64,000 nt of DNA from NCBI RefSeq assembly GCF_030499575.1, contig NZ_JASTLC010000002.1, forward strand, positions 3,296 to 67,295. Direction: 5' to 3'. Made by a program: the position numbers and the translations under genes. This stretch comes from Streptomyces sp. DG2A-72. GTDB lineage: Bacteria; Actinomycetota; Actinomycetes; Streptomycetales; Streptomycetaceae. This document shows positions 1 through 64,000 of this stretch, in pieces; within the stretch, counting starts at the first letter, position 1; each line of letters begins with the position of its first letter. Below the pieces are notes generated by a model. It made no database searches, was not told where the DNA came from, and worked only from the letters and a program-made list of their open reading frames with translations.

Positions 1-762
1 GGCGGCGCCGTCGTGGAACGGGTCACCGGTCTTGCCACTGCCGCCGCCGTTGTCCTCGGGGTAGCACTCGCCGTCGTCGCTCTGGTCCGTGCTGGTGTCG
101 TCGGCCTGGTCCCCGCCGGTCGAGCTGTCGCTCGTCGTTGCGCGTTCGAGGTCGATCCCGGCGTCTTTGGCTATGTCGCGGGCGGCGCTCTCCTGCCCCG
201 CGTAGAGCTGCTCGTACTCCTCGGCCGGGTGCTGGACGGACGCGGCGGCCTTCCAGAGCGGCATGGTTTCCCAGCCCTTGACGTCGGTCAGGCCATGGAT
301 GCCGACCGTGGACTTCGGGTCGGCGCCGAACAGAAACATCCGGGTGGCGTACTCGGGGTTCATGAGCTGCGTCACGGTTCCCCACCCTTGCGAGGGGCGT
401 TGCTGGAAGAGCCCGACGCTATCGAGGTGGCCATGATCCAGATTGAGGAGGCTGGACTCCTGAAGCGCGGTCATGAGGGCGATAAGGGTTGCGCGTCCGG
501 ACAGGCCGCCGTCTGCGGCAACGGTGTCAATGATCTTGGCGTTGGCTATCTGGTTCTTCCGGACGTCGCCCGACGTGTTGTTCTGGGCTTGGTCGCCGTC
601 GTCGTCGCCGTAGTCGACGCTCGGTTCTCCGCGGTCGCCGCACGAGTTGGCGAACGCCTGCCCTCCGCCGGCACCGGCCATGAAGCCGAGGATGCAGAGG
701 AAGAGCACGAAGACGACGGCGCCGATGGCGTACGCCTTGAGCTTGACCGTGCCCTTCGTCAT
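1..762 (-). CDS. Conjugation-associated cell-wall hydrolase (lysozyme/transglycosylase-like), 3' truncated by window edge
   Basis: The reading frame runs off the left edge, so only the first ~254 residues are visible. One membrane anchor (about residues 8-30) is followed by an acidic Ser/Asp/Asn linker. A lytic transglycosylase-like segment follows at about 70-130, with an ALQES motif that could carry the catalytic Glu and a SVGLFQQRP loop typical of Slt/lysozyme-like folds. It is the last visible gene of a co-directional conjugation operon, which fits a TcpG/VirB1-type role in opening peptidoglycan for DNA transfer; such proteins often end in an NlpC/P60 domain, which would lie outside the window. 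The ATG at 762 is used; an in-frame GTG at 798 overlaps the upstream stop codon and is an alternative start. Confidence 0.72.
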   Translation of the reverse strand, partial: MTKGTVKLKAYAIGAVVFVLFLCILGFMAGAGGGQAFANSCGDRGEPSVDYGDDDGDQAQNNTSGDVRKNQIANAKIIDTVAADGGLSGRATLIALMTALQESSLLNLDHGHLDSVGLFQQRPSQGWGTVTQLMNPEYATRMFLFGADPKSTVGIHGLTDVKGWETMPLWKAAASVQHPAEEYEQLYAGQESAARDIAKDAGIDLERATTSDSSTGGDQADDTSTDQSDDGECYPEDNGGGSGKTGDPFHDGAA

Positions 763-797
763 GGTCGACAGGGCGCGGGCTGCGTCGCGTCCTTCCA

Positions 798-1580
798 CTA
801 CAGGCCCACGATTCGGGACACGTGCCACCCGTTGCCGCTGTTGGTCAACTCGGCCTGTACGACGGTGTTTTCGCTGTAGTCGGTGTATCCCTCGACGTCG
901 ACCTTCGCCGTCACCTTCCGCCACACCCGGACGGGGGTGTCGACCGGGAGTTTGCTGTCTGCCGGCCCGGCCTTGACTGTGCTCACGGTGGCCACCCCGC
1001 CGCGGCTGACGAGCTTCTCCCACGACGGGTCATCCTGGCTGGCCAGGTTCTCGACGAGAGCGGGCGTCATGTAGGCGGCGGCCCGCAGGACGGAGGCCGA
1101 ATGGTCGCCGTCCTGCGGGGGGTTGCGGGTCAGGTAGAGGCGCAGGGCCTCGACCGCGACGTGGTCCGGGTCGCTGAGGTCGACGGCCGCGGACGGGGAC
1201 GAGCTCGGCGTCGCCGAGCTCGCGCTCGGAGAGGAGGCGGGCGCGCCGTCCTGGGCGCCGGGGGTCGGCGTCGCGGTGGCCGCCGTGCTGGGGGTCTGGT
1301 GGTCACTGGCACCGAGGAGGCCGGGCCACAGGAAGCGGGCGCCGGCACCCGCGGCCAGGACCGCCACAACGACGATCAGGGCCGCGGCCGGGCGGATGGG
1401 CTCGCGGCGGCGTACGTCGCGGACCCATTCCTTCGAGTTGCGTCGGACCTCCTCGCGGTGCTCGCGCTTGGCCGCCCGCCGGTTGCGGCGCCCCTTCGTG
1501 CGCTTGACCTCGTCCGGGTACTGGAAGCTGGCGAGGATCTCCCGATAGTCCTGCGGGGTGCGCTCGTCCTTCTTGGCCAT
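798..1580 (-). CDS. Single-pass membrane protein with NTF2-like extracytoplasmic domain
   Basis: 260 residues. A basic, hydrophilic N-terminus (1-60, many Arg/Lys) precedes one transmembrane helix at about 62-84. A Ser/Thr/Pro/Ala-rich linker follows, then a C-terminal domain (about 140-260) with alternating hydrophobic strands. This topology matches VirB8/TcpC-type NTF2-like channel components, but the sequence is distinct from the TcpC-like protein at 7765-8886. It lies 3 bp downstream of the polytopic channel protein and 36 bp upstream of the hydrolase ATG, so it is very likely in the same transcript. The NTF2-like assignment is from topology and context, not a firm domain match. Confidence 0.68.
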   Translation of the reverse strand: MAKKDERTPQDYREILASFQYPDEVKRTKGRRNRRAAKREHREEVRRNSKEWVRDVRRREPIRPAAALIVVVAVLAAGAGARFLWPGLLGASDHQTPSTAATATPTPGAQDGAPASSPSASSATPSSSPSAAVDLSDPDHVAVEALRLYLTRNPPQDGDHSASVLRAAAYMTPALVENLASQDDPSWEKLVSRGGVATVSTVKAGPADSKLPVDTPVRVWRKVTAKVDVEGYTDYSENTVVQAELTNSGNGWHVSRIVGL

Positions 1581-1583
1581 GGC

Positions 1584-3599
1584 TCACCCCTTCTTGTTGG
1601 TGTTGGTCGTGTTCCTGGGGGCGGGCGGGAGCTCGCGACGGGCGGGGGCTGCGGCGCGCGGCGGCGGCTGCTGCCCGCTGCGGGCCGGGCGCTTGGGCGG
1701 CCCGTTGGGGGTCGAGCGGATCACCGTCGCCTGAATGAGCTTCGGCTCGCCGGGCGCGGCCGGTGGCGGGGCCTGCCGGAACGCGTAGTTGGGCGTCGTG
1801 CCGTTCTCCGGCCGCATGGTCGGAGTGGCGGGACGGCCGGTCGTGGTGCTACTTCCCGCCGGCAGGGCCCTCGGACCCTGTGGCTGCGGGGGCAGCGTGG
1901 CGCGGGCCTTGCCTTGTACGTCCGGGCGCGGCTCACGGTCGAGGGTGACCGTGGGGCCGCTGCTCGTACGGCCGCCGGGGATCGCCCGCCGCGGGTCGCC
2001 GGGCGGCAGGGCGGGACCGGCGCCGCCACCGGCCGGGGCCGGGAGGGGGCGCGGCGCAGGGGGCCGCTGTGGCGGTACGCGGGTGAGAGTGGCGTCGATG
2101 TCGTCGCCTCCGCCGCCACCACCGGGAAGCGCGGGGCCGTTGTTGCCTCCCCCTCCTCCCCCTCCTCCGCCAGGAGTACGGCGGCGGCGGGGAAGGGAGA
2201 TCGGCGGGCGAGGAATACCGGAGCCTCCTCGGCCCCGGCCGCCGCCTCCGCCACGGCTGAGGAGCCTGGTCAGCATCGCGCCGGCAACCATGCCGTTGGT
2301 GGTGCCGCGGACGCCGAAGATCTGCGCAATCACTCCCCGGAAGTTGAAGCCGACGACGGCCGCGGCAATCGACAGGCCGGAGGAGGGCAGCCAACCGTAC
2401 TGCTGGAACATCTGCATGGCGGCGACCTGCACCGTCAGGACCGCGCCGAGGACCATGGTCGCGATGGTCGACTCAAGGCAACGCGCGAGGACTTGATCGA
2501 ACCAGGCCAGGCCCCACTGTCGCGGGCGGCCGGGGATCACCCAGAGGCACGCAAAAATGACGCCGGTCAACAGGAGCATCAAGGCGCCGAGGAGGCTCGC
2601 CAGGCTGGTGAAGGCGAGGACCAGGACGAGACCGGCGAACAGAATGATGGAGATCAGCGACGGGACGGTGACCATGATTCGCCCGACGGGGCTGTGTCCC
2701 TGACGCCAGGTCACGCTACCGCTTCCGACCGCCTCGTCTGTGACGTTCTCTTGCAGCCACTTTTTCCGCTTGTCCTTGTCCGCTCCCTGGTCGAGGAGAT
2801 CTTTTCCGTACTTCTCACAGACCTCGAAACTTCCGAATTCCGCGACACACCAGGGAGTTGACACGTAAGCACGCCACACGGCGTCAGACGATTTGCGGAG
2901 CATATCGTCTCGGCCGTTGCCGCTGAATTTCGGCTCGTGGTCGAGCTTGAACGGGAAATCTCCCGAGCCATCACCGATTCCCTTCGATGCGGCATTCAGG
3001 GTGACGGATGCTCCGACTTGGCGCACCGAGTCGACACCGGAAATCCAAGTCGAGGGGCTGGTCAGCAGGGAGACCGCCACCACGCCGGAGATGCCCACCC
3101 AGGCGATTTGCGACATGGCTCCGCCGCCGCCACCGCGCTTGTGCTGGACGAACGCGACGAGGCCGCCCACTGCAAGGGCGCTCGGAAGGAGGGTCTCCGT
3201 GAGTCCCTTCGCGGCTCCGCCGATGCTGTCGGCCATGGCGTTTTCGAGCGGAGGGATACGGGTCAGTTGGAAAACCCACGTGACGATGACGACGCACGCC
3301 TGACCGATCACGGCAATGAACGCCATGGTGATGTCAGCGACGAATTCGGCCATCGGATCGAGGACGTCCCACTTACCGAAATCTGAGTCGAGCATCCACA
3401 GGTTCGGGTTTTGGTAGGTCTCGTAAAGGGTCCCTTGCCCCTTGGGAATGCTGCTGTCGGGTGACGGCATGAGGTCGCCGATTCCGACGGGGTCAATGTC
3501 TGCGGCGCTTGCGTGTCCAGCGCACACCATCAAGGTGGTGAGCGCGAACAGAATCGGAATGACCACGTTCCGCAGGCGCGGAACCTGATAGACGAGCAC
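1584..3599 (-). CDS. TrbL/VirB6/TcpH-like polytopic conjugation channel protein
   Basis: 671 residues from a GTG at 3599, 5 nt after a GGGGGG ribosome-binding site; longer upstream readings overlap the lipoprotein gene. It has a signal peptide (hydrophobic stretch then HASA), about seven membrane segments, including a very hydrophobic pair near residues 330-380, and a ~240-residue Pro/Gly-rich disordered tail (runs such as GGGGGGGG and PPAPRPLPAP). The size, topology and place between the lipoprotein and the cell-wall enzymes fit the VirB6/TrbL/TcpH family that forms the inner-membrane pore of a type IV secretion-like conjugation apparatus. The tail probably extends into the cytoplasm or wall; its function is unknown. 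Confidence 0.75.
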   Translation of the reverse strand: MLVYQVPRLRNVVIPILFALTTLMVCAGHASAADIDPVGIGDLMPSPDSSIPKGQGTLYETYQNPNLWMLDSDFGKWDVLDPMAEFVADITMAFIAVIGQACVVIVTWVFQLTRIPPLENAMADSIGGAAKGLTETLLPSALAVGGLVAFVQHKRGGGGGAMSQIAWVGISGVVAVSLLTSPSTWISGVDSVRQVGASVTLNAASKGIGDGSGDFPFKLDHEPKFSGNGRDDMLRKSSDAVWRAYVSTPWCVAEFGSFEVCEKYGKDLLDQGADKDKRKKWLQENVTDEAVGSGSVTWRQGHSPVGRIMVTVPSLISIILFAGLVLVLAFTSLASLLGALMLLLTGVIFACLWVIPGRPRQWGLAWFDQVLARCLESTIATMVLGAVLTVQVAAMQMFQQYGWLPSSGLSIAAAVVGFNFRGVIAQIFGVRGTTNGMVAGAMLTRLLSRGGGGGRGRGGSGIPRPPISLPRRRRTPGGGGGGGGGNNGPALPGGGGGGDDIDATLTRVPPQRPPAPRPLPAPAGGGAGPALPPGDPRRAIPGGRTSSGPTVTLDREPRPDVQGKARATLPPQPQGPRALPAGSSTTTGRPATPTMRPENGTTPNYAFRQAPPPAAPGEPKLIQATVIRSTPNGPPKRPARSGQQPPPRAAAPARRELPPAPRNTTNTNKKG

Positions 3600-3601
3600 T
3601 T

Positions 3602-4222
3602 TTACCCCCCGGAAAGGGCAGTGCGGACCGGCGAGCCGTGCCCTTCGTCGCCCTCTTGAATGTCTTCGTGCTGGTCGACGAGCCACGCCCCGCCCTCGTC
3701 GACCAGGCGCAGCGCGCGGCGGGTCGTGGTCGACTCCTTGCCGGGCCACGTGACGGTGTAGGAGACGAGGACGCCGTACCCGGACGGGTGGGCGCCGCTG
3801 GCCGGGACCTCGACGAGGTCCGAGACCTTGACGGGGCCGGTGTCGGCGCGGTCGGGCCCGCTGGGCGTGCTGGACGCGATCGTGTTCGGCGTGGAGCCGT
3901 CGGCGTACGTCGGCGGCGAGTACGACGGCGAGGGGCTCGACGAGTCGGCGGCCGTCGGTGTCGAGTCCGGGGTGTTGCGCGCGGCGCACTCCTCGACCGT
4001 GCCGTCCCGCATGGCCTTGGTGCTCAGGCGGCAAGCGGCAGTCCAGTCAAGGGCGTTGGCGGCCTTCTGGTAGGCGCTGGCCGCCTTGAGGACGGCGTCC
4101 GTCGGGTCCTTCTGCCCGCTGCTGCCCTTGGTGTCGCCGTCGTCCGACGAGGACGAGCACCCGGCCACGGTCAGGATGCCGGCGGCGAGGATGCCCGCGG
4201 CCGTCGCCGTCTTGCGGTTCAT
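3602..4222 (-). CDS. Conjugation operon lipoprotein
   Basis: 206 residues from the ATG at 4222, which overlaps the ATPase stop codon by 4 bp (ATGA). A lipobox (LTVAGC, Cys at about residue 22) follows a short hydrophobic signal, so the mature protein should be lipid-anchored on the outer face of the membrane. The remainder is a small soluble domain (about 40-75 and 130-200) split by a Ser/Pro/Thr-rich linker; an NTF2-like fold is possible. Its position between the VirB4-like ATPase and the channel protein suggests a structural role in the transfer apparatus. No specific family is recognised. Confidence 0.75.
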   Translation of the reverse strand: MNRKTATAAGILAAGILTVAGCSSSSDDGDTKGSSGQKDPTDAVLKAASAYQKAANALDWTAACRLSTKAMRDGTVEECAARNTPDSTPTAADSSSPSPSYSPPTYADGSTPNTIASSTPSGPDRADTGPVKVSDLVEVPASGAHPSGYGVLVSYTVTWPGKESTTTRRALRLVDEGGAWLVDQHEDIQEGDEGHGSPVRTALSGG

Positions 4223-6762
4223 ACGTCCACCTTTTCCATGACGGGGCCGTTGCCGGGGAGCTGCGTCGCCTTCGGGCTGGTGTCGAGGAGGTCGAGGAGT
4301 TCGAGAGAGGGCACGTCCCACTGCACGGTGGCGCACCGGAAGCGGTGGTCCCGGATGACGCAGTGCCCGTGCCTGATCTCGCCGTCCGGCAACAGGCCCA
4401 CCGAGTGGATGAGCGCCCTCGTGTGTGCGTCCTTGGGTAGGCCGAGGAGCTGCGCCAACGCGTCTTGTTGCTCCGGGGTGGTCAACTGGAATCCCGCAAC
4501 CGTGCTGAGCTGTTCGAGGACGCCGACGAGACGAACGAGGCTCTCCGGGTCCTGCGTGTCGAGCAAGAGCGCGGTGTGCAGGGCCCTACCCACACGGGCG
4601 ATGTAGTCGAGGAACTTCGCGCCCTGCTCGGTTTGGGTCAGGACGTGGACCTCCGGCACGGTCACGACCTTGCGCAGGCCGCGCAGGTCCCTGCGGCCCG
4701 CGGTGGTGATGCCGAAGGCGAGCATCGAGTGCATGAGGGCGACGCTCAGCCGCTCGGCGGGGTTCCACTCCTTGCGGGACGAGCCGGGCCCCGGCAGGGA
4801 GAGGCCCGGCATCTGCACGACCCAGATCCCCGGCTCGGGTGTGATCGGCGGGGCGCTGGTGGTCGGGCGGCCCATGAACGGGGCGCCCAAAGTGTTCTGC
4901 GCCAACTCGTAGAGGGCCTCGCCGGTCTCGCGGCCGAGGTCGTCATCCATCCGCCGCAGGTGCTCAATCACCTTCCACGTGGCGGGCTGGCCCTCGTTGA
5001 TGACCGCGTTCACCGCGCGCGTGATCGGGATCTCGGCGCCCCGCTCCCGCAGCCACTCGGGCGTGGCCATGCTGAGCTGTGTGGGCACTTCACCGCGGGC
5101 GACGTCGACACCCTCCTCGGCCAGGAGGGTGAACAGGTCCGCGGTGCCGGCGAATCGCTGCCCGGTCTCCACCAAGTGGGCATTGAGGCCGTAGCGGCGC
5201 GCGGCCGAGACGACGCCGCCCAAGTCCCCCTTGAAGTCCAACCCCAAGACGAACGCGCCGCGGTGTGCCGCGTCGAGCATGGCGAGCATGGCCGCCGTGG
5301 TCTTGCCGCGGCCACTTCGCCCGACGATCGCTGTTGTCGTCGCGTCGCCGCGGTCACTGCCGGCGGTGATGTCCAGCCGGAAGACACCGGGGGTGCTGCC
5401 TGTGAGGTAGCCAACGATGGGGCCCTCGTCGGCGCCGACCTTGGCGCCGCCCCACCACCAGGAGCCGGACAAGGCGGTGACGTCGCGGACGTGGCCGAGG
5501 TCGGGCACGCGGAGTTGGTCGCCGGGCTGGCACTCCAACCACATCTCACGCTGTTCGTCCTCGGCGACAACGACCTCGATCCCCATCCCACCGAAGTGGG
5601 TGACCACGGCGTCGACCCGGGCCCGGAGGTCGTCGAGGGAGGTCTCGGACGTGACGATCAGCCGCGGGTGATCTTCTACAAGCGTGATGTCCTCGCGGGT
5701 CAGATCCCGCTTGAGCCGGGACATGGCGCCCTCGGTCTCCTCGATGTCCTCGCCGGGGTCTTCGGCGCTGGCATTCGCGGCGCTGTGTCGCTGTTCCTTG
5801 GCCGAGCGCCTCACATCGTCGACCTTCTTCCGTGCCTCCCGCTTGGGCTGCACGCGGAATCTCACGCTCGCCTCGGGACTGACGGGAAGGATGAGGTCGG
5901 CCGCTTCGTCGAGCTCCTCCTCGTCGTCTATGTCTGGCACATAGTTGATTTCGGAGAGGACTCTCAACCACTCGCCGTTGCCGGGGGATTCGAGGTGCTC
6001 GGGGAAGCCGGGCATGGCGAGCACCGACACCCAGGCCGCCACATCGCCGTGGGCGTCGACCACCCGAAGGTGGTCCGGATACGGCAGGAGCCTGCCACGG
6101 GTCAGGGCGGCCACCTTGGCGCCGCTGATGACTCCGGCATTCGCGGCCGGGAGCGGCGCGGCGCGGTGCTGCTCGCGGGAGATCATCCACGCGAGCATTT
6201 CCACGCTCGCGGGCTGCGCCTTCCACGGGGAGGACTCAAGGCGGCGGTGAAGGCGGCGCATCTGCGCATCGAGGCGGGCGAGCTCGCGCGAGGTGACGTT
6301 CGAGGAGAGGCCGAGCCCTTCCTGAATGCCCTTGCGGCTGAGCTTGGCAGCCTGCCCGGCCCGGTCGGTCAGACGGACACCGAGCAGAAGGTGACGGGTC
6401 GGCAGGCTGATCTGTTCGAGACGGCGGATGCGCAGGCTTGCCCACTCGTCCCAGGCCCCCGAGTTGAAGAGCTCTTCAGCCTCGGCCGCGTAGTCCTCGG
6501 CGTGCAGCGGGGACCACAGAACCCGCAAGTGGCACTCGTAGCCGACCAGAATCCGCGCGAGCGCTGAATCGGCCTGGTCGAGCTCGGCGTCGCGGGCAGT
6601 CTCGCTCATCAAGTCGGTGTTGGACGAGGCGAGGACGAACCACGCCTCGGTGTGGTCGTCGGTGACCACGAGTCCATCACTCAGGGCGACGTACTGGGGG
6701 GCGGCGGCCGAGCGGTCGCTCCCCACGCCGACGAAACTCCCGAGCCTGCGAAGCACCTTCAC
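4219..6762 (-). CDS. VirB4/TcpF-like conjugation ATPase
   Basis: 847 residues from a GTG at 6762 (GGGGGA 4 nt upstream), overlapping the upstream stop codon by 4 bp. The N-terminal half (1-420) resembles the VirB4 N-domain, including a receptor-like segment at about 150-180. The C-terminal ATPase has a Walker A GRSGRGKTT near residue 480 and a hydrophobic Walker B-like strand ending in PEVHVL near 700. VirB4-type ATPases energise assembly of the conjugative channel at the inner membrane. Flanked by TcpE- and lipoprotein-like genes, it corresponds to TcpF of clostridial Tcp plasmids and Orf16 of Tn916. Confidence 0.85.
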   Translation of the reverse strand: MKVLRRLGSFVGVGSDRSAAAPQYVALSDGLVVTDDHTEAWFVLASSNTDLMSETARDAELDQADSALARILVGYECHLRVLWSPLHAEDYAAEAEELFNSGAWDEWASLRIRRLEQISLPTRHLLLGVRLTDRAGQAAKLSRKGIQEGLGLSSNVTSRELARLDAQMRRLHRRLESSPWKAQPASVEMLAWMISREQHRAAPLPAANAGVISGAKVAALTRGRLLPYPDHLRVVDAHGDVAAWVSVLAMPGFPEHLESPGNGEWLRVLSEINYVPDIDDEEELDEAADLILPVSPEASVRFRVQPKREARKKVDDVRRSAKEQRHSAANASAEDPGEDIEETEGAMSRLKRDLTREDITLVEDHPRLIVTSETSLDDLRARVDAVVTHFGGMGIEVVVAEDEQREMWLECQPGDQLRVPDLGHVRDVTALSGSWWWGGAKVGADEGPIVGYLTGSTPGVFRLDITAGSDRGDATTTAIVGRSGRGKTTAAMLAMLDAAHRGAFVLGLDFKGDLGGVVSAARRYGLNAHLVETGQRFAGTADLFTLLAEEGVDVARGEVPTQLSMATPEWLRERGAEIPITRAVNAVINEGQPATWKVIEHLRRMDDDLGRETGEALYELAQNTLGAPFMGRPTTSAPPITPEPGIWVVQMPGLSLPGPGSSRKEWNPAERLSVALMHSMLAFGITTAGRRDLRGLRKVVTVPEVHVLTQTEQGAKFLDYIARVGRALHTALLLDTQDPESLVRLVGVLEQLSTVAGFQLTTPEQQDALAQLLGLPKDAHTRALIHSVGLLPDGEIRHGHCVIRDHRFRCATVQWDVPSLELLDLLDTSPKATQLPGNGPVMEKVDV

Positions 6763-7319
6763 GACTTCCCCCTTTGTTTCATTGCCTTGCGTCCGTACGC
6801 CTTGACCACGGCATCGGGCCCGAACAGGCGGGGACGGGCGGCGAGCCGGATCGGCGCGCCGGCACCCTGTGGGATGGACTCCTCGTCACCGAGCCACCGC
6901 TCGATGGGCCCGCCGAGGGGCGAGTCGACGAGGAATTCGAGGCGGGTCCCCCACCGGGCACGGCGGTTCATCCACTCGCTTCGGGTGGCGGCGCGTCGGC
7001 CGCCGCTGACGATCGGCCGGTGGCCGAGGACGAGATAGCGGATGCCGATCGCCCATTGAGTGATCTTCCATCGCCGGTCGATGGATGCTCGCTGCGCGCC
7101 GTAGACGGTGACGATCAGCGGCGGCAGGAAGTAGGCCGTAAACGAGGGCTTGCTCGGGGCGCCGAAGACCAACAGCATGACCGCCCACCACACGCCATTG
7201 AGGACCAGGCCCATCACGAGCGGGCGGCGCGGCGCCCCTTCCCCCAGGTCGATACCGAGAATCTCGTGTTGCTTCGTCTCCAGCGCGAAATGTTGGGTGT
7301 ACGTGTTGCCCACTCGCAT
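6759..7319 (-). CDS. TcpE-like conjugation membrane protein
   Basis: 186 residues. The ATG at 7319 overlaps the preceding stop codon by one base (TGATG). Two adjacent membrane helices (about residues 32-50 and 58-76) are followed by a basic cytoplasmic domain, the layout of the TcpE family (VirB3-like). Its place immediately before the VirB4-like ATPase is the usual order for TcpE/VirB3 proteins. TcpE is known in Tcp systems as an essential or near-essential inner-membrane component. Longer readings upstream of 7319 are discarded because they overlap the upstream gene out of frame. Confidence 0.72.
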   Translation of the reverse strand: MRVGNTYTQHFALETKQHEILGIDLGEGAPRRPLVMGLVLNGVWWAVMLLVFGAPSKPSFTAYFLPPLIVTVYGAQRASIDRRWKITQWAIGIRYLVLGHRPIVSGGRRAATRSEWMNRRARWGTRLEFLVDSPLGGPIERWLGDEESIPQGAGAPIRLAARPRLFGPDAVVKAYGRKAMKQRGKS

Positions 7320-7681
7320 CAGGCGGACCCCGAGACCTTCCCCCAGATGCCCGTCAAGACGTCTTGGACGGTGTCGGGGGCCCAGACGTACGCGCCGACG
7401 AAGACGGCCGCCACGCCCATGGTGACCATCTCGCCCCATTCCTTTTTCATGAAGTGGCCCACGCCGCGGACGGCGATGATCGCCGTCAGGATGTTCCCGG
7501 CGACGAGGAGAACCCAGTCCTTCAACTCGCCGCCGGTGGTGAGCCCTGCGGCGAGGACGACGCCGGTTGTGGCGTCGGCCCGGTAGGCGTGCGGACTGGT
7601 GGCGGTCGTGGCCCACAGGGCGAGTCGCGCTTTGACTGCGGACAGCGCGGCCGGGGCCGCGCGGCGGAGGTATGGCAACAC
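7319..7681 (-). CDS. Small two-helix membrane protein of conjugation operon (TcpD- or VirB2-like)
   Basis: 120 residues from a GTG at 7681 with a GGGGGA site upstream; a longer in-frame extension to 7801 would overlap the tcpC-like gene and has no ribosome-binding site. Two hydrophobic segments (about residues 50-70 and 83-101) are separated by a short basic loop with HFMKKEWGE, a pilin-like VirB2/TrbC topology. Its place between TcpC- and TcpE-like genes equals that of tcpD. Family membership is inferred from position and topology only. Confidence 0.65.
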   Translation of the reverse strand: MLPYLRRAAPAALSAVKARLALWATTATSPHAYRADATTGVVLAAGLTTGGELKDWVLLVAGNILTAIIAVRGVGHFMKKEWGEMVTMGVAAVFVGAYVWAPDTVQDVLTGIWGKVSGSA

Positions 7682-7735
7682 GGGTTCGGTTCCCCCTTGG
7701 TGAAGTGGTGCGCTGACCTGGGCGCATGACGGCGG

Positions 7736-7761
7736 CTCATGTTTTATGAGCTGGGGACATA
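7736..7761 (+). repeat. Dispersed 26-bp repeat, copy 1 of 3 (CTCAT/ATGAG arms plus CTGGGGACATA)
   Basis: CTCAT and ATGAG arms separated by 5 nt, followed by CTGGGGACATA. The same 26 bp, varying only in the spacer, recurs at 22127-22152 and 52424-52449. This copy lies in the gap between the tcpC-like stop codon and the next gene start. The function is not evident. Confidence 0.8.
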
Positions 7762-7764
7762 CGG

Positions 7765-8886
7765 TCACAGCGAGCCCCCGTGGACGTCGGCGACTTGCCA
7801 CCGCGCGGCGTCGCTGGACGACACGCGCGTGAGGGTGACGCGGTAGGTCTGCTCGACGGTGGCTCCGCCGAGGGTCCAGGAGACGACCGCGGTCCCCGTG
7901 CGGTCGCTGCCGCTGCCGTCGTCGACCGACCAGGACGACAGATCCTTGTACGTGATGCCGGCGGGCAGGGCCGGGACGCTTGCGCCGGGGGCGGTGACGG
8001 TGTCCGTGTCGCCTGAGGCGTAGGCCCCGAAGAACTTCTCAACGACGCTTTGCGTCTGTGTGCTCAACTCCGTGTCGGCGTGCGCGGTCGACAGGTCGGG
8101 GGCCTTGGGGCCGCGCGCCGGGATGCCGACGAGGCCGGGGGTCCCGGTGACGATGACCCGGCCGGAGGTCTCGACAACGGGCACGTCGAGGCCGACCCAT
8201 CGGGCGGCCTCCTCGGTGGTGGTCTTCTTCCCCTTGGTGGTGGTGACCGTCTCGGGACGGATCAGCACGTCGACCCGTACGCGGGCCTGTTCCTGTTTGC
8301 CGTGGGTCACGGTCCCCGGCTGGACGGCTAGCACGTCCTGGTTGCCGTGGCCGTCCCACCCCATGGTGGTGTCGGAGTCCGCCGGCAGGACGGAGGCGAG
8401 GAGCTGCGCCCGCTCGTCCGGCTGGTCCTCGTCGAACGTGAGGTACGCGCGGGCGAACCGGGCGGCCACGGCTTGCGCTTCCTCGTCCGGGTAGGCCGCG
8501 GCTTGGGTCGTGGTCGTCTTGGGGGTGGGCGCCGTCGTCTTCGCAGGGAAGAACCATTGCCGCACTCCGGTGATGGCCGCGAGCACGACGACGAACCACA
8601 GCAGACCGCGGCCGAAGCGTCGGACGAACGCGGCGCCGGACTTCTCCTCTTGTGGCACCCAGGGCGTGACCGGCTTCGCAGCGCGCACGGGAGGGGGTGA
8701 GGGCGGAGCGGTCACGGTCGCGCCTGCCTGTTGTTGGCGCAGTCGGTTGCCTGCGGACTCCCACGGGTTCGCGGGCCCGGTGGCCGGTTCGCTCTGCTGA
8801 GGGACACCCGCCTTCGCGGGATCGCCGGTCTTCGCTGGTTCCGGCAGACCCGCAATCTTCCGCAGGACCCTTCCAAACGACGGCAC
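7765..8886 (-). CDS. TcpC-like conjugal transfer protein
   Basis: 373 residues from a GTG at 8886 preceded by GGGGGAGG at good spacing. A cytoplasmic N-terminus of about 95 residues, rich in Pro and Ala, precedes one membrane helix (LLWFVVVLAAITGV, about 98-115). Two extracytoplasmic domains follow at about 145-270 and 280-373, each starting with a helix of the type EAQAVAARFARAYLTF, as expected for the paired NTF2-like domains of the TcpC family. TcpC forms a trimer at the membrane and is needed for efficient conjugation in pCW3. This is the first gene of the minus-strand block and is divergent from the XRE regulator at 9083. Confidence 0.82.
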   Translation of the reverse strand: MPSFGRVLRKIAGLPEPAKTGDPAKAGVPQQSEPATGPANPWESAGNRLRQQQAGATVTAPPSPPPVRAAKPVTPWVPQEEKSGAAFVRRFGRGLLWFVVVLAAITGVRQWFFPAKTTAPTPKTTTTQAAAYPDEEAQAVAARFARAYLTFDEDQPDERAQLLASVLPADSDTTMGWDGHGNQDVLAVQPGTVTHGKQEQARVRVDVLIRPETVTTTKGKKTTTEEAARWVGLDVPVVETSGRVIVTGTPGLVGIPARGPKAPDLSTAHADTELSTQTQSVVEKFFGAYASGDTDTVTAPGASVPALPAGITYKDLSSWSVDDGSGSDRTGTAVVSWTLGGATVEQTYRVTLTRVSSSDAARWQVADVHGGSL

Positions 8887-9082
8887 CGCGCAACCTCCCC
8901 CAGATTCAACCAACTTTCCCCGCACGGGTGATCGACCCTATGCCGGGAGTGATCAAAGCGTCAAAGAAGTTCGTAACCAAGCCGCGCACGCTGTGCCCAA
9001 CCTGTGACACGTGCCCAGCGGCGGTGATCAAGGGCCGCTAGAGTGCCGCCCCGAGCCGACAACGAACGGGGGACACAGAGGG

Positions 9083-9514
9083 GTGCGCATACGCCGGGGA
9101 CGTCTGCGAAAGCTGCGACTTTCACGCGGCTGGACACAAGGTGAATTGGCCGTACAGGTGGGTTGTTCTCGCAGTGCCGTTTCCACTTGGGAGACGACCG
9201 GCCGTCCCCCTCGACCGAACCGGCTGCAACGCCTTGCCCGTGTTTTCGGGGTTCCGGTTGGGTACCTTATCGAGTCCGGCCATTCGTCGATTCTTCGTTG
9301 TCTGCGCACGTCGGCGGGTCTGCTGCAAAGGGACGTCGCGCGCCTATTGAAAGTGTGTGCTTCGACGTATTGCGACGTCGAGACTGGACGCCAGGATGTA
9401 CCGGAAAGATGGGTTCCTATCCTGAGTGAGCGGTACGACGTCGCGCCGGAAATAATCCGGGGGTTACCGGTGAGGGATGCGAGCAACAACGGCGGCGGGG
9501 GTACGGGTTCGTGA
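9083..9514 (+). CDS. Tandem-HTH XRE-family regulator
   Basis: 143 residues from a GTG at 9083. Two consecutive helix-turn-helix units are visible: about residues 6-62 (RGWTQGELAVQVGCSRSAVS, classic XRE) and about 70-125 (a second XRE-like repeat with AGLLQRDVARLL). The doubled HTH suggests binding to an extended operator as a monomer or dimer. It is divergent from the conjugation operon across a 196-bp gap (8887-9082), where it probably acts, and is the obvious candidate regulator of transfer genes. It interrupts the otherwise continuous minus-strand block between the TcpA- and TcpC-like genes. Confidence 0.8.
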   Translation: MRIRRGRLRKLRLSRGWTQGELAVQVGCSRSAVSTWETTGRPPRPNRLQRLARVFGVPVGYLIESGHSSILRCLRTSAGLLQRDVARLLKVCASTYCDVETGRQDVPERWVPILSERYDVAPEIIRGLPVRDASNNGGGGTGS

Positions 9515-9531
9515 TCTGTACCCCCGCCGCT
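9491..9531. terminator. Bidirectional hairpin terminator
   Basis: A 13-bp stem (GGCGGCGGGGGTAC pairing with GTACCCCCGCCGC) with a 13-nt loop sits between two convergent genes and overlaps the stop codon of the regulator ending at 9514. Confidence 0.8.
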
Positions 9532-9547
9532 GTCTTTCCAGACGTTC

Positions 9548-9937
9548 CTACTTCAGCCCCTCGTAATGCTCTTGCCAGAGATCGGCGCATCGCCGGTTGA
9601 TGATGTCGACGGATGTTCCGGCGCCTCCGTACAGAATGACGCCGAGAGGTTCCTCGCGTACGGCCGACTTCCCGAAGAGGTTTGCCGCTGAATCGGCAAC
9701 ATCGTTCAGGAGTTGGTTTGCCCGGTCGTTGTCGATAGGCGGGATAGGCCATCTCATGTGCCAGCCCGAGCCGACGAGAGCGGGCGCGGTCTCGGCGTAC
9801 TCGTCGCCGGAGTACGCGCGAATACGTCCGTGAACCAGATCAATGGAGAGGAACGCCCGACTCTCGCTTTCGAGGTCGTTCCCTCCTCGCGTCAGATAGT
9901 CGCGTGCGATCTCTTGCCCTGCGGCCTTTTCAGGCAC
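9548..9937 (-). CDS. Hypothetical protein coupled to the TcpA-like gene
   Basis: 129 residues from a GTG at 9937, which overlaps the end of the FtsK-like gene by 8 bp; GAGGGGG upstream is the likely ribosome-binding site. A compact alpha/beta protein with no membrane segment and no recognisable motif; the middle contains GSGWHMRWPIPPID. Translational coupling to the translocase suggests an accessory role in transfer, but no function can be assigned. Confidence 0.7.
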   Translation of the reverse strand: MPEKAAGQEIARDYLTRGGNDLESESRAFLSIDLVHGRIRAYSGDEYAETAPALVGSGWHMRWPIPPIDNDRANQLLNDVADSAANLFGKSAVREEPLGVILYGGAGTSVDIINRRCADLWQEHYEGLK

Positions 9938-12209
9938 TCGGCGCCCCCTCGTCTTCCTTGTCCCCTGCATTCTTGCGAGGGGTGGTGTTGTTCTTCTCCT
10001 GCCATGCCACCCATTCCGCATGCCACGACTTGAGTTCCTCCTCGCTGTAATAGGAGGTCTGGCCGTCGCTCACGCCCTCGGGCGCCTTGATTCCGCGCGC
10101 TTCGCCGCGCTTGAAATAGGTTCGAGTGGTCGATGCCTTCCACGGGAGAATGCCGAGTTGGAACGCGTCGGCGAGGCTGTACGTCTCGGGGAGCTCCTCC
10201 TCCTGGTCCTCGGCCTTGGCGAGCTCCAGCCCGGCGCCGGCGCCTGTCGTGCCGCCTGTCGCGTCGGCTGTCGCGAGGGCCGCTGTCGTGCGCTGTGAGC
10301 TGGGCGTACTCCCCGTGATCCCCAGTGCTCCCGTGAGCACGACAGCGGGCAGGCTGGCCGGGCCGTACTTGCCGCCGGGCAGGAACGCGCCCGTGGCCGC
10401 GGTGGCGTTCACCTCGTCGAGAATCTCGGGCGTGATCCACGGCGCCAGTTGCCCCGCATCGAACCACTCCGGGGCGGGTGCGCATTGAGAAAGAAGTTCC
10501 CGAACCTGCGGCGTGATGTACGAGGGTTGAATCTCGCGAACGTAAACGTGATCGGCATCGGGGTCTTTCCTCTGATCCGTGTAGGCGCCGCGTCCCGGAA
10601 TGCTGGTGTCGTACGGGATAACGGGCGTGCTCTGCCCGAAAGCAACACCCCACGAAATGCGGTCCTGCTGCCCGACTGTCATTTTTGTTCCGATCTGCGC
10701 GCGCTCCATCGTGCCACCGAAAAACGTGTTGGCGAATTGCTGTGAACCGACCACGACACGGTGATCGGAGGAGCGTCCTTGCAGAAGGGTGATAGAGAGC
10801 CAGTCGAGGAAGGGAGGGGTTCCCTTTCCCTTGAGGCCGTAACGCCACCACGTATATGCGAGCTTGATCAATGTGGGGAGCTCGTCAACAACAAGGGTGC
10901 GCGGGATGAGTTGGGTGCGAAGGGCCGGATCGGCTCCCCTTTCCGTGGCTGCCTCGGCGGCCATCATGGAAGTGAGGAACTCGGCGAATGCTGCGACGCA
11001 TTCGCGCACCGTCTTATGAATCCGTACGCCCGAGAACCCTTCCGCCTCGGCGAGAGAGTTCCTCTTGGTGTCGAGGATGTCGATAAGCTCGCCGTGTTGC
11101 CGCCCGTGGACGACCGGAATATAGAGGACGGTCGACTTACCGGAGCCGGTTGCACCAGCCACACCCCAATGCGGTGTGGCGGTTTTCGTGTGCACTTCTA
11201 CATCAACGATTCTGTCACCGTCGATAGCAAGGCCGATGAACACACGGCGGGGGTCACCCGTCGACTTCCACGGGACGTAATCGGGGAGAACGGGCTTAGG
11301 CACGGGCTTGGGCTTGGGTGTCCACCGGACGTAATGCTCTTTGCCGGTCCGGTTCCACTCCGGCACCCATTCACCGGGTACGCGCTGCTCGATAACCCGC
11401 TCAATTGCGGAAACACCTTCGGGTCCGCCCACCCAACTCACGGGGAGGCGGAGGACGATTTCGGCGCCGTCGGCGGTCATGTCGTCAGGGATCGAGAGCC
11501 ATCTCGACCGGCGTTCCCTGTCCTCCATTCGGAGGACTTGCCGGACGGCCGCCCACACGCCGGGGCCGTAGATTTGTCTATCTGTCCACACCGGTTGTAC
11601 GCGCCACAACCCGAGCCCCGAGGGTCCGGTGAACGCTGCCAGATACGCCGTCACGGCGACTGCGATAAGGGCGAGTTGGGTCTCGTCGGGGTAGCGCCAA
11701 AGGCCCCACGCGATCGGCAGGGGCGCCAGGCGGACCGCTGCGCGCGCGGCGTACGGCCATCGGTGCCAGAGGTGCAGGACGCGCCACAAACCCGCCACGG
11801 CGCCGAACAGGGCCCGGACGGGGGCGAGTACGGCGCGGGCGGCACTGCGGGGCCGGTCGGGCTTGTCGAGGGAGACACCGAAGCTGTTGAGGCGGTCGTC
11901 TTTGCCGAGCTGGTCGACGGGCGTCTCGGTGGCCTGGTCGTCGGGCAGCGGGGCGCCGGCATGCCACCACGTGGCCTCGCTGCGCGGTACGGCGACGAGC
12001 TCGCGCCCGCCGACGTACCGGCCGATGCCCGCGGCCAGTGAGCCGAAGAACCGTTCAATGCTGCGGTTGAACTCCTTACGGTCCGCGGGCGTGCCCTGGT
12101 TGGCCAGGACCGCGACCACGACCAGGGCGCCGAGGGCGAGGCCGCCGAGGCTGAATCCGCCGCCCGGGAGACCGTCCACAAGGTCCGGGAGGTCCGGAAG
12201 GGCTTCCAC
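9930..12209 (-). CDS. TcpA-like FtsK/SpoIIIE DNA translocase (coupling protein)
   Basis: 759 residues from a GTG at 12209 (GGGGGA upstream). Membrane segments lie near residues 15-35 and 155-200. The motor domain has Walker A GATGSGKST at about 351 and Walker B LVVDEL at about 439. The C-terminal ~70 residues form a small helical, probably DNA-binding, module containing TRTYFKRGEARG. TcpA/Orf21-type proteins pump DNA to the conjugation channel. It lies upstream of the TcpC-F-like genes, so this block is a nearly complete Tcp-like set; a relaxase is not visible in the window. Its 3' coding region carries a CTGTCG repeat element (10244-10320). Confidence 0.85.
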   Translation of the reverse strand: MEALPDLPDLVDGLPGGGFSLGGLALGALVVVAVLANQGTPADRKEFNRSIERFFGSLAAGIGRYVGGRELVAVPRSEATWWHAGAPLPDDQATETPVDQLGKDDRLNSFGVSLDKPDRPRSAARAVLAPVRALFGAVAGLWRVLHLWHRWPYAARAAVRLAPLPIAWGLWRYPDETQLALIAVAVTAYLAAFTGPSGLGLWRVQPVWTDRQIYGPGVWAAVRQVLRMEDRERRSRWLSIPDDMTADGAEIVLRLPVSWVGGPEGVSAIERVIEQRVPGEWVPEWNRTGKEHYVRWTPKPKPVPKPVLPDYVPWKSTGDPRRVFIGLAIDGDRIVDVEVHTKTATPHWGVAGATGSGKSTVLYIPVVHGRQHGELIDILDTKRNSLAEAEGFSGVRIHKTVRECVAAFAEFLTSMMAAEAATERGADPALRTQLIPRTLVVDELPTLIKLAYTWWRYGLKGKGTPPFLDWLSITLLQGRSSDHRVVVGSQQFANTFFGGTMERAQIGTKMTVGQQDRISWGVAFGQSTPVIPYDTSIPGRGAYTDQRKDPDADHVYVREIQPSYITPQVRELLSQCAPAPEWFDAGQLAPWITPEILDEVNATAATGAFLPGGKYGPASLPAVVLTGALGITGSTPSSQRTTAALATADATGGTTGAGAGLELAKAEDQEEELPETYSLADAFQLGILPWKASTTRTYFKRGEARGIKAPEGVSDGQTSYYSEEELKSWHAEWVAWQEKNNTTPRKNAGDKEDEGAPSA
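10244..10320 (+). repeat. CTGTCG repeat element, copy 1 of 3
   Basis: CTGTCG(C/T)G starts at 10244, 10256, 10268 and 10283 (spacing 12, 12, 15), followed by a tail GCTGTGAGCTGGGCG and CCCC. The same spacing recurs at 57349-57425, and the last two units plus tail recur at 46389-46440. This copy lies inside the TcpA-like coding sequence, near its 3' end. The conserved spacing and tail suggest a protein-binding DNA element rather than a protein constraint. Confidence 0.7.
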
Positions 12210-12309
12210 TGTTCCCCCTTTCTGTCCGCACGCCGCCGAGGGGTGCCCCTTGATCCTCGCGCACGGCTACGACAGACCGCGGCCGGGTTTCTCCCCCAGC
12301 AACAACGGG

Positions 12310-12334
12310 CGCCCGACTCCTGGGGAGTCGGGCG
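12310..12334. terminator. Hairpin terminator after NsdA-like regulator
   Basis: An 11-bp perfect stem (CGCCCGACTCC with GGAGTCGGGCG, loop TGG), downstream of the gene ending at 12409 and upstream of the TcpA-like gene start at 12209. Confidence 0.75.
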
Positions 12335-12408
12335 CGGGCGGGCAGCGGTTCGGGGTGCCGCCGGGAGCGTCGAGGGCGGACTCCCGCGGGCTGAATAGGG
12401 CGGGCCGG

Positions 12409-13749
12409 TCACGTCCTCTGCGCGGCGGGGGCGAGGAGCCTTGCCCGCTCGCTGAGCGCGTGGGCGATCTTGTTCGTGGGGTGCTTGCGGACCGAGCGCC
12501 GGAGGGTGGCGAAATGATCGTCACAGCGTGCAGAGCTGACGTGCGGATAGTCGTCGAGGAAGCCGCTCCACGTCGCGCAGGCCGCTTCGAGGTGGCCGTA
12601 CTCGAACTGTCGCTCGGCGAGGAGGGCCGTCGAGCGGGCCCTCGCCCGGCGTTCGGTCTGCGGCCGGCACCGGTTGGACTCCTCCATTTCGGCGATCGAG
12701 CCGCCGAGGTCGCCGAGCTCGTACAGGACGTGACTGGTGTGGTAGTGCAGGGCGGCCGGGTGGTATCCGCCGACGGTCCCTGACCTCGATGTGGCCTTTT
12801 CGAGGGCGGCCTCGGCCTCCCGGAGTTGCCGTTTCGCGTCGTCCCTGGCACCGACGGCCGCCGAGGCGTGCGCCTGCTGCCCGACGAGGAAAGCCCGCAG
12901 GCGGGGCCCGGCGGCCGGGGCCGCCGCTGCCGCAGCGTCGGCGTACTTGAGTGCGGTCCGTCCGTGGCCGAGGCCGACGGCTTGCACGCTCATGCCACGA
13001 AGTGCGGTGCAGTAGGTGAGGTGGTCGGCGCCTTCTCCGGCCAGTCGTAGGGCCTGCATGTAGTACCGCTGTGCAAGGCCGTGCGCGTTGGCGTCCATCG
13101 CCATCCAGCCGGTGAGGTAGGCGAGATCTGCGGCGGCCGAACACATGGCCTTGCGGGTCTCCTCGGAAGCGTCGCACTTGAGGTACCGGGCGACGGTGTT
13201 CCCGAGGAACGCGGAGGCGAGCGGCCGGACGTGGCTCCCGCCGAACTCGTCGTCGAGGTCTGCGAGGCGGGCGGACATGGCGGTCACGGTGGCTACCTCG
13301 TTGGGGCCGATCCGTGTCCCGGGGGTGGTCTGGGCTCGCCGTGCGCGGTCGACGACGTCCGGCCACCCGGGAACGGCGAGGGTGACCGAGTAGAGGCCGA
13401 CGGCACCGAGCACCGCCCGGCGGGAGGGGTCCATATCTGCACTCCACAGGTCGATAAGGGCGGCCACGGGGTCGGCCTGGTCGGGCGTGGGGGCGTCGGG
13501 TCCGAATCCGGCGGTCGAGCTGGTGATAGTCCTCCCCAGCCGCCGGGACAGACATTCGAGGATCGCCGCCTGTGTGGGGGGCCGGGGGACGGTGCCCTTC
13601 AGCCAGTGCGATACGGCCGTTGTGTCGTACCGGAGACCGAGGCGCATCTCGGTTCCCACGGCGTTGACCTGTCGGGCGAACTTCGCGTTCGTCCAACCGG
13701 TTTCACGGATGAGGCAGAAGAGAGCGATGTTCCGTGTGCGGTCGGGCAT
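12409..13749 (-). CDS. HTH/TPR transcriptional regulator (NsdA-like)
   Basis: 446 residues from the ATG at 13749, preceded by GGGAGGG; an in-frame ATG 33 nt upstream is less likely. The N-terminal HTH (about 8-65) contains TTAVSHWLKGTVPRPP, as in NsdA/XRE-type Streptomyces regulators. From about 100 to 430 there are Ala-rich helical TPR-like repeats (RLAGEGADHLTYCTALRGMS, YADAAAAAAP). The gene is divergent from the RiPP operon starting at 13909 and shares a 159-bp intergenic region with it, so it is the probable cluster-situated regulator. NsdA proteins are known to repress antibiotic production and differentiation; whether this one represses or activates is unknown. Confidence 0.75.
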   Translation of the reverse strand: MPDRTRNIALFCLIRETGWTNAKFARQVNAVGTEMRLGLRYDTTAVSHWLKGTVPRPPTQAAILECLSRRLGRTITSSTAGFGPDAPTPDQADPVAALIDLWSADMDPSRRAVLGAVGLYSVTLAVPGWPDVVDRARRAQTTPGTRIGPNEVATVTAMSARLADLDDEFGGSHVRPLASAFLGNTVARYLKCDASEETRKAMCSAAADLAYLTGWMAMDANAHGLAQRYYMQALRLAGEGADHLTYCTALRGMSVQAVGLGHGRTALKYADAAAAAAPAAGPRLRAFLVGQQAHASAAVGARDDAKRQLREAEAALEKATSRSGTVGGYHPAALHYHTSHVLYELGDLGGSIAEMEESNRCRPQTERRARARSTALLAERQFEYGHLEAACATWSGFLDDYPHVSSARCDDHFATLRRSVRKHPTNKIAHALSERARLLAPAAQRT

Positions 13750-13908
13750 GACGTCCCTCCCCCGGAAATTCAAGGGTTTCAACCCTAGCCCTCTCTCCGG
13801 CCCTAGAGGCGTTCCGCTACCGGGAGTTGACTCTGTGTCAGCCGCTCGGGGGCCGGGAACCGTGGCGCCGGGCGGCGGACACCAAACCGCCGAGACCCCG
13901 GAGGGATC

Positions 13909-14547
13909 ATGGACACGAGCGCGCTCGCGGAACGGCTCCCGGCCCGCACCGCTTGGGAGGACACGGGCACGGTCGTACTGCCCGACGTGCTACCGCCGGA
14001 CCGCTTCAAAGCCTTGGAGGAGGAGGCGCTCGAACGCCTCGACCTGGTCACGCCGCATGTGCACGACCACACCGCCGCCCACCGTGACGGTTCGTTCGCG
14101 ACGCCGGTTCACTGCGGTTTCATCCCGCCGGGCCCGGTGCTCGAACAGCTCGCGTACGACAAGCCGCTACTGATGGCGCTACGGGAGGCGACCGGCATCC
14201 CGCGCCTGATCCCCCGGGGCGGGGCCGTCGTCCTCTACCGGCAGGGCGACTTTCAGGGGCTCCACACGGACTCGTCGAAGAGCACGGTCACGGTCGGTAT
14301 CGCCCTGACGCCGGACCTCCCGCCGATGGGGTGGGCGCCGCATCTGCGCCACCCGGACGGCCGCCAACTCGCGGACGTCGTCGCCGAGTTCGGCATGTTC
14401 CCGGAGGGGCCGCAGTTCACGACGCTGCCCCACCCCTACAACGACGGCAGCGTGAGGGCCTTCGCCGGGTACCACTTCGCGCACTGGCGGCCTCCGCTGC
14501 CGGCGGAGGCGGGTCTCCTCGTCACCATGTCGTTCATGGACCTGTGA
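13909..14547 (+). CDS. Fe(II)/2-oxoglutarate-dependent oxygenase (RiPP cluster, first paralogue)
   Basis: 212 residues, about the length of small prolyl-4-hydroxylase-type oxygenases. The facial triad is His119-x-Asp121 (GLHTDSS) with distal His192 in AHWRPP; Arg194 or a nearby Arg could bind 2-oxoglutarate. It is a paralogue of the next gene: both have a TP-x-L-x-x-MGW-x-P-x-LR segment shortly after the HxD motif. First gene of an operon with a RiPP precursor, YcaO and TfuA, so the likely substrate is the precursor peptide, with hydroxylation of a side chain such as Pro, Asp, Asn or His. The substrate is inferred from context. Confidence 0.8.
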   Translation: MDTSALAERLPARTAWEDTGTVVLPDVLPPDRFKALEEEALERLDLVTPHVHDHTAAHRDGSFATPVHCGFIPPGPVLEQLAYDKPLLMALREATGIPRLIPRGGAVVLYRQGDFQGLHTDSSKSTVTVGIALTPDLPPMGWAPHLRHPDGRQLADVVAEFGMFPEGPQFTTLPHPYNDGSVRAFAGYHFAHWRPPLPAEAGLLVTMSFMDL

Positions 14548-15167
14548 TGGAGGCCGGAACCCTGCGGCGGACATGGCTCGCCCAGGGCCGGGCGGACGTG
14601 CCGGCCGACGCGATCGAGGCGGGCCTCTGGGAGGAGCTCGCCGAGGAGGCCGAGCGGCTGGAGCCGGTCGCGGCCGTCCGGCACAACCAGCGGCCGGGCC
14701 TCCTGGCGATGCGGGACGGGTCGATCACGAGTCCGCAGCGCTGCACTGTCCACCCCGGCGCGGCGGCGCTGCGGGCCCTCGCGCAGTCCAAGGCGCTCGC
14801 GGACGTGGCGGCCGAGGCGACCGGCGCCGCGAAGATGACGGCGATCCGCTTCGGATACAAGTTCTACAAGCCCGGCGACTACATGCACGTTCACCGCGAC
14901 GACGGGAAGTGCGAGATCACGTTCAGCGCCGCCCTGACGCCCGGCCTCGGGTCCATGGGGTGGCTGCCGAACCTGCGATGGCTGACGACCGAGGAGGTTG
15001 TCGAGCGGCTCGCCGATACGCCGTACCCGAACGGCGACGCGTTTCCCGTGCAGTACCGGGCCCTGACCGGATTCGACGGGTCCCGGATTCCCCACTGGCG
15101 TACCCCGCTCGATGGCCAATCGCGCGAGGTGCTGGTCACCGTCTGCTTCACCGATCTGTCGGTGTAG
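14547..15167 (+). CDS. Fe(II)/2-oxoglutarate-dependent oxygenase (RiPP cluster, second paralogue)
   Basis: 206 residues. The ATG at 14547 overlaps the upstream stop codon (TGATG). The triad is His116-x-Asp118 (VHRDD), with distal His183 and Arg185 in IPHWRTPL. It shares the MGW-x-P-x-LR block and C-terminal layout with the preceding gene but is clearly diverged, so the two probably modify different residues or act in sequence. It ends 32 bp before the precursor gene and is in the same operon. Confidence 0.8.
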   Translation: MEAGTLRRTWLAQGRADVPADAIEAGLWEELAEEAERLEPVAAVRHNQRPGLLAMRDGSITSPQRCTVHPGAAALRALAQSKALADVAAEATGAAKMTAIRFGYKFYKPGDYMHVHRDDGKCEITFSAALTPGLGSMGWLPNLRWLTTEEVVERLADTPYPNGDAFPVQYRALTGFDGSRIPHWRTPLDGQSREVLVTVCFTDLSV

Positions 15168-15199
15168 CAGCAACCGCTACGAGTTCCGAGGAGGAACCC

Positions 15200-15364
15200 A
15201 TGCCCGTGTCCCAGTCCGTGACCGCCGCCGTTCCGGCGGACCCGGCCGACTTCATCGGCGAACTGCACGCCGAGGGCGCCATGCCGCAGAACAGCGGCGG
15301 TGACCCGGCCGTCCCCGACTCGGCGTTCCCCGACGTCCACACCTACGTGGTGCCGGCCGCCTGA
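15200..15364 (+). CDS. RiPP precursor peptide (54 aa)
   Basis: 54 residues, with a strong GAGGAGG ribosome-binding site 5 nt before the ATG. No Cys. The N-terminal ~28 residues are helical and acidic, with DFIGELHAEGAM at 17-28 as a plausible leader recognition element. The C-terminal part is rich in Pro, Asp, Ser and Val and ends in TYVVPAA, with His47 and Tyr49. It lies between two oxygenase genes and YcaO/TfuA, the usual place for a precursor. The core boundary is not certain; a Pro/Gly-rich region at 29-40 may separate leader and core. Without Cys, classical thiazole formation is impossible; thioamide, oxazoline (Ser/Thr) or hydroxylation remain open. Confidence 0.78.
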   Translation: MPVSQSVTAAVPADPADFIGELHAEGAMPQNSGGDPAVPDSAFPDVHTYVVPAA

Positions 15365-15392
15365 CCGGCGGACCGGTAGTCGGTAGCTGATC

Positions 15393-15435
15393 GGCCCGGC
15401 CGCCCGGACGCCTCCCCGCGTCCGGCGGCCGGGCC
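15393..15435 (+). terminator. Hairpin between precursor and YcaO genes (probable attenuator)
   Basis: An 18-bp GC-rich stem with one bulge (GGCCCGGCCGCC... against ...GGCGGCCGGGCC) and a 6-nt loop, in the 98-bp gap after the precursor stop. A partial terminator here would give more precursor mRNA than enzyme mRNA, a common arrangement in RiPP operons. Confidence 0.65.
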
Positions 15436-15462
15436 TCGCCGTCCCCGAGAGGAGAGTCGTCC

Positions 15463-16665
15463 ATGCGAAAAGTGTTCTTCGACGGCGCCCACCGCACCCG
15501 CCATCCCGGCGAGACGTGGGCCGCGCTCCGGCCGCTGCTCGCGGTCTACGGCATCACCCGCGTTGCCGACGTGACCGGGCTCGATGACCTCGGTATCCCC
15601 GTCACGATGGCCGTGCGGCCCCTGGCCCGGACGCTGAGCGTCGCGCAGGGCAAGGGGGCGACATTGGACGCCGCCCGGGTGTCCGGCGCGCTGGAGGCCG
15701 TCGAGGCGTGGCACGGTGAGCGCGCCGTGCCCTCGGTGGTCGAGCGGGCCCCGGCCGAAGCCCTGCGCCTGCCGTATCCGGTGGCCGCGTTGGAGACGCA
15801 CCCCGGCTCTTTACTGACCCCTCGTACGGTGCTGGACTGGATCACCGCCCGCTCGGCGGTCGACGGCACCACCGTGCCGGTGCCGGCCGCGTGCGTGCGG
15901 CTCGGCCGGGAGACTCACGGCCGGTGGCGGCTGCACCTGCCGAGCGCGTCGACCAACGGCCTCGCCTCCGGCAACACGACGGCCGAGGCGGTCGCGCACG
16001 CGCTGTACGAGGTGATCGAGCGGGACGCGGTCAGCAACCTGACCAGCCCCGCCCCCGAGGGCCGCCCGCAGCGCATCGACCCGGGCAGCGTGAGCGATCC
16101 GCACTGCGCGAACCTGATCGAGCGCACCCAACAGGCGGGCGCATGGCTGGAGTTGTGGCACCTGCCGAGCCGCTTCGGCGTGCCGGTGATGAGCGCCTAT
16201 CTGTGGCGCGAGGACCAGGCCGCGCTCCTGGTCTCCGGGTCAGGGGCGCACCTTGACCCGCGCATCGCCCTGTCCCGGGCGGTCACCGAGGCCGCACAGT
16301 CCCGGCTGACGGCGATCACCGGGAGCCGTGAGGACGTCCACCCGGCCACCTACCGGAACGGTGGGCACCAGGGCCCCGGCGGCGCGGCCGAGCCGGGCGC
16401 CGACTGGGGGCCGATCGCTTCCCGGTACGCCGCAGGGTTCGACACCCACGAGCGCGAGGTCGCGCACCTGGCCGCCCGCGTCGCGAGCGTGACCGGCGCG
16501 GCCCCGCTGGTCGTCGACCTGACGCACGGCCCGTACGAGACCGGCGGAGTGTTCTCGGTCGTCAAGGTCGTTGCGCCGCACCTGCGGTACGACTCCCGGC
16601 ACGTCATCCCCCGCCCGCGGCAGGAGCGCACCAGCGCCCGCCCGAGTCAGGAGGCCGCAGCGTGA
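15463..16665 (+). CDS. YcaO-family ATP-dependent backbone-modifying enzyme
   Basis: 400 residues with a GAGGAGA ribosome-binding site. YcaO ATP-binding motifs are visible: S-x-x-x-E-x-x-E-x-W (SGALEAVEAW, 74-83), N-G-x-A-S-G-N with the following helix to ERDA (165-189), and the RAVTEAAQSRL helix (about 268-278). YcaO enzymes activate a peptide amide oxygen with ATP to form azolines, amidines or, with TfuA, thioamides. The C-terminus (about 378-400) lacks a Pro-x-Pro-x-Pro end, and no E1-like or ocin-ThiF partner is present, which argues for a thioamide- or amidine-type rather than an azole-type pathway. It is translationally coupled to TfuA by a 4-bp GTGA overlap. Confidence 0.9.
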   Translation: MRKVFFDGAHRTRHPGETWAALRPLLAVYGITRVADVTGLDDLGIPVTMAVRPLARTLSVAQGKGATLDAARVSGALEAVEAWHGERAVPSVVERAPAEALRLPYPVAALETHPGSLLTPRTVLDWITARSAVDGTTVPVPAACVRLGRETHGRWRLHLPSASTNGLASGNTTAEAVAHALYEVIERDAVSNLTSPAPEGRPQRIDPGSVSDPHCANLIERTQQAGAWLELWHLPSRFGVPVMSAYLWREDQAALLVSGSGAHLDPRIALSRAVTEAAQSRLTAITGSREDVHPATYRNGGHQGPGGAAEPGADWGPIASRYAAGFDTHEREVAHLAARVASVTGAAPLVVDLTHGPYETGGVFSVVKVVAPHLRYDSRHVIPRPRQERTSARPSQEAAA

Positions 16666-18050
16666 GCACCGTCCATGTCTTCTCCGGCCCGACCCTGCCG
16701 GCCGCCCGTGTCGGCGAGCTCCTGCCCGGCGCGGTGTGGCATCCGCCGCTCGCGCACGGGGACCTGTTACGGCTCGACACCGCACCCGGCGACACGGTCG
16801 TGATCATTGACGGGGTGTGGCACCAGCGCGCGCCCGTGCGGCACAAAGAGATCTTGTTGTTGCTGGCCGAGGGGGTTCGGGTGGTCGGCGCGGCGAGCAT
16901 GGGCGCGCTGCGGGCCGCCGAGCTCGCGCCGTACGGAATGACCGGCGTCGGGCGCGTCTTCGAGGACCTGGCGGCCGGGGTGCTGGACGCCGACGACGAC
17001 GTCTCCGTACTGCACACTCCCGAGGGACAGCCGGTGTCCGAGGCCCTGGTGAACATCCGGGCCGCGCTCCTCCGGTGTGCGGCGGCCGGGCAGATCAGCG
17101 AGACCGACGCCGGCACGCTCGAAGCGCTCGCCCGCGCACTGCCCTACACCCGCCGCACATGGGCCGCGCTCGCCCACCGGGCCCGCGAGGAGGGAGCGGG
17201 CGCCGCGTTCGCCGCGGTCGACGGGTGGCGTCGGCGCAATCCGTACGACGTGAAGCGGGAGGACGCGGAGCGCGCCCTCGTCCTGGTCGGCGCGGGCGGC
17301 CCGCCGGAGCCCGAGGGCGCGGCGCGGGAGTGGGAGCGGGAGCCGTGGCGGACGTCGTTCGTGCGGTACTGGACGGCGGCACACCGCCCCGGCCCCGGTG
17401 GTGTGCCGTTCCTCGCGGTGCTCCAACACCAACAGCTCTACGACGCCGAATTCCCCGCCCGGTGGCGAACCCGGGTTCTGTCAGCTGTGGCCGGAGAGGA
17501 CATCGGCCCGGACGGGGTCGAGGCCGCCGCGCTGCGTGCCACGGCGGCCGAGGGGGTCGACGTGAGCGCCCTGTCCCGGCAACAGCTCGGATACTGGCTC
17601 GCTCCGGTCGAGCTGCGGGCGCTTCCGCCGGGTGAGGCGCTGCTCCGGATCGTGGTCCGCTCGGCCCGGCTGGATGGCGCGTGGTCGGTGTGGCCGTCGA
17701 GCCGGGCCGAGGCCGGGGAGCTGGTCGACGACGCGTTGCCGACGGCGGAGGACGTCGCCGCGGCGTACGCCGTGAATGCGGCCGTCGAGGCGGCCGACCA
17801 CCGCCACACGATCGCCCGCCTGTCCGCCGACCGCATCGGCGGGCACCTCGCCGCCCGGTGGAACCTCCCGGCGTGCGCGGGGCGGCCGGTGCTGGACGCT
17901 GCGGCTCGCGACCGCGGATTCCGTGACTTCGGCGGGGCGGTCGAGGTCGCCCGCGCGTTCTACCTCGGCGCCCGTGCGGACACTCCGGCGGTCTCCGTCG
18001 GGACCGGCTCGTGTGCGGACTGCCCGGCCAGGGCCAAGGCCCGAACCTGA
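16662..18050 (+). CDS. tfuA: TfuA-like protein with long C-terminal extension
   Basis: 462 residues from a GTG at 16662. The TfuA core (about 1-215) has the family signatures ASMGALRAAEL (78-88), GMTGVG (92-97) and DDDVSVLH (111-118). TfuA partners YcaO in thioamide formation (thioviridamide-type and archaeal McrA thioglycine pathways), probably by handling sulfur delivery or allosteric activation. The extra ~245 residues (215-462) are helical, contain HQQLYDAEFPARW and end with a CADCP motif; their role is unclear. The last 91 bp overlap the convergent exporter gene. Confidence 0.88.
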   Translation: MSTVHVFSGPTLPAARVGELLPGAVWHPPLAHGDLLRLDTAPGDTVVIIDGVWHQRAPVRHKEILLLLAEGVRVVGAASMGALRAAELAPYGMTGVGRVFEDLAAGVLDADDDVSVLHTPEGQPVSEALVNIRAALLRCAAAGQISETDAGTLEALARALPYTRRTWAALAHRAREEGAGAAFAAVDGWRRRNPYDVKREDAERALVLVGAGGPPEPEGAAREWEREPWRTSFVRYWTAAHRPGPGGVPFLAVLQHQQLYDAEFPARWRTRVLSAVAGEDIGPDGVEAAALRATAAEGVDVSALSRQQLGYWLAPVELRALPPGEALLRIVVRSARLDGAWSVWPSSRAEAGELVDDALPTAEDVAAAYAVNAAVEAADHRHTIARLSADRIGGHLAARWNLPACAGRPVLDAAARDRGFRDFGGAVEVARAFYLGARADTPAVSVGTGSCADCPARAKART

Positions 18051-19372
18051 CGGATCAGCAGCGGCACCACCGCGGCAAGCACGATCACCAGGGCGCCGCC
18101 CGCGAGGGTCGCGCGGACTCCGACGGCGCGGGAAACCGGGCCCGCGAGGAGGTAGCCGAACGGTACGGGAACGAGCTGCCCGAGCGTCGAGTACGACAGT
18201 GCCCGGCTCAGCCGGTCGGCCGGGATGCGTTCCTGTACCAGCCCGGACCATACGGTCATACTGACGGCGAGACCGGTCCCGGCCGCCGCCGTCGCGGCGA
18301 CGAGCACCGGCAGCGGGGCGGCGGCGGCCATCGCAGCAAGCGGCAGCGCGAGCGACCCGGTACCCGCGCACACCACCCGGCCGACCAGCCGGGGCCGCCA
18401 CATCAGCGCGACGGCGGCCCCGGCCACCAGCCCGGCCGTGAACCCGGAGACAACGAGGCCCCACAGTCCGGCGCCGCCAAGGAACCGCGCACCGTAGACC
18501 GGGCCGAGGAGTTGGTACCCGACCAGCCACACCGGCACGACGAGCGCGCCTTGTACGACCATCACCCACAGCCAGCGGCGGGAGCGGAAGTCGGTCCAGC
18601 CGTCGCGCAGATCGGCCAGGAACCCCGCCTTCACCTTCACCGCGCCCGGCTTGAGGTCAATCCGGGCGAACAGGACGGCGGAGGCCGCGAAAGTCAGCGC
18701 GTCCCATCCGATGGCCCAGGCCGACCCGAACACAGCGACGAGGAGACCGCCGATGGCCGGGCCGCTGACCTTGACGAGGTTCTGCGCGATCTTCAGGAGG
18801 GCGTTCGCCGCGTGCCGGGCTTCGGCCGGCACCACTTCCTTGACGATGCCGCCCGCGGCCGGGGTGAAGAACGCCGAGGCCGCGCCGCAGATCCCGGACA
18901 TGAGCACCAGGTGCCACACCCGGGCCGTGCCGGACCACAGCAGCGCCGCGGCGAGGGCCTCGGCGAGCGCGCACACGATGTTGGACCACACCATGACCCG
19001 GTGGCGCGGGAGCCGGTCGGCGACGACTCCGCCCACCAGGAGTAGAAGGATCTGCGGGGCGACGCTCGCCGCGAGGACCAGGCCGAGCGCGCCCGCTCCC
19101 CCGCCGATGTGCAGTACCGCGAAGGCGAGGGCGATCGGCGAGACCGCCGATCCGGTCCACGACAGCACACGTGCGGTGAAGTGCAGCCGGTACGGGCGGA
19201 CCGCGAGGGGCGCCCCCGCTTCCCGGACGCGCGCCGCCCAACCAATCCGGGGACCAGGCCCCGCCGTCCAGTTCAGCAGTCGCGCTTTCCGCAAGATCCA
19301 ACTCCGCCCAGGAACAACGAAATCCCGGCGGCGAGGCGCCACCGGGAAGGCTGCCCCGACTCTAGGGCACAC
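17960..19372 (-). CDS. MFS efflux transporter (RiPP exporter or self-protection)
   Basis: Up to 470 residues from the GTG at 19372; the true start is uncertain and may be the TTG near residue 27, since the first transmembrane helix begins only at about residue 68. About 12 membrane helices are visible, with an MFS motif A-like loop GGVVADRLPRHR after helix 2 and a cytoplasmic break near residues 245-260. It resembles the EntS/MFS_3 exporters. Convergent with the RiPP biosynthetic genes, it is the likely exporter of the mature product or a resistance determinant. Substrate inferred from position only. Confidence 0.8.
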   Translation of the reverse strand: MCPRVGAAFPVAPRRRDFVVPGRSWILRKARLLNWTAGPGPRIGWAARVREAGAPLAVRPYRLHFTARVLSWTGSAVSPIALAFAVLHIGGGAGALGLVLAASVAPQILLLLVGGVVADRLPRHRVMVWSNIVCALAEALAAALLWSGTARVWHLVLMSGICGAASAFFTPAAGGIVKEVVPAEARHAANALLKIAQNLVKVSGPAIGGLLVAVFGSAWAIGWDALTFAASAVLFARIDLKPGAVKVKAGFLADLRDGWTDFRSRRWLWVMVVQGALVVPVWLVGYQLLGPVYGARFLGGAGLWGLVVSGFTAGLVAGAAVALMWRPRLVGRVVCAGTGSLALPLAAMAAAAPLPVLVAATAAAGTGLAVSMTVWSGLVQERIPADRLSRALSYSTLGQLVPVPFGYLLAGPVSRAVGVRATLAGGALVIVLAAVVPLLIRQVRALALAGQSAHEPVPTETAGVSARAPR

Positions 19373-19565
19373 GAAAGATCATCTGTCGCAGACGCAACAG
19401 CCTGCGCCCGGAGAACTCCAGTCCAGCCGGATACCGCCCCCAACGCGCAGCGTCAGCGGTCACAGATGACCGGCGGGGACACCGAAGGGGACAGCATCCG
19501 TCACGACGGCCGGAGCTGTACGGGCGCGCCCGGCTCCTGGGGCCGGGCACGCGAGGGGCGGTGGG

Positions 19566-20120
19566 TCAGGATGCTGGCGGGAGTGCGTCGAGGGCGAGCT
19601 CCCACGGGTAGGCGTCGAGGTTGCCGCGGCCGGGCGGGTGGGGGGCGTACCCGGGCCCGCTCTGGCCGTCGTCGAGGAGCACGGTCACGCCTGCCTCGCG
19701 CAGCTCGGCGACGCTGCGCCGGACGGCCGGGTGCCGGTCCTGGGCATCGTTCCAGTGCGGGAGGGCAACGATGTGCAGCCCCTTGCCGATGCCCTCGGTG
19801 ATCAGGCCGAGGGCGAGCGTGTCACTGATGCCGGCGGCCCACTTGTTGAGCGAGTTCGAGGTGAGCGGGGCGACGAGGAGCGCATCCGGGGCGGGCAGGA
19901 CATCAGGCTCCGAGGGGAGCTTGTAGGAGTGCCGGACGGGGTGGCCTGTCAGCTCGCGGAGTTCGTCGAGGTTGCCCCCGGGGTCCTCCGTCATCCATCG
20001 GTGGGCGTCCGGGGTGAGGATGAGGCAGACGTCCCAGCCCGATTTTTGCGCGGCGCGAATGGGGATGGTGAGGCGTCGGGCGGGCGGGGCGGCGCAGGCG
20101 ATCACGTACAGAGTTTTCAC
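19566..20120 (-). CDS. HFCD-type flavoprotein
   Basis: 184 residues. A Rossmann-like N-terminus (LYVIACAAPPA) and the flavin-binding APLTSNSLNKWAAGISDTLA segment (about 83-102) place it in the homo-oligomeric flavin-containing Cys decarboxylase (HFCD) superfamily, near phosphopantothenoylcysteine decarboxylase-like proteins. The ATG overlaps the upstream XRE-TPR gene by 4 bp, so the two are one operon. HFCD enzymes occur in some RiPP pathways, but the precursor here has no C-terminal Cys, so use by the adjacent cluster is doubtful. Flavoprotein plus XRE-TPR pairs are known in Streptomyces; the reaction is unknown. Confidence 0.75.
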   Translation of the reverse strand: MKTLYVIACAAPPARRLTIPIRAAQKSGWDVCLILTPDAHRWMTEDPGGNLDELRELTGHPVRHSYKLPSEPDVLPAPDALLVAPLTSNSLNKWAAGISDTLALGLITEGIGKGLHIVALPHWNDAQDRHPAVRRSVAELREAGVTVLLDDGQSGPGYAPHPPGRGNLDAYPWELALDALPPAS

Positions 20121-21358
20121 GTGGGCAGTCCACAGCGTGCGGCGAGCGCCCGCAAGCGGCCCTCAGCCGAACCGGCCCCCAAGAGTCGTAAGTCGTCGAC
20201 GAGTTGCCGGGTCCGGGGCCGACACCGGACCTCTTCCTCTGCCTCCCGCTCGGCGTCGAGGAGGGCGTCGACCGCCTCGACACGGCGTCCCGCCTGCGTG
20301 AGCCCGTGGGCGAGATCGGTAAGGAGGTGGGCGCGGCGCTCTTTGGGCAGCGCGGCGCGGCTCGGGTTGGGGATGGCGTGGGCGACTGCGACGGCGTCCG
20401 CGCCTGCGCTGAGCTGGACGTGTGCGGCGACGCGGTACAACTTCGCGTTGGTGGGCCCGAATGCGGTCCACAGGCTGTTGCCGTCGAACCCGAGCTCGTC
20501 GGCGTGCTGGTCGGCCTGGTCGAGGAGGTCGGGGACCGCGCGGGCCGCCGCGGCGGCCCGGGTGTCGTCGAGTGCGGCGGCCGTGGCCTGCGCCATGGCG
20601 GCTTTGAGGTACAGCATGCCCAACACTGAGGTGCCGTCCTCGCCGCGGGTGCGCAAGTGGGGTCCGAGGCGGGCGGCGGCGCTGATGGCGAACTCGGCGG
20701 CGGCGTGGGGTTGGCCGTGCATGGTCATGGCGTCGGCGAGGTGACGCGCGGCCGATGCCATGTTGACGGGGTCCTCGGACCGCTCGGCGGCGGCCACGGC
20801 GCGGTGTCCGGAGACGAGCGCGAGGTCGGTATCGCCGTACTTGATCGCCGCGCCCTCGATGAGTTCGAGGGTGAAGGAGAGGAGCCGGAAGGCTTCGAGC
20901 TGGTCCTCGTGCTGGTGGCGGGCGGCGGCGCGGTTGGTGTCGACGAGGAGCTCGGGGACGAGCCGCCCGAGAGACGCGAAATGCCCCGCTTGAAAGGCGG
21001 ATCTGGCATGGTCGAGGCGGCCGTGTAGGACCGTGACGGGGAGCGGGTCGGTGCCGTCGTCGTCCACCGCTCCCGTGATCACGTCGTGCCGTTGCAGGGT
21101 CCGGCGAATCACGTTGAGCTCGAACGAGTCCAGGCATTTGACCGCCGGAGCGGTGGAGAGGAACACCCCGACGTCGACTTGCAGTACGCGGGCCGCGCGC
21201 TCGACCACGGAGAGATTGGGGTCGCGCTGCCGTTCGCCTCGCTCGACGTCTTGGGCCCATCTGCGGGACTGTCCCATCAGGCGGCCGAAGACTTCTTGCG
21301 TCATGCGGCGGCGCTCTCGCCAGTAGGCGACACGACGCCCGAACTCCTGCGCGTCCAT
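20117..21358 (-). CDS. XRE-family regulator with TPR-like C-terminus
   Basis: 413 residues from the ATG at 21358 (GGAG 8 nt upstream); an ATG at 21364 is an alternative. The N-terminal XRE HTH is at about 5-65 (RRRMTQEVFGRLMGQSRRW), followed by ~340 residues of Ala-rich helical repeats typical of TPR-type Streptomyces regulators. It is divergent from the gene at 21438, with a 17-bp palindrome in the shared promoter region. The same palindrome lies before the 22221 operon, making this protein the natural candidate to bind both. Confidence 0.8.
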   Translation of the reverse strand: MDAQEFGRRVAYWRERRRMTQEVFGRLMGQSRRWAQDVERGERQRDPNLSVVERAARVLQVDVGVFLSTAPAVKCLDSFELNVIRRTLQRHDVITGAVDDDGTDPLPVTVLHGRLDHARSAFQAGHFASLGRLVPELLVDTNRAAARHQHEDQLEAFRLLSFTLELIEGAAIKYGDTDLALVSGHRAVAAAERSEDPVNMASAARHLADAMTMHGQPHAAAEFAISAAARLGPHLRTRGEDGTSVLGMLYLKAAMAQATAAALDDTRAAAAARAVPDLLDQADQHADELGFDGNSLWTAFGPTNAKLYRVAAHVQLSAGADAVAVAHAIPNPSRAALPKERRAHLLTDLAHGLTQAGRRVEAVDALLDAEREAEEEVRCRPRTRQLVDDLRLLGAGSAEGRLRALAARCGLPT

Positions 21359-21386
21359 GGACATTGCTCCGGGCCGGAATCATGAT

Positions 21387-21403
21387 GCACGCACTTTGCG
21401 TGC
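21387..21403. promoter_or_regulatory. Palindromic operator 1 with leaderless promoter
   Basis: GCACGCA-ctt-TGCGTGC, with a -10-like TACCGT 22 nt downstream (21426-21431) and the ATG at 21438 six nt further, so the transcript is probably leaderless. The same geometry is repeated at 22169-22221. Confidence 0.72.
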
Positions 21404-21437
21404 CTACAGTCCGTTGTACGCCCTCTACCGTCCAGAT

Positions 21438-21902
21438 ATGGCCGAGTCCAAGGAAACCGCTTGTAAGTGGGCCGCGTTCGTCTCCCCAAACGACGCGACC
21501 GCCGTCGAGCTGCGCTTGGCCGAGAGCTCTGCAATGAGGTTCGCGCCCTGCGGCATTCAGTGGGATGCCGTCGTGATCGCTCCTCTTGAGCGCGGCCTCG
21601 CCGCCCTCGATGTTCTCGGCCTACCGCAGGACGAGGGGCATCCCGTGTTCGCCGACTACTACAAACAAGAGCTGATCGTGCAGGTTCGAGCCGGGACCGC
21701 GGCCGATCAGTTCGAGGACGTCCAAGGCGTCCGCCCGCTCTCGCGCGGAGGGTGGGTCATGGTCCCCAACATGGGGGCCGGAACGACGCATGCCGCATGG
21801 ATCAGCCGTCCAACTTCCTGGGAAGTGCGCTACGTTGACGCCACCGCGTTGCGCGAGGCACTCCTCATGGCCGACAGACTCGGCGTGCCTGCGCGCTGCT
21901 GA
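21438..21902 (+). CDS. Hypothetical protein, leaderless, under palindrome control
   Basis: 154 residues from the ATG at 21438; no ribosome-binding site, but a TACCGT hexamer 6 nt upstream suggests a leaderless message. A longer reading from 21357 would run through the palindrome. The protein is soluble alpha/beta with a conserved-looking WDAVVIAPLERGLAALDVL segment (about 42-60), and faintly resembles small Streptomyces proteins related to prim-pol N-terminal domains; this is not firm. Probably controlled by the divergent XRE-TPR regulator. Confidence 0.7.
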   Translation: MAESKETACKWAAFVSPNDATAVELRLAESSAMRFAPCGIQWDAVVIAPLERGLAALDVLGLPQDEGHPVFADYYKQELIVQVRAGTAADQFEDVQGVRPLSRGGWVMVPNMGAGTTHAAWISRPTSWEVRYVDATALREALLMADRLGVPARC

Positions 21903-21945
21903 ACCCCTCGGACAGCTCCCCCCGTGGCTGTCCGAGGTCCCCTCA

Positions 21946-21983
21946 CCGCCCCCGGAGCCTCCGCGCCTTGGCTCCGGGGGCGG
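21946..21983. terminator. Hairpin terminator
   Basis: A 14-bp stem, CCGCCCCCGGAGCC with GGCTCCGGGGGCGG, 10-nt loop, just after the gene ending at 21902. The stretch 21903-22220 has no gene. It also holds a shorter hairpin (GGACAGC/GCTGTCC, about 21910-21933), another GC-rich hairpin (about 22055-22093), the second 26-bp repeat and the second palindrome. Confidence 0.75.
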
Positions 21984-22126
21984 CCCCTTTTCCAGCGGTG
22001 GCGGCCGTCCTGCAGAACGGTCGGCGCCCGGGAGAGGACGCCGTATCCTGGGGGCGGGCCTCCGGTGATTTGAGCACCGGGGGCCCGCCATCGTTCCCGG
22101 CCCCATCAGCCCCGCCATTCGCTCGG

Positions 22127-22152
22127 CTCATCTTTTATGAGCTGGGGACATA
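22127..22152 (+). repeat. Dispersed 26-bp repeat, copy 2 of 3
   Basis: CTCAT/ATGAG arms with a 5-nt spacer, then CTGGGGACATA, matching 7736-7761 and 52424-52449. It lies 17 bp before the palindrome at 22169. Confidence 0.8.
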
Positions 22153-22168
22153 TGGAGTAGACCGACAA

Positions 22169-22187
22169 GGCACGCACATTGCGTGCC
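22169..22187. promoter_or_regulatory. Palindromic operator 2 with leaderless promoter
   Basis: GGCACGCA-cat-TGCGTGCC. TACCGT at 22209-22214 and the ATG at 22221 repeat the spacing seen at 21387-21438 base for base in distance. Confidence 0.75.
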
Positions 22188-22220
22188 ATCCTCGGGTCCG
22201 ACTGCCCTTACCGTCCCGTC

Positions 22221-22673
22221 ATGGCGCATGTACCCAACGGCACGCCGCACCCCGAAGGGGGCGGTTCCGTGCATCTTCCAGTCGTACGCGGCTCCACCGA
22301 GTCCGCGGTCAAGTCGCCCCGAATCGGCGGCAGGCCGCCCCTGTTCGCTACGGATCTCGTTCGCACCCTCGACGTGGCCCGAGACGTCGTGAGCGGGCTC
22401 GGCGACGAGGAGACGAGCGACGTCTCGGTGTCCGCCCTTACCGCCCTGGTGTGCACGGGCGCGACTCCGGCCGACGCGCTCCAAGCGGCGGCCGATGCCG
22501 CTCGGCGCGCCCCCACTCTTGAGCCCCACGGCCTCTCGCTCGCCCGCACACCCGGGCCGGTCGAGGACATGTGGGAGTACACGCTCACCATGACCGTCAG
22601 CACGCGCGACCCGCTGACCGGCGAGTGCGGCGGCCACACCCACCACGGCGACCAGCCGAGGAGCAAGCCGTGA
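22221..22673 (+). CDS. Hypothetical protein, first gene of palindrome-controlled operon
   Basis: 150 residues from the ATG at 22221, probably leaderless. Helical middle (about 45-110) with Ala-rich segments; the C-terminus is hydrophilic and contains GGHTHHGDQ. No family recognised. It is coupled by GTGA to the next gene. Confidence 0.65.
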   Translation: MAHVPNGTPHPEGGGSVHLPVVRGSTESAVKSPRIGGRPPLFATDLVRTLDVARDVVSGLGDEETSDVSVSALTALVCTGATPADALQAAADAARRAPTLEPHGLSLARTPGPVEDMWEYTLTMTVSTRDPLTGECGGHTHHGDQPRSKP

Positions 22674-22936
22674 GTTCGACGGCCCGCACGTATCGGCTCC
22701 GGGAATTCGACGTCACCACTCAACCCGGCGTCAACGCAGACGAGTTGGCCTACCCCGAGTTTCAGGCGGTGTGCATCACGGGGGACGATGACGCGTGCGG
22801 CCAGACGTCCGGCATGGTCGAGGGCGTCGCCGAGGTCACCGAATGGATGGCGAGGCACACGCGGGACACCGGACATCAGCAGTTCCGGCACGCGTATTGG
22901 GTGTACGTCACAGTCGAGCCGGGGGCGTGGAAGTGA
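22670..22936 (+). CDS. DUF7848-like small protein
   Basis: 88 residues from the GTG at 22670 (GTGA overlap). The pattern TYRLREFDV ... EFQAVCI ... ACGQTSG ... WMARHTRDTGHQQFRH resembles the DUF7848 family, common in Streptomyces beside XRE/TPR regulators. Two Cys and several His could bind a metal. The function of the family is unknown. Confidence 0.7.
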   Translation: MSSTARTYRLREFDVTTQPGVNADELAYPEFQAVCITGDDDACGQTSGMVEGVAEVTEWMARHTRDTGHQQFRHAYWVYVTVEPGAWK

Positions 22937-23076
22937 TGGTGACCGACGAGCGGCGGGCGAAGCTGTGGAAGCGCGCCGAGCGAATACGGATGGGGTTCGA
23001 CGCGGTCCGCCTGACGCGCGAGGCCCTCGCCCGAGAGCGCGAGCAGCAGCTCGCAGCGAGCGCGCCCCCCAGGTAG
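22936..23076 (+). CDS. Small basic protein, end of palindrome-controlled operon
   Basis: 46 residues from the ATG at 22936 (TGATG overlap). Rich in Arg, Lys and Glu and probably a single amphipathic helix pair (RRAKLWKRAERIRMGFD). No family recognised; the coupling and the terminator just after support it as a real gene. Confidence 0.6.
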   Translation: MVTDERRAKLWKRAERIRMGFDAVRLTREALAREREQQLAASAPPR

Positions 23077-23094
23077 CCCGCCCCACCACATGCC

Positions 23095-23134
23095 GGCGCC
23101 CGGCTCCCTATCGACGGTCAGGGAGTCGGGCGCC
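23095..23134. terminator. Bidirectional hairpin terminator
   Basis: A 15-bp near-perfect stem (GGCGCCCGGCTCCCT with AGGGAGTCGGGCGCC) between convergent genes. Confidence 0.8.
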
Positions 23135-23152
23135 TTTGTCTGTGCGGGCGGG

Positions 23153-23494
23153 TCAGTCTCCGCCGCCTCGGCCGTCGTCCGTCTCAGACCGGTCGGCGCT
23201 CTTACCGAGTCGGACACCGGCGAGCCCAAGGCCCCCTTGCAGAAGGGCCGTTACGAGGATCGCTACGGCCCAACCGCCGAAGAACAGGCCGCACAGAAGG
23301 CCGCCGAGGGTGAGGACGACGAGGAGGGCGGCGAGGACCGAGGCGTACGACGGTGCGGAGTGCCAGCCGCGTAGCGCGACCATGCCGCCGCTCCCGACGA
23401 TCACGGCCAGCACACACAAGGCGGTGCGGAGCAATGCGAATCGAAGTGCTGTCCAGGCGTCCCGTACGGTGCGCCCGTCCCCCCGTGTGGTCAT
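23153..23494 (-). CDS. Small polytopic membrane protein
   Basis: 113 residues with three to four hydrophobic helices (about residues 18-40, 48-66, 66-95) and an acidic C-terminus. The frame ends 18 bp before the terminator. No family recognised. Confidence 0.6.
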   Translation of the reverse strand: MTTRGDGRTVRDAWTALRFALLRTALCVLAVIVGSGGMVALRGWHSAPSYASVLAALLVVLTLGGLLCGLFFGGWAVAILVTALLQGGLGLAGVRLGKSADRSETDDGRGGGD

Positions 23495-23559
23495 GTCAGA
23501 GCCTCCCTGTTCCGCCGCAAGCCTAGATCGGCTCCGCTTGGCGCTGCGGTCGGGAGCGG

Positions 23560-24105
23560 CTAGTCCTGCTCGACCGCGGGGCGGACTTCGCGGAGTGGCC
23601 GCTCCCGGTCCGGATAGAGCGGGGTCTCGTCGGCGAGCTCGGGGAACTCGTCAAGCGGGCTGATCTCGCACCGCTTGCCGTACAGCTCGGCCCACCGGAT
23701 GGCGTCCCGCAATGACCACTCACGGCGGAGGAGGAGCCGCTCCTCGACGATCCACACAACCCAGTCGCCGCGCCCGTTGCGGCGGCGGTACCAAAGGAGC
23801 GCCAGGACCAGGGCGACGGCGCCCTCGAACACAGCCCAAGGCAGCAGAGCGAATCGGGAGACCGGCAGCGCCCAGGCCAGGAGGAGGGCGAGGACCGCCC
23901 CGGTTGCCCAGGCGATCCAATGGGCGTACGGCCGCGGGGGGACGGTGCGCCGGTACGCCATGAGGGCGCCGCCAAGCATCCCGGCCGCGAACCACACGGG
24001 CGCGGTGCTGCCGGTGCCGGCGGCGAGCACCACGCACACCGTGGCGCCGCCGAGGAGTCCGCCCGCTATCCGTCGATCTTGGCCGCGGTCGGTGTCCTGC
24101 GTCAT
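23560..24105 (-). CDS. Membrane protein with cytoplasmic C-terminus
   Basis: 181 residues: four hydrophobic segments between about residues 12 and 105, then a 75-residue hydrophilic tail with WVVWIVEERLLLRREWSL. No signature recognised. It lies in a run of minus-strand accessory genes. Confidence 0.6.
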   Translation of the reverse strand: MTQDTDRGQDRRIAGGLLGGATVCVVLAAGTGSTAPVWFAAGMLGGALMAYRRTVPPRPYAHWIAWATGAVLALLLAWALPVSRFALLPWAVFEGAVALVLALLWYRRRNGRGDWVVWIVEERLLLRREWSLRDAIRWAELYGKRCEISPLDEFPELADETPLYPDRERPLREVRPAVEQD

Positions 24106-24156
24106 CTACTGGTCCCCCTCTGGGATCGTCAGCGGTAAGGGTGCCATGTCACGGCG

Positions 24157-24186
24157 GAGCGCCCGCCCCATGCAGGGCGGGCGCTC
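24157..24186. terminator. Hairpin terminator
   Basis: A 12-bp perfect stem GAGCGCCCGCCC/GGGCGGGCGCTC downstream of the gene ending at 24206. Confidence 0.78.
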
Positions 24187-24205
24187 GAACGTCCGGACGC
24201 GCGGG

Positions 24206-25147
24206 TCAGTCACGGTCGGCGGACGGCGTTCCGTGGCCGTCGACCACCCAGGCCGCTTGATCCCACACCGGCTCGGTGCCGTCGGCGATCCGGTGGAGGA
24301 GCTCGACCAGGCCGCGGCCGTCGTCGTCGGCTGCGGTCGACCGGGACCACGGGAGGGTGCCGTCCCACGGCATATCGGGGTGGCCCGAGGTGGGGTGGCT
24401 GGTCCACGCGTACCAGGCGCGCCACAGGTTGGAGACGTAGACGGTTCCCACTGCGGCCCACGGGTGCACGCGGAGGAGCTCCTCGGGTACGGCGGTGAAG
24501 TGCGGCGGCTGGTCGGCCGGGTCCAAGAGCCGGGTGGGGTACCGGTTGACCGGGGCGCGGTCGCTCTCCCGTACGACGGCCGCGCCGGTCGTCAGTGCGT
24601 CGAGCTGGTCGAGGACGGCGGCGCGCTCGGCGCTGCCCGCGGTCCCGGCCGGGGCCGCGTACAACACGTGCCGGTCGTGGAGCCGGACAACGGCCACCGA
24701 TGCCGGCGGGGCGTCGTGGTCGGCTTCGGCGGCCACGACGACCAGCACGGCCGAGGGGTTCGCGATGAGCTCGCGGGCGGCGCGCTGCGCGGTGTCGTGC
24801 TCGGTCCACAGGCGTACGGCGAGGCGGCAGGGGTCGCAGTGTCGGCCGCGGCCGAGCGGCTCCTCCTCGCGGGTGTCGCAGCGTCGGCAGATGTGTTGCA
24901 GCTCGCGGGCGCGGTCGAGGGCGGCCCGCTGCGCCGGGGTGGCCTTGCGCTTGGGGACGGCGTCGGCCCTCACATACAAGGGCGCGTAACTGTTGCCGTG
25001 GTAGAGGACTTGGGCGACCGGTTCACCACCGGGCTTAAGCGGCGGGTCCATCTCGGCGAGTTGGGTCTTTGTGGCGAGCGTGTCCGGTACCTGGTCCCAT
25101 CGGGTGTAGCGCTGGAGATCCGGCAGGGCTGGAATGGCGGCGGGCAA
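24206..25147 (-). CDS. RRQRL-motif-like zinc-binding protein with C-terminal extension
   Basis: 313 residues. The N-terminal ~115 residues follow the pattern of the small RRQRL zinc-binding proteins of Streptomyces plasmids, with a helical segment ending TPAQRAALDRARELQ and a zinc site C-x-x-C (HICRRCD) then C-x-x-C (HCDPCR). The remaining ~195 residues form an alpha/beta domain with AVLVVVAAEADHDAP and several Trp near the end; that part is not recognised. Such proteins often lie near plasmid transfer regions. Confidence 0.6.
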   Translation of the reverse strand: MPAAIPALPDLQRYTRWDQVPDTLATKTQLAEMDPPLKPGGEPVAQVLYHGNSYAPLYVRADAVPKRKATPAQRAALDRARELQHICRRCDTREEEPLGRGRHCDPCRLAVRLWTEHDTAQRAARELIANPSAVLVVVAAEADHDAPPASVAVVRLHDRHVLYAAPAGTAGSAERAAVLDQLDALTTGAAVVRESDRAPVNRYPTRLLDPADQPPHFTAVPEELLRVHPWAAVGTVYVSNLWRAWYAWTSHPTSGHPDMPWDGTLPWSRSTAADDDGRGLVELLHRIADGTEPVWDQAAWVVDGHGTPSADRD

Positions 25148-25219
25148 GTGAGTGTCCTCCTGTCGGCGAGTCTGGGCTCGCGTGGGGTGTAACGAGTTCG
25201 GCGTACGCGCCGAACCGCG

Positions 25220-25256
25220 GAGCCCCCCGCCCCCATGATGAGCGGGGCGGGGGGCT
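25220..25256. terminator. Hairpin terminator
   Basis: A 14-bp or longer stem GAGCCCCCCGCCCC with GGGGCGGGGGGCTC; downstream of the RapZ-C-like gene. Confidence 0.8.
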
Positions 25257-25283
25257 CGGTCTGGGAATTGAGGCAGGCGTCTT

Positions 25284-26015
25284 CTACCGCTCGACGACGG
25301 GCTTTTCGATGTCGCGGTCTTCGCTCACGATCTTGACCTCGTCCCTTTCCTCGTGGTGCTGCATCACGAGCCACCGGACCATTGCGGCCGAGCGGTGACG
25401 GCCTCCCGCACAACCGACGGCGACGCGGACCGGACCGGCGAGCGGGTTCGAGCGGTAGGCGTCCACGGCGGCGCGGATGGCGAGACCGAGCTCGCGGACG
25501 CCGGGGGTGTTGAACACGGCGCGCATGACGAGTTCGTGAGTCGCGGTGAGGTCCCGAAGGCTCGGGTCGAGGTGCGGGTCTTTGAAGGGCCGCATGTCGA
25601 ATACGAGGTCGGCCTCGGGTACCGGGCCGTGAAGGTAGCCGAACGACTCATAGGTGACGTCGGCCGGTGCCGCGCGGAAAGCCTCGCTGTACTGCAACTC
25701 TGCCTTGCCGAGCTCCTCGCCGAATTCCTCGGCCCCGAACTCGTCGGTGAGCTCGCGCAGAACGGCCCGCTTCTCGCGGTAGTAGCCGAGGAGCTCCTCC
25801 CCGGTCACGTGGGGCGGCTCCTCCTCGAACTCCGCGAGGGCGGCCTTTGTGCTGGCTTCTGATTCGGTGTCGTTGAACTCGGTGGCCGTCCCGTGATCGT
25901 GCTGGAGCTGGTCGTACCTCGCGCGGGTCGTCGTCGCCAGAAGGAGAGCATCCCCCCGGTTCTGGAGTGCGACGACGCGGCGCAGGGCGGCGCGGCTGGA
26001 GTTCGAGTCGGTCAC
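25284..26015 (-). CDS. RapZ C-terminal-domain-like protein
   Basis: 243 residues from the GTG at 26015 (GTGA overlap with the upstream gene). The C-terminal half (about 120-230) matches the RapZ C-domain, with FDMRPFKDPHLDPSLRDLT and the nucleotide-binding-like GCAGGRHRSAAM. The N-terminal half is helical and acidic and unrelated to the RapZ kinase domain. RapZ in proteobacteria is an RNA-binding adaptor of the glmS pathway, but stand-alone C-domains of this kind in actinobacterial plasmids have no assigned function. Confidence 0.72.
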   Translation of the reverse strand: MTDSNSSRAALRRVVALQNRGDALLLATTTRARYDQLQHDHGTATEFNDTESEASTKAALAEFEEEPPHVTGEELLGYYREKRAVLRELTDEFGAEEFGEELGKAELQYSEAFRAAPADVTYESFGYLHGPVPEADLVFDMRPFKDPHLDPSLRDLTATHELVMRAVFNTPGVRELGLAIRAAVDAYRSNPLAGPVRVAVGCAGGRHRSAAMVRWLVMQHHEERDEVKIVSEDRDIEKPVVER

Positions 26016-26311
26016 GGTGTCTTTCCCTTCGTGGGCGTGGTGCCGGCGCGTGCGGCGGCTCGGCCCTGGTCGGTGATACGGAAGACGTGCGGGTGTGTCC
26101 GGTGCTCGCCGTCGGGGTCGGGGGTGCCTTGGATGTGGCCGCAGTCGTCGAGGGAGTCGGCGAGGCCGAGCTCTTCGAGGGCGGTCTCGTCCGCGGGCGT
26201 CAGCCACGCTGTCCCGCCCGAGGGCAGTTCGACGCGGGGCAGGATGCTGCCCTTGGGGTGCTCGGCCGCGGCCAGGAGGAAGGCGAGCCGCTTCGGGGTG
26301 AGGCGCGGCAC
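26012..26311 (-). CDS. Hypothetical protein, possible winged-helix fold
   Basis: 99 residues. A short LTPKRLAFLLAAAEHPKG helix, a beta segment, then HVFRITDQGRAAARAG, a pattern resembling a winged-helix or MarR-like small domain. Coupled by GTGA to the RapZ-C-like gene and 4 bp after the membrane protein gene, so one operon. Confidence 0.6.
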   Translation of the reverse strand: MPRLTPKRLAFLLAAAEHPKGSILPRVELPSGGTAWLTPADETALEELGLADSLDDCGHIQGTPDPDGEHRTHPHVFRITDQGRAAARAGTTPTKGKTP

Positions 26312-26315
26312 GGGG

Positions 26316-26900
26316 TCAGTCCCGGGTGCTGAGCCAGGTCATCACCGCGGCGGCTCCGGCTCCGATCGCCAGGTGTAGAGCGGCGTCGAGTTCCATCCAT
26401 GCCGTGCCGGGCCCGTTGATCTCCTTCGTAAGGGTGCCGTCGTCCTTCATCCGTACGGCCTGGCAGTGGTCGACGTATCCGCGCTTGCGGGTCTTGTCGG
26501 CGAGCCAGAGGAACGCGGCTCCTCGGTCAATGACTACGTGCGTCAGGCCGTTGATCGCAGCGCCCGCAAGCAGGGCGGACACGGGGACACGGCGGCCGAA
26601 CGCTCGGGTGAGGGCGGCAGCCGCGCCCGTCTGGATGCCCGTATAAGAGGCGACGTGAACCGCGACGGCGCGGCGGCCTCGCGCGTTCGCCGTCATGGTC
26701 GGCTCGTCGCTGCGGTCGTGCTCCTCGTCCCCGACGGCCACGCCGTCCCGGTAGACATGGTGGGAGCCGTACAGGCGCTTACACCGGGCCGTCTCGGACC
26801 CTTGGGCCCAGTGGTCACAGAGGGGGTGGAGCGCCTCGAAGGTGCTCAGAAGTGCGGCGAACAGGGCGAGGCGTTCGACGCCGGAGGCGGCGGACTTCAT
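26316..26900 (-). CDS. Membrane protein, DUF3307-like
   Basis: 194 residues with hydrophobic segments near residues 8-24, 80-120 and 172-188. The combination HPLCDHWAQG, VAVHVASYT, NGLTHVVIDRG and LDAALHLAIGAG resembles DUF3307 membrane proteins, which carry conserved His and Asp in helices. First gene of the three-gene operon ending at 25284. Function unknown. Confidence 0.6.
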   Translation of the reverse strand: MKSAASGVERLALFAALLSTFEALHPLCDHWAQGSETARCKRLYGSHHVYRDGVAVGDEEHDRSDEPTMTANARGRRAVAVHVASYTGIQTGAAAALTRAFGRRVPVSALLAGAAINGLTHVVIDRGAAFLWLADKTRKRGYVDHCQAVRMKDDGTLTKEINGPGTAWMELDAALHLAIGAGAAAVMTWLSTRD

Positions 26901-26972
26901 GTCGGGTTGGTCCTCTCGGTCCGGTCGGTGCCGGGGCCTGGTGGCCCCGGCCGGGGTGCGCTGTGGCTGGAG

Positions 26973-27338
26973 CTACTGACCGGACGGGCGTCCGCCGAGG
27001 TGGACATCGCCGTACACCACACCACCGCTCACGCCGTGGACGTCGCCGAGGACGACACCCCCGCCGATCACGGGCGCGCTGCCGCCGAAGGTGAACCCGG
27101 ACGGCAGGGAGGCGAGGACGTCCTCGGCGGGCGCGGTCTCCTCGGCGGGGAAGTCGGGCAGCGTCGCCGCGCGGGACTTCAGGGCACGGGTAGCGGCTTC
27201 GTCGAACCTGATCCACGAGCGGCCGATCTTGCCGTTGTCGTCCTCGGTGTAGACGACGAGGACGGCGCCCTTGGAGTCGCCTTCGAGGTTGAAGCGCGTG
27301 GCGGTACCGGTGATCTCGGTTTCGGGGGTGGGCTTCAT
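26973..27338 (-). CDS. Hypothetical protein
   Basis: 121 residues. Beta-rich N-terminal part (TGTATRFNLEGDSKGAVLVVYTE), an Ala/Pro-rich centre and a Gly/Val-rich C-terminus with GDVHGVSGGVVYGDVHLGG, which repeats a GDVHG-x-SGG unit. No family recognised. Confidence 0.55.
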   Translation of the reverse strand: MKPTPETEITGTATRFNLEGDSKGAVLVVYTEDDNGKIGRSWIRFDEAATRALKSRAATLPDFPAEETAPAEDVLASLPSGFTFGGSAPVIGGGVVLGDVHGVSGGVVYGDVHLGGRPSGQ

Positions 27339-27471
27339 GTGCGGTGTTCCTCCGGGGTGTTGGGGTCGTGGGCGGTGCTGTGGGATGGCCCGAGTTGACC
27401 CGGCGCCGGCACGTGCGGGACATGCCGGACCGCGACGACTCGACGCGTCGCACGGCGGGTACTGCGGGAGG

Positions 27472-27948
27472 TCAGGTCAGCCCGGCGAGGAGGGCGAGGA
27501 CCAGGAGGACGATTGCCACGCCCGTGATGTCGATTGCGAGACGCAGCGCGGCGTACTTGCGGACGGCGAGCCTCGACAGGGTGACGATCCTCTCGGGGCG
27601 CCGGTCGACCGCGACGTCCGCGACGACGTCCTCGGCGGTGCAGGTAGCCCAATACAGGTAGGAGCCGCGGGGGCGCTTGGTGCGCGCGGGTCGGACGGCG
27701 AGGAGGACGACGAGGATTGCGGCCACCAGGCCGACGGCGCCGAGGCCGACCAGGACGGCCGCGGCCTGGTTGAGGTGGCGGCCGGGGAGGGTGGCCACCA
27801 GGACGGCGAGGGGCAGGCCGAACGCGGTCAGCAGGGCGGCGGCCTTGGTGTCCGTGCGGACAATCTCGCTGATCACGTCGGTTCGGGCCTGGTTGAGCCC
27901 CTCGTCTGCGGGGTGGGCGGCGGCACGCTCGGGGGCGTTCGCGGTCAC
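27472..27948 (-). CDS. Pycsar-effector-like membrane protein (PycTM/DUF5706 type)
   Basis: 158 residues. A short helix carrying TDTKAAALLTAFGLP (31-45) precedes two hairpin-forming membrane helices, then a ~50-residue cytoplasmic segment and a last membrane helix (about 138-157). This is the layout of the PycTM effectors of Pycsar anti-phage systems, which damage the membrane when a cyclic pyrimidine signal is made. No pyrimidylate cyclase is visible nearby, so this may be an orphan or a signal-independent relative. Family call from pattern and topology. Confidence 0.6.
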   Translation of the reverse strand: MTANAPERAAAHPADEGLNQARTDVISEIVRTDTKAAALLTAFGLPLAVLVATLPGRHLNQAAAVLVGLGAVGLVAAILVVLLAVRPARTKRPRGSYLYWATCTAEDVVADVAVDRRPERIVTLSRLAVRKYAALRLAIDITGVAIVLLVLALLAGLT

Positions 27949-28009
27949 GGGGATGGTTCCCTTCGGCAGGGGCCGGGGCCTCTGTGCGAGGCCCCGACGG
28001 TGCGTGCGG

Positions 28010-28276
28010 TCAGGAGGTCGGGCCGAGCTCGGCGGCCGGGACGGAGCCGGACGGGGCGCCGACGAGCTCGACGTCGGCGGCGGCCGTGCCGTCCTCCCGG
28101 CGGTAGACCGACTGCACGAAGCCGACGGCGGTCTTCCCGGTCTCGGGGTCGGTCCGGGTGACGAACCGCCCGGGGCGCATGTGCTCGCCGTGCTCGGCGG
28201 CGATCTCGGTCTCGGCGGTGAGGAGCTGCGCGGCGAGTTCGGTCACGTAGGCGGCCTGCGCGTCGGTGGGCTTCAA
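28010..28276 (-). CDS. Hypothetical small protein under operator A
   Basis: 88 residues from a TTG at 28276, with AAGGAGA 7 nt upstream; no ATG or GTG fits better. A helical N-terminus (AYVTELAAQLLTAETEIAAE) then beta strands with VGFVQSVYRR. It lies 46 bp downstream of one of the five shared operator-like sequences. No family recognised. Confidence 0.55.
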   Translation of the reverse strand: MKPTDAQAAYVTELAAQLLTAETEIAAEHGEHMRPGRFVTRTDPETGKTAVGFVQSVYRREDGTAAADVELVGAPSGSVPAAELGPTS

Positions 28277-28321
28277 AGCGGTCTCTCCTTCGGTTCGGTG
28301 TTGCGGGTCCACCATGACACG

Positions 28322-28367
28322 AGTTTCAGCACAACTACAAGTTGAACTGACAGCTTGACTGAAAGTT
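28322..28367. promoter_or_regulatory. Shared operator-like sequence, copy A of 5
   Basis: GTTTCAGCACAACTACAA followed by GTTGAACTGACAGCTTG. The ACAACT/AAGTTG and GTTGAACTG elements recur at 39866, 44482, 52462 and 63571, each time upstream of a gene start. Confidence 0.75.
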
Positions 28368-28397
28368 GCCCTGCGGGTCGAGGAGAGGCCGGAACGC

Positions 28398-28450
28398 GAC
28401 GGGCGCCCCCGTCGGGAGCCGATTTGAGCGGCTCCTCGGGGGCGCCCGTC
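28398..28450. terminator. Extended hairpin terminator
   Basis: A 13-bp outer stem (GACGGGCGCCCCC with GGGGGCGCCCGTC) plus an inner GAGCC/GGCTC stem, just after the gene ending at 28461. Confidence 0.78.
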
Positions 28451-28460
28451 GTACGGCGGA

Positions 28461-29111
28461 TCAGTCCTCGTCGCCCCCGCCTGCGGGGGCGGCCATCTTG
28501 CGTTCGTGGCGGCGCTCGCCGTAGGCCCCGGCCTCGCGGATGCCGTCGCGCACCGCGCCGACGCCCTCGCGGCCGAGGTCGGCGACCGAACCGACGGCGG
28601 AGGCCCCGGCGGTGGCGACCTGTCCGGCCGCGGCGGCGGTCTGGCCGACGGCACCGGCCACCGCGGCGACAGCGCCGAACGCGGCAGCCATGGCGCCGCC
28701 CGTGGACCGTCCCGCCGGCATGGCAGGCCCGGCCTTGGTCGAACCGCCGCCCTTGGCGTTCGCGGCGGCGGAGGCTTGGGCAGCGACGGAACCGCCGCCC
28801 TGCCCGACCGAGACGAGGACGCCCTCGATCTTCTTGTCACCCGCGAGACGAATCCGGAACGGGCGGCCCGCGTCGACCTGGGCAATCGTGGCGAGCTGCG
28901 ATGCGGCGAGGCCGTCGACCTGAAAGAAGCACTGCGGGCGGCGGCCGATCTGCCGCTCGCCGCGGGGGGCCTTGTGGCGCTGCCCGCATGTGGCGTTCAC
29001 GGCGGCGCCGGAGGGGATGAGTGTCACCTCGCGGGGGACGCCTTCCCCGTCGGGGCATTTCACCGCCGTGCCGTCGATGTGGAGTTTCCGGATCTTGAGC
29101 GTCTGTGCCAT
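28461..29111 (-). CDS. Hypothetical plasmid protein with Ala/Gly-rich C-terminus
   Basis: 216 residues. The N-terminal half is beta-rich, with Cys in VKCPDG, ATCGQ and PQCFFQ. The C-terminal half is an Ala-rich, probably helical and membrane-associated stretch (AAAFGAVAAVAGAVGQTAAA, about 135-185). It precedes the spd-like genes in the same direction, so a transfer-related role is possible. Confidence 0.62.
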   Translation of the reverse strand: MAQTLKIRKLHIDGTAVKCPDGEGVPREVTLIPSGAAVNATCGQRHKAPRGERQIGRRPQCFFQVDGLAASQLATIAQVDAGRPFRIRLAGDKKIEGVLVSVGQGGGSVAAQASAAANAKGGGSTKAGPAMPAGRSTGGAMAAAFGAVAAVAGAVGQTAAAAGQVATAGASAVGSVADLGREGVGAVRDGIREAGAYGERRHERKMAAPAGGGDED

Positions 29112-29123
29112 CGGGCGGTTCTC

Positions 29124-29648
29124 CTATCCGTTGTTGATCGTGGCGGTAGCGACGGCCTTTGCCCGGCCGAAGAGCCCGGCCGTGGCGGTCGCGGTGGCGG
29201 TCGCGGTCTGGCCGCCGCCCCGTCGGCGCTTAGCGACGACGGCGACGGCCAGGGCGAAGACGAAGGCCAGGACGACGGCGACCTTCGCGAGCAGCAGCAG
29301 CGCGGCGACGAGCGCGGTAGCGGCCTCGGCGAACACCTTTGCGGCGTACGCGGCCATGACGAGGGAGGCGGAGGCGCTCACCAGGAGGAGGGCGGTCGTC
29401 TTGGCCCACGCCGGGACGGCGTTCGAGGCCGGGGCGGGGTTCGCGGGCTCGGCGGCCGGAACGGCGGCGTACTGGTAGATCGTGCGGCCGTCGAGGGTGC
29501 GGACCTCGACCACGTCCGCTATCGGGGCAGATACCGCCTCGGCGGTCGTCTTGATCACGATCGGGCGGTATGCGGCCGGGTGGCCGGACATCGGCTCGGG
29601 GTGGTGGACGAGGGCGGCCTCGGCGTAGCTGTGGGTGGTGCTTTCCAT
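29124..29648 (-). CDS. Spd-like membrane protein of the TraB module
   Basis: 174 residues from the ATG at 29648; the longer reading begins inside the G-rich candidate clt. Membrane helices lie at about 85-105 and 115-140, followed by a short basic tail (KRRRGGG). Small Spd proteins are thought to help move plasmid DNA between compartments of the recipient mycelium; this one fits by size and place next to traB. Family call is by context. Confidence 0.62.
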   Translation of the reverse strand: MESTTHSYAEAALVHHPEPMSGHPAAYRPIVIKTTAEAVSAPIADVVEVRTLDGRTIYQYAAVPAAEPANPAPASNAVPAWAKTTALLLVSASASLVMAAYAAKVFAEAATALVAALLLLAKVAVVLAFVFALAVAVVAKRRRGGGQTATATATATAGLFGRAKAVATATINNG

Positions 29649-29690
29649 GATCGTCAGCGCTCCTCGGCGTGGTTCGCGTGCGTGGGTTCT

Positions 29691-29880
29691 GGGGTGTCGG
29701 GACGGTGTCCGGGGGGTGCGGTTCGCCATCATTTGTGCAGGTCTGGGGGGTGTCACGGGGGGTGTCGGGCGGGGGGCGGGGGTGTCGTTCACGGACACCC
29801 CCGCTACGGGGCGGACACGTCCGGGACACGTCCTCACCTGCGGTTTTGCAGTGAGGACACCTCCCCGGACACGTCCTTTC
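29691..29880. other. Candidate clt/TraB recognition region
   Basis: At least five GGTGTC(C/G/A) units (29691-29790) face about five GGACAC units (29790-29880), including two or three exact GGACACGTCC. The region lies directly 3' of the traB-like gene. In Streptomyces plasmids such as pSVH1 the clt lies near the traB 3' end and consists of short repeats read by TraB's winged helix. The assignment is inferred from repeats and position. Confidence 0.5.
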
Positions 29881-29886
29881 ATCCCG

Positions 29887-32103
29887 TTATGCGCCAAGTA
29901 CGAGGTTCAGGTCTTCGCGGCGGAATCCGCGGCCCTCGGTGCCCGCAAGGGTCGTGACCTTGACCCGGTCGAGCGTCCGGCCGGAGCCGTCGAGGGCCTC
30001 CTCGATCTCGCGGCCGAGACGGGCGCCGACCCGCGAGGACCAAGCGCGGTCGCTCTCGCCCTCGCGCTGCCCCCAGTCGGCGGCCGGGTCCTGGTCGTGC
30101 AGGAGGCGGGCGATGTCCGCGCTACCGAGCTCGTCGACCCCGGCCCGGTCGAACGCGGCGCGGATCTCGGCGAGGATGCCGACGACGGACAGCAGACCCG
30201 ACGCGGCGTATCCGGTGAGGGTGCCGGCGGCGATGCGCAGGGCGCGGCCACGGGCGCAGATGTCCGTGAAGTGCTGCGGGCTGATCCAGTCCGTCATGAT
30301 CTTCTCGGAGCCGGATTCCTCGGCGAGGATGCCGACGCCGATCTGACCGAGCCCGGCCGCGGTGTGGCCGCGCTTGGCCTGCCCGTCGCCGAGGATCATG
30401 TCGGACGACGTGTCGTCCACGGTGTGCACCGAGTAGCGCTTGAGGATGACGTCGCGGAAGTCGGTCGGGACGCTGCGGGCGCTCGGGCGCTGCGCGGCGG
30501 CAATGATGATCAGGCCGCAGGCCCGGCCGCGACGGATCAGCCGGGCGAGCTTCTCGACGAGAGCCGCGAATTCCTTCAGTCCGTCCTTACGGGCCAGGAC
30601 GACGCCGAAAGCCTCCTGAATCTCGTCAATGAGCAGCATCAACACGGGCATGTCGTGGGTCTCGGCCATTTCGGGCGTGAGCCGCATGTCCGGCCGCTGT
30701 GCCTTGGGCATGCGCCGGATCTTGGCGAAACGGTCGTCCATTTCCTCAATGAGTTCGTCGATGAGCTCGATGAACTCCTCGACGCTCGCGGGGTCGGCGC
30801 CGATGATCACGCGGTGGGCGATCTCTTCGAGCTCCTCCCAGTCCGCGCCGCCCTTGAAGTCGGCAAGCAGCATGCGGCAGTGAGGATCGAGGGCCCCGGC
30901 CGCGGCCGGCAGGCGCATTGCCGACGTCTTGCCGTAGCCCTGGGCACCGCCGAACAGCAGCGAGGACCACAGGACTTGGAGAACCTTCCGCACACCCTTG
31001 CGGTTGCCGCCGAAGGGAACGCCGTTCCAGATGTCCCACTGCTTGGCCGTGACCAGGGGCGAGATCGGGGCCTCGCCGGAGAACGGGACGGTGGCGGCCA
31101 CCCAGAGGATGACGTCGTTCGGGGTCTCCCCCTGCTCGATGTCGAGCCGCTCGACCGGCAGGCCGAGGGCGCCCGCGAACTGTTCGGCCTTGTTCTTGAT
31201 CGCCTTGCAGACCAGGCCCGCCGGGGTCTTGAACTCGACCGTGGTGTTGCCGAGTTCGTCGCGGGTGGCCAGACCCGAGGGCTTGATCTCCTGCTCGGCC
31301 GACATGAGCTTGATGTCCCGCAGGGCCCGCGTGATCCGCTCGTCCGTGACCGGCCCGTCGGTGGCCATCTCGGCGGCGTTGTCGAGGACGGCGAACGGGA
31401 GGTCGGGGGAACGGCGGATCATCTCGCGGCGGCCGAGGAAGTACAGGACACCGAAGACGGGGATCAGGGCGGGGGCGGCCAGGATCATGCCCCAGGTCTG
31501 CCCGAGGGCGAGGAGCGCGGCCGTGTAGGTGGTGAACCCCGTCATGGCGTAGACGGTGACGGCCTCGCGCCGCCGCTCCCGGGCCTCCTTGCGCCGGTCG
31601 GCGCGCAGGTCGGCGATGTGGTGGGGGTCGGCCTTGACGCGGCGGACCTTGTCGGCGATCTCGCCGAACTCGGTTGCGAACAGGTACGACCAGGCGTCCC
31701 GGACACCGACGCGGGCGCCGATCCCGACGAGGGACACGGCCCGCCACAGGTAGACGGGGCTGCGGACGGTGTGGAAGGCGGCGCGGTTGGCGAGGACGGC
31801 GCGGCGCTGCCGCCATACGCCCGGGTCGGTGAGGGACTCGGGGATGATCGGCCGCAGGCCCCATGCCGCGCGCTCGTCCTCGTCGACCGGCTCCTCGTCG
31901 AGGTACTCGACGACGGCGCCGCCGTCCTCGGGAGTCTTGTCGAGGCTGACGCTTCCGGTGAACTGGTCGGCGACACCGGCCGGGGTGGCGTGGACGGCGT
32001 CGCGGGCGTCCTCGGCGAGCTGGTCGCGCTTCTCGTCGTCGAACCGGGGCGCGTGGTCGACGATGCCCGCCTCGATCTCGTCGCGCTCGATGCTGGTGGT
32101 CAT
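29887..32103 (-). CDS. traB: TraB-type FtsK/SpoIIIE plasmid translocase
   Basis: 738 residues from the ATG at 32103 (AAGGA upstream). Two membrane helices near residues 200-240 (MILAAPALIPVFGVLYFLG). The motor domain has Walker A GGAQGYGKTS at about 384 and Walker B VLMLLIDEI at about 490. The last ~70 residues are a small winged-helix-like domain of the type TraB uses to bind clt. TraB alone moves double-stranded plasmid DNA between mycelia, without a relaxase. Surrounded by spd-like genes and a GntR regulator. It is distinct from the TcpA-like protein at 9930. Confidence 0.85.
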   Translation of the reverse strand: MTTSIERDEIEAGIVDHAPRFDDEKRDQLAEDARDAVHATPAGVADQFTGSVSLDKTPEDGGAVVEYLDEEPVDEDERAAWGLRPIIPESLTDPGVWRQRRAVLANRAAFHTVRSPVYLWRAVSLVGIGARVGVRDAWSYLFATEFGEIADKVRRVKADPHHIADLRADRRKEARERRREAVTVYAMTGFTTYTAALLALGQTWGMILAAPALIPVFGVLYFLGRREMIRRSPDLPFAVLDNAAEMATDGPVTDERITRALRDIKLMSAEQEIKPSGLATRDELGNTTVEFKTPAGLVCKAIKNKAEQFAGALGLPVERLDIEQGETPNDVILWVAATVPFSGEAPISPLVTAKQWDIWNGVPFGGNRKGVRKVLQVLWSSLLFGGAQGYGKTSAMRLPAAAGALDPHCRMLLADFKGGADWEELEEIAHRVIIGADPASVEEFIELIDELIEEMDDRFAKIRRMPKAQRPDMRLTPEMAETHDMPVLMLLIDEIQEAFGVVLARKDGLKEFAALVEKLARLIRRGRACGLIIIAAAQRPSARSVPTDFRDVILKRYSVHTVDDTSSDMILGDGQAKRGHTAAGLGQIGVGILAEESGSEKIMTDWISPQHFTDICARGRALRIAAGTLTGYAASGLLSVVGILAEIRAAFDRAGVDELGSADIARLLHDQDPAADWGQREGESDRAWSSRVGARLGREIEEALDGSGRTLDRVKVTTLAGTEGRGFRREDLNLVLGA

Positions 32104-32179
32104 TGCGGGGTGTTCCTTCCGGTGCGGGGGCCCGGCCGCCGGGGGAGGTCGGCCGGGCGTGGTGCTGGGGTGAGGCGGG

Positions 32180-32491
32180 TCAGTCGGTGGTGCCGGCGGC
32201 CTGGTCGAGCTGGGCAAGGGCGAGGTGGAGACGGGCGCGGACGACGTCGACCGAGGCGCCGGTCGCGGTCCCTTCCATCAGCTCCATGCGGGCGGACTCG
32301 GCCGCGCACCATGCCTTGGTCACGCGGGGGTTGTCCGAGTCGGCGTTCTCGAACTCCAGGTAGACGAGGCCGAGTTCGGCGTGTGTGCGGGCGAGCTGCG
32401 GGTGCCGGTTCTCCGCTTCGGCGTCTGCGAAGTCGGCCTGTTCCGCGGCGATGATCCGGAAGACGTTCAGGGGGGCCGTCGTGTGCGTCAC
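32180..32491 (-). CDS. Hypothetical protein of the transfer operon
   Basis: 103 residues from the GTG at 32491 (GTGA overlap). All-helical, with Ala, Glu and Leu in an amphipathic pattern (ARTHAELGLVYLEFENAD), similar to a small TPR-like unit. Part of the continuous operon from 35059 down to traB. Confidence 0.65.
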   Translation of the reverse strand: MTHTTAPLNVFRIIAAEQADFADAEAENRHPQLARTHAELGLVYLEFENADSDNPRVTKAWCAAESARMELMEGTATGASVDVVRARLHLALAQLDQAAGTTD

Positions 32492-32733
32492 TTGGCCGCC
32501 TCCTTCTCCTTCTCGGCGGCCTTCTTCTGCTTCGTGGCGTTGCGAACGGCGAGGGCCTTCGAGGCGGCGTTGATCGCCTTCGGCCCCCAGAGGATGAACA
32601 TCGCGAGAAGGGCGCCGACGATGGCGGCGGGCCCCCACCCGTTCTCGGGGACGATGCGGATCATCACGTACGTCCCGGCGGGCACGGCGACGATCAGCAT
32701 GCGCGGCGGCTGGTGTCCCTTGGCGGTGCTCAT
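32488..32733 (-). CDS. Small membrane protein of the transfer operon
   Basis: 81 residues with two hydrophobic segments (about 12-27 and 34-52) and a highly basic, Lys/Glu-rich C-terminal tail. It overlaps both neighbours by 4 bp. Size and place match spd genes; no specific family recognised. Confidence 0.65.
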   Translation of the reverse strand: MSTAKGHQPPRMLIVAVPAGTYVMIRIVPENGWGPAAIVGALLAMFILWGPKAINAASKALAVRNATKQKKAAEKEKEAAK

Positions 32734-33977
32734 CGAGTGGTCCCCTTCTCCTTGTTCTCGTGCTGGACGTGGTCGCGAAGCCGCTTCAGGTAGTCGGTCG
32801 AGCCGCCGTGAATCGCCTTGCCGACGCTCGCGACGGACAGGTTGTGTGCGCCGCCGAGGGCGTCGGCGAGGGCGCGGACCTTGTCGAGGTCAGCCGAATC
32901 GAGGGGCCTGTTCGGGGTCTTGGGAGCGGTGCGGCCGGAGGTACGCCGAACCGGCGCCTTCCCTTTTCGCCCAAGGGTTCGGAGGGATCGGCCGCCCTTG
33001 CTCGGGCCCCCGCTCGGGCCGCGGCCGGCAGGCTTCGCGAGCGGTCCCTCGGGGCCTCCGTCGCCGCCGAGAATGTCGTCGATCAGACGCTCGACGGCGA
33101 TTGCCTCGGCGGACATGCCGGCGGCCTCGGCAAGTTCGACGTCAGCCTCGACCCGGCGGGCGAGGACGTCCGCGGTGATACTCAGCGCGGCCCCGTGGCG
33201 GTCGCGCCACGCGAGCGCCCACGCCTTCTCTCGGTCGACGGTGCCGAACGGGTACGCGGCGACGATGTCCTCGTACCGCTCGTACACGTCCTTGAAGCGA
33301 CGGCGCCGGCGCCGGTCGTGCTTGTTACGGAGGCGGGTCTCCCGGCGCTGCGCCTTGGTGCGCGTCGCCTTGCCGTGACGGCCCCAGCCGCGGACCTCCC
33401 AGAAGAACACCCCGCCGTAGGAGGTGGCGGCGAGCACCCAACCGAGCCACTCCGGGCCGGGCGCGTGCGAGTAGTTGATCAGCGCAGCGAAGGAGGCGCA
33501 GGCCCACATGACGATGCGGAAGCGCAGGGTCGGACGGCCCTCCCGCTTGGCGCGCTCGCCTGCGACGGTCGCGACCCACGCGCCGGACTCCAGCATCACG
33601 GCCAGGCACAGGCTGATGATGACGGGGAGGTTCGCGGTGTCCAGCGCCCGAAGCTGGAAGTAGAGGGCCGGGAGGATCGAGCAGAACATCGCGACGAGCG
33701 CGCCGCCCGTGTCTCCTGCGCCGCGGGCCTTGGCGACGAGTTCGGCGCGGCGCGCCCGGCGCTCGGCGCGGTGGGCCTTGGCCTTGCGCTCCTTCTCCTG
33801 GCGGAGGCGGCGCTCCTCCTCGCGGTCCTCGGCCTTGTCCTTGCGGTTCTGCTCGCGCTCGGTCAGCCGGTCCTGTCGGTCCTGCTCGCGCTGGTCGGCC
33901 CGGTCGTGCCGGTCCTGCTCGCGCTCGGCGGCGGTTGTCTTCCGCTTCTCCTCGTAGAAGTTGGCGAGGTCGCTCAC
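32730..33977 (-). CDS. SpdB-like protein with coiled coil and membrane helices
   Basis: 415 residues. Residues 1-85 are an Arg/Glu/Asp/Gln-rich coiled coil with heptad-like DR-x-x-Q-x-x-R-x-x-Q repeats. Four hydrophobic helices follow (about 90-190, with LPVIISLCLAVMLESGAWVA). The C-terminal half is hydrophilic and ends in a helical segment LDKVRALADALGGAHNL that looks like a DNA- or protein-binding module. The pattern matches the DUF2637/SpdB family of Streptomyces plasmid spreading proteins. Confidence 0.72.
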   Translation of the reverse strand: MSDLANFYEEKRKTTAAEREQDRHDRADQREQDRQDRLTEREQNRKDKAEDREEERRLRQEKERKAKAHRAERRARRAELVAKARGAGDTGGALVAMFCSILPALYFQLRALDTANLPVIISLCLAVMLESGAWVATVAGERAKREGRPTLRFRIVMWACASFAALINYSHAPGPEWLGWVLAATSYGGVFFWEVRGWGRHGKATRTKAQRRETRLRNKHDRRRRRRFKDVYERYEDIVAAYPFGTVDREKAWALAWRDRHGAALSITADVLARRVEADVELAEAAGMSAEAIAVERLIDDILGGDGGPEGPLAKPAGRGPSGGPSKGGRSLRTLGRKGKAPVRRTSGRTAPKTPNRPLDSADLDKVRALADALGGAHNLSVASVGKAIHGGSTDYLKRLRDHVQHENKEKGTTR

Positions 33978-34246
33978 TTGGTGTGCTCCTTACGGGTGCC
34001 GCGGCGCGGGCGGGCGCACAGGGGGCAGGCGGCGTATCGGGGGCGGGACTCGGCTCGCACGGCGACGATGACGACGAGCGCGGCGGCGGCCAGGGCCAGG
34101 GCGAACAGCGTCCGGTGACCGGCGGCGAGCGCGAGGAGTGAGCCGATGACGAGGCCGGTAAGGACGGTCCGCGACACGATCAGGTGGTGAATCGCGGCCG
34201 CGAGTCCGGCGAGGGCGCGGCGCGGCCTGCGGCGGACGGCGGTCAT
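33974..34246 (-). CDS. Small membrane protein with C-terminal Cys pair
   Basis: 90 residues from the ATG at 34246 (ATGA overlap with the upstream gene). Two membrane segments, then a short tail with CPLCARPRRG, a C-x-x-C likely to bind metal. Part of the spd operon. Confidence 0.62.
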   Translation of the reverse strand: MTAVRRRPRRALAGLAAAIHHLIVSRTVLTGLVIGSLLALAAGHRTLFALALAAAALVVIVAVRAESRPRYAACPLCARPRRGTRKEHTK

Positions 34247-34413
34247 CGGGCGGACTCCGGGTCGGCGTAGGAGTCGAGCACGGTCCGGGCGGTTCGGCGG
34301 GTGGCCTGCGTGGCGCGGAGAACGGCGCACTTCGCGGCCTTCTCAGTGGCGGTCCGGCGGCTGCGGAGCGTGTCGGGGGCGACGGTCCGCGCGGCGGTGG
34401 ACGGGGTGCTCAT
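34243..34413 (-). CDS. Very small basic protein of the transfer operon
   Basis: 56 residues from the ATG at 34413, rich in Arg, Thr and Ala (TLRSRRTATEKAAKCAVLRAT). It overlaps both neighbours by 4 bp, which supports a real gene. No family recognised. Confidence 0.55.
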   Translation of the reverse strand: MSTPSTAARTVAPDTLRSRRTATEKAAKCAVLRATQATRRTARTVLDSYADPESAR

Positions 34414-34694
34414 GCGGTGGGGGTGGTGGTCGGGGCGGCCGGGGACGCCGGGCGGCGGAACTCCGCCGCCGCCTTCACGGCGAGACGGGCCAGGGTGGCG
34501 GCCCCTGCGAGGAACACCGCGGCCTTGACCGCGGTCACGATCGCCGTGAACAGGGCGACCAGGAAGGGGGCGGCGGCGTAGGCGAGGCCAACGAGGACCA
34601 GGACCAGGACCAGGAGGGCGCCGCGGTGGAGCCGGTCGGCCAGGTCCAGAACGGTGCGCAGGGCGCGGGCGGTGGTGCGGCGGTTGATGATCAC
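34410..34694 (-). CDS. Small spd-like membrane protein
   Basis: 94 residues from the GTG at 34694 (GTGA overlap; GGGGG 9 nt upstream); a GTG at 34703 is also possible. Two membrane helices (about 26-50 and 52-75) and a Pro/Ala/Thr tail. Same operon as the SpdB-like gene. Confidence 0.62.
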   Translation of the reverse strand: MIINRRTTARALRTVLDLADRLHRGALLVLVLVLVGLAYAAAPFLVALFTAIVTAVKAAVFLAGAATLARLAVKAAAEFRRPASPAAPTTTPTA

Positions 34695-35059
34695 GCGGCC
34701 CACCCCCCGACGAGCTCCTCATCGGTGTCGGCCTCGAACCCGTCGGCGTCGTCAGCCTGCGTCAGCTCGTCCGCGAGGACGAGGAGGCGGCCGTACGAGC
34801 GGGGCAGGTCGATGTACCCGGCTTCGATCATGTCGACCAGGGCGCCGGTACGGGTCATCTCGTCGGTGAACGCGGCGAACAGGGCCGCGCGGTGGTCCTC
34901 GTCGCTCAGGCCCTCGGGGATCTCGTACTCGTAACCGAGGACGAGGTCGACGTCGAGGCCGATCACGGCGGAGAGGTCGAGGCGGGCCTCGGCGTCGAGG
35001 CCGCGGGCCGACGCGGCGATTCGCCGGACGACCGAGGTTTCGGGCATGGTGGTGCTCAC
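34691..35059 (-). CDS. Hypothetical acidic protein, first gene of the transfer operon
   Basis: 122 residues from a GTG at 35059 (AGGAG upstream). An acidic, mostly helical protein with a LDVDLVLGYEYEIPEGLSDE segment. It is the first gene of the eight-gene run to traB, just past the shared GntR operator region. No family recognised. Confidence 0.65.
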   Translation of the reverse strand: MSTTMPETSVVRRIAASARGLDAEARLDLSAVIGLDVDLVLGYEYEIPEGLSDEDHRAALFAAFTDEMTRTGALVDMIEAGYIDLPRSYGRLLVLADELTQADDADGFEADTDEELVGGWAA

Positions 35060-35223
35060 GCGGAATCACTCCTCTTCGGGTTTGAGGAGTCCGCCGAACG
35101 GCCCCGGTGTGCGTGGACTAGACGCCCCGGGGCCGTGCCTTTTCAGGCACGGCGGACCATGCAAGCTCTGGCCCTAGGGCCTTCGCTCGGTGCCGTTGAT
35201 CGGCACGCCATGAGTGAATCATC

Positions 35224-35259
35224 GAATGGAATCCATTGCAATAGTCTTGGATTCCATTC
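35224..35259. promoter_or_regulatory. Probable operator of the GntR-type regulator
   Basis: Inverted arms GAATGGAATCCA and TGGATTCCATTC with a 12-nt spacer; each arm contains TGGA(A/T)TCCA, itself a palindrome. Located between the transfer operon and the GntR gene, so it may control both directions. Confidence 0.75.
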
Positions 35260-35313
35260 ATGCTGTGTCGCAAGCCGAACCCGACCGGATGGGTTGCAGA
35301 TAGGGTGGGATGC

Positions 35314-36093
35314 ATGACAGACGGAGAGCCGCGCCGAGCGACGTTTCGCGCAGTCGCCGACGAGGTGCGCGCACGCATCAACGGGGGGACCTATCCCCCT
35401 GGCTCCAAGCTCCCCACCGAGGAGGAGCTCGCCGACCAGATCGGCACCAATCGGGGGACTGCCGCACAGGCTTTGCGCCTGCTCTTCTCCGAGGGACTGA
35501 TCACCAAGGGCCGCCGGGGCAGTTTCGTGCACCGGATCGTCAAGAAGATCGTTCGCGATTCGACGTCGCGCTACGTCCGGGCACGGCGGGAGGAAGGGCA
35601 GGCGCGGGGCGCGTTCGAGGCCGAGATCCGCGGCCTCGGCATGACCCCGTCGTCCGTCACCGCCACGCACCACGTGCAGCCGCCGGCATGGGTGGCGGAC
35701 GTCCTCGGGGTCGACGTGAACAGCGTGTCGACCCTGGCCCGGGTGCGGCGGATGCTCGCCGACGACGTCCCGGTACAGCTCGCGACGTCGTACCTCCCGC
35801 TAGAGATCGCCGGGGGGACGAGGCTCGAAGAGATCGACACCGGGCCGGGCGGGTCGAAGTCTCGGCTTGCCGAGCTCGGCCACGCGCAGGCCCACATCAC
35901 GGAAGACATCGAGGTACGCAGGCCGACGCCCGAGGAGGTCGAGGCCCTCGACATGGCGGAGGATCAGCGCGTTTTCGAGATCGCCCACATCGGGCGCACC
36001 GAGGACGGCCGCGCGGTCGAGGTCACGATTCACGTACTGCCCTCGCACCTGTGGCGCCTGTCGTACTCCTGGCCACTCGGCCCCACTCACTGA
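35314..36093 (+). CDS. GntR/HutC-type transfer regulator (KorSA/TraR-like)
   Basis: 259 residues from the ATG at 35314 (GGTGGG upstream). The winged HTH of the GntR family is at about 10-75 (YPPGSKLPTEEELADQIGTN, GLITKGRRGSFVH). A UTRA-type ligand-binding domain covers about 95-250 (TLARVRRMLADDVPVQLATS). Such regulators (KorSA, TraR, KorA) repress traB and their own gene in conjugative Streptomyces plasmids and prevent killing. Divergent from the transfer operon across a palindromic operator. A HTH-less paralogue follows. Confidence 0.85.
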   Translation: MTDGEPRRATFRAVADEVRARINGGTYPPGSKLPTEEELADQIGTNRGTAAQALRLLFSEGLITKGRRGSFVHRIVKKIVRDSTSRYVRARREEGQARGAFEAEIRGLGMTPSSVTATHHVQPPAWVADVLGVDVNSVSTLARVRRMLADDVPVQLATSYLPLEIAGGTRLEEIDTGPGGSKSRLAELGHAQAHITEDIEVRRPTPEEVEALDMAEDQRVFEIAHIGRTEDGRAVEVTIHVLPSHLWRLSYSWPLGPTH

Positions 36094-36124
36094 TCACACC
36101 CACACGGAAGGGACTCCACCGAAC

Positions 36125-36685
36125 ATGGCACAGAACACGATCGGCTCGAACGGCAGCATCACCCGCGATGCCCGGAGCCGGTACCGCACCGATCTGCGCG
36201 AGGCCAACGGCGCACACGGCGCGTTCGAGAGCGAGACCCGCCGCGGCGGGGGAACGCCGCGGGCTGAGGTGACCGTGAGCCGCACGGAGGCCCCGGCCGA
36301 CGTCGCCGAGCTCCTCGGCACCGAGGGGCCGGTCGTCGTCCGCGCCCGCCGCATGTTCGACGGTGAGCGCCTGGTCCAGCTCGCCGACACGTGGATTCCG
36401 GTCGACGTCGCCACCGCGGCCGGTATCGAGCAGGTCGACACGGGGGCGGGCGGGATCATCTCCCGCATGCGCGAGGCCGGGTTCGACCAGGGCGCCGAGG
36501 CCGTCGAGGACGTCGACCAGCGGCCCGCGACGGCGGACCAGGCCGAGGCCCTCGGCGTCGAGGAGGGCGAGCTCCTCCTCACCGTGACGCACGTCGGCCG
36601 GACTACCGAGGGCCGGGTCGTCGAGGTCACCCGGCATACCCTCGGCCGCGGCTGGACGCTGCGGTACGCCGCGCCGCTCAACTGA
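36125..36685 (+). CDS. HTH-less UTRA-domain paralogue of the GntR regulator
   Basis: 186 residues from the ATG at 36125, 31 bp after the preceding gene. It aligns with the C-terminal half of that protein: SRYRTDLREANGAHGAFE echoes SRYVRARREEGQARGAFE, and both have LVQLADTW/PVQLATSY and the VVEVTRHTL/AVEVTIHVL strand. It lacks any DNA-binding domain. It may bind the same ligand or heterodimerise with the neighbour and titrate its repression. Ends just before a strong terminator. Confidence 0.78.
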   Translation: MAQNTIGSNGSITRDARSRYRTDLREANGAHGAFESETRRGGGTPRAEVTVSRTEAPADVAELLGTEGPVVVRARRMFDGERLVQLADTWIPVDVATAAGIEQVDTGAGGIISRMREAGFDQGAEAVEDVDQRPATADQAEALGVEEGELLLTVTHVGRTTEGRVVEVTRHTLGRGWTLRYAAPLN

Positions 36686-36701
36686 CGAACCCCAGAATGC
36701 A

Positions 36702-36731
36702 GAGCGCCCGCCCCTTCCGGGGCGGGCGCTC
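36702..36731. terminator. Hairpin terminator
   Basis: A 13-bp perfect stem GAGCGCCCGCCCC/GGGGCGGGCGCTC with a TTCC loop, between convergent genes. Confidence 0.85.
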
Positions 36732-36758
36732 GTTCTTTCTCCCACTGCGGTGCCGGCG

Positions 36759-37361
36759 CTAGTCCGCATCACCCGGTGCATCCTTGGCGAACTTCTCGTG
36801 TGCGCTCTGCTTGCTCATCCCGAGCGGACCGGCGATCTCCTCCCAGGAGAAGCCCCCCGCTCGGGCCACACGTACGGCGTCCCTCTGCCACGACTCGATG
36901 TCCCGCTGCAATGTGGCCGACGCGTGGGCGGCGAGAAGAGGGCGGGCAGGCTCGCGCTCCGGGAGGTCTCGGCCGTTCAACTGGTCGAACACTTCGGCAA
37001 GATCGTCAAGGAGCCGCCGAAGGCGTCGCGTCGGCTCGCGGGACATGCTGATCTCGCAGTGGCGTTCCCACTCTTGCCTGAGCTGCGTGTCGCACGAGTC
37101 GGGATCGGTGAAGTCTGCCGGGCGACGGGCCCCCTTCCACCCGCAGTAGCAGACAACCCGCAGGCCCTGAGCCTTCCGTCGCCCCTCCTTGCCGTCGTAC
37201 TTGAATGACCATGCCCAGCTCAGGCCCCGCTTTTCGCTCTCCTCGTTGTCCTCCCACACGTCTTTGGCCCCGTCTTCTCCGTCCGACAGGACGGCCACGA
37301 CGTGCCCCTCGTGGTTGTCGTCTTCGCTTGCGTTGTCGCCTTCCGCGTACAGCCAGCCCAT
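36759..37361 (-). CDS. HTH-containing hypothetical protein under CGTCAGG palindromes
   Basis: 200 residues from the ATG at 37361 (GAGGAG 6 nt upstream). The N-terminal half is acidic with a VVCYCGWKG segment. The C-terminal ~50 residues contain a HTH, GGFSWEEIAGPLGMSKQSAH, resembling the family seen in many small actinobacterial regulators. Two tandem palindromes 30-80 bp upstream suggest autoregulation. Confidence 0.68.
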   Translation of the reverse strand: MGWLYAEGDNASEDDNHEGHVVAVLSDGEDGAKDVWEDNEESEKRGLSWAWSFKYDGKEGRRKAQGLRVVCYCGWKGARRPADFTDPDSCDTQLRQEWERHCEISMSREPTRRLRRLLDDLAEVFDQLNGRDLPEREPARPLLAAHASATLQRDIESWQRDAVRVARAGGFSWEEIAGPLGMSKQSAHEKFAKDAPGDAD

Positions 37362-37390
37362 GAGGCGCTCCTCGACTCGATCACGGCGCA

Positions 37391-37440
37391 ATATCGTCAG
37401 GAATGCCTGACGATATCGCAACCGTCAGGAGCTCCTGACG
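37391..37440. promoter_or_regulatory. Tandem CGTCAGG palindromes
   Basis: Site 1: ATATCGTCAGG and CCTGACGATAT with a 4-nt spacer (37391-37416). Site 2: the 18-bp perfect palindrome CGTCAGGAGCTCCTGACG (37423-37440). Both share the CGTCAGG half-site upstream of the HTH gene at 37361. Confidence 0.75.
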
Positions 37441-37503
37441 ACTTTCAGGGAATGAGTGGGGCCCGCGCCGTCTACGCCGGCACGGGCCCAGAGTTGCCGT
37501 GTG

Positions 37504-37887
37504 TCAGTCGTCGTCGGGGGCGCTGCCGACCCACGCGACGGGCTGTCCTTCGGCCGTGATCCCCCAGTGCAGTTCGACCGACTCATGTCCTGCGGCCAAC
37601 ACACAGATGCGCCCCCACCGGCCATGTTTGCCGTGACAGGTGCGGGTGAGAGCGTCGATGTTGCCCTCGCGTACCGCGCGGTCGTACTGGTCTTGCAAGG
37701 GTTGGAGACGGGGACGCAGTTCCAGCCCGAGGCGGGTCTCCTCCTGCCGGACCTCCTCCCCCAGGCGCCGGACTTCCGGGTCGGACATGATGGCCGTGAT
37801 GGCAGTCTCGGCCTCCCACCATGCGCGCCATCGGGCGTTGCGCTGGACGGCCGCCGCGACGCGGGCCTCGGTCGAGCTCTCCCCCAC
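37504..37887 (-). CDS. Hypothetical protein
   Basis: 127 residues from a GTG at 37887. N-terminal amphipathic helices (RWRAWWEAETAITAIMSD), then a small C-terminal domain with CHGKHGRWGRICVLAAGHE that may bind metal. No family recognised. Confidence 0.55.
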   Translation of the reverse strand: MGESSTEARVAAAVQRNARWRAWWEAETAITAIMSDPEVRRLGEEVRQEETRLGLELRPRLQPLQDQYDRAVREGNIDALTRTCHGKHGRWGRICVLAAGHESVELHWGITAEGQPVAWVGSAPDDD

Positions 37888-37905
37888 AGGCTTGTTCTCC
37901 TCGGA

Positions 37906-38181
37906 TCAGGGGCCGGACACGATGGCCACGATCAGCACCTCGCGCCGGGTCTCGTCGACCCGGTACAGGACGCTGGTCCAGGCGAGGCGGCCCGCGACGG
38001 TAAGCAGCGCGGTGTAGAGGCCGCCGACGCGGTCCGGGTACAACTCGCCCCGGGTGTAGGGGTCTTGGGCGAGTTCCTTCTCGAACGCGAGGACGGCGGC
38101 CCGCTCCTCGGTGGTGGCCGTGGCGAGCCCGGCGCGGCCGGTCTCGCTGTAGACGACGGACCACATCGCGCCTTGGGTCAC
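37906..38181 (-). CDS. RelE/ParE-like toxin
   Basis: 91 residues from a GTG at 38181 (GTGA overlap with the antitoxin-like gene). The fold pattern (WSVVYSETGRAGL, a helical AAVLAFEKELAQDPYTRG, then ALLTVAGRLAWTSVLYRVDE and a final VLIVAIVSG strand) fits the RelE/ParE toxin family. It is coupled to an upstream DUF6247-like gene, an arrangement known in actinobacteria for type II toxin-antitoxin pairs. On a plasmid it could aid stable inheritance. Confidence 0.65.
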   Translation of the reverse strand: MTQGAMWSVVYSETGRAGLATATTEERAAVLAFEKELAQDPYTRGELYPDRVGGLYTALLTVAGRLAWTSVLYRVDETRREVLIVAIVSGP

Positions 38182-38489
38182 CGGCCCGCCTCCCGGCCGC
38201 CGAGGATCTCCTCGGACGTGTAGCGCGGGGCGGTGGGGTCGGCGCTCGCGGCGACAGCGGCGAGGATCGCCGGATTCGTACGCATGACAAGGCGGTGCCG
38301 CCACACGCGAATGAGGGTCACGAACTCCTCGGTGCTGCTGAGTTCGAGCTCGCCGAGCTGCTGCTCGAACTCCTCACGGTCCGCGGGTGAGGCCGCGGAC
38401 AGTGCGGCTCGTAGCTGCGTGAGGGTGCGCGGGCCGCTGTGTTCGTCTGTGCGGTACGGGTCGGGCCTCTCGGCCGGGGCTGCGGTCAC
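38178..38489 (-). CDS. DUF6247-like probable antitoxin
   Basis: 103 residues. An N-terminal LTQLRAALSAASPADREEFEQ helical region is followed by ELSSTEEFVTLIRVWRHRLVM, the pattern of DUF6247 proteins that precede RelE-like toxins. No DNA-binding motif visible. Couples the membrane protein gene upstream and the toxin downstream by 4-bp overlaps. Confidence 0.62.
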   Translation of the reverse strand: MTAAPAERPDPYRTDEHSGPRTLTQLRAALSAASPADREEFEQQLGELELSSTEEFVTLIRVWRHRLVMRTNPAILAAVAASADPTAPRYTSEEILGGREAGR

Positions 38490-39322
38490 GTCCGGGGGCT
38501 CCTCTCGGGTACGGGGTGGTCGGCTTTGGTGAGGGCGAGACGACGGCGGCCTTCGAGTTCAGCGGCGGCCTGCCGAGGGATGACGAGGACACCGTCGAGG
38601 AGCTCGCGCGCCTTGGCGTGGGCGGCGCGGCGTTCGTGTTCGCTGCCGCGCTGGTCGAGGGCCTTCTCGAAGAGGGCGCGCGCCCTACCGATGGCGGTCC
38701 GCTCGCGCTCCGGCAAGTGGCGGGTGCCGGTTTTACGGGCGTGTTCGTCGGCCGCACGCCATGCGGTCTTGAGTTCGCTCACGGCCTGGCGGTAGGCGTC
38801 GAGGTCGTCGCCCCGGCTGGCATGGTCGGCGGCGTCCATGGCGTGCAGGAAGGCCGCGGTTTGCGTGACTTGGACGTCGTCGAGGGCGGGCCGGTCGAGC
38901 ACGGCGAGGATGTCGCAGACGTAGGCCGCGTACGCGTCGCGCACTTCGTTGTGATCGGCCTCGATAGCCCCGCGGCGGTCGGCCCGGTGCCGGCGGCGCT
39001 GGAAGAGCCTCGCCGCGTAGGCCGCAACAGCGGCGGACGCGATGACCCCGAGCGCGGGCCAGAGGAGCCAAGTCGGGAAGCTCAGCCCGTCGGCTTCACC
39101 GTCACCGCCGGGAGTTGCGGGGGGCGGGGTGTTCGTCTCGCCGAGGAGTTCGCGGGACACGAAGTCGTTGAAGTTCCCGGAGACGACGGCGTATCCGACT
39201 CCGGCGCAGATGAAGGCTGTCACGACCTTCGCGGGCTGCTGCTTGTAGAAGCCGTTCAGCAACAGGACGGCCGCAGCCAGGAAGACGAGATTCCCGGCGA
39301 TCGTGTCGAACCACTGAATCAC
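38486..39322 (-). CDS. Membrane protein with coiled-coil cytoplasmic domain
   Basis: 278 residues: membrane segments at about 10-25, 32-50 and 85-108, then a long helical cytoplasmic domain (about 118-278) rich in Ala, Arg and Glu. No family recognised; possibly another spreading or transfer-type component. Confidence 0.62.
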   Translation of the reverse strand: MIQWFDTIAGNLVFLAAAVLLLNGFYKQQPAKVVTAFICAGVGYAVVSGNFNDFVSRELLGETNTPPPATPGGDGEADGLSFPTWLLWPALGVIASAAVAAYAARLFQRRRHRADRRGAIEADHNEVRDAYAAYVCDILAVLDRPALDDVQVTQTAAFLHAMDAADHASRGDDLDAYRQAVSELKTAWRAADEHARKTGTRHLPERERTAIGRARALFEKALDQRGSEHERRAAHAKARELLDGVLVIPRQAAAELEGRRRLALTKADHPVPERSPRT

Positions 39323-39522
39323 CGCGTGGCCTCCGGATCGGGCCGCCCCACGATGAACCAGACGCGTTCCCGGCCGAGTTCGTCGGTGTCCTCGACCTCG
39401 GTATACGGGGTGCCGTTGACCTCGAACAGGTTTCGCGCGACGGCGACGGCCGACGTCTTGCCGCGTCCCAGCTCACCGAATACCGGTCCGTCCCCGCCGG
39501 CACGGCCGCGCCCGCTGTCCAC
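39319..39522 (-). CDS. Small hypothetical protein
   Basis: 67 residues from a GTG at 39522 that overlaps the upstream stop codon (TAGTG). A GRGKTSAVAVARNLFEVNG segment and a beta C-terminus (RERVWFIVGRPD). No family recognised. Confidence 0.55.
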   Translation of the reverse strand: MDSGRGRAGGDGPVFGELGRGKTSAVAVARNLFEVNGTPYTEVEDTDELGRERVWFIVGRPDPEATR

Positions 39523-39839
39523 TAGGCCGCCCTCGCGGTCTTCCTGCCCCTGGGCGTCGCCGCCTTCGCGGCCTTGCGCTCCTCGGCGGCCCGGTCGAGC
39601 CAACCGGGGTGGTCCTTCTCGATGAGGTCGCGGAGGTACTGAGAGGCGATGTCGGCCTCTCGGGCTACGGCGCTGAGGTGGCCGTACTTGGTGGACGCCA
39701 TGGCGTCCTTGACCGCTCGTTCGAGGAGGGCGGCTTTTGCTTTCCTCGCCGCGTCCTCGGCCGCCTCGGACGCCTGCCTCAGCTCCGCGAGCGTCCTCTC
39801 TTCGGTGCTGGCGTCGGTGTCGGTGTCTTTGGTAGTCAT
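39522..39839 (-). CDS. Small helical protein under operator B
   Basis: 105 residues from the ATG at 39839. Coiled-coil N-terminus (TLAELRQASEAAEDAARKA) followed by HTH-like HLSAVAREADIASQYLRDLI and a basic tail with RGRKTARAA, so DNA binding is possible. An operator-like sequence shared with four other loci lies 27-60 bp upstream. Confidence 0.6.
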   Translation of the reverse strand: MTTKDTDTDASTEERTLAELRQASEAAEDAARKAKAALLERAVKDAMASTKYGHLSAVAREADIASQYLRDLIEKDHPGWLDRAAEERKAAKAATPRGRKTARAA

Positions 39840-39865
39840 GCCCCGAGGATGACACGAACGCAGGT

Positions 39866-39899
39866 GCACTACAAGCGAGACTTGTAGTTGTGCTGCAAC
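39866..39899. promoter_or_regulatory. Shared operator-like sequence, copy B of 5
   Basis: ACTACAAG-cgaga-CTTGTAGT inverted repeat followed by TGTGCTGCAAC. Related to copies at 28322, 44482, 52462 and 63571. Confidence 0.72.
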
Positions 39900-39989
39900 C
39901 GTGCAAGAGTGTGCGGTGATCGGCGCGGAACCGAGCGGACCGGTCTAGCAGTCGTTATGAGTCCAGCTCACAAACGGTGAGGTCAAAGC

Positions 39990-40298
39990 ATGGGGAAGTT
40001 GGGGAACGCGGCCAGCACGAGCGAGGCCACGCTCAGGATTACCGTCGCCGCTCTGATGAAGGCGTGCGGCGAGAATCAGACCAAGCTCGCCCGGGGATTG
40101 CGCATCACTCAGGGGCAGGTCAGCCGGAAGCAGAACGGCAAGGCGGTGTGGTCGATGGGGGACATCGACAAGCTGTCGGCGCACTACGGCGTCCCGGTCC
40201 CCGACCTTCTTTGCGGCCCGTCGCACGCCGTGAGCAAGCTCTCGCCTCGCCGGTTGGCGGACATGATCGGCGGTTCGCAGGAGGTCATCACGGTTTAG
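39990..40298 (+). CDS. XRE-family regulator
   Basis: 102 residues. HTH at about 17-72 (NQTKLARGLRITQGQVSRKQ) with a following PVPDLLCG. Divergent from the gene and operator copy B at 39839-39899, 90 bp away, so it is a candidate binder of the shared operator. It also lies just upstream of the candidate rep. Confidence 0.72.
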   Translation: MGKLGNAASTSEATLRITVAALMKACGENQTKLARGLRITQGQVSRKQNGKAVWSMGDIDKLSAHYGVPVPDLLCGPSHAVSKLSPRRLADMIGGSQEVITV

Positions 40299-40495
40299 CC
40301 GGTGATCACAGACCGTGCGCCAATCCCCCTGCGAATTACCCATTGAATTGCAAAAGCCCCGCCGGGGATCTACCGGGAGTTACCAGCTCCCGCCCGTCGA
40401 GGCTCTCGCGCCGACCCTGCTCTAGGTCTAGTGCGGAGTGTACCCAGCCCCCCGGGGACCCCACACCGCAGTGGCCAGAAAGGCCGAATGTAATC

Positions 40496-41446
40496 GTGGC
40501 ACCACACCGGGCTATCAGCCCTGATGAATGCGATCCCTGCATCAGAATTTTCGGGGCTCTCGGAGATCACCAATTGGCCGACCCTGAGACATGGCTCACA
40601 ACGGTAGAGCTCGGGAAAGTGGTCGGCCTGAAGAAGAGGGCGACTCAGTACCACCTTGCCCACCTGTACGAACACGGCCGTATCGACGAGGACCAGCGCA
40701 CTCCCCTGACGGGCGGGATCGGTCAGCCGCTCTTGCCGGGTGCGCAGGAGTGGGCCCGTAACGTCATCGCCCCCGACCCCACGTGCGCAAAGTGCCTGAT
40801 CGCTCTTGCCGGTATCGGGTGGGAAGGGCAGGTCAGCCAAGAGGAGTTGGCCAAGCTCGCGGGGGTCAGCCTGCGGACGATCGAGCGTCACCGGCCGCAC
40901 CTGGTGGCCGCGGACCTCGTCACCTTCCGCCCGGTGACCATGCGGGCCTCGGGGACGTCCGGGTACGTCACCGGCCGCCGCCCCGACCGTTTCACCCTGA
41001 TGTCCGGGCTCACCGCCGCGCGGCTCGAAGGCGCGGCGTGGGACGAGGCGCCGGCACGTGCTGAGGCCGTGATCAACCGTGTTCGGTGGTTCGTCGGCAC
41101 GACTCCCGAGGAGCGGGACAACGGCATCAAGTCGGTGACGTGGTGCCTGCGCAACGGGTGGCCGGAGGAGGCCCTCCTCCGCGCGCTGGACTCGTCGGAG
41201 AACCGGCAGGCGTACCGGCCGGGCGGCTATCTGTCCAAGCTGCTGCGGAAGTTGCCGGTGTCGTACGTCGTCCCGGCGCAGCAGTCGCACCGCGGGGAGT
41301 TCCCGGAGCGGCGGCTCGACTGCCCCGTCTGTGACACGCCGTTCAAGACCCGCTTGCCCGGCAACGTGCTGTGCGGCGGCGCCATCTGCCTTACGCCGGA
41401 GAAGGCCGTGATCCCGCCCAGCTCGACCGTTTACAAGATCGCCTGA
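40496..41446 (+). CDS. Candidate replication initiator with HTH and zinc motif
   Basis: 316 residues from a GTG at 40496. Two winged-HTH-like regions: about 35-65 (TTVELGKVVGLKKRATQYHL) and about 105-140 (VSQEELAKLAGVSLRTIERH). A C-terminal C-x-x-C ... C pair (CPVCDTPF, LCGGAICL) could bind zinc. It lies directly upstream of tpg-tap, and similar HTH proteins lie next to replication genes in Streptomyces linear plasmids. The role as Rep is inferred; the 40299-40495 gap, with several short inverted repeats, is the likeliest origin. Confidence 0.55.
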   Translation: MAPHRAISPDECDPCIRIFGALGDHQLADPETWLTTVELGKVVGLKKRATQYHLAHLYEHGRIDEDQRTPLTGGIGQPLLPGAQEWARNVIAPDPTCAKCLIALAGIGWEGQVSQEELAKLAGVSLRTIERHRPHLVAADLVTFRPVTMRASGTSGYVTGRRPDRFTLMSGLTAARLEGAAWDEAPARAEAVINRVRWFVGTTPEERDNGIKSVTWCLRNGWPEEALLRALDSSENRQAYRPGGYLSKLLRKLPVSYVVPAQQSHRGEFPERRLDCPVCDTPFKTRLPGNVLCGGAICLTPEKAVIPPSSTVYKIA

Positions 41447-41459
41447 GAGGAGCCGGACC

Positions 41460-42005
41460 ATGGGCAAGGTTGTTGATGCACTGCGGGCCCGGATTCAGAC
41501 TCGGGATCTACCGAAGACCCCGAAGGGTCTGTTCAACGCCCTGATGCGGCGGGAGAAGGGGAACACACAGCGGGTGGCCGATCGTCTCGGCATCTCGCGG
41601 CGACAGGTTCAGCGGATCGTCAAGGGTGACCGGGACATCCGCAAGAGCAAGGCGGAGACGCTCGACGCCCTCCGCCGTGAGGTGTCGAAGGACCACCAGC
41701 CGCGCGTCACCGCGAAGGGGATCAAGGACGCCAAGAGCCGCGGCCTGACGATCGAGACACGCGCGAGCTTCGGTTTCCACGCTGCGGCGGGGTCGACGGA
41801 TGACGCGCGGATGAGGCGTCTCACCGAGGACGTCCCCGAGGAGCTCCTCGACGACCTGTTCGAGGCCCTGCGCAACGGCGACGAGGAGAAGGCGCAGGAG
41901 ATCGCGGGCGAGGCCCTCGCTATGGAGTATTTCCGCGACGGCGGGACCCGGGCGGACGGGCTCGACGTGACGTTCTCCGACATTGATTACATCGACTTCC
42001 ACTGA
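41460..42005 (+). CDS. tpg: Telomere terminal protein Tpg
   Basis: 181 residues, the usual length of Tpg. A HTH lies at about 36-55 (TQRVADRLGISRRQVQRIV). The conserved central segment FGFHAAAGSTDDARMRR (104-120) and the C-terminal EYFRDGGTRADGLDV...DIDYIDF match Streptomyces Tpg. Tpg is covalently bound to the 5' ends of linear replicons and primes end patching; a Thr near residue 114 is reported as the acceptor, and here Thr113 sits in GSTDDAR. It is 14 bp after the candidate rep and 10 bp before tap. Confidence 0.87.
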   Translation: MGKVVDALRARIQTRDLPKTPKGLFNALMRREKGNTQRVADRLGISRRQVQRIVKGDRDIRKSKAETLDALRREVSKDHQPRVTAKGIKDAKSRGLTIETRASFGFHAAAGSTDDARMRRLTEDVPEELLDDLFEALRNGDEEKAQEIAGEALAMEYFRDGGTRADGLDVTFSDIDYIDFH

Positions 42006-42014
42006 GAGGACGCC

Positions 42015-43715
42015 ATGACTGAGGTCTCGTACACCGCGCCCCTGGCCGTCCTCGAAGCGGTCGGCAGCGAACTGCGCGCCCACCTTCCCAACGGACAGAC
42101 CGCCGACGTGCCGGCGGACGTCACCGACCTTGCCACAGCCGCCGAGTGGGCCCTCGCGTACGGCCTGGGCGCCCCGGGTCTGTCCAAGTACGACGAGCCC
42201 TCCGGCCCGCTCCTGGTGCTGGACGAGTCGGCGGCCGGGGCCCTCGGCCTGCCGCTCCAGCTCGACGACCGCCGGAACCTTCGGGTGACCGAGGATCACC
42301 CCGCGGTCAAGGCCGTGGACGCGGCCGGGTGGACCCTGAGCCGTGCCGGACTCGGAGCCTGGTCCTTCCTGTTCAAGGACCGCGTCGAGGTGCGCGTCGC
42401 CGTCATCCCGTGGGGCGCCTTCTCTGATCATCTGCGATGGGGCGGGCTCGCCGAGGTGGCCACCAACCCGGGCGCACTCGCGTACGCCCTCGGCGTGTAC
42501 GCCGAGCGGGTCATCAGCCCGACCGGCTCCACCGCCGGTTGCGGTATCGCCCTGATGACCGCGCTCCGGCCCCCGACTCGCGTGCAGTTCGACCGGGGCA
42601 CCGGGAAGATGCGGCGGGTACCGGTCGAGGGCTCCCTCTCCAAGCCGGTCGACCCGGCCCCGCCGGAGGCTCCGGACGAGCATCCCCTCGCCGCCGAGCG
42701 GACGAGGGACCAGCGCACCCCGGAACACGTCATCTTCGAGGAGGCCCTCACCTGGTACCGCAAGCCGACCGAGGCCGAGGCCGCCTTGCCGTACGTCGTG
42801 GGGCTCGACATCAACACCGCGTTTCTTGCCGCGTCGAGTCGGCTCCTCGTCGGCCTCGGCGAGGCCGTCTACACCGACGGCCCGCGCTTCGACAAAAAGG
42901 TCCCGGGGACGTGGCTGGTCGACCTGTCCGGCGCTGCGCTGCGGACGAAGCACCCGGTCACGAAGGAGTGGGTCGAGCTGCCGGCGGGAATGCCGTCGCC
43001 GTTCACGCCGAACGGGCAGGCGCCGACCGGCCCGGCCTGGTACACGACGCAGACCCTCGCGTACGCGGTCGAGCTCGGGGTCGAGGTGCGGCCCCTCGCG
43101 GCGTGGCTGCGGCAGGAGCCGGGCGGCTACTTCGATCTCTGGTACGGCCGTCTCCGTGACGCCTACATGGCCACGCTCGCCGACCTGGGCGTCACCGAGG
43201 ACATGGACGAGGAGTCGTTCCTCCGGGCCATGGCGACGATCAAGGAGCGTGACCCGGAGGCCGTCGCCGTCCTTGCTGCGATCAAGCAGACGGCCAAGGG
43301 CGGCGTGGGCAAGATGCGCGAGAAGCCGCAGGGCAAGCGCTCCGGCCGTAATGCCCCGTGGGCGGCGCTGAAAAGGCCGACGTGGCGGCCGGACATGCGG
43401 GCGGCGGTGATCGCTGCGGCTCGTGTCGGCGGGCATCGGAAGATGGTGAAGACATGGGTCACGACGGGAGCCGTGCCGCTCGCAGTGCTGTCGGACTGCG
43501 TCGTCTACGCCTCGGCCCATCCGACGGCCCGCGCGGTGGTGCCGCGTAAGCCGGACGGCTCCCCGATGCCGGGGGGTTTCCGGCTCGGCCCGAATCCCGG
43601 CTACTGCAAGGAGGAGGGCGTACAGACGATGTCGTGGTACCTCGAAACGGGAGGCGCCGGGGACAATCCCGCGCGGTTCATCAAGGGTGGCGACGCCGTC
43701 CGCGAGGGCGAGTGA
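42015..43715 (+). CDS. tap: Telomere-associated protein Tap (polymerase-like)
   Basis: 566 residues, shorter than the ~740-aa chromosomal Taps. Polymerase-like motifs of family B type are visible: motif A GLDINTAFLA (Asp265), motif B KQTAKGGVGKM (424-434) and motif C VLSDCVVYAS (Asp494). Tap recruits Tpg to the telomere and has been reported to add deoxynucleotides to it. The segment around residues 60-180 is not recognised. It overlaps no gene and ends 20 bp before a terminator. The order is tpg then tap, whereas chromosomal loci are usually tap then tpg. Confidence 0.85.
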   Translation: MTEVSYTAPLAVLEAVGSELRAHLPNGQTADVPADVTDLATAAEWALAYGLGAPGLSKYDEPSGPLLVLDESAAGALGLPLQLDDRRNLRVTEDHPAVKAVDAAGWTLSRAGLGAWSFLFKDRVEVRVAVIPWGAFSDHLRWGGLAEVATNPGALAYALGVYAERVISPTGSTAGCGIALMTALRPPTRVQFDRGTGKMRRVPVEGSLSKPVDPAPPEAPDEHPLAAERTRDQRTPEHVIFEEALTWYRKPTEAEAALPYVVGLDINTAFLAASSRLLVGLGEAVYTDGPRFDKKVPGTWLVDLSGAALRTKHPVTKEWVELPAGMPSPFTPNGQAPTGPAWYTTQTLAYAVELGVEVRPLAAWLRQEPGGYFDLWYGRLRDAYMATLADLGVTEDMDEESFLRAMATIKERDPEAVAVLAAIKQTAKGGVGKMREKPQGKRSGRNAPWAALKRPTWRPDMRAAVIAAARVGGHRKMVKTWVTTGAVPLAVLSDCVVYASAHPTARAVVPRKPDGSPMPGGFRLGPNPGYCKEEGVQTMSWYLETGGAGDNPARFIKGGDAVREGE

Positions 43716-43735
43716 GCCCGAGCGGAGCGACTCAA

Positions 43736-43765
43736 GAGGGGCCCCGGCTGATGCCGGGGCCCCTC
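43736..43765. terminator. Hairpin terminator after tap
   Basis: A 13-bp perfect stem GAGGGGCCCCGGC/GCCGGGGCCCCTC with a TGAT loop. Confidence 0.85.
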
Positions 43766-43938
43766 TCGTTTGCCGCCGTGCGCCACGGTGGACGCGCGGG
43801 CCCGGTCGCGCTGCGCTTCCGGGCCCCGGTGGTTCAAAGCTTTCTGCGGAGCGTCTCGCCGGGCGGCGCGGGTGTCCATCCCTCACACGAGCGACTGTGG
43901 CTGAGTACCCGAGTTGGCGAGCCGAGCGGCCTCGCCTT

Positions 43939-44346
43939 TCATCCCCCCGCAGACGGAGGCCGGTCCTTCCACACTTCGCGGTGGACCTCCCTCAACTTCA
44001 GGACAGAGACATACCCAAGGGCCATGCCAAGGTCTGCCTGTGCCCGTTCAACGGGAGGCAGGAGGCCCGATTTACGCTGCCCAACGGCCTCGTAGAGCAG
44101 GTGTACGGCGGCGTTGGTCGCGTAGAAAGCCGCTTCCACGCGTGCCCCGCCCGGCGGGTCTGCCGAGTTAGCCGAAGGGAGTCCAGGCACTCGCTCGTCA
44201 TGTTCGGTCGGCCCTCGCTCGTTGAGCAGACCGAGCGCCGACCGTGCTTCCTGAAGTTTGCCGATGGCGTGCTCGTACAAGGTCATGGCGTGCTCGTCAT
44301 CCGGAGGGAACCCCTGGTCGGCTGAGCCGTCGTGATCGTAAGCCAT
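43939..44346 (-). CDS. Hypothetical helical protein
   Basis: 135 residues with a GGGGAG ribosome-binding site. Mostly helical (YEHAIGKLQEARSALGLL, AAFYATNAAVHLLYEAVG), reminiscent of HEPN-like four-helix bundles, but no RxxxxH motif is seen. Divergent from the gene at 44574, across the third operator copy. Confidence 0.55.
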   Translation of the reverse strand: MAYDHDGSADQGFPPDDEHAMTLYEHAIGKLQEARSALGLLNERGPTEHDERVPGLPSANSADPPGGARVEAAFYATNAAVHLLYEAVGQRKSGLLPPVERAQADLGMALGYVSVLKLREVHREVWKDRPPSAGG

Positions 44347-44481
44347 CGCATCTCCCCTGATCGGCTGTCTTCCATGGTGGTTTGCCCGAGGCGGTGTTGC
44401 TGCTGAACGGCGGAACTTCCCCCGTGTGGAGCCCGGTTGTGCTCAGCTCCCTAACTCGGATGACCAGTCACAGCCACTCCA

Positions 44482-44525
44482 AGTTTCAGCACAACTCACA
44501 GTTGAACTTGCAGTTGACTTACAGC
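44482..44525. promoter_or_regulatory. Shared operator-like sequence, copy C of 5
   Basis: GTTTCAGCACAACTCACA then GTTGAACTTGCAGTTGA. Same first 14 bases as copy A and the same GTTGAACT core; 49 nt upstream of the ATG at 44574. Confidence 0.75.
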
Positions 44526-44573
44526 CGTGGGAAGGTGGGCGGGCAGCACCCCACCGAGACAGGAAGAGCGCCG

Positions 44574-46616
44574 ATGCCCACGGAGTACGTCACCCGGACC
44601 CGGATCGCCGTCGACCACCACGGCCGCGGTGAGGCCGCCCTCGAATTCGCCGCCTCGGCCGGGAAGGGGAAGGCTCGCGCCTCTGCCGTCTGGCGGCTCG
44701 CCGTCATCTACAAGGTGAGTGCTCACCACCCCCGGCGGGTCCGGCACTACAACCCGGCCGGTCTGGACGCTCCTCTCCCGACGGCTGACGAGCTGCGCCT
44801 CGAACTGTCTGGTGACCCCGAGCGCATCGCCCGACTGCTGTCCGCGGCCCCGCGCTACCTCGCCCGCGTCGAGGCCCTCGCGACCAAGGCGGCCCGGATC
44901 TACGGCCGTTGGACGCGCAGCGCGGCCGGGGAGCAGGCCCTCGAATACGTCGATGCCAGCGGGCACCGTGCGTATGCCGCCCGCTTCCGCGCCTCCGCAT
45001 TCGAGGCGGCGGCCGACTTCTTCGGCATCTCGGCCCTGCCCCGCTACGTCGACCCGGCCGCCCCCATGTGGGACCAGGCCGCCCGCGTCGCCTGGGACCT
45101 CGTCAAGGCCGAGGGACCGGTGAAGCTCGCCGAGCTACACGACGAGGCCGAGGCTGAGGAGATCCTCGCCGCCGCGGACCGCACCCCGAACCCGTACGCC
45201 GAGGCGCACGACCGCGAGGCCGCCGAGCTCGCCGCCGCCGAACTGCGCCGCACCACCCGCCTGTTCGCCGCCCTCGACGGCGAAGAGCTCCCGGCCGACG
45301 AGGAGCCGGTCGACGTCGCCGAGGCGGCGGCCGTCGAGGACGTCGACCAGACACCCGCCGTCACCGAACCCGAGCTGTGGGACGGGAAACCGGGGATCAC
45401 GGCCGGGCCGGGCGTCGTCAAGCCGGGGATACATGTCGAGTACCTGCCCGCCTTCCGGCCCGGCCCGCGCACTCGACACTGCCACAGCGGCGTAATCGTC
45501 TCCGTCGGCCCAAAGTGCGTCCGGTGGCGCCCCTCCAAGTGGCACGAGGACGTACGCACCCCGCTGGGTGAGATGCGCATCAACCCGGTGATGCACGTCA
45601 ACCACGCGGAGGACGTGAAGCGGAACATCACCGCCCTCAACGCAGGCAAACCGCTCCCGGGGTGGCCGGAGTGGTGCAAGTGGAGCTTGGCCCGGCACCT
45701 GGAGCACGCGGAGGAACAGCGCTCCGCCCGCGTCGTGATCGTGGCGTGTGGGGGCCGCAAGAAAACGCACACCAAGGGGACGCGCAAGGGTCAGCCGGTG
45801 GCCGGGGCGCCCGCTGGTGAGCTGTACGTGGGGAGCTATCACCGGGCGATGCGGCAGGCGGCCGACGTCCTCACCCGGGACTCCGGGCGGGTACTGATCC
45901 TGTCGGCTAAGTACGGGCTCGTCGAATTGTCGCGGTACTTGCCGACCTACAACCTCAAGGCGGGTGCCCCGGGAACGGTCGGCGGCGAGACGCTGCGTCG
46001 GCAGGCACACGAGCTGGGGATCGCGGGCGCGGCCGTGACGGTACTCGGCGGCCGGGCGTATGTGTCTCTGGCCGGGGAGGTCTGGTCGGGGCTCGACGCG
46101 CCCCTCGACGGGTCGCGCGGCATCGGTGAACAGCTCGCGCGTCTCGCCGACATCTACGACCCCGCCCGCCGTACGGTCGAGGAGCTCGTCGAGGACCAGG
46201 CGGCCGAGGAACTCGCGGCTGTCGAGGAGCCGGTCGAGGTGGCCCCGGCCGAGGACGCCATCGAGGACCAGGCGGCGGCCGAGGGTCTCATCGAGCCGGG
46301 CCTCGGGGTGCCGGCGGCGGTCCGGGCGGCCGAGCTCGGCGCCGTCCGGTCCGGGCGTCGGGGCTGTGGCGGACAGCGGTTGCGCGGGTTGTCGCGTGGC
46401 TCCCTGTCGCGTGGTGTGACCTGCGGAGACTCCCCCACTCCCCCGGTGCTGCGGCGGACGCGACAGCACCCGGCGACGCCGTACCCGTACCGTCGGACTA
46501 CCGCGCGGCAGGGCGCCGGACTCCCGGTGATCGGGCGCCGTGAGCGCATGCGCCGCCCCTTGATCTCCGTCACCGTCGCTGCCCGCCCCGTGATCACGGG
46601 CGGGGCCGTCAGGTGA
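44574..46616 (+). CDS. DUF6884-domain protein under operator C
   Basis: 680 residues from the ATG at 44574 (AGGAAGAG upstream). Residues 1-235 are helical and Ala-rich. At about 375-520 there is a DUF6884-like domain with VVIVACGGRKKT, GELYVGSYHRAMR and LILSAKYGLVELSRYLPTY, seen in phage and plasmid proteins and thought to be nucleoside- or deazaguanine-related. The last ~100 residues are low-complexity; a CTGTCG element (46389-46440) lies in that part of the gene, and the protein sequence is poor in order there, so the end may be recently added. Confidence 0.72.
   Translation: MPTEYVTRTRIAVDHHGRGEAALEFAASAGKGKARASAVWRLAVIYKVSAHHPRRVRHYNPAGLDAPLPTADELRLELSGDPERIARLLSAAPRYLARVEALATKAARIYGRWTRSAAGEQALEYVDASGHRAYAARFRASAFEAAADFFGISALPRYVDPAAPMWDQAARVAWDLVKAEGPVKLAELHDEAEAEEILAAADRTPNPYAEAHDREAAELAAAELRRTTRLFAALDGEELPADEEPVDVAEAAAVEDVDQTPAVTEPELWDGKPGITAGPGVVKPGIHVEYLPAFRPGPRTRHCHSGVIVSVGPKCVRWRPSKWHEDVRTPLGEMRINPVMHVNHAEDVKRNITALNAGKPLPGWPEWCKWSLARHLEHAEEQRSARVVIVACGGRKKTHTKGTRKGQPVAGAPAGELYVGSYHRAMRQAADVLTRDSGRVLILSAKYGLVELSRYLPTYNLKAGAPGTVGGETLRRQAHELGIAGAAVTVLGGRAYVSLAGEVWSGLDAPLDGSRGIGEQLARLADIYDPARRTVEELVEDQAAEELAAVEEPVEVAPAEDAIEDQAAAEGLIEPGLGVPAAVRAAELGAVRSGRRGCGGQRLRGLSRGSLSRGVTCGDSPTPPVLRRTRQHPATPYPYRRTTARQGAGLPVIGRRERMRRPLISVTVAARPVITGGAVR
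46389..46440 (+). repeat. CTGTCG repeat element, copy 2 of 3 (short form)
   Basis: TTGTCGCGTGG at 46389 and CTGTCGCGTGG at 46404 (spacing 15), followed by GTGTGACCTGCGGAGACTC and C-rich bases. Matches the right part of the elements at 10244 and 57349. Confidence 0.7.
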
Positions 46617-46758
46617 TCGGCCCGGATACGACCGTGCCCGGCCGCCGGCATCGTCCGGATACGACATGCGCGCGGTGTGCCACGGCGCAGGGACTCACCA
46701 ACCCGTCGCTCGTCGAACTGCGCCGCAGCGCCTACGGGCGATAGCGTCGGAACAGACG

Positions 46759-46795
46759 CGGCCGGGCCCCCGCGCTGGATGCGGGGGCCCGGCCG
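46759..46795. terminator. Bidirectional hairpin terminator
   Basis: A 15-bp perfect stem CGGCCGGGCCCCCGC/GCGGGGGCCCGGCCG, 7-nt loop, between convergent genes. Confidence 0.85.
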
Positions 46796-46802
46796 TGTTG
46801 CG

Positions 46803-47942
46803 TCAGTCGTGGACGAGCTCGGCGTCGACCACTTCGGCCGGAACTTTGACCTTCGTGTTCAGCCACCGGCCCGCGGCGCGGATAGCTTTCGCGTCCCGTT
46901 CCGCGGCTGCATGGTCAAGCGGCGGCGTGCTGTCCATGTCGAGCTTGTCCAGAGCGGTGATGAGTTTCTCGGCCGCGGCGGCAGCGTCAGTGAGGGTCTT
47001 GTTCACGGCCTCACGCCGCTCCCGCTCGGAGGGTGCGAGGTTGTCTGTGCCTTGCTTGCCCTTGTCTTTGACCTCGCTCTTGCGGGCTGAGCCCGAGTCC
47101 TTGACGACTTCACGCACGAGCCCGGCCGTCAGTTTGCGCCCGTTCTGCTGCGCCTTCTGCTGAGCCTCGGCGAGCTTGGCGAGGGCGGCCTCCTCGCCCT
47201 CTTCTCGCCACGTGGGGACGAGTTCGAGCGCCACAGACTTGGACAGCTCGGCCTTGACGAGAGCAGGGACAGGGGGCGTCTCCGGGGCCTCGCCCGCCTG
47301 TTGCTCGGTGCCGTCGGCCTCGGTGCCGGCGGGGGCTGATTCGAGGGCGGGGCGGGGTGCCGGGGGCGCCAATGCCTTGCGGCGCTTGGTGTCCGGATTT
47401 CCGGACACCACCCTGCCGGAAGCCGCGGCGAGCCGGATTGCGGCGGTGTCCATCAGCTCGTACAGCGTCGACCGCTTGTATCCCCACCGCTGTTCGCCGT
47501 AGTTCTCGATGCTGCCGTACTTGGCGAGGTGCAACTCTTCTTCACGGATGGCGTCGAGGACGAACCCGATCTCGATCTCTGCGCGGAACTTGGCCTTCGT
47601 GACGGTGTGGGCCAGGGTGCCCTGCGCGGTCTCGATGGCGGCCTCGTATACCGCGAGCCTCTCCTCGGGTGCGCTGGGGAGCTTGGTCCGGTCGATGAGT
47701 TGAGGTTCGAGCGGGTCGACGACGGCGGGGCGCCCGCCGCCAAGGTTGCTGAGGAGGTCGTCCTCCTGGTCCTCGCGCACGGCGGGCACGCCGGGGGAGG
47801 GAACGGTGGTCTCTGCGGGCGTGTCGGCGGAGGCTTCGGCGCTGTCCGCGGCGGGCGTCTCGCTCGTCGCGGTTTCCTCGTCGGGGGCCGCGTCTCGTTC
47901 CTTGGTGGTGATACCGAGCCGTCGGCGCTTGGAAGGGCTCAT
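46803..47942 (-). CDS. Partition-associated protein coupled to ParA
   Basis: 379 residues. Overlaps the parA stop codon by 4 bp. A Ser/Ala/Glu/Thr-rich disordered N-terminus (1-75) precedes a helical middle with ENYGEQRWGYKRSTLYELM (a HTH-like segment) at about 145-165, a Pro-rich linker and a helical C-terminus (about 300-379). No ParB nuclease motif. The gene contains a copy of the probable parS site (47388-47409). Likely the centromere-binding or accessory partner of ParA. Confidence 0.68.
   Translation of the reverse strand: MSPSKRRRLGITTKERDAAPDEETATSETPAADSAEASADTPAETTVPSPGVPAVREDQEDDLLSNLGGGRPAVVDPLEPQLIDRTKLPSAPEERLAVYEAAIETAQGTLAHTVTKAKFRAEIEIGFVLDAIREEELHLAKYGSIENYGEQRWGYKRSTLYELMDTAAIRLAAASGRVVSGNPDTKRRKALAPPAPRPALESAPAGTEADGTEQQAGEAPETPPVPALVKAELSKSVALELVPTWREEGEEAALAKLAEAQQKAQQNGRKLTAGLVREVVKDSGSARKSEVKDKGKQGTDNLAPSERERREAVNKTLTDAAAAAEKLITALDKLDMDSTPPLDHAAAERDAKAIRAAGRWLNTKVKVPAEVVDAELVHD
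47388..47409. promoter_or_regulatory. Probable parS site, copy inside the ParA partner gene
   Basis: Perfect inverted repeat: arms GGTGTCCGGA and TCCGGACACC separated by TT, preceded by CTTGCGGCGCTT. Identical in the 12 flanking bases to 48991-49012. It lies in the coding sequence at about residue 180. Confidence 0.75.
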
Positions 47943-48892
47943 GCGGCGCTCACCGGGTGGAGCAGGAGGCGGGCAATCTGCCCGTAGTCGGCGACGGCGG
48001 TAGCGCGGGGGGCGTGAATCCGGGTCGGGCTGTGGGTTGCCGGCGCCTCGGCGATGGACACCGTCTTACGGACGGGGGACACGATCGCGTCGGGGTAGTC
48101 CTCGGCGGCCGACTCCTCGACCTCGCGGGCAAGGTTGGACTTCTCCCACATGGTGGTGAGGATGGCAGCAACGCGGAGCTTGGGGTTCTGGCGGCGCTGA
48201 ATCTTGGCGATGACCTTGTTAATGCTCACGGAGCCTTGCGCGTCGAGGACTCCGGGCTTGATGGGGATGATCGCGTCATCGGCGGCGATCAGGCATGCCA
48301 GGGTGACGAGGCTCATCGTGCGCGAGGCGTCGATCACGGTCACGTCGAAGGGTTCCTGCGATTCGGCGATGGCGTACCGGAGTGCGTCGTCTGTGCCGCC
48401 TGAGCGCTCGTATTCGACCCGGGTCAAGGTGTCGTCACACGGGACCACGTACAGGTTCTTGAAGGCGGTGGGGTAGGTGGCCTGGTCGAGGGAGACGTCT
48501 TCGACGGGTGCGTTCGGGTTGTTGGGGTCCTTGTCGGTTCCGAGGAAGACGTGACGGAGGTTGTACCGCTCCGCGACCGGCAGTCCTTCGGGGTAGACGA
48601 CGCCGAGCCAAAACGAGATGGCGGCGTTCTGGGGGTCACCGTCGATCAGGCGCACGCGCAGGCCCATCGAGGCCCAGGCCGCGGCGAGTTCAACGGCGGT
48701 CGTGGTCTTGCCCACGCCTCCCTTGTTGTTGGTGACTACGAAGACGCGGGACGGGGTGGCGGGCCGGAAAGTCGCCGGAACCAGGGTGGACGGAATCCAC
48801 TGCTGATAGGGCGTCTCGGGGTCCCACTGGCTGACGATCGAGAGGAACTCTAGATCGTCCGCAAGTGGCGGAATGGGGGTGAGTGTCGTCAT
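47939..48892 (-). CDS. parA: ParA-family partition ATPase
   Basis: 317 residues from the ATG at 48892; longer readings upstream run through the parS palindrome. Deviant Walker A NNKGGVGKTTT at about 51, Walker A' LIDGDPQNAAI at about 82-92 and a Walker B-like VTVIDASRTMS near 178. ParA forms gradients on the nucleoid and segregates the replicon with its centromere-binding partner. Divergent from the ParB-like gene at 49152. Confidence 0.88.
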   Translation of the reverse strand: MTTLTPIPPLADDLEFLSIVSQWDPETPYQQWIPSTLVPATFRPATPSRVFVVTNNKGGVGKTTTAVELAAAWASMGLRVRLIDGDPQNAAISFWLGVVYPEGLPVAERYNLRHVFLGTDKDPNNPNAPVEDVSLDQATYPTAFKNLYVVPCDDTLTRVEYERSGGTDDALRYAIAESQEPFDVTVIDASRTMSLVTLACLIAADDAIIPIKPGVLDAQGSVSINKVIAKIQRRQNPKLRVAAILTTMWEKSNLAREVEESAAEDYPDAIVSPVRKTVSIAEAPATHSPTRIHAPRATAVADYGQIARLLLHPVSAA

Positions 48893-48990
48893 GGCGTAGA
48901 CGGTAGCGATGCTCTGTGTCCGGAGGCGACGGACCCGGCGATATGCCGCCCGAAAGCGGGGCGGAGGGGCCGACAACCCTTGCGGCGCTT

Positions 48991-49012
48991 GGTGTCCGGA
49001 TTTCCGGACACC
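48991..49012. promoter_or_regulatory. Probable parS site in the par intergenic region
   Basis: Arms GGTGTCCGGA and TCCGGACACC separated by TT, flanked on the left by CTTGCGGCGCTT. Same sequence as 47388-47409, 1.6 kb apart, flanking parA. Confidence 0.78.
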
Positions 49013-49030
49013 GCCATGGGCGGCCCTCGT

Positions 49031-49050
49031 GATCACCCTCACGGGTGATC
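49031..49050. promoter_or_regulatory. GATCACCC palindrome upstream of ParB-like gene
   Basis: GATCACCC-TCAC-GGGTGATC, about 100 bp before the ATG at 49152 and 19 bp from the parS palindrome; possible autoregulatory operator. Confidence 0.6.
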
Positions 49051-49151
49051 GACGGATACTTGCCTGATGACACGAGGCAAGGAAGACGGACGGGCCACAG
49101 GGCCCGGGAAGATGCGTTCCGTTCGCCCCTTCGTGGTTACGGGGGTTTCTG

Positions 49152-50621
49152 ATGACTGATGGCCGCGCGCCCACTGTCGACTTGGCCGAGCGCATGGACC
49201 AGGAGGAGGCGGCACCCGAGGGCCGTTGGATGCCTCTCGCCGAGTGCGCCCTCAACCCCCGCAACCCTCGGGACAACGGCCTCCCCGACGATCTGTCCGA
49301 CCTCGAAGGCATCAAGGAGCGGCAGCTCCAAAGCTGCCTCGCCATCACGGTTGCGGCGTACTTGCGTCTGTGGCCAGCGGACCGGCAGCGCTTCGAATCC
49401 GAGGTCAAAGTCGTGATCATCAACGGCAACCGGCGCCGCCGCTCGGCCGAGAAGTACGGGCGTGGTGACCTGTTCGTCGTCACTGACGACACGATCGCGA
49501 CGAGTCGGGCGGACGTGATGCGGGCGGCGTACGACGAGAACACGAAGAGGCGGGATTTCGACCCGATCGAGGAAGCCGTCGCCGTGGTGGGGATCGTGGC
49601 GGAGTACGAGACCGCCAAGGAGGCCGCGGAGGCTGAGGGCTGGTCCCCGTCGTGGATCTCGCACCGTAAGAACCTGTTGAAGCTCCACCCCGAGCTACAG
49701 GAGGAGGTACGGGCCAGGGCTCGGGGCGAGGAAGGTCTCTCGATCAACGTTGCCCGGCGCCTTGGGGCCGTGAAGGGCATCAGCGACATGGACCTCGGCG
49801 AGCAGCGCCAGGCCCTCGCCGAGCTCCTACGCGCCGACGGCGAGGCGAGCAAGGAGCGGAAGGCCGCCCGGCGCAGGGCCCGCGAGGAGCGTGCAGCGCC
49901 CGCACCCGTCCCGGCCCCGGAGCCTTCCCCGACGCCGGTTCCGCGGCCTGCCGAGCCGACGGAGCACCCGGAGGCGCCCGCCTCGGCCGGTGGCTCCTCG
50001 TCGGCGGGCCCGGAATTTTCCGCGGAAAACTCGAACGGGGTGGTGGTGCCCGAGCAGCGGGCCGCCGCCGTCGAGGCGGCGCCGGCACCCGCGGAGGCCG
50101 AGGAGGAAACCGCGGGCGAGGAGGCGGCGGACGTCGAGCAGCGCGAGGCCGAGGTGTCGCCTCCCGCGGGCGTACCGATCACGACCCATGTCCCGGCCCC
50201 GGTGGCGGCCGTCTTCAAACAGGTGGCCGATCACCTCTCGCACGGCCACCGCGTGCCGGTCACGGTGGCGGACGTCGTCGGCCTGGTCTTGGAGTACGCG
50301 GCGCGCAACGGCGTGCCCCCTCTCCCGGTTCTGTCCGGCCGGGTCGAGGGCCGCCACGGCGAACAGCTCGGCAACGGGGGCGCACGGTTCACGTGGCGCC
50401 CCGCCGGAGCGGGGAGCGTCCGGACGGCCGAGCGGCAGCTCAAGGGACACCCGTCATCCGGTCTCGTCAATCCGCTATGCGCGGCGCCGATCCGCGCGAA
50501 CAGCCAGCCGTGCGACAGGCCCGTGATCTGGAAGATTCAGGACCCCGAGCGCGGAACCTTCTACTACTGCGACGCCGACCTTCCCGCCGAGGACGTTCCA
50601 CCCGGCGTCTGGCGCGGCTAG
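49152..50621 (+). CDS. parB: ParB/Srx-domain protein
   Basis: 489 residues from the ATG at 49152 (GGGGG upstream). The N-terminal ParB-like domain has NPRNPRDNG (about 36-44), a long helical insert and GNRRRRSAEKYG (about 94-105). A HTH follows at about 155-190 (AEAEGWSPSWISHRKNLLKL). The middle (about 245-340) is Pro/Ala/Glu-rich, and the C-terminus carries a C...C pair (PLCAAP, YYCDADL). Divergent from parA, across the parS and GATCACCC palindromes. It is the best ParB of the locus, although the coupled gene at 46803 may do the main centromere binding. Confidence 0.72.
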   Translation: MTDGRAPTVDLAERMDQEEAAPEGRWMPLAECALNPRNPRDNGLPDDLSDLEGIKERQLQSCLAITVAAYLRLWPADRQRFESEVKVVIINGNRRRRSAEKYGRGDLFVVTDDTIATSRADVMRAAYDENTKRRDFDPIEEAVAVVGIVAEYETAKEAAEAEGWSPSWISHRKNLLKLHPELQEEVRARARGEEGLSINVARRLGAVKGISDMDLGEQRQALAELLRADGEASKERKAARRRAREERAAPAPVPAPEPSPTPVPRPAEPTEHPEAPASAGGSSSAGPEFSAENSNGVVVPEQRAAAVEAAPAPAEAEEETAGEEAADVEQREAEVSPPAGVPITTHVPAPVAAVFKQVADHLSHGHRVPVTVADVVGLVLEYAARNGVPPLPVLSGRVEGRHGEQLGNGGARFTWRPAGAGSVRTAERQLKGHPSSGLVNPLCAAPIRANSQPCDRPVIWKIQDPERGTFYYCDADLPAEDVPPGVWRG

Positions 50622-50639
50622 CGTCTCGCATCGACAACC

Positions 50640-50669
50640 GGCCCCGGAACCCTTGGGAGTTCCGGGGCC
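50640..50669. terminator. Hairpin terminator
   Basis: An 11-bp stem GGCCCCGGAAC/GTTCCGGGGCC, loop of 8, between convergent genes. Confidence 0.8.
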
Positions 50670-50696
50670 GCGGCATGCGGTCGCTCGTCGAGGTGA

Positions 50697-51026
50697 TCAC
50701 GTCGGGCGGCGCGTGACTCGCTGGTCCGACTCGCTTCCGCTCCTGGGGGCGTTGTACGCAACGCGCAAGCCGGGCTGTGGCCACTGGTACATGCGGCACG
50801 AGACGAGAGTGTCCCCGCGTAGGTCGACCTCGACCTGATAGAACACCCGGCCGTCCGCCCAGTCCTGGCGGGCCATGACGGGAGCGGTCCGCCACGCCCC
50901 GGCCGACCAGACGGCCAACGCGGGGCGGCGGCCGGGGGGCCAGGTGGTCACCTTCGGCCGGGGGCCGTCCTCGCGTCGCCACGGGCGGGCGGTGACGGGT
51001 TCGGGGATCTCCTCGGCGGTGCTCAC
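50697..51026 (-). CDS. Hypothetical protein
   Basis: 109 residues. A single beta-rich domain with several Trp (AVWSAGAWRTAPVMARQDWAD), and VFYQVEVDLRGDTLVSCRMYQW. No family recognised. Confidence 0.55.
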   Translation of the reverse strand: MSTAEEIPEPVTARPWRREDGPRPKVTTWPPGRRPALAVWSAGAWRTAPVMARQDWADGRVFYQVEVDLRGDTLVSCRMYQWPQPGLRVAYNAPRSGSESDQRVTRRPT

Positions 51027-51064
51027 GAGTCGAGCCTACGCAGGGGCCACCGGACGGTGCGCGG

Positions 51065-51601
51065 TCAGCCGTCGGCGGGAACGGGGCGGCCGACGTCGGC
51101 GAGGAGTTCGGCCGGGATGCCGTCGCGGGCCCACTCGATGGCGAGGCGGGAGGCGTGCCCCTCGGCGGAGTACAGAAGGGGGCTACCCTGCGCGCCCATG
51201 ATCCGGGTGGCCTCCTCGGCGTGCACGGGGATACCCAGGTACGCGCGTCCGGGGCGGCGCCACGTCAGGTCACGCGCGGTGCCGTCTGCTGTGCCGCACC
51301 AGGCGTGTTCCATGGGGAACGCGAGATCCCATGCCATGCCCTCGACGTAGACGAGCTCGCCCTCGGATGCCCACGCCCACGAAACGGATTCGGTGTAGCA
51401 GCGGCCGGGGTCGCCCGGCGGGTCTCCGCCGTCCGGCCACGGCGCCGGGGTGAACAGGCGGCCGTACGTGAGGAGGAGCCCGGCCACTCCACCGGCATGC
51501 CGGAAGCCGGGGAGCTCGCCGCGCATCTGCACATCCCGGCGGAGCTGGTCGACGAGCCACCCCTCGAAGTCGGCGGTCGTGGCGGTGTCGAGACTGGTCA
51601 T
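51065..51601 (-). CDS. Hypothetical protein
   Basis: 178 residues; alpha/beta with many Trp and Gly, LLLTYGRLFTPAPWPDG and ESVSWAWASEGELVYVEGMAW. No family recognised. Likely expressed alone from the 51602-51729 gap. Confidence 0.55.
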   Translation of the reverse strand: MTSLDTATTADFEGWLVDQLRRDVQMRGELPGFRHAGGVAGLLLTYGRLFTPAPWPDGGDPPGDPGRCYTESVSWAWASEGELVYVEGMAWDLAFPMEHAWCGTADGTARDLTWRRPGRAYLGIPVHAEEATRIMGAQGSPLLYSAEGHASRLAIEWARDGIPAELLADVGRPVPADG

Positions 51602-51681
51602 TGGTGGGCGTCCTCCTGGTGGTGAGCGTGCACCGGTCGAGTCTCCTCCCTGCCGTGCACCCGGTGGAAGTCGGTTGGAAG

Positions 51682-51705
51682 CCGAACCCGCCAGGGGTGC
51701 GCGGT
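51682..51705. repeat. CCGAACCCGCCA iteron, outlying copy
   Basis: CCGAACCCGCCAGGGGTGCGC, matching the CCGAACCCGCCAAA/GGTGCACC pattern found at 52161-52398 and 63671-63927. Confidence 0.62.
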
Positions 51706-51729
51706 CCTGGTGACGCTGTCGGCCGGAGG

Positions 51730-52011
51730 CTACGGAAGCGGCGAGCGGGTTGCCGCCCTCTCGGCGCGGCTCTTCGCAACGACGATCCAGACCGTAACGT
51801 CCGCGGCGATGGTCCAGCCCATGAACACCCAGTCCATCCAGGCTGTGAACCAGCCGCCGTCAGGGCCCAGCAGGAGTCCACCGGTAAAACCCATCAGGGC
51901 GAGCACATTCCCAAGTACGAGGTTGAACACCTTGCGCAGCATCAAGCCGTTCAGCACAAAAAGAGCCCCGGCGAGGAGAGTCAGCTCGAATAGCGGGCTG
52001 ATGACGTTCAC
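51730..52011 (-). CDS. Small membrane protein
   Basis: 93 residues from a GTG at 52011 (AGGGGAAC upstream). Three hydrophobic segments (about 8-25, 28-48, 55-78) and a basic end. No family recognised. Confidence 0.55.
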   Translation of the reverse strand: MNVISPLFELTLLAGALFVLNGLMLRKVFNLVLGNVLALMGFTGGLLLGPDGGWFTAWMDWVFMGWTIAADVTVWIVVAKSRAERAATRSPLP

Positions 52012-52160
52012 TCCGTTCCCCTCCCGGGGGTAGTTGGCGGCTTTAAGCGGGGACGGCCCCCGGTTACCCATTCTGTTGCCTCGGGCAGGGTTTGCGCAGC
52101 GGCCTTGGCCGTCGTCCTCCGCAAGAGGGAAGCGGGGCGGAGGCATGCCGCGCACCCCGA

Positions 52161-52398
52161 CCGAACCCGCCAAGGGTGCACGGTCCCGCCGGCACCCGGG
52201 ACGGGACGGCTCGCGGGAAGTCCGCAGGTCGGACCGAACCCGCCAAGTGGTGCACCCCTCTGCCACCGAACCCGCCAAACCGTGCACCCCCCTGCGGTGC
52301 ACGGCGGCGGTGGTCGAGTCTGCACGCCTGCGACCTGCGCCGACAGCCGGGCCACCCCCGCGGACGCTGGACCGAACCCGCCAAACGGTGCACCCCCC
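52161..52398 (+). repeat. Cluster of four CCGAACCCGCCAAA/GGTGCACC iterons
   Basis: Direct repeats begin at 52161, 52234, 52266 and 52372, each CCGAACCCGCCAA plus one to three bases then GGTGCAC or CGTGCACCCCC. They fill a gene-less stretch (52012-52555) that also holds the third 26-bp repeat and operator copy D. More copies are at 51682 and 63671-63927. Possibly binding sites for a replication or transfer protein. Confidence 0.75.
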
Positions 52399-52423
52399 GA
52401 TTTACCTGGGCTTACGCTGATCT

Positions 52424-52449
52424 CTCATGATTTATGAGCTGGGGACATA
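52424..52449 (+). repeat. Dispersed 26-bp repeat, copy 3 of 3
   Basis: CTCAT/ATGAG arms with a 5-nt spacer, then CTGGGGACATA, as at 7736 and 22127. 12 bp before operator copy D. Confidence 0.8.
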
Positions 52450-52461
52450 CCCGAAGGGGGG

Positions 52462-52507
52462 GAGTTTCAGCTCACCTCACAGTTCAACTTGTAGTTCAAC
52501 TGCAACT
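52462..52507. promoter_or_regulatory. Shared operator-like sequence, copy D of 5
   Basis: GTTTCAGCTCACCTCACA then GTTCAACTTGTAGTTCAACTG and a CAACTT end. Spaced about 48 nt from the ATG at 52556, similar to copies A and C. Confidence 0.72.
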
Positions 52508-52555
52508 TATGTCATGGTGGAGGCCCACAGCAGCCACGAAGGGAACGGCAACGAC

Positions 52556-54210
52556 ATGCAGGGTTGGGCCAACACCGACAGCAACGACAGCTTGTTTCAC
52601 GCGTTCACCGGGGAGGACGGGGCCAGCCTGCGGGCCGTGTGCAACGGGCGCATCCGTCCCGCCGAGCGGCACCGCCGCCGCGACTGCGGACTCTTGACCG
52701 CCGAGGCGGCCCGCGCGCTGCCCTTCACCACGCACTTGTGCGAGCGGTGCGCGGCCAAGGCGGACGCCCCCGCCAAGTCGACGGCCGACGTGATCGCCGA
52801 CGGTGCACCCCTCTACAAGCGGGCCGGACTGCGGCACGCGGCCGTGGGCCGCGGCCGTCGCGTGCACTACTCGCGGGGCAACGACGACACCTTGTGCGGC
52901 CGGGCGCTGACGGCGTACCTCGACCTCGACGAGGCCGCGGCCCGGTACGCGCGGGGCGACGAGCTGTGCACCCGGTGCATGCGCGCGGCCGAGGAGCTCG
53001 CTTACGCCAAGTCCCTTGCCGCGGCCTCGCCCGTCACCCGGGCCGCCGCCGAGCTCGCCGAGATCGTCGCCGACACGGACGAGGCCAACCGCCGGTTCCG
53101 TGACGCCATGGACAGCATCACCCGCACGAACAACACGACTTCGTTGTCCGAGCTCGCGCGGTGGACGTCGTCGCTGTGGCCGCACGTCGAGCAGGACGGC
53201 GCCCCGCGAGAGTTCCACTTCCTCATGATGTGGGCCGCCCGTACGACCCACCTCCTCACCCTCGCCGGGATCGCCCGCCGCGCCGGTCATCTGTGGGAGA
53301 ACGCCGAGGACGCCATCGAGGGGCGCGTGTTCCTGGTCGACGCCGAGACCCGGGCCCTGTTCGCGGACACGGCTCCGGCCACGCGGCCCGAGTTCGGCGA
53401 GGTGTTGGCGATCGTCCGCGCCGACGAGGTCCGGCCGGGCGACACCGTCCTCGGTGCCATGCGCGAGGGCGCGACCGTCGAGAGCGCCACCCCGGCGGAC
53501 GTCGTCGCTCACCCGGACCCGTACACCGCGGACCCCCGCCCGTACAACCGGGCGTGCGGCTGCGGAGGGTGCCAGCAGGCCGAAGCGTGGACGGGCCCCG
53601 TGATCACGCTCGCCGTCGAGACGCCGTGGGATGCGTGCGACCCGCTCCCCGCCGCCGTGCCGGTCCTGATCCGTGTGGGCCGCCGTACGTCCGCCGAGGA
53701 GGTCAAGGCACCGCAGGCCCCGGCGTCCACGGACAAGCGCGTCGTATGCGGCGACGGCCGCGAACGTGTCGTCGTCGGCACCACCAACCGGCCCGGCGAG
53801 CCTGCCCGCGTCGTCGTCGAGGGGGGGCCGAGTGGATCGCCGCCGAGTGCCGTCCGGTCCGCCGTCCGGCCATCCCGGGCAGCGCACCCGCGGACGCCGA
53901 ACACCCGGACACCCTCGCCGCCCTCGACGTCCTCGCCGGGACGCAGCTCGCCACCATCACCGACGAACACGACTTCACCGGAAGCGACGACTACGACAGG
54001 ACCGCGCACGGCGCCCTCGTCGAGCCGCGCGGCTACGGGCGCGTTGCGGTGTACTGGCTCGTCGAGGGCCTCTACGTGACGCCGGACGACCGAGAGCCGC
54101 ACCGCGCCGAGCTGCGCCTCCTCGCCGCCAAGTTCCGCGCGGCCGGGTGGGAGATCGAGCCGTCTTCCGTCCGGTCCGTGTTCGCGTGGCGGCCGTCCGC
54201 CTCGGCGTAA
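52556..54210 (+). CDS. Zinc-motif plasmid protein, interrupted by a frameshift in a G-run
   Basis: From the ATG at 52556 (an ATG at 52514 lies inside the operator zone). Two similar Cys-containing segments (CGLLTAEAARAL...LCERC at about 35-58, and LCGRALTAYLDLDE...LCTRC about 118-150) suggest duplicated zinc-binding domains. The frame stays in phase to about 53820 and then continues to 54079 only as low-complexity Thr/Ser/Pro residues. In the other frame it continues as EWIAAECRP...PSASA to 54210, with good codon bias. One extra G in the seven-G run at 53821-53827 would restore a single protein. This could be a real mutation, a sequencing error or -1 frameshifting. Confidence 0.65.
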
Positions 54211-54255
54211 CAGCACAACGCCCGGCCCCCTTCGCTAGGGGAGCCGGGCGCCGGT

Positions 54256-54290
54256 CGAGGGCCTCGCCGCACACCGCGGCGAGGCCCTCG
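54256..54290. terminator. Bidirectional hairpin terminator
   Basis: A 15-bp stem CGAGGGCCTCGCCGC/GCGGCGAGGCCCTCG with an ACACC loop; a second smaller hairpin (GCCCGGC/GCCGGGC) lies at 54222-54249. Confidence 0.82.
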
Positions 54291-54312
54291 GCGTTCCGTC
54301 GGGGCTGCGGTT

Positions 54313-54780
54313 CTACAGCAGGGCTACGGGCTCAATCCAGCGTGCAGAGGCCATCCACCCGGACCGGGATTTGAGCGCCGCTTTCATCTCATCAGTGGTC
54401 GGGTGGCGGACGTCCGACAGCCAGACCACGGCCATCTGTGCGCGCTGACGGGCAAGGTTCCACCACAGAGGCGGGGGGTCGGCGAGTTCCATCACGACGT
54501 GCACCTCTCCCTCAGCGCCCGGCTTGTTGAGGGCCAGGAGAACCGGGCCGGTGGGGTCTTGCCAGAAGTGCCACGGTCCCCCGTCGGCCGGTGCCTCCTG
54601 GTCAAGCGGAGTGAGTGAGGCGTACGCGGGGAACCGCTCGATCTCTGCGCGTCCAGCGCCGCCGTAGGGCGAGAGCACGACCGCCGCCATCATCGCCCCG
54701 CCGACAGGGAACGCGGTCGGCTGGGCGATCAACTGCGGCACGTTCCGTTGACGCTGCTCGTGTCCCTGAATGTTCACCAT
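54313..54780 (-). CDS. Hypothetical protein
   Basis: 155 residues from the ATG at 54780 (an adjacent GTG overlaps the upstream stop codon as GTGA). Alpha/beta, with a GEVHVVMELADPPPLWWNLARQ segment. Coupled to the gene at 54774-55691. No family recognised. Confidence 0.55.
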   Translation of the reverse strand: MVNIQGHEQRQRNVPQLIAQPTAFPVGGAMMAAVVLSPYGGAGRAEIERFPAYASLTPLDQEAPADGGPWHFWQDPTGPVLLALNKPGAEGEVHVVMELADPPPLWWNLARQRAQMAVVWLSDVRHPTTDEMKAALKSRSGWMASARWIEPVALL

Positions 54781-55691
54781 GACCGCGGCTCCATCAGGGA
54801 CCAGTCGTCGGCCGTGGACTGCGGGTCGAGGTCGACGGCCGGCACCCGCGAGGGCGGGCCGAGCTCGTTCTCGTCGGGGCCGTCGTCGTAGTCCTCGGGG
54901 GGCTCGATCGGGTCGACGTCGTCCCGCGGTTCGTCGTCGAGGCCGTCCTCCTGGTGCTCCTCGGCGAGCGGCTCCTCGTCGGCCTGGTCCACGGCGGCGT
55001 TCCATTCCTCCTCTGGGGTGGGGTGGGTGTCGGGGTCGGGGTCGAGCTCGTCGCCGTCGTCCTCCTCGGGCGTGCTGTCGGGGAAGTTGGGATGCCTGAT
55101 GCCGTCGAACAGGACGATCACGCGGTCATCGGTCCCGGTGCTGAGGGTTCGCTCCGTCCCGTCGAGCTGTGCGCGGGTCCGGACTTCGCCCCATGGGATC
55201 TCGGTCAGTGTCACCGTGGTCTCGAAGGTCTCGCGGCAGCCCTCGCACCCGTATGTGTCGTACCAGGCGGTGAGTTCGAACATGCTGCCCGGGTGCCGGT
55301 CGACGTGGATAAGGCGCCCGTCGCACTGCCCGTCGGAGAACTCGACTTCGCACCTCTCGCCGTGATGGCACCGGATGCCCGAGCACCGGCACGGCGCCGC
55401 GGGGTCCTCGTTCGGGCGCCACACCGCCTCGGCGTGCGCGCGCTGCGCAGGGGTGGCGGTTTCGGGGAGTGCGCGGATGCCGAGCTCTTCGGCGCGGATG
55501 CCGAGCTCGGTCTCGGCGGCGGTGGGCTGGAGTACGTACACGACGGCGGCCGGGGCGGATGCCGGCGCGTCGGTGGTGGCGGATTCGGCGGCGGCCTCGG
55601 CCCGTACGCGCCGCAGCGCCTCTTGGTAGTCGAGGCCCTCGGTCTCCTTGAGAGCCCAAGCCGCCTTTTGCTCGGCGTTCCTCTTCGGCAT
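54774..55691 (-). CDS. Hypothetical Cys/His-rich protein with acidic tail
   Basis: 305 residues from the ATG at 55691 (GGAGGG upstream). A helical N-terminus; a Cys/His cluster (CRCSGIRCHHGERCE at about 106-120 and CEGCRETF near 155) suggests zinc binding. About residues 215-290 are strongly acidic and disordered (EEDDGDELDPDPD). No family recognised. Confidence 0.58.
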   Translation of the reverse strand: MPKRNAEQKAAWALKETEGLDYQEALRRVRAEAAAESATTDAPASAPAAVVYVLQPTAAETELGIRAEELGIRALPETATPAQRAHAEAVWRPNEDPAAPCRCSGIRCHHGERCEVEFSDGQCDGRLIHVDRHPGSMFELTAWYDTYGCEGCRETFETTVTLTEIPWGEVRTRAQLDGTERTLSTGTDDRVIVLFDGIRHPNFPDSTPEEDDGDELDPDPDTHPTPEEEWNAAVDQADEEPLAEEHQEDGLDDEPRDDVDPIEPPEDYDDGPDENELGPPSRVPAVDLDPQSTADDWSLMEPRSW

Positions 55692-55844
55692 GCGATGCCC
55701 TCCCGGCTCCGGGCGTCGGCTCCCACGCGGCCCGCCCGGACAGGACGGATCGTCAGATCTGGAACGACCGGCATCCCGTGGGACCTTCGTACCGTCGGCG
55801 CCCGTGCACGGCGTGGGCGTGCGGGCAGCGGTAGGGGCGTAGTC

Positions 55845-55876
55845 GCGCCCTCCGCGAAGAGCGTAGCGGAGGGCGC
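55845..55876. terminator. Hairpin terminator after the TniQ-like gene
   Basis: An 11-bp perfect stem GCGCCCTCCGC/GCGGAGGGCGC. Confidence 0.78.
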
Positions 55877-55894
55877 GGACAGCCGGACGACGAT

Positions 55895-56989
55895 CTACTT
55901 CGGCAGGCCGGTGCACTTGGCGTACGGCACCCATCGGCAGCTCGGCGCGCGCCCGTTGCAGCGCTCGCACACGGCCGTGGTCGACGTCAGGGGCAGTCCG
56001 TAGACCCACATGAGGCAGGACGGGGCCCGGTGAAGGCCGTGGTCGTCGGGGCGTTCGTGGAGGGCGGGGAGCCGGTTCCACCTTCGCTCGGTGGCCGTAC
56101 GGCCGCGCGGCTTGGCTGCGGCCTCGGCCTGGTGCTGTTCGAGCCAGTAGTTCAGCGGCTCGCGCTCGCGCCGGGTGAAGGTGCCGGCGGCGGCGAGCTC
56201 GGCGACGGACTCGACCCACTCCTCGGCCGAGGCGCGCGGTTTGCGGCGGCGCTCCTCCCACGTCCACATGCGCTCGGCGAGGGCGACGGCCAGGGGATAG
56301 ACGACGACCGGCGCGGCTCGGCGGCGGTGGCGGGAGAGGCCGAGGGCGTCCTCGTCCGCCTGCCACTGTTCGGCGGCCACCTGGCCGTGGACCCACCACC
56401 ACAGGGCCACTTGATGGGCGTCGGCGAGGAGGGCGTCACCGACGGGGCCGAGGCGGTGAACGAGCTCACGGTGTCCGCGCAGGGCACGGGCGAGGTCGGG
56501 GACGGGCCCGGTATCGACGAGGTAACCGGCGTCGTCTCCGGCCATCCATCGGCGCCCGCACCCGCACGGCCGCCATCGGTGCCCCTCGGCGGCCAGCCAC
56601 GCGCCGGGCTCCATGCACAGCGGGCAGGCCGGCAGCGGTGAGGAGCCGAACCCATCGGGCCACACGTCGAGTTGGACGGCCTCGGCGAGCCGGTCGGGGT
56701 GGGCGCCGGGGAGTGCGCGGGCGAGCTGCTCGGGCTCGCGCTCCACCAGGGCGGCGAGCCGGTCGAGGGCTGCGGGGGAGAGGCGGACCTCGTCGCGCTG
56801 CGGAGAGGGGCCGTCGTCGGGGAGTTCGAGGGCGCGACCGGCGAGGGTGTCGAGGAGCGGGCCGACGCCAAGGCCGTTGGCCGTCGCGGTGCGCAGGAGG
56901 TACGACAGGTTCGTTTCGCCGTGGATCAGGGGGACGCGGAGCGGGAGCTCGGCCGCGGTGAGCGGGACGGGCGTCGGGGCGGTGGTCAT
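55895..56989 (-). CDS. TniQ-like protein
   Basis: 364 residues from the ATG at 56989. The N-terminal LPLRVPLIHGETNLSYLLRTA and the zinc site ACPLCMEP...CGCGRRWM (about 125-150) follow the TniQ/TnsD pattern. A helical region at about 200-300 and a C-terminal C-x-x-C ... C (CERCNGRAPSC) complete it. TniQ proteins select targets for Tn7-like transposons, but no transposase (TnsA/B/C) is visible nearby. Stand-alone TniQ proteins occur in Streptomyces. Confidence 0.55.
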   Translation of the reverse strand: MTTAPTPVPLTAAELPLRVPLIHGETNLSYLLRTATANGLGVGPLLDTLAGRALELPDDGPSPQRDEVRLSPAALDRLAALVEREPEQLARALPGAHPDRLAEAVQLDVWPDGFGSSPLPACPLCMEPGAWLAAEGHRWRPCGCGRRWMAGDDAGYLVDTGPVPDLARALRGHRELVHRLGPVGDALLADAHQVALWWWVHGQVAAEQWQADEDALGLSRHRRRAAPVVVYPLAVALAERMWTWEERRRKPRASAEEWVESVAELAAAGTFTRREREPLNYWLEQHQAEAAAKPRGRTATERRWNRLPALHERPDDHGLHRAPSCLMWVYGLPLTSTTAVCERCNGRAPSCRWVPYAKCTGLPK

Positions 56990-57172
56990 GGCGGCACGCT
57001 CCCACACGGCGCCGACAGCGGGTGCACCGTTCGGGTGATGCCGTTTGCAGGCGTCGAACGCGCGAGGGGGTCGTGATCACACTGTGTGATCTTCGGGCGG
57101 GCCCCGTGGCGCTCGCCTGTCGGGTCCTGGTCGCGGGTCACATCCGGGGTGGGGTGCCGGATTCGAGCCCTA

Positions 57173-57190
57173 TTGAGGTGGACGCGTCAA
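57173..57190. repeat. TTGACGCG/CGCGTCAA palindromic repeat, copy at the methyltransferase stop
   Basis: TTGAGGTGGACGCGTCAA followed by GTTCCCGGGA; the stop codon of the giant gene lies inside it. Related copies are at 59493, 59556, 60753, 61299 and 61362 inside that gene. Confidence 0.7.
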
Positions 57191-60100
57191 GTTCCCGGGA
57201 AGGGCGGCACCTTCGATGCCACCCGGCCAAGATGATGTGCTCCTGTCAAATTTGGCGGAAGTCGGCACCGCCCGGGGCCGGGGCGGGCGGGGGAGGGCGG
57301 CCCCCGCTCCCCGCCCTTCGGCAGATGCCCCGCCCACCCGCCGGGAGGCTGTCGCGTGGCCTGTCGCGTGGCCTGTCGCGTGGCCCCCTGTCGTGTGCTG
57401 TGACCTGCGCGAACACCCCCAACCCCCCGGGTCTCCGCCCGGCGCGACAGGGAGCCGCCGGCAGGGGCCGCCGAGGCGGCCGGGCGCGGCTCGCGCCGCC
57501 CCGCTCCCCGCGCCGCGGGGGCCGTCTCCGGGCCCGCCGCGGGGGCCGTGGCAGGCGTCGCACCGACCGGTGCGAGCGGGCGGTGCGGCCGGGGACGGGC
57601 CGCCATCGTACGACCGGCGCGGCCGTCGGGAGCGCCGCACTCGCCCGGCTCACGTGAGGCGGGAACGGCGGCCGTCCTCGGTGCCGGAACTTGCAGCCGG
57701 ACGGGACCGCGCTCCAACATCAGCCGGACCGGCGCCGCGGGCAGCATCGGGGGAGTCTGCACCGTGGGCATGTTCACGTCTGCGACTCGCTGAGCGTCCG
57801 CCGCTTCGAGCTGGTCCTCGACGGCGGCCCGCTGCTCGGTGGTCCACAGGTTCACGGCGTACGCGTACAGGGCCCGCTGATAGGCCAGCGCCCGCCGGTA
57901 CCAGATACGCCGGGCCCGGGAGAGGACGGCGCCGGTCACGGCCATGCCCATGAACGGCGACACCGCGTCCGCCGCCTGCTGCGCCTTGTTGCGAATGCCC
58001 TCCCCGCGCCCTACGTGCTGCCAGGGGTAATCCCAGCGGAAGCCGACGAGCGCGCCGAGCTCGGCTTGCGTGAACGCCCGGCCGCCGGACGCGCACCCCT
58101 GGGGTTCGTCCGCACGGCGCCGGGTGGCGCCGTACCACGTGGCGGTGACGCACTGCGCCACCTTGTCCGCGCTGAACGAACCGCCGCCCTTAGCCCGGCC
58201 GGTGACGGGGTCGACCGGCCGCGCGCCCCGGGTGTCGACCCACAGCCCGGATTCCCACCCGAGCGCCTGAGCCACGGTGAGGGAGGGGAGCGGCGCACGG
58301 CCGCCCAGCAGGTCAACACGCGTGGTCAGGTCCGGGCGGGTGGTGGGGAGGGGGCGCCGTGTGCCGTCGCCCCACATGGCCCGCTCGGCGGCGGCGACGT
58401 CATCGGCACGGACCATGGACCGCGCCCCGTCGGGCTCGCCGTCTCGTACGGCGATCATCCACGTGCGGACACGGTGGGAGGCGGCGCCGTAGGTGGCCGC
58501 GTCCTCGACCTGGAAGGACACCCAGTCGAATTGCAGGGACTCGCGCAACTCGGTCTGAATCGCCGCGCACAGCGGGGCGGCGGCCTTCAGCAGGTTGTCT
58601 GACTGCTCCATGGTGACGGACGCGAGGATGCCGCCCGACTTCATCATGACCATGGGCCACAGCAGGACTTCAGCCATCAGCGCCGTGCGCTCGTCCGCGC
58701 ACGCGTCCATGGCCAGCCGCCGGAACTCGTCCGGGGTGCACCCGGGCGCGGCCGTCCCTTCCATGCAGTGCTGCGTCTGAATGTGGTGGTGGCACCCGTC
58801 GCAGTCGGCCGTGTCGTCGTGCTCTTCGCACCAGGCTTCCCACTCACCGTCATAGCCGGACGGGTCCCATGCGGCCTCGCCGTCGTTCTCGGCGTCGGAC
58901 TGGTAGGCGTACTCGTGGGGGCCGCCGTAGTCCTGGCAGACGTCTTCCACCTCAAGGTGACCGAGGTACTCCGAGGCATGAAACAGCAGGTCCATGAACT
59001 TCTCGACCTCGGCCGGTTGCACACCGGAGCGCTTCCCGCCGGTCGAAATCGTCGGGCACGGCGTAGACAGGTGCAGCCGCTTGACCGACGTCAGCACGGG
59101 GTGCCGAGGGTCCAGCGTGCGGACGTCGGCACAAATGATCGTGTACCCGGCGGCGCGTGCGGTCGCGGCGGCGCCCTCGTTGATCTCGATCCCCACCGCG
59201 TCCACGTCGGCCGAGTCGTCGCCCCCCAGGGCGAGGCGCTGCCCCTCCGACATGCCGCCGGGACCGTGGCACACGTGGACCATGCGTTCCGGGCCGTCGT
59301 GGGCCGGGCGCCGCGCCCACCGCGCCGGGTAGGGGTGCGCGAACTCCGTGCAGGTGGGGCAGTCGGCGCACTCGCGGCCGTCGGCGCACGTCGCGCAATC
59401 GGTGTCGCACCACCAGGAGGCCGCACGCATGGCGTCTTCGTTTCCGTGCGCGGCAATGAACGCATCTCGCAGAGCTGCGCCGTCCAGCTCAATTGACGCG
59501 TTCGCGTCAAGTTCCCGGGAAAACCCCCCTTCCCCACCGGGGGCCGAGTCCTCTTTTGAAGCGTCCGCGCCAAGTTCCCGGAGTTCCGCCACCGGCCGAG
59601 GAGCGGCGACTCCCGGCACCGTGCCGCCGTCGCCCTCCCACGCCTCCTCGGTCCCGGGGTCGGACACACCGGCCGGAGCCGGAGCGCTCACCGTCGCCGC
59701 CGGCGCGACCGCGGCGAGCTCCCCCGCCTCGGCCGCGTGCCCGAGGGTGCCCAGGATGCTCGGGGCCTGCCGACCCCGCTCCTTCGGCCGCCACAGCGGC
59801 GCCCCGCCCCGGTACCGCTCGCCGTTCACCCACACCCCGGACCGGCCCTCACACCATGCGCCGTCGCCCCACACCGCGCGCAGTTCGTAGGCCACCGGTT
59901 CGCCCCGCCGCTCCGCCGTACCCGCCGCCCGCACGATCACGGTCCGGCCGTCGTCCTCGCGCTGCATGGCGACCGTCCACCCGTTGCCGAGCGCCGTCTC
60001 CGCGAGCTGCACCGCGGCCATCGGCAGCCACACCCCCGGGGCCGCCTCGGTCTCGGAGATCACGTCACCGGCCATGTCCCACGCGCTCAGGGTCTCGGCG

Positions 60101-63100
60101 TCAAGCGGCTTGCCCTCGGCCGGAATCCGGGGCGCCGTCCACGGTTCCACCAGGGACCGGCCCGATGTCGCCACGGCCGCGCGGAAGTCCGCGCCGGGCC
60201 CGCGCCCGGTCTTCACCTTGCTGGGGACGTCCGTCGTCTTGAGCTTGCGGCCCGCGTCCCGCGCCGCCACGGCGTCCGCGAGCATCCCCACAAAGGCGCC
60301 GTCCTTGTCGGCCGCCGGGTTGTCGGCCGACTCCCACGCCAGGGGGAACGTCACCACGGCCCCGCCGTCCGCCGACAGCCACGCCCCACGACCGGCCGGA
60401 ACCTCACCCGACAGCAGCCGACCCGCCGACGCGCGCGCCCGCTCCACATCCGCGCGGGTCTGCTCAACTTCCTTCTTCAGCCGGTCGGCGTCGTAGCGCG
60501 CGTGCCACGCTCGCCGGTCCATCCGGTACCAACGGGAGTGCACGGCGTCCGCTGCCGCCACCGCCCGGACGTCTCCCGCGGGGGCGCAGTCGGCCACGCG
60601 AGCCGCCTCGGCCGCCAGTTCGGCAAGCACACCGGCCGCCGCCTCCGCGGCGTCCGCCGCCGCTTCCGCCGCATGGACCATGTCGGCGCGGCTCACAACC
60701 CGCGGGCCCGCAGCTACCGGCGCCGCCTCGGGCGCCACCTCCGGGGCCCCCTTTGATGCGTCCGCGTCAAGTCCCTGGGATTCCGCCGGGTCCGCTCCCG
60801 GGTCGGTCACGGTGCAGCCGGCGCGGGTCCGCGAAATGACCTGGTCGTATCGCGCCTTCGCGTCATCGATGGTGTACGCGTTCCGAAGCGTGAGCGTCTT
60901 CGCGTTCGCGCGCACCACGGCATAGCTCATCGTGTGCACCTTGCGTACCTCGACGACGTCCCCCGGCTGGAAGTCGGCGCGCTCCCACGGGCGGGACCGG
61001 CCCGCGACCGTCTCGGCGAGCTCGGCCGCCTGTCGCGCCTTCCGCGCGACAGCCTCCGCCCGCTCCGCCCCCTCTGTCGCCGCAATGGCCTTGCGCGTCG
61101 CCGCGTCGCCGCGCGCCCGGTCCCGCAGCGCGCTGGGGGCGGAGCCGTGGCCCATGAGGATCTTCTGACCGCCCGCGAACCGGCCGTAGTGGGCCGAGGC
61201 GGCGGTCTGGAGTCCCTCGGCGCGCTCCCGCGCGTCGACCGCGCGCCGCTCCGCGTCCTCGGCCTTGCGCCGAGCGTGCCGGACCTCCGGCGCCTCTTTT
61301 GACGCGTCCGCGTCAAGTTCCCGGGAAAACCCCCCTTCCCCACGGGGGGTTGAGTCTCCGTTTGAAGTGTCCGCGTCAAGTTCTCCGGAAGTCGCCGACC
61401 CCGCAGCGGCCCCCGCCACGGCGCCCCCCTCGGTCTCCTCCGCCGGAACATCCGGCGTCACGCCGCTACCGGCCGGAGCGTCACCGGCCGGAACCTCGAC
61501 CGTCTCGGCCGGTCCCTCCCACCCCGGGCGGGTGATGCGCAGCAGGAACGCCGACGCTTCCGGCCGCACCCGCCCAGCAACCGCGCGCGGTTCCGGCGCG
61601 CGCTCCGCGCACTCCTGAGCCGACGGCGCGTCAAGTCCGAACCACCGTGCGACGGCGAGAGTGTCACGCGCCGCCCAACGGGCCGTGTCGACGTCCCCCC
61701 GCGCGTACGCGGACTCTGCGCGCTCTGCCCACTGTTCGGCCTCACGGATCGCACCCCGGGCACTGTCGTACTGCTCATCCGTCAGACCGTCCCAATCGAT
61801 GCGCTGAGCGAACGCACGGACCGTGTCCAGCGCAGCGCGCGCCATGCCGACCGATACGGCCGTCTGCGCGTGTTCCTCCGCCTTCTCCGCCGCGCGCTCC
61901 GCGTAGATGCCGTACACGCGCGCCGTCTCGGCCGTTGCCCGCAGCACCGACGCGGGACGCTCCGCGATCACGTACGCGATAGCGGCCCCGGTGACCTCAC
62001 CCCACGTACCGCGCACGTCCCCCGTCGGAAGGGTCACGGTGTGTCCGCCGCCCGACTGGAAATGGAAGCGGAACGGGAACCGCTCACCGCACACGGACAG
62101 TTCCGACAGCAGGTCGGAGCGCCGGAACTCACCCTCGTAACGGTCACCCAGCGACCGCGCTTGCAGCGCTTCCGGCCACTCCTCCGCCGCCCTACGGGCA
62201 CGCTCGACTGTCTCCGCCGCAGTCTCGGCCGGAACGGGCGCCGGAGCGTCCGCAACGGGGGTCGACTCGGCCGGAGCGTCGCCGGTCGGCTCACCCTCGG
62301 CCGGACCCTCCACCGTGGCCGGAGTCTCCGCCACAGCAACGGCACCGACCGTCACGACCGGCAGAGCCGCAGCGTCCGCCGCCCACTCCTCCGCCACCGT
62401 GTCCGACACCCCGTAGTGAGCGCGCGACATGTCCACCTGACGGCCGTCCGGCGCCGGAAGCGTGAACAGCGTTGCCGCGTCCGCCGCGTCGTCCCCCTCG
62501 GCGCACTCCGCAGCGTCCGCCCATGCCTCGCACTGTGCCGCGTCAGACTCCGCAGCGTCCGCCGCCGCTTCCGCCTCACGCACGAGCCGCGCCATGTCGC
62601 GCGAGTGCGCATCGATGATCTCCCACGCGCTCTCAGCGTCGAACAGGGACGGAAGAACGATCACGCCCCGGTTCCGGTCCTCACGCTCGAAGGTCCCAAA
62701 CTCGATCATGGTTTCCTTGTGCGCGTGCTCCGCCGCGTCGTGAGCGTCGTCCCAGCCCTTACGGTCGTCGTCGGCCCAACCCTCGGTTGCGGACGCTTCC
62801 ACGCGCGCGGCGTATTCCTCGCACTCCCCGAGTGCGGCGGATGCCGGACCCTCCCCCAAGTCCCAACGGGCCGACAGCCATTCCAGACCCGCGCGCGTAC
62901 GCTCCGCCGACCCGTACGGCAGAGAGCACGTGACCGCATCCGCGTACGCCACGCGCGCGGACAACCGCTCATCTTCCGCCGCCGCCGCCGCACGCGCGCG
63001 CTCCGCCGCGGCCTCCGCACGCCCCTGCGCAGCGTTGCCACGCTCGTATGCAGCCTTGACGCTCTTCAGACCCTTGGACACACGGTCATGCGCCTTGCAC

Positions 63101-63504
63101 GCCTTGACGCGGAGTTCCTCCGCACCCTTGACGTCCGCCGCTTCCGCCTTGCAGTCGACACAGCTTCCGTCGGTGCACTCGGTGCACTCCGGCACGTCCG
63201 CCACGATCGGCCACGCGTCCGGAACCGTCGCGCGGGGAGCGCCGTCCGTCTCGGCCCGGTAGTAGGTGAGTGCCGCGCGGTAGCCGCGGGGGTTCGACGC
63301 CGACCACTTGCCCGCGCGCCACGTGTACCGCTCCGAACGGGGGTCGGTCGGCGTAGCGATGACCAGCGTCCACGCGTCTCCGTCCCGCTCGACCATGGCA
63401 CCCCACCCGCGACCGGTAGCCGCGCCGGCCAGCGCACCGAGGTTCCGCGGAGCACCCTCGGCGAGCGCTTCGGCAACGGGCATCGGGACGGTGGTTGCAG
63501 TCAT
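57187..63504 (-). CDS. Giant multidomain protein with C-terminal cytosine-5 DNA methyltransferase
   Basis: 2105 residues. The first ~110 residues form a small beta domain followed by a zinc cluster CTECTDGSCVDC (about 105-117). A very long Ala/Glu/Arg-rich helical and linker region (about 130-1360) follows. A second cluster, CATCADGRECADCPTC, lies at about 1370-1386. The C5-methyltransferase spans about 1405-1870: motif I CHGPGGMSEG (~1410), catalytic motif IV STPCPTIS (Cys ~1483), motif VI-like MEQ, motif VIII ASHRVRTW and motif X ADAVSPFMG (~1850). The rest is low-complexity. It is under operator copy E and probably protects the plasmid from restriction. A CTGTCG element and palindrome repeats lie in its coding sequence. 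Confidence 0.75.
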   Translation of the reverse strand: MTATTVPMPVAEALAEGAPRNLGALAGAATGRGWGAMVERDGDAWTLVIATPTDPRSERYTWRAGKWSASNPRGYRAALTYYRAETDGAPRATVPDAWPIVADVPECTECTDGSCVDCKAEAADVKGAEELRVKACKAHDRVSKGLKSVKAAYERGNAAQGRAEAAAERARAAAAAEDERLSARVAYADAVTCSLPYGSAERTRAGLEWLSARWDLGEGPASAALGECEEYAARVEASATEGWADDDRKGWDDAHDAAEHAHKETMIEFGTFEREDRNRGVIVLPSLFDAESAWEIIDAHSRDMARLVREAEAAADAAESDAAQCEAWADAAECAEGDDAADAATLFTLPAPDGRQVDMSRAHYGVSDTVAEEWAADAAALPVVTVGAVAVAETPATVEGPAEGEPTGDAPAESTPVADAPAPVPAETAAETVERARRAAEEWPEALQARSLGDRYEGEFRRSDLLSELSVCGERFPFRFHFQSGGGHTVTLPTGDVRGTWGEVTGAAIAYVIAERPASVLRATAETARVYGIYAERAAEKAEEHAQTAVSVGMARAALDTVRAFAQRIDWDGLTDEQYDSARGAIREAEQWAERAESAYARGDVDTARWAARDTLAVARWFGLDAPSAQECAERAPEPRAVAGRVRPEASAFLLRITRPGWEGPAETVEVPAGDAPAGSGVTPDVPAEETEGGAVAGAAAGSATSGELDADTSNGDSTPRGEGGFSRELDADASKEAPEVRHARRKAEDAERRAVDARERAEGLQTAASAHYGRFAGGQKILMGHGSAPSALRDRARGDAATRKAIAATEGAERAEAVARKARQAAELAETVAGRSRPWERADFQPGDVVEVRKVHTMSYAVVRANAKTLTLRNAYTIDDAKARYDQVISRTRAGCTVTDPGADPAESQGLDADASKGAPEVAPEAAPVAAGPRVVSRADMVHAAEAAADAAEAAAGVLAELAAEAARVADCAPAGDVRAVAAADAVHSRWYRMDRRAWHARYDADRLKKEVEQTRADVERARASAGRLLSGEVPAGRGAWLSADGGAVVTFPLAWESADNPAADKDGAFVGMLADAVAARDAGRKLKTTDVPSKVKTGRGPGADFRAAVATSGRSLVEPWTAPRIPAEGKPLDAETLSAWDMAGDVISETEAAPGVWLPMAAVQLAETALGNGWTVAMQREDDGRTVIVRAAGTAERRGEPVAYELRAVWGDGAWCEGRSGVWVNGERYRGGAPLWRPKERGRQAPSILGTLGHAAEAGELAAVAPAATVSAPAPAGVSDPGTEEAWEGDGGTVPGVAAPRPVAELRELGADASKEDSAPGGEGGFSRELDANASIELDGAALRDAFIAAHGNEDAMRAASWWCDTDCATCADGRECADCPTCTEFAHPYPARWARRPAHDGPERMVHVCHGPGGMSEGQRLALGGDDSADVDAVGIEINEGAAATARAAGYTIICADVRTLDPRHPVLTSVKRLHLSTPCPTISTGGKRSGVQPAEVEKFMDLLFHASEYLGHLEVEDVCQDYGGPHEYAYQSDAENDGEAAWDPSGYDGEWEAWCEEHDDTADCDGCHHHIQTQHCMEGTAAPGCTPDEFRRLAMDACADERTALMAEVLLWPMVMMKSGGILASVTMEQSDNLLKAAAPLCAAIQTELRESLQFDWVSFQVEDAATYGAASHRVRTWMIAVRDGEPDGARSMVRADDVAAAERAMWGDGTRRPLPTTRPDLTTRVDLLGGRAPLPSLTVAQALGWESGLWVDTRGARPVDPVTGRAKGGGSFSADKVAQCVTATWYGATRRRADEPQGCASGGRAFTQAELGALVGFRWDYPWQHVGRGEGIRNKAQQAADAVSPFMGMAVTGAVLSRARRIWYRRALAYQRALYAYAVNLWTTEQRAAVEDQLEAADAQRVADVNMPTVQTPPMLPAAPVRLMLERGPVRLQVPAPRTAAVPASREPGECGAPDGRAGRTMAARPRPHRPLAPVGATPATAPAAGPETAPAARGAGRREPRPAASAAPAGGSLSRRAETRGVGGVRAGHSTRQGATRQATRQATRQPPGGWAGHLPKGGERGPPSPARPGPGRCRLPPNLTGAHHLGRVASKVPPFPGT
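57349..57425 (+). repeat. CTGTCG repeat element, copy 3 of 3
   Basis: CTGTCGCGTGGC units start at 57349, 57361 and 57373, then CTGTCGTGTG at 57388 (spacing 12, 12, 15), followed by CTGTGACCTGCGCG and C-rich bases. Identical spacing to 10244-10320. Inside the 3' coding region of the methyltransferase gene. Confidence 0.75.
59493..59510. repeat. TTGACGCG palindrome in the methyltransferase gene (copy a)
   Basis: TTGACGCG-TT-CGCGTCAA followed by GTTCCCGGGA. Translates in the gene's frame as part of ELDANAS. Confidence 0.72.
59556..59573. repeat. TTGACGCG palindrome, diverged (copy b)
   Basis: TTGAAGCGTCCGCGCCAA followed by GTTCCCGGA; encodes ELGADASK in the gene's frame. Confidence 0.65.
60753..60770. 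repeat. TTGACGCG palindrome (copy c)
   Basis: TTGATGCGTCCGCGTCAA followed by GTCCCTGGGA; encodes LDADASK. Confidence 0.68.
61299..61316. repeat. TTGACGCG palindrome (copy d)
   Basis: TTGACGCG-TC-CGCGTCAA, perfect arms, followed by GTTCCCGGGA; encodes ELDADASK. A longer ~50-bp copy shared with 59493 (through the CCCCCCTTCCCCAC part). Confidence 0.72.
61362..61379. repeat. TTGACGCG palindrome, diverged (copy e)
   Basis: TTGAAGTGTCCGCGTCAA followed by GTTCTCCGGA; encodes ELDADTSN. Confidence 0.65.
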
Positions 63505-63570
63505 TCGGGCCTCTTCCGTTCGGTCCGCCGCGGCTCGTCCTCGGCGGTTGGTGCGGTTCCCACCCTACGG

Positions 63571-63617
63571 GAGTTGCAGCAGAACTACAAGTTGAACTGC
63601 AAGTTGGGCTGCAACTC
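63571..63617. promoter_or_regulatory. Shared operator-like sequence, copy E of 5
   Basis: GAGTTGCAGCAGAACTACAA then GTTGAACTGCAAGTTGGGC and GCAACT. Upstream of the methyltransferase ATG at 63504. Confidence 0.75.
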
Positions 63618-63670
63618 TCCGGCCTGACCGGCACGCACCGACCGGCCCCGGGGCCCAACCCTGTGGAAAA

Positions 63671-63927
63671 GGTGCGCACTTGATGGCGGGTTGGGAGTTG
63701 ACCAGGGGAAACGACCGATTCCGGCCCCGAAACCGCCATCGGTGCACCCGAACCGGTAAGGGGTGAAACTTTGGTGTCGGGTGTTACTCGAACAGCCGCA
63801 AGGGAACTGATGGGGCATCAGCAACCGGGTTTGCACTGGTCAACACCGAACCCGCCAAACGGTGCACCCCCGGGAGTTCGTTCGATTTCGGGACTGTGGA
63901 AAAAGAGCGCACCAAATGGCGGGTTCG
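63671..63927. repeat. Second cluster of CCGAACCCGCCAAA/GGTGCACC iterons
   Basis: Four copies in the gene-less right end (63505-64000): inverted at 63671-63695 (GATGGCGGGTTGGG), direct at about 63726-63748 and 63846-63871 (CCGAACCCGCCAAACGG), inverted at 63903-63927 (AAATGGCGGGTTCGG). The copy at 63846 is nearly identical to that at 52372. No gene is evident in this stretch. Confidence 0.72.
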
Positions 63928-64000
63928 GATCACTCTCTCTGCCCTCGGCGAGGTGCTGCGAGGAGGTTCACTGGGTAGTAAGTTAACCTTAGCAATACGT

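Follow-up and report, generated by a model that had tools for sequence, protein, structure and literature searches.

Only a handful of YcaO-TfuA peptide classes with known chemistry are recognised in the cited sections of PMC13174530, and those characterised there are the thioviridamide-like compounds, the thiovarsolins, the thioamidated thiopeptides and the chimeric lanthipeptides. In the thioamitides, as described in the cited part of PMC8153245, the YcaO protein TsaH and the TfuA protein TsaI are accompanied by the PF05721 2OG-Fe(II) oxygenase TsaJ, which beta-hydroxylates His. It has also been reported that in the std cluster of Streptomyces thermodiastaticus YcaO-TfuA thioamidates Asn, after which an MNIO enzyme hydroxylates (PMC13174530, cited sections). 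In addition, the survey PMC6511847 refers to at least 15 predicted families in its supplement, and according to a figure legend of PMC8120280 some YcaO-TfuA clusters include a phytanoyl-CoA dioxygenase gene. The words oxoglutarate, ketoglutarate, hydroxylase, davaonensis and griseoruber do not occur in the main texts of these last two papers, whose supplements may list the cassette described below.

The cassette lies in a window (the whole stretch of DNA analysed, 64,000 nt) on the plasmid-like contig C2 (67,295 bp) of a genome of 10.6 Mb in 3 contigs. Its five biosynthetic genes occupy about 4.1 kb, and the features are as follows:

12409..13749, minus strand: NsdA-family TPR-like regulator, divergent from the operon (NCBIfam NF053720, E 1.1e-124, over cut-off)
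13909..14547, plus strand: OxA, 212 aa, predicted 2OG/Fe(II) oxygenase (H119-x-D121 ... H192)
14547..15167, plus strand: OxB, 206 aa, paralogue of OxA (H116-x-D118 ... H183), its start codon overlapping the OxA stop codon
15200..15364, plus strand: precursor peptide gene, 54 aa, with leader region DPADFIGELHAEG and core PQNSGGDPAVPDSAFPD; AGGAGG upstream
15393..15435, plus strand: GC-rich stem-loop of 18 pairs between the precursor gene and ycaO
15463..16665, plus strand: YcaO, 400 aa, stand-alone (PF02624, E 3.9e-64; MJ1094 6pe3, E 1.1e-26)
16662..18050, plus strand: TfuA, 462 aa (PF07812, E 3.6e-41; 6xp8, E 1.4e-64; AF2 pLDDT 90.9)
17960..19372, minus strand: MFS transporter, convergent, start codon uncertain (PF05977, E 1.5e-27), overlapping tfuA by 91 nt

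Stop/start codon overlaps join OxA to OxB and YcaO to TfuA, and purine-rich ribosome-binding sites stand 5′ of OxA, the precursor gene, YcaO and TfuA. The preliminary description of this DNA had placed a 54-aa gene between two paralogous HxD oxygenases and a YcaO-TfuA pair of the thioamidation type, with a convergent exporter, a divergent NsdA-like regulator, and no ThiF partner, dehydrogenase or Cys. All of these parts are in their places, and the absences were borne out as well: Pfam and NCBIfam scans of the seven cassette proteins gave no ThiF/ocin-ThiF partner and no flavin dehydrogenase. The same scans gave no kinase/phosphotransferase, HopA1-like protein, decarboxylase or (His) methyltransferase and no family corresponding to an MNIO enzyme with RRE partner, the Pfam scan of the seven gave no VarO heme-oxygenase-like protein, and neither an RRE leader-binding protein nor a protease could be discerned among its genes. 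A flavoprotein gene adjoining the cassette (PF02441, 19566-20120) was rejected as a member, being found in only 1 of 17 other loci, and the HTH gene next to it was set aside together with it.

The same arrangement recurs in 18 loci, that is, the window, 4 of 43 loci from the YcaO search, 4 of 6 plasmid regions and 9 loci from genome samples; all were picked by a YcaO or oxygenase match, and two come from one genome (G159). The order OxA-OxB-precursor-YcaO is the same in all 18, and TfuA follows in 17, the contig of the remaining locus (L101) ending after ycaO. The MFS gene is present in 15 of 18 (L075 and L078 have no MFS relative), and its tail-to-tail overlap with tfuA measures 79–100 nt in 14 of these 15, the two genes lying 1,062 nt apart in L104. 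Counting the window, 9 of the 18 have an NsdA relative at E ≤ 1e-4. Some copies may not be intact, for about 0.8 kb interrupts the MFS match of L002, and the YcaO match of L102 is spread over two frames.

Compared with the thioamitides (thioviridamide, thiostreptamide S4; tsa), as far as the cited source describes them, the cassette shares YcaO, TfuA, a 2OG-Fe(II) oxygenase and a small precursor, but it has no Cys, no macrocycle genes and no methyltransferase; its precursor is different, its two oxygenases do not match PF05721 over the cut-off, and it carries an MFS gene and an NsdA-type regulator. The std cluster, in the sections cited, resembles it in a YcaO-TfuA pair acting on a conserved core motif, an iron enzyme and an MFS gene, whereas the iron enzyme of std is an MNIO with RRE partner in place of the 2OG enzymes, its core is SNKEWQE, and it encodes a peptidase-carbamoyltransferase fusion. 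According to the cited part of PMC6511847, the thiovarsolins (var) have YcaO, TfuA, MFS and a Streptomyces host in common with it, but differ in a repeating precursor, the heme-oxygenase-like VarO, an amidinotransferase and an ATP-grasp ligase. Classical TOMM/azole RiPPs are distinguished by a ThiF partner, a dehydrogenase and a Cys/Ser/Thr-rich core, none of which the cassette has. The combination of YcaO, TfuA and 2OG oxygenase is already known from the thioamitides, so that what is new lies in the precursor, in the pair of unnamed oxygenases and in the absent macrocycle genes, which match no described family found in the literature compared. The preliminary description, which recognised no described family with this exact set, needs correcting as to the enzyme combination. 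In the published literature no title or abstract describing the cassette was found, and a listing in survey supplements is possible.

The reading preferred here, with a probability of about 0.68, is that of a mobile, self-contained RiPP cassette that would make a thioamidated, oxygenase-modified peptide. The cassette is almost surely a RiPP pathway; its product is likely thioamidated and likely hydroxylated as well. Thioamidation and hydroxylation, the positions and sequence of these steps, cleavage of the leader, export and the function of the stem-loop are inferred. YcaO would activate one or more backbone amides at the expense of ATP, and TfuA would deliver sulfide from thiocarboxylated ThiS to give a thioamide in the core, at a guess in the Asn31/Gly33/Gly34 stretch. 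OxA and OxB would hydroxylate the core, most plausibly in the invariant D35-P36...P39-D40 stretch. The leader would be removed by a protease encoded elsewhere in the genome, the MFS protein would serve product export or host protection, and the stem-loop 3′ of the precursor gene would allow more peptide than enzyme to be made. The cassette makes a promising candidate for a novel type of peptide natural product from bacteria, and since it is small, with a sharp core and no Cys, the sites of thioamidation and oxygenase action could be mapped cleanly.

OxA and OxB are paralogues with 34% identity, which fall into separate clades on the tree (support 98/97 for OxA and 94/93 for OxB, where it falls short of the tool's star). 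Neither has a Pfam or NCBIfam family match; in PF05721, through which alone OxA was compared with TsaJ, 6 of the 53 proteins in the OxA alignment match weakly (best E 0.0069), and OxA and OxB themselves do not match. They form a previously unnamed oxygenase family, the most interesting part of the cassette, for which the cassette would supply a substrate. The predicted model of OxA (pLDDT 94) has the double-stranded beta-helix fold of 2-oxoglutarate/Fe(II) oxygenases, and the same fold is predicted for OxB by homology only. The iron triad H119, D121 and H192 of OxA is invariant (alignment A3), and that of OxB is H116, D118 and H183 (alignment A4). No conserved Arg/Lys that could bind the 2OG carboxylate was found in the last strand of OxA (alignment A4). 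Arg59, Lys124 and Arg194 of OxA are candidate 2OG-binding residues.

The closest folds to the OxA model include the halogenases BesD/HalB/HalA and the epimerase SnoN, besides a hydroxylase. With such relatives, the two enzymes might give another 2OG product on a thioamidated peptide, such as desaturation, epimerisation, ring closure or halogenation. However, BesD-type radical halogenases replace the HxD aspartate, which both oxygenases retain; the BesD-like lysine 2OG halogenases/hydroxylases use free amino acids as substrates, and identity to them in the aligned parts is about 14–19%. A product of this other sort is considered unlikely, and hydroxylation is kept as the preferred activity.

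Oxygenase domains of this family also occur in TfuA fusions. In two genomes (G290 and G230) the single OxA match corresponds to the C-terminal portion of a TfuA protein (708 and 719 aa), and five proteins carry such a fused domain (P0091–P0095): P0091–P0094 are 708–719 aa long and all have PF07812 (P0091 being the protein of G290 and P0093 that of G230), and P0095, of 461 aa and also with PF07812, covers 73% of the query domain. The four fused domains included in the tree branch within the OxA clade, close to L075/L078, and this placement links the oxygenase with thioamidation. A 3.6-kb island, 87% identical, is common to the G290 and G230 loci, whose compared stretches otherwise share only a piece of about 0.5 kb; the island contains a peptide gene (33 or 32 aa), a stem-loop, YcaO and the fusion protein. 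The C-terminus of this peptide, ALG(T/S)GTFVACSAE, differs from the 54-aa precursor, and it looks as if the oxygenase, once joined to TfuA, had been brought to a second peptide. An oxygenase fused to TfuA and accompanied by a second peptide is the strongest evidence that the oxygenase works with the thioamidation enzymes, and these fusions provide a one-protein handle on a possible coupling of sulfur insertion and oxidation. More tentatively, OxA and OxB might belong to the thioamidation complex, with the thioamide gating hydroxylation or being coupled to it; this would explain why the oxygenase became fused to TfuA. The product would then be one fixed compound with a thioamide and hydroxy-Asp/Pro, near-unchanged across plasmids and bacterial families, and metal-binding or signalling-like rather than a diversifying antibiotic.

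YcaO (PF02624) and TfuA (PF07812) both score over the Pfam cut-off and their genes are adjacent; the best NCBIfam kin of each are the McrA-thioamidation models, with scores that are clear but below the cut-offs. TfuA is composed of an N-terminal TfuA domain (about residues 1–210) and an all-helical C-terminal region. The N-terminal domain matches the Methanosarcina thioamidation TfuA 6xp8, with Ser79 and Lys198 kept, and in a search with the full-length protein 6xp8 was the sole match at E ≤ 0.001 (216 aligned columns). A Ser-Lys pair hydrolyses ThiS-COSH according to the cited part of PMC13185837, and Lys198 would be the Lys of that pair. Four ThiS-family matches over the cut-off are present in the same genome, so that a sulfur carrier is at hand. 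On sequence grounds, the assignment of YcaO and TfuA to the thioamidation kind is supported.

The YcaO family is chemically diverse, and it might be argued that an amidine, azoline or lactam is formed here, with TfuA as another kind of helper. More distant relatives of the oxygenases (hhalign probability 98.3 to the OxA/OxB family) are neighbours of a YcaO in L099 and L100, whose two genomes belong to one genus. The YcaO of L099 is a fused enzyme of the azole type, accompanied by a Nif11-leader peptide and a ThcOx/nitroreductase protein, and the YcaO and dehydrogenase genes of L100 look alike. Against this, TfuA is the thioamidation partner, with a domain that matches 6xp8 as closely as listed above and has both Ser79 and Lys198; Cys is missing from the core, and L101 has Lys in place of Ser41. 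Chemistry other than thioamidation is judged improbable. A third distant oxygenase relative is found in L098 next to a prolyl oligopeptidase, and the 19.9 kb read there contain no YcaO match.

The homology search and neighbourhood survey that the preliminary description had suggested for the precursor gave a positive answer: 26 homologous proteins, the window's own included, were found, all at E ≤ 1.1e-11, and the precursor gene stands beside YcaO in 18 of 18 loci and with TfuA in 17. The frame is at the same place in all 18 (loci picked by YcaO or oxygenase similarity), and 21 positions are invariant among the 26. A leader motif approximating DPA(D/E)FxxxLHxxG recurs in all precursors, and so does the core PQNxGGDP(A/S)VPDx(A/S)F, of which PQNxGGDP(A/S)VPD is near-invariant; the core is single and the precursor non-repeating. 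Ala37 and Asp45 are substituted in L075 and L078, and Ser41, Pro44 and His47 in L101, the most divergent. Ungapped DNA identity drops from 0.7–0.9 within most of the frame to about 0.3 on either side. Over the 18 loci, pN/pS (uncorrected counts under strong codon bias) is 0.16 for 12 core codons, 0.64 for 15 leader codons and 0.50 for all 36, and the two other frames of the same 36-codon stretch give 1.02 and 3.02. The possibility of a chance ORF was rejected from the homologues, the in-frame pN/pS and the fixed place in every locus. The core is under protein-level constraint, i.e., purifying selection, and its near-invariance argues for one fixed function; no paper on the core motif was found in the published literature.

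Cys occurs in 0 of the 26 precursors and hence there is no AviMeCys ring; with macrocycle genes also missing, membership in the thioamitides was rejected. A diverged thioamitide (thioviridamide-like) pathway, in which a TsaJ-like oxygenase hydroxylates His, here His47, would draw on the His-hydroxylating TsaJ found with TsaH and TsaI (PMC8153245, cited part), on the weak PF05721 matches within the OxA alignment, and on the HTY in the window core. It is judged very unlikely on three counts: the ring-forming Cys is missing, kinase, HopA1, decarboxylase and methyltransferase are lacking among the seven cassette proteins, and His47 is lost in L101 though both oxygenases are kept. Finally, methanogen McrA is thioamidated by YcaO-TfuA and a ribosomal protein is the target of a YcaO (PMC5589413 and PMC13063428, cited parts), but that the present pair modifies a cellular protein, the 54-aa frame being an unrelated small protein, is very improbable, given the small frame in the operon of all 18 loci, its constrained core and variable N-terminus, and the small peptide gene at the same place in both fusion cassettes read.

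All 18 loci have the GC-rich hairpin between the precursor gene and ycaO, and the two fusion cassettes have a stem-loop as well. Its folding energy reaches z ≤ -2 in 15 loci and is weaker in L075, L076 and L078 (for L076 and L101, where the ycaO start was not located, 130 nt were folded). In the alignment of 17 hairpins (A8; L103 was omitted, its trimmed letters being identical to those of L102, and the L101 stem was taken from the energy fold, the automatic trim having chosen another helix), 90.8% of 283 cells pair, a value reached by 1 of 500 shuffles, and slid controls give 31.7–48.3%. The covariation score was reached by 11 of 500 shuffles. Three stem pairs are changed on both sides, a number reached by 271 of 500 shuffles; true covariation is therefore weak, and it was rejected as proof of the stem-loop. 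Rfam gave no match above the gathering score over 12300–19500. The element may act as an attenuator or an mRNA stability element that raises peptide over enzyme.

As regards distribution, an OxA match occurs in 11 of 392 sampled Streptomyces genomes, with OxA and OxB together in 7, a fusion in 2 and only fragments, lacking YcaO, in 2. In the class sample 6 of 394 genomes match a mixed profile, 3 of them through distant relatives only, and in the family sample 5 of 200 match, one through a mere fragment where its contig ends. Both counts include the window's own genome and G754. Distant YcaO relatives were rejected as members, for 39 of 43 YcaO loci (53% identity or less, several on short contigs) have no OxA, OxB or precursor at E ≤ 1e-2, whereas the four others (L002–L005, 66–92% YcaO identity) have all three. 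In L006 and L008 a short gene-finder listing showed no clear further cassette genes.

To the left of the cassette stands a plasmid backbone that carries conjugation genes and shows 88% identity to plasmid unnamed2 of Streptomyces sp. NBC_01136; an S. albidoflavus plasmid shares part of this backbone and, at its positions 12000–30000 beside the transfer genes, is without the cassette. No relevant paper on pZL1 was found in the published literature. The same cassette is present on plasmids with differing flanks, and G159 and G886 have two copies each, at opposite ends of a long contig. The cassette is carried by Streptomyces plasmids and chromosomes, and the best explanation is that it is mobile between replicons. 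An S. anulatus plasmid (H3) was also among the search matches.

The tfuA gene and the convergent MFS gene of the cassette share 91 nt at their 3' ends (window 17960-18050), and in the comparison of 18 loci an overlap of 79-100 nt was conserved in 14 of the 15 loci that carry the MFS gene. The cassette is adjoined in the window by the following genes:

19566-21364, PF02441 flavoprotein and HTH regulator

Among the loci compared, the PF02441 flavoprotein beside the window cassette has a counterpart only on the NBC_01136 plasmid (Streptomyces sp. plasmid unnamed2).

The cassette oxygenases of the loci L078 and L102 are duplicated, with second copies in the genomes G159 and G886, and the copies lie close to the two ends of a long contig, as would be expected for the terminal inverted repeats of linear chromosomes. 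In L102, the YcaO match is spread over two frames (8843-10001), and the match to the MFS gene in L002 (10513-12690) is interrupted by a break of about 0.8 kb. Fragments of the oxygenase OxA stand alone in L080 (7470-7821) and L081 (7430-7636), without a notable YcaO match, and are perhaps the leftovers of a lost cassette.

L073 carries a distinct island (6640-10292) composed of a Cys-containing peptide gene, YcaO and a TfuA-oxygenase fusion, and a matching stretch with the same three elements is found on the reverse strand of L074; the peptide of these islands, 33 or 32 aa in length and containing Cys, differs from the cassette precursor. As for other YcaO clusters, L099 (9376-13934) holds an azole-type YcaO cluster of the Nif11-leader kind, in which a ThcOx dehydrogenase is accompanied by a diverged OxA/OxB relative, and a stretch of L100 resembles this cluster; of these two loci, the family scan of the cluster covered L099 only. 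In the plasmid cluster of L049 (3709-10471), a carbamoyltransferase, a methyltransferase and a JmjC_2-type protein adjoin TfuA, YcaO and MFS, and this cluster is possibly related to the std cluster, the YcaO-TfuA system of Streptomyces thermodiastaticus.
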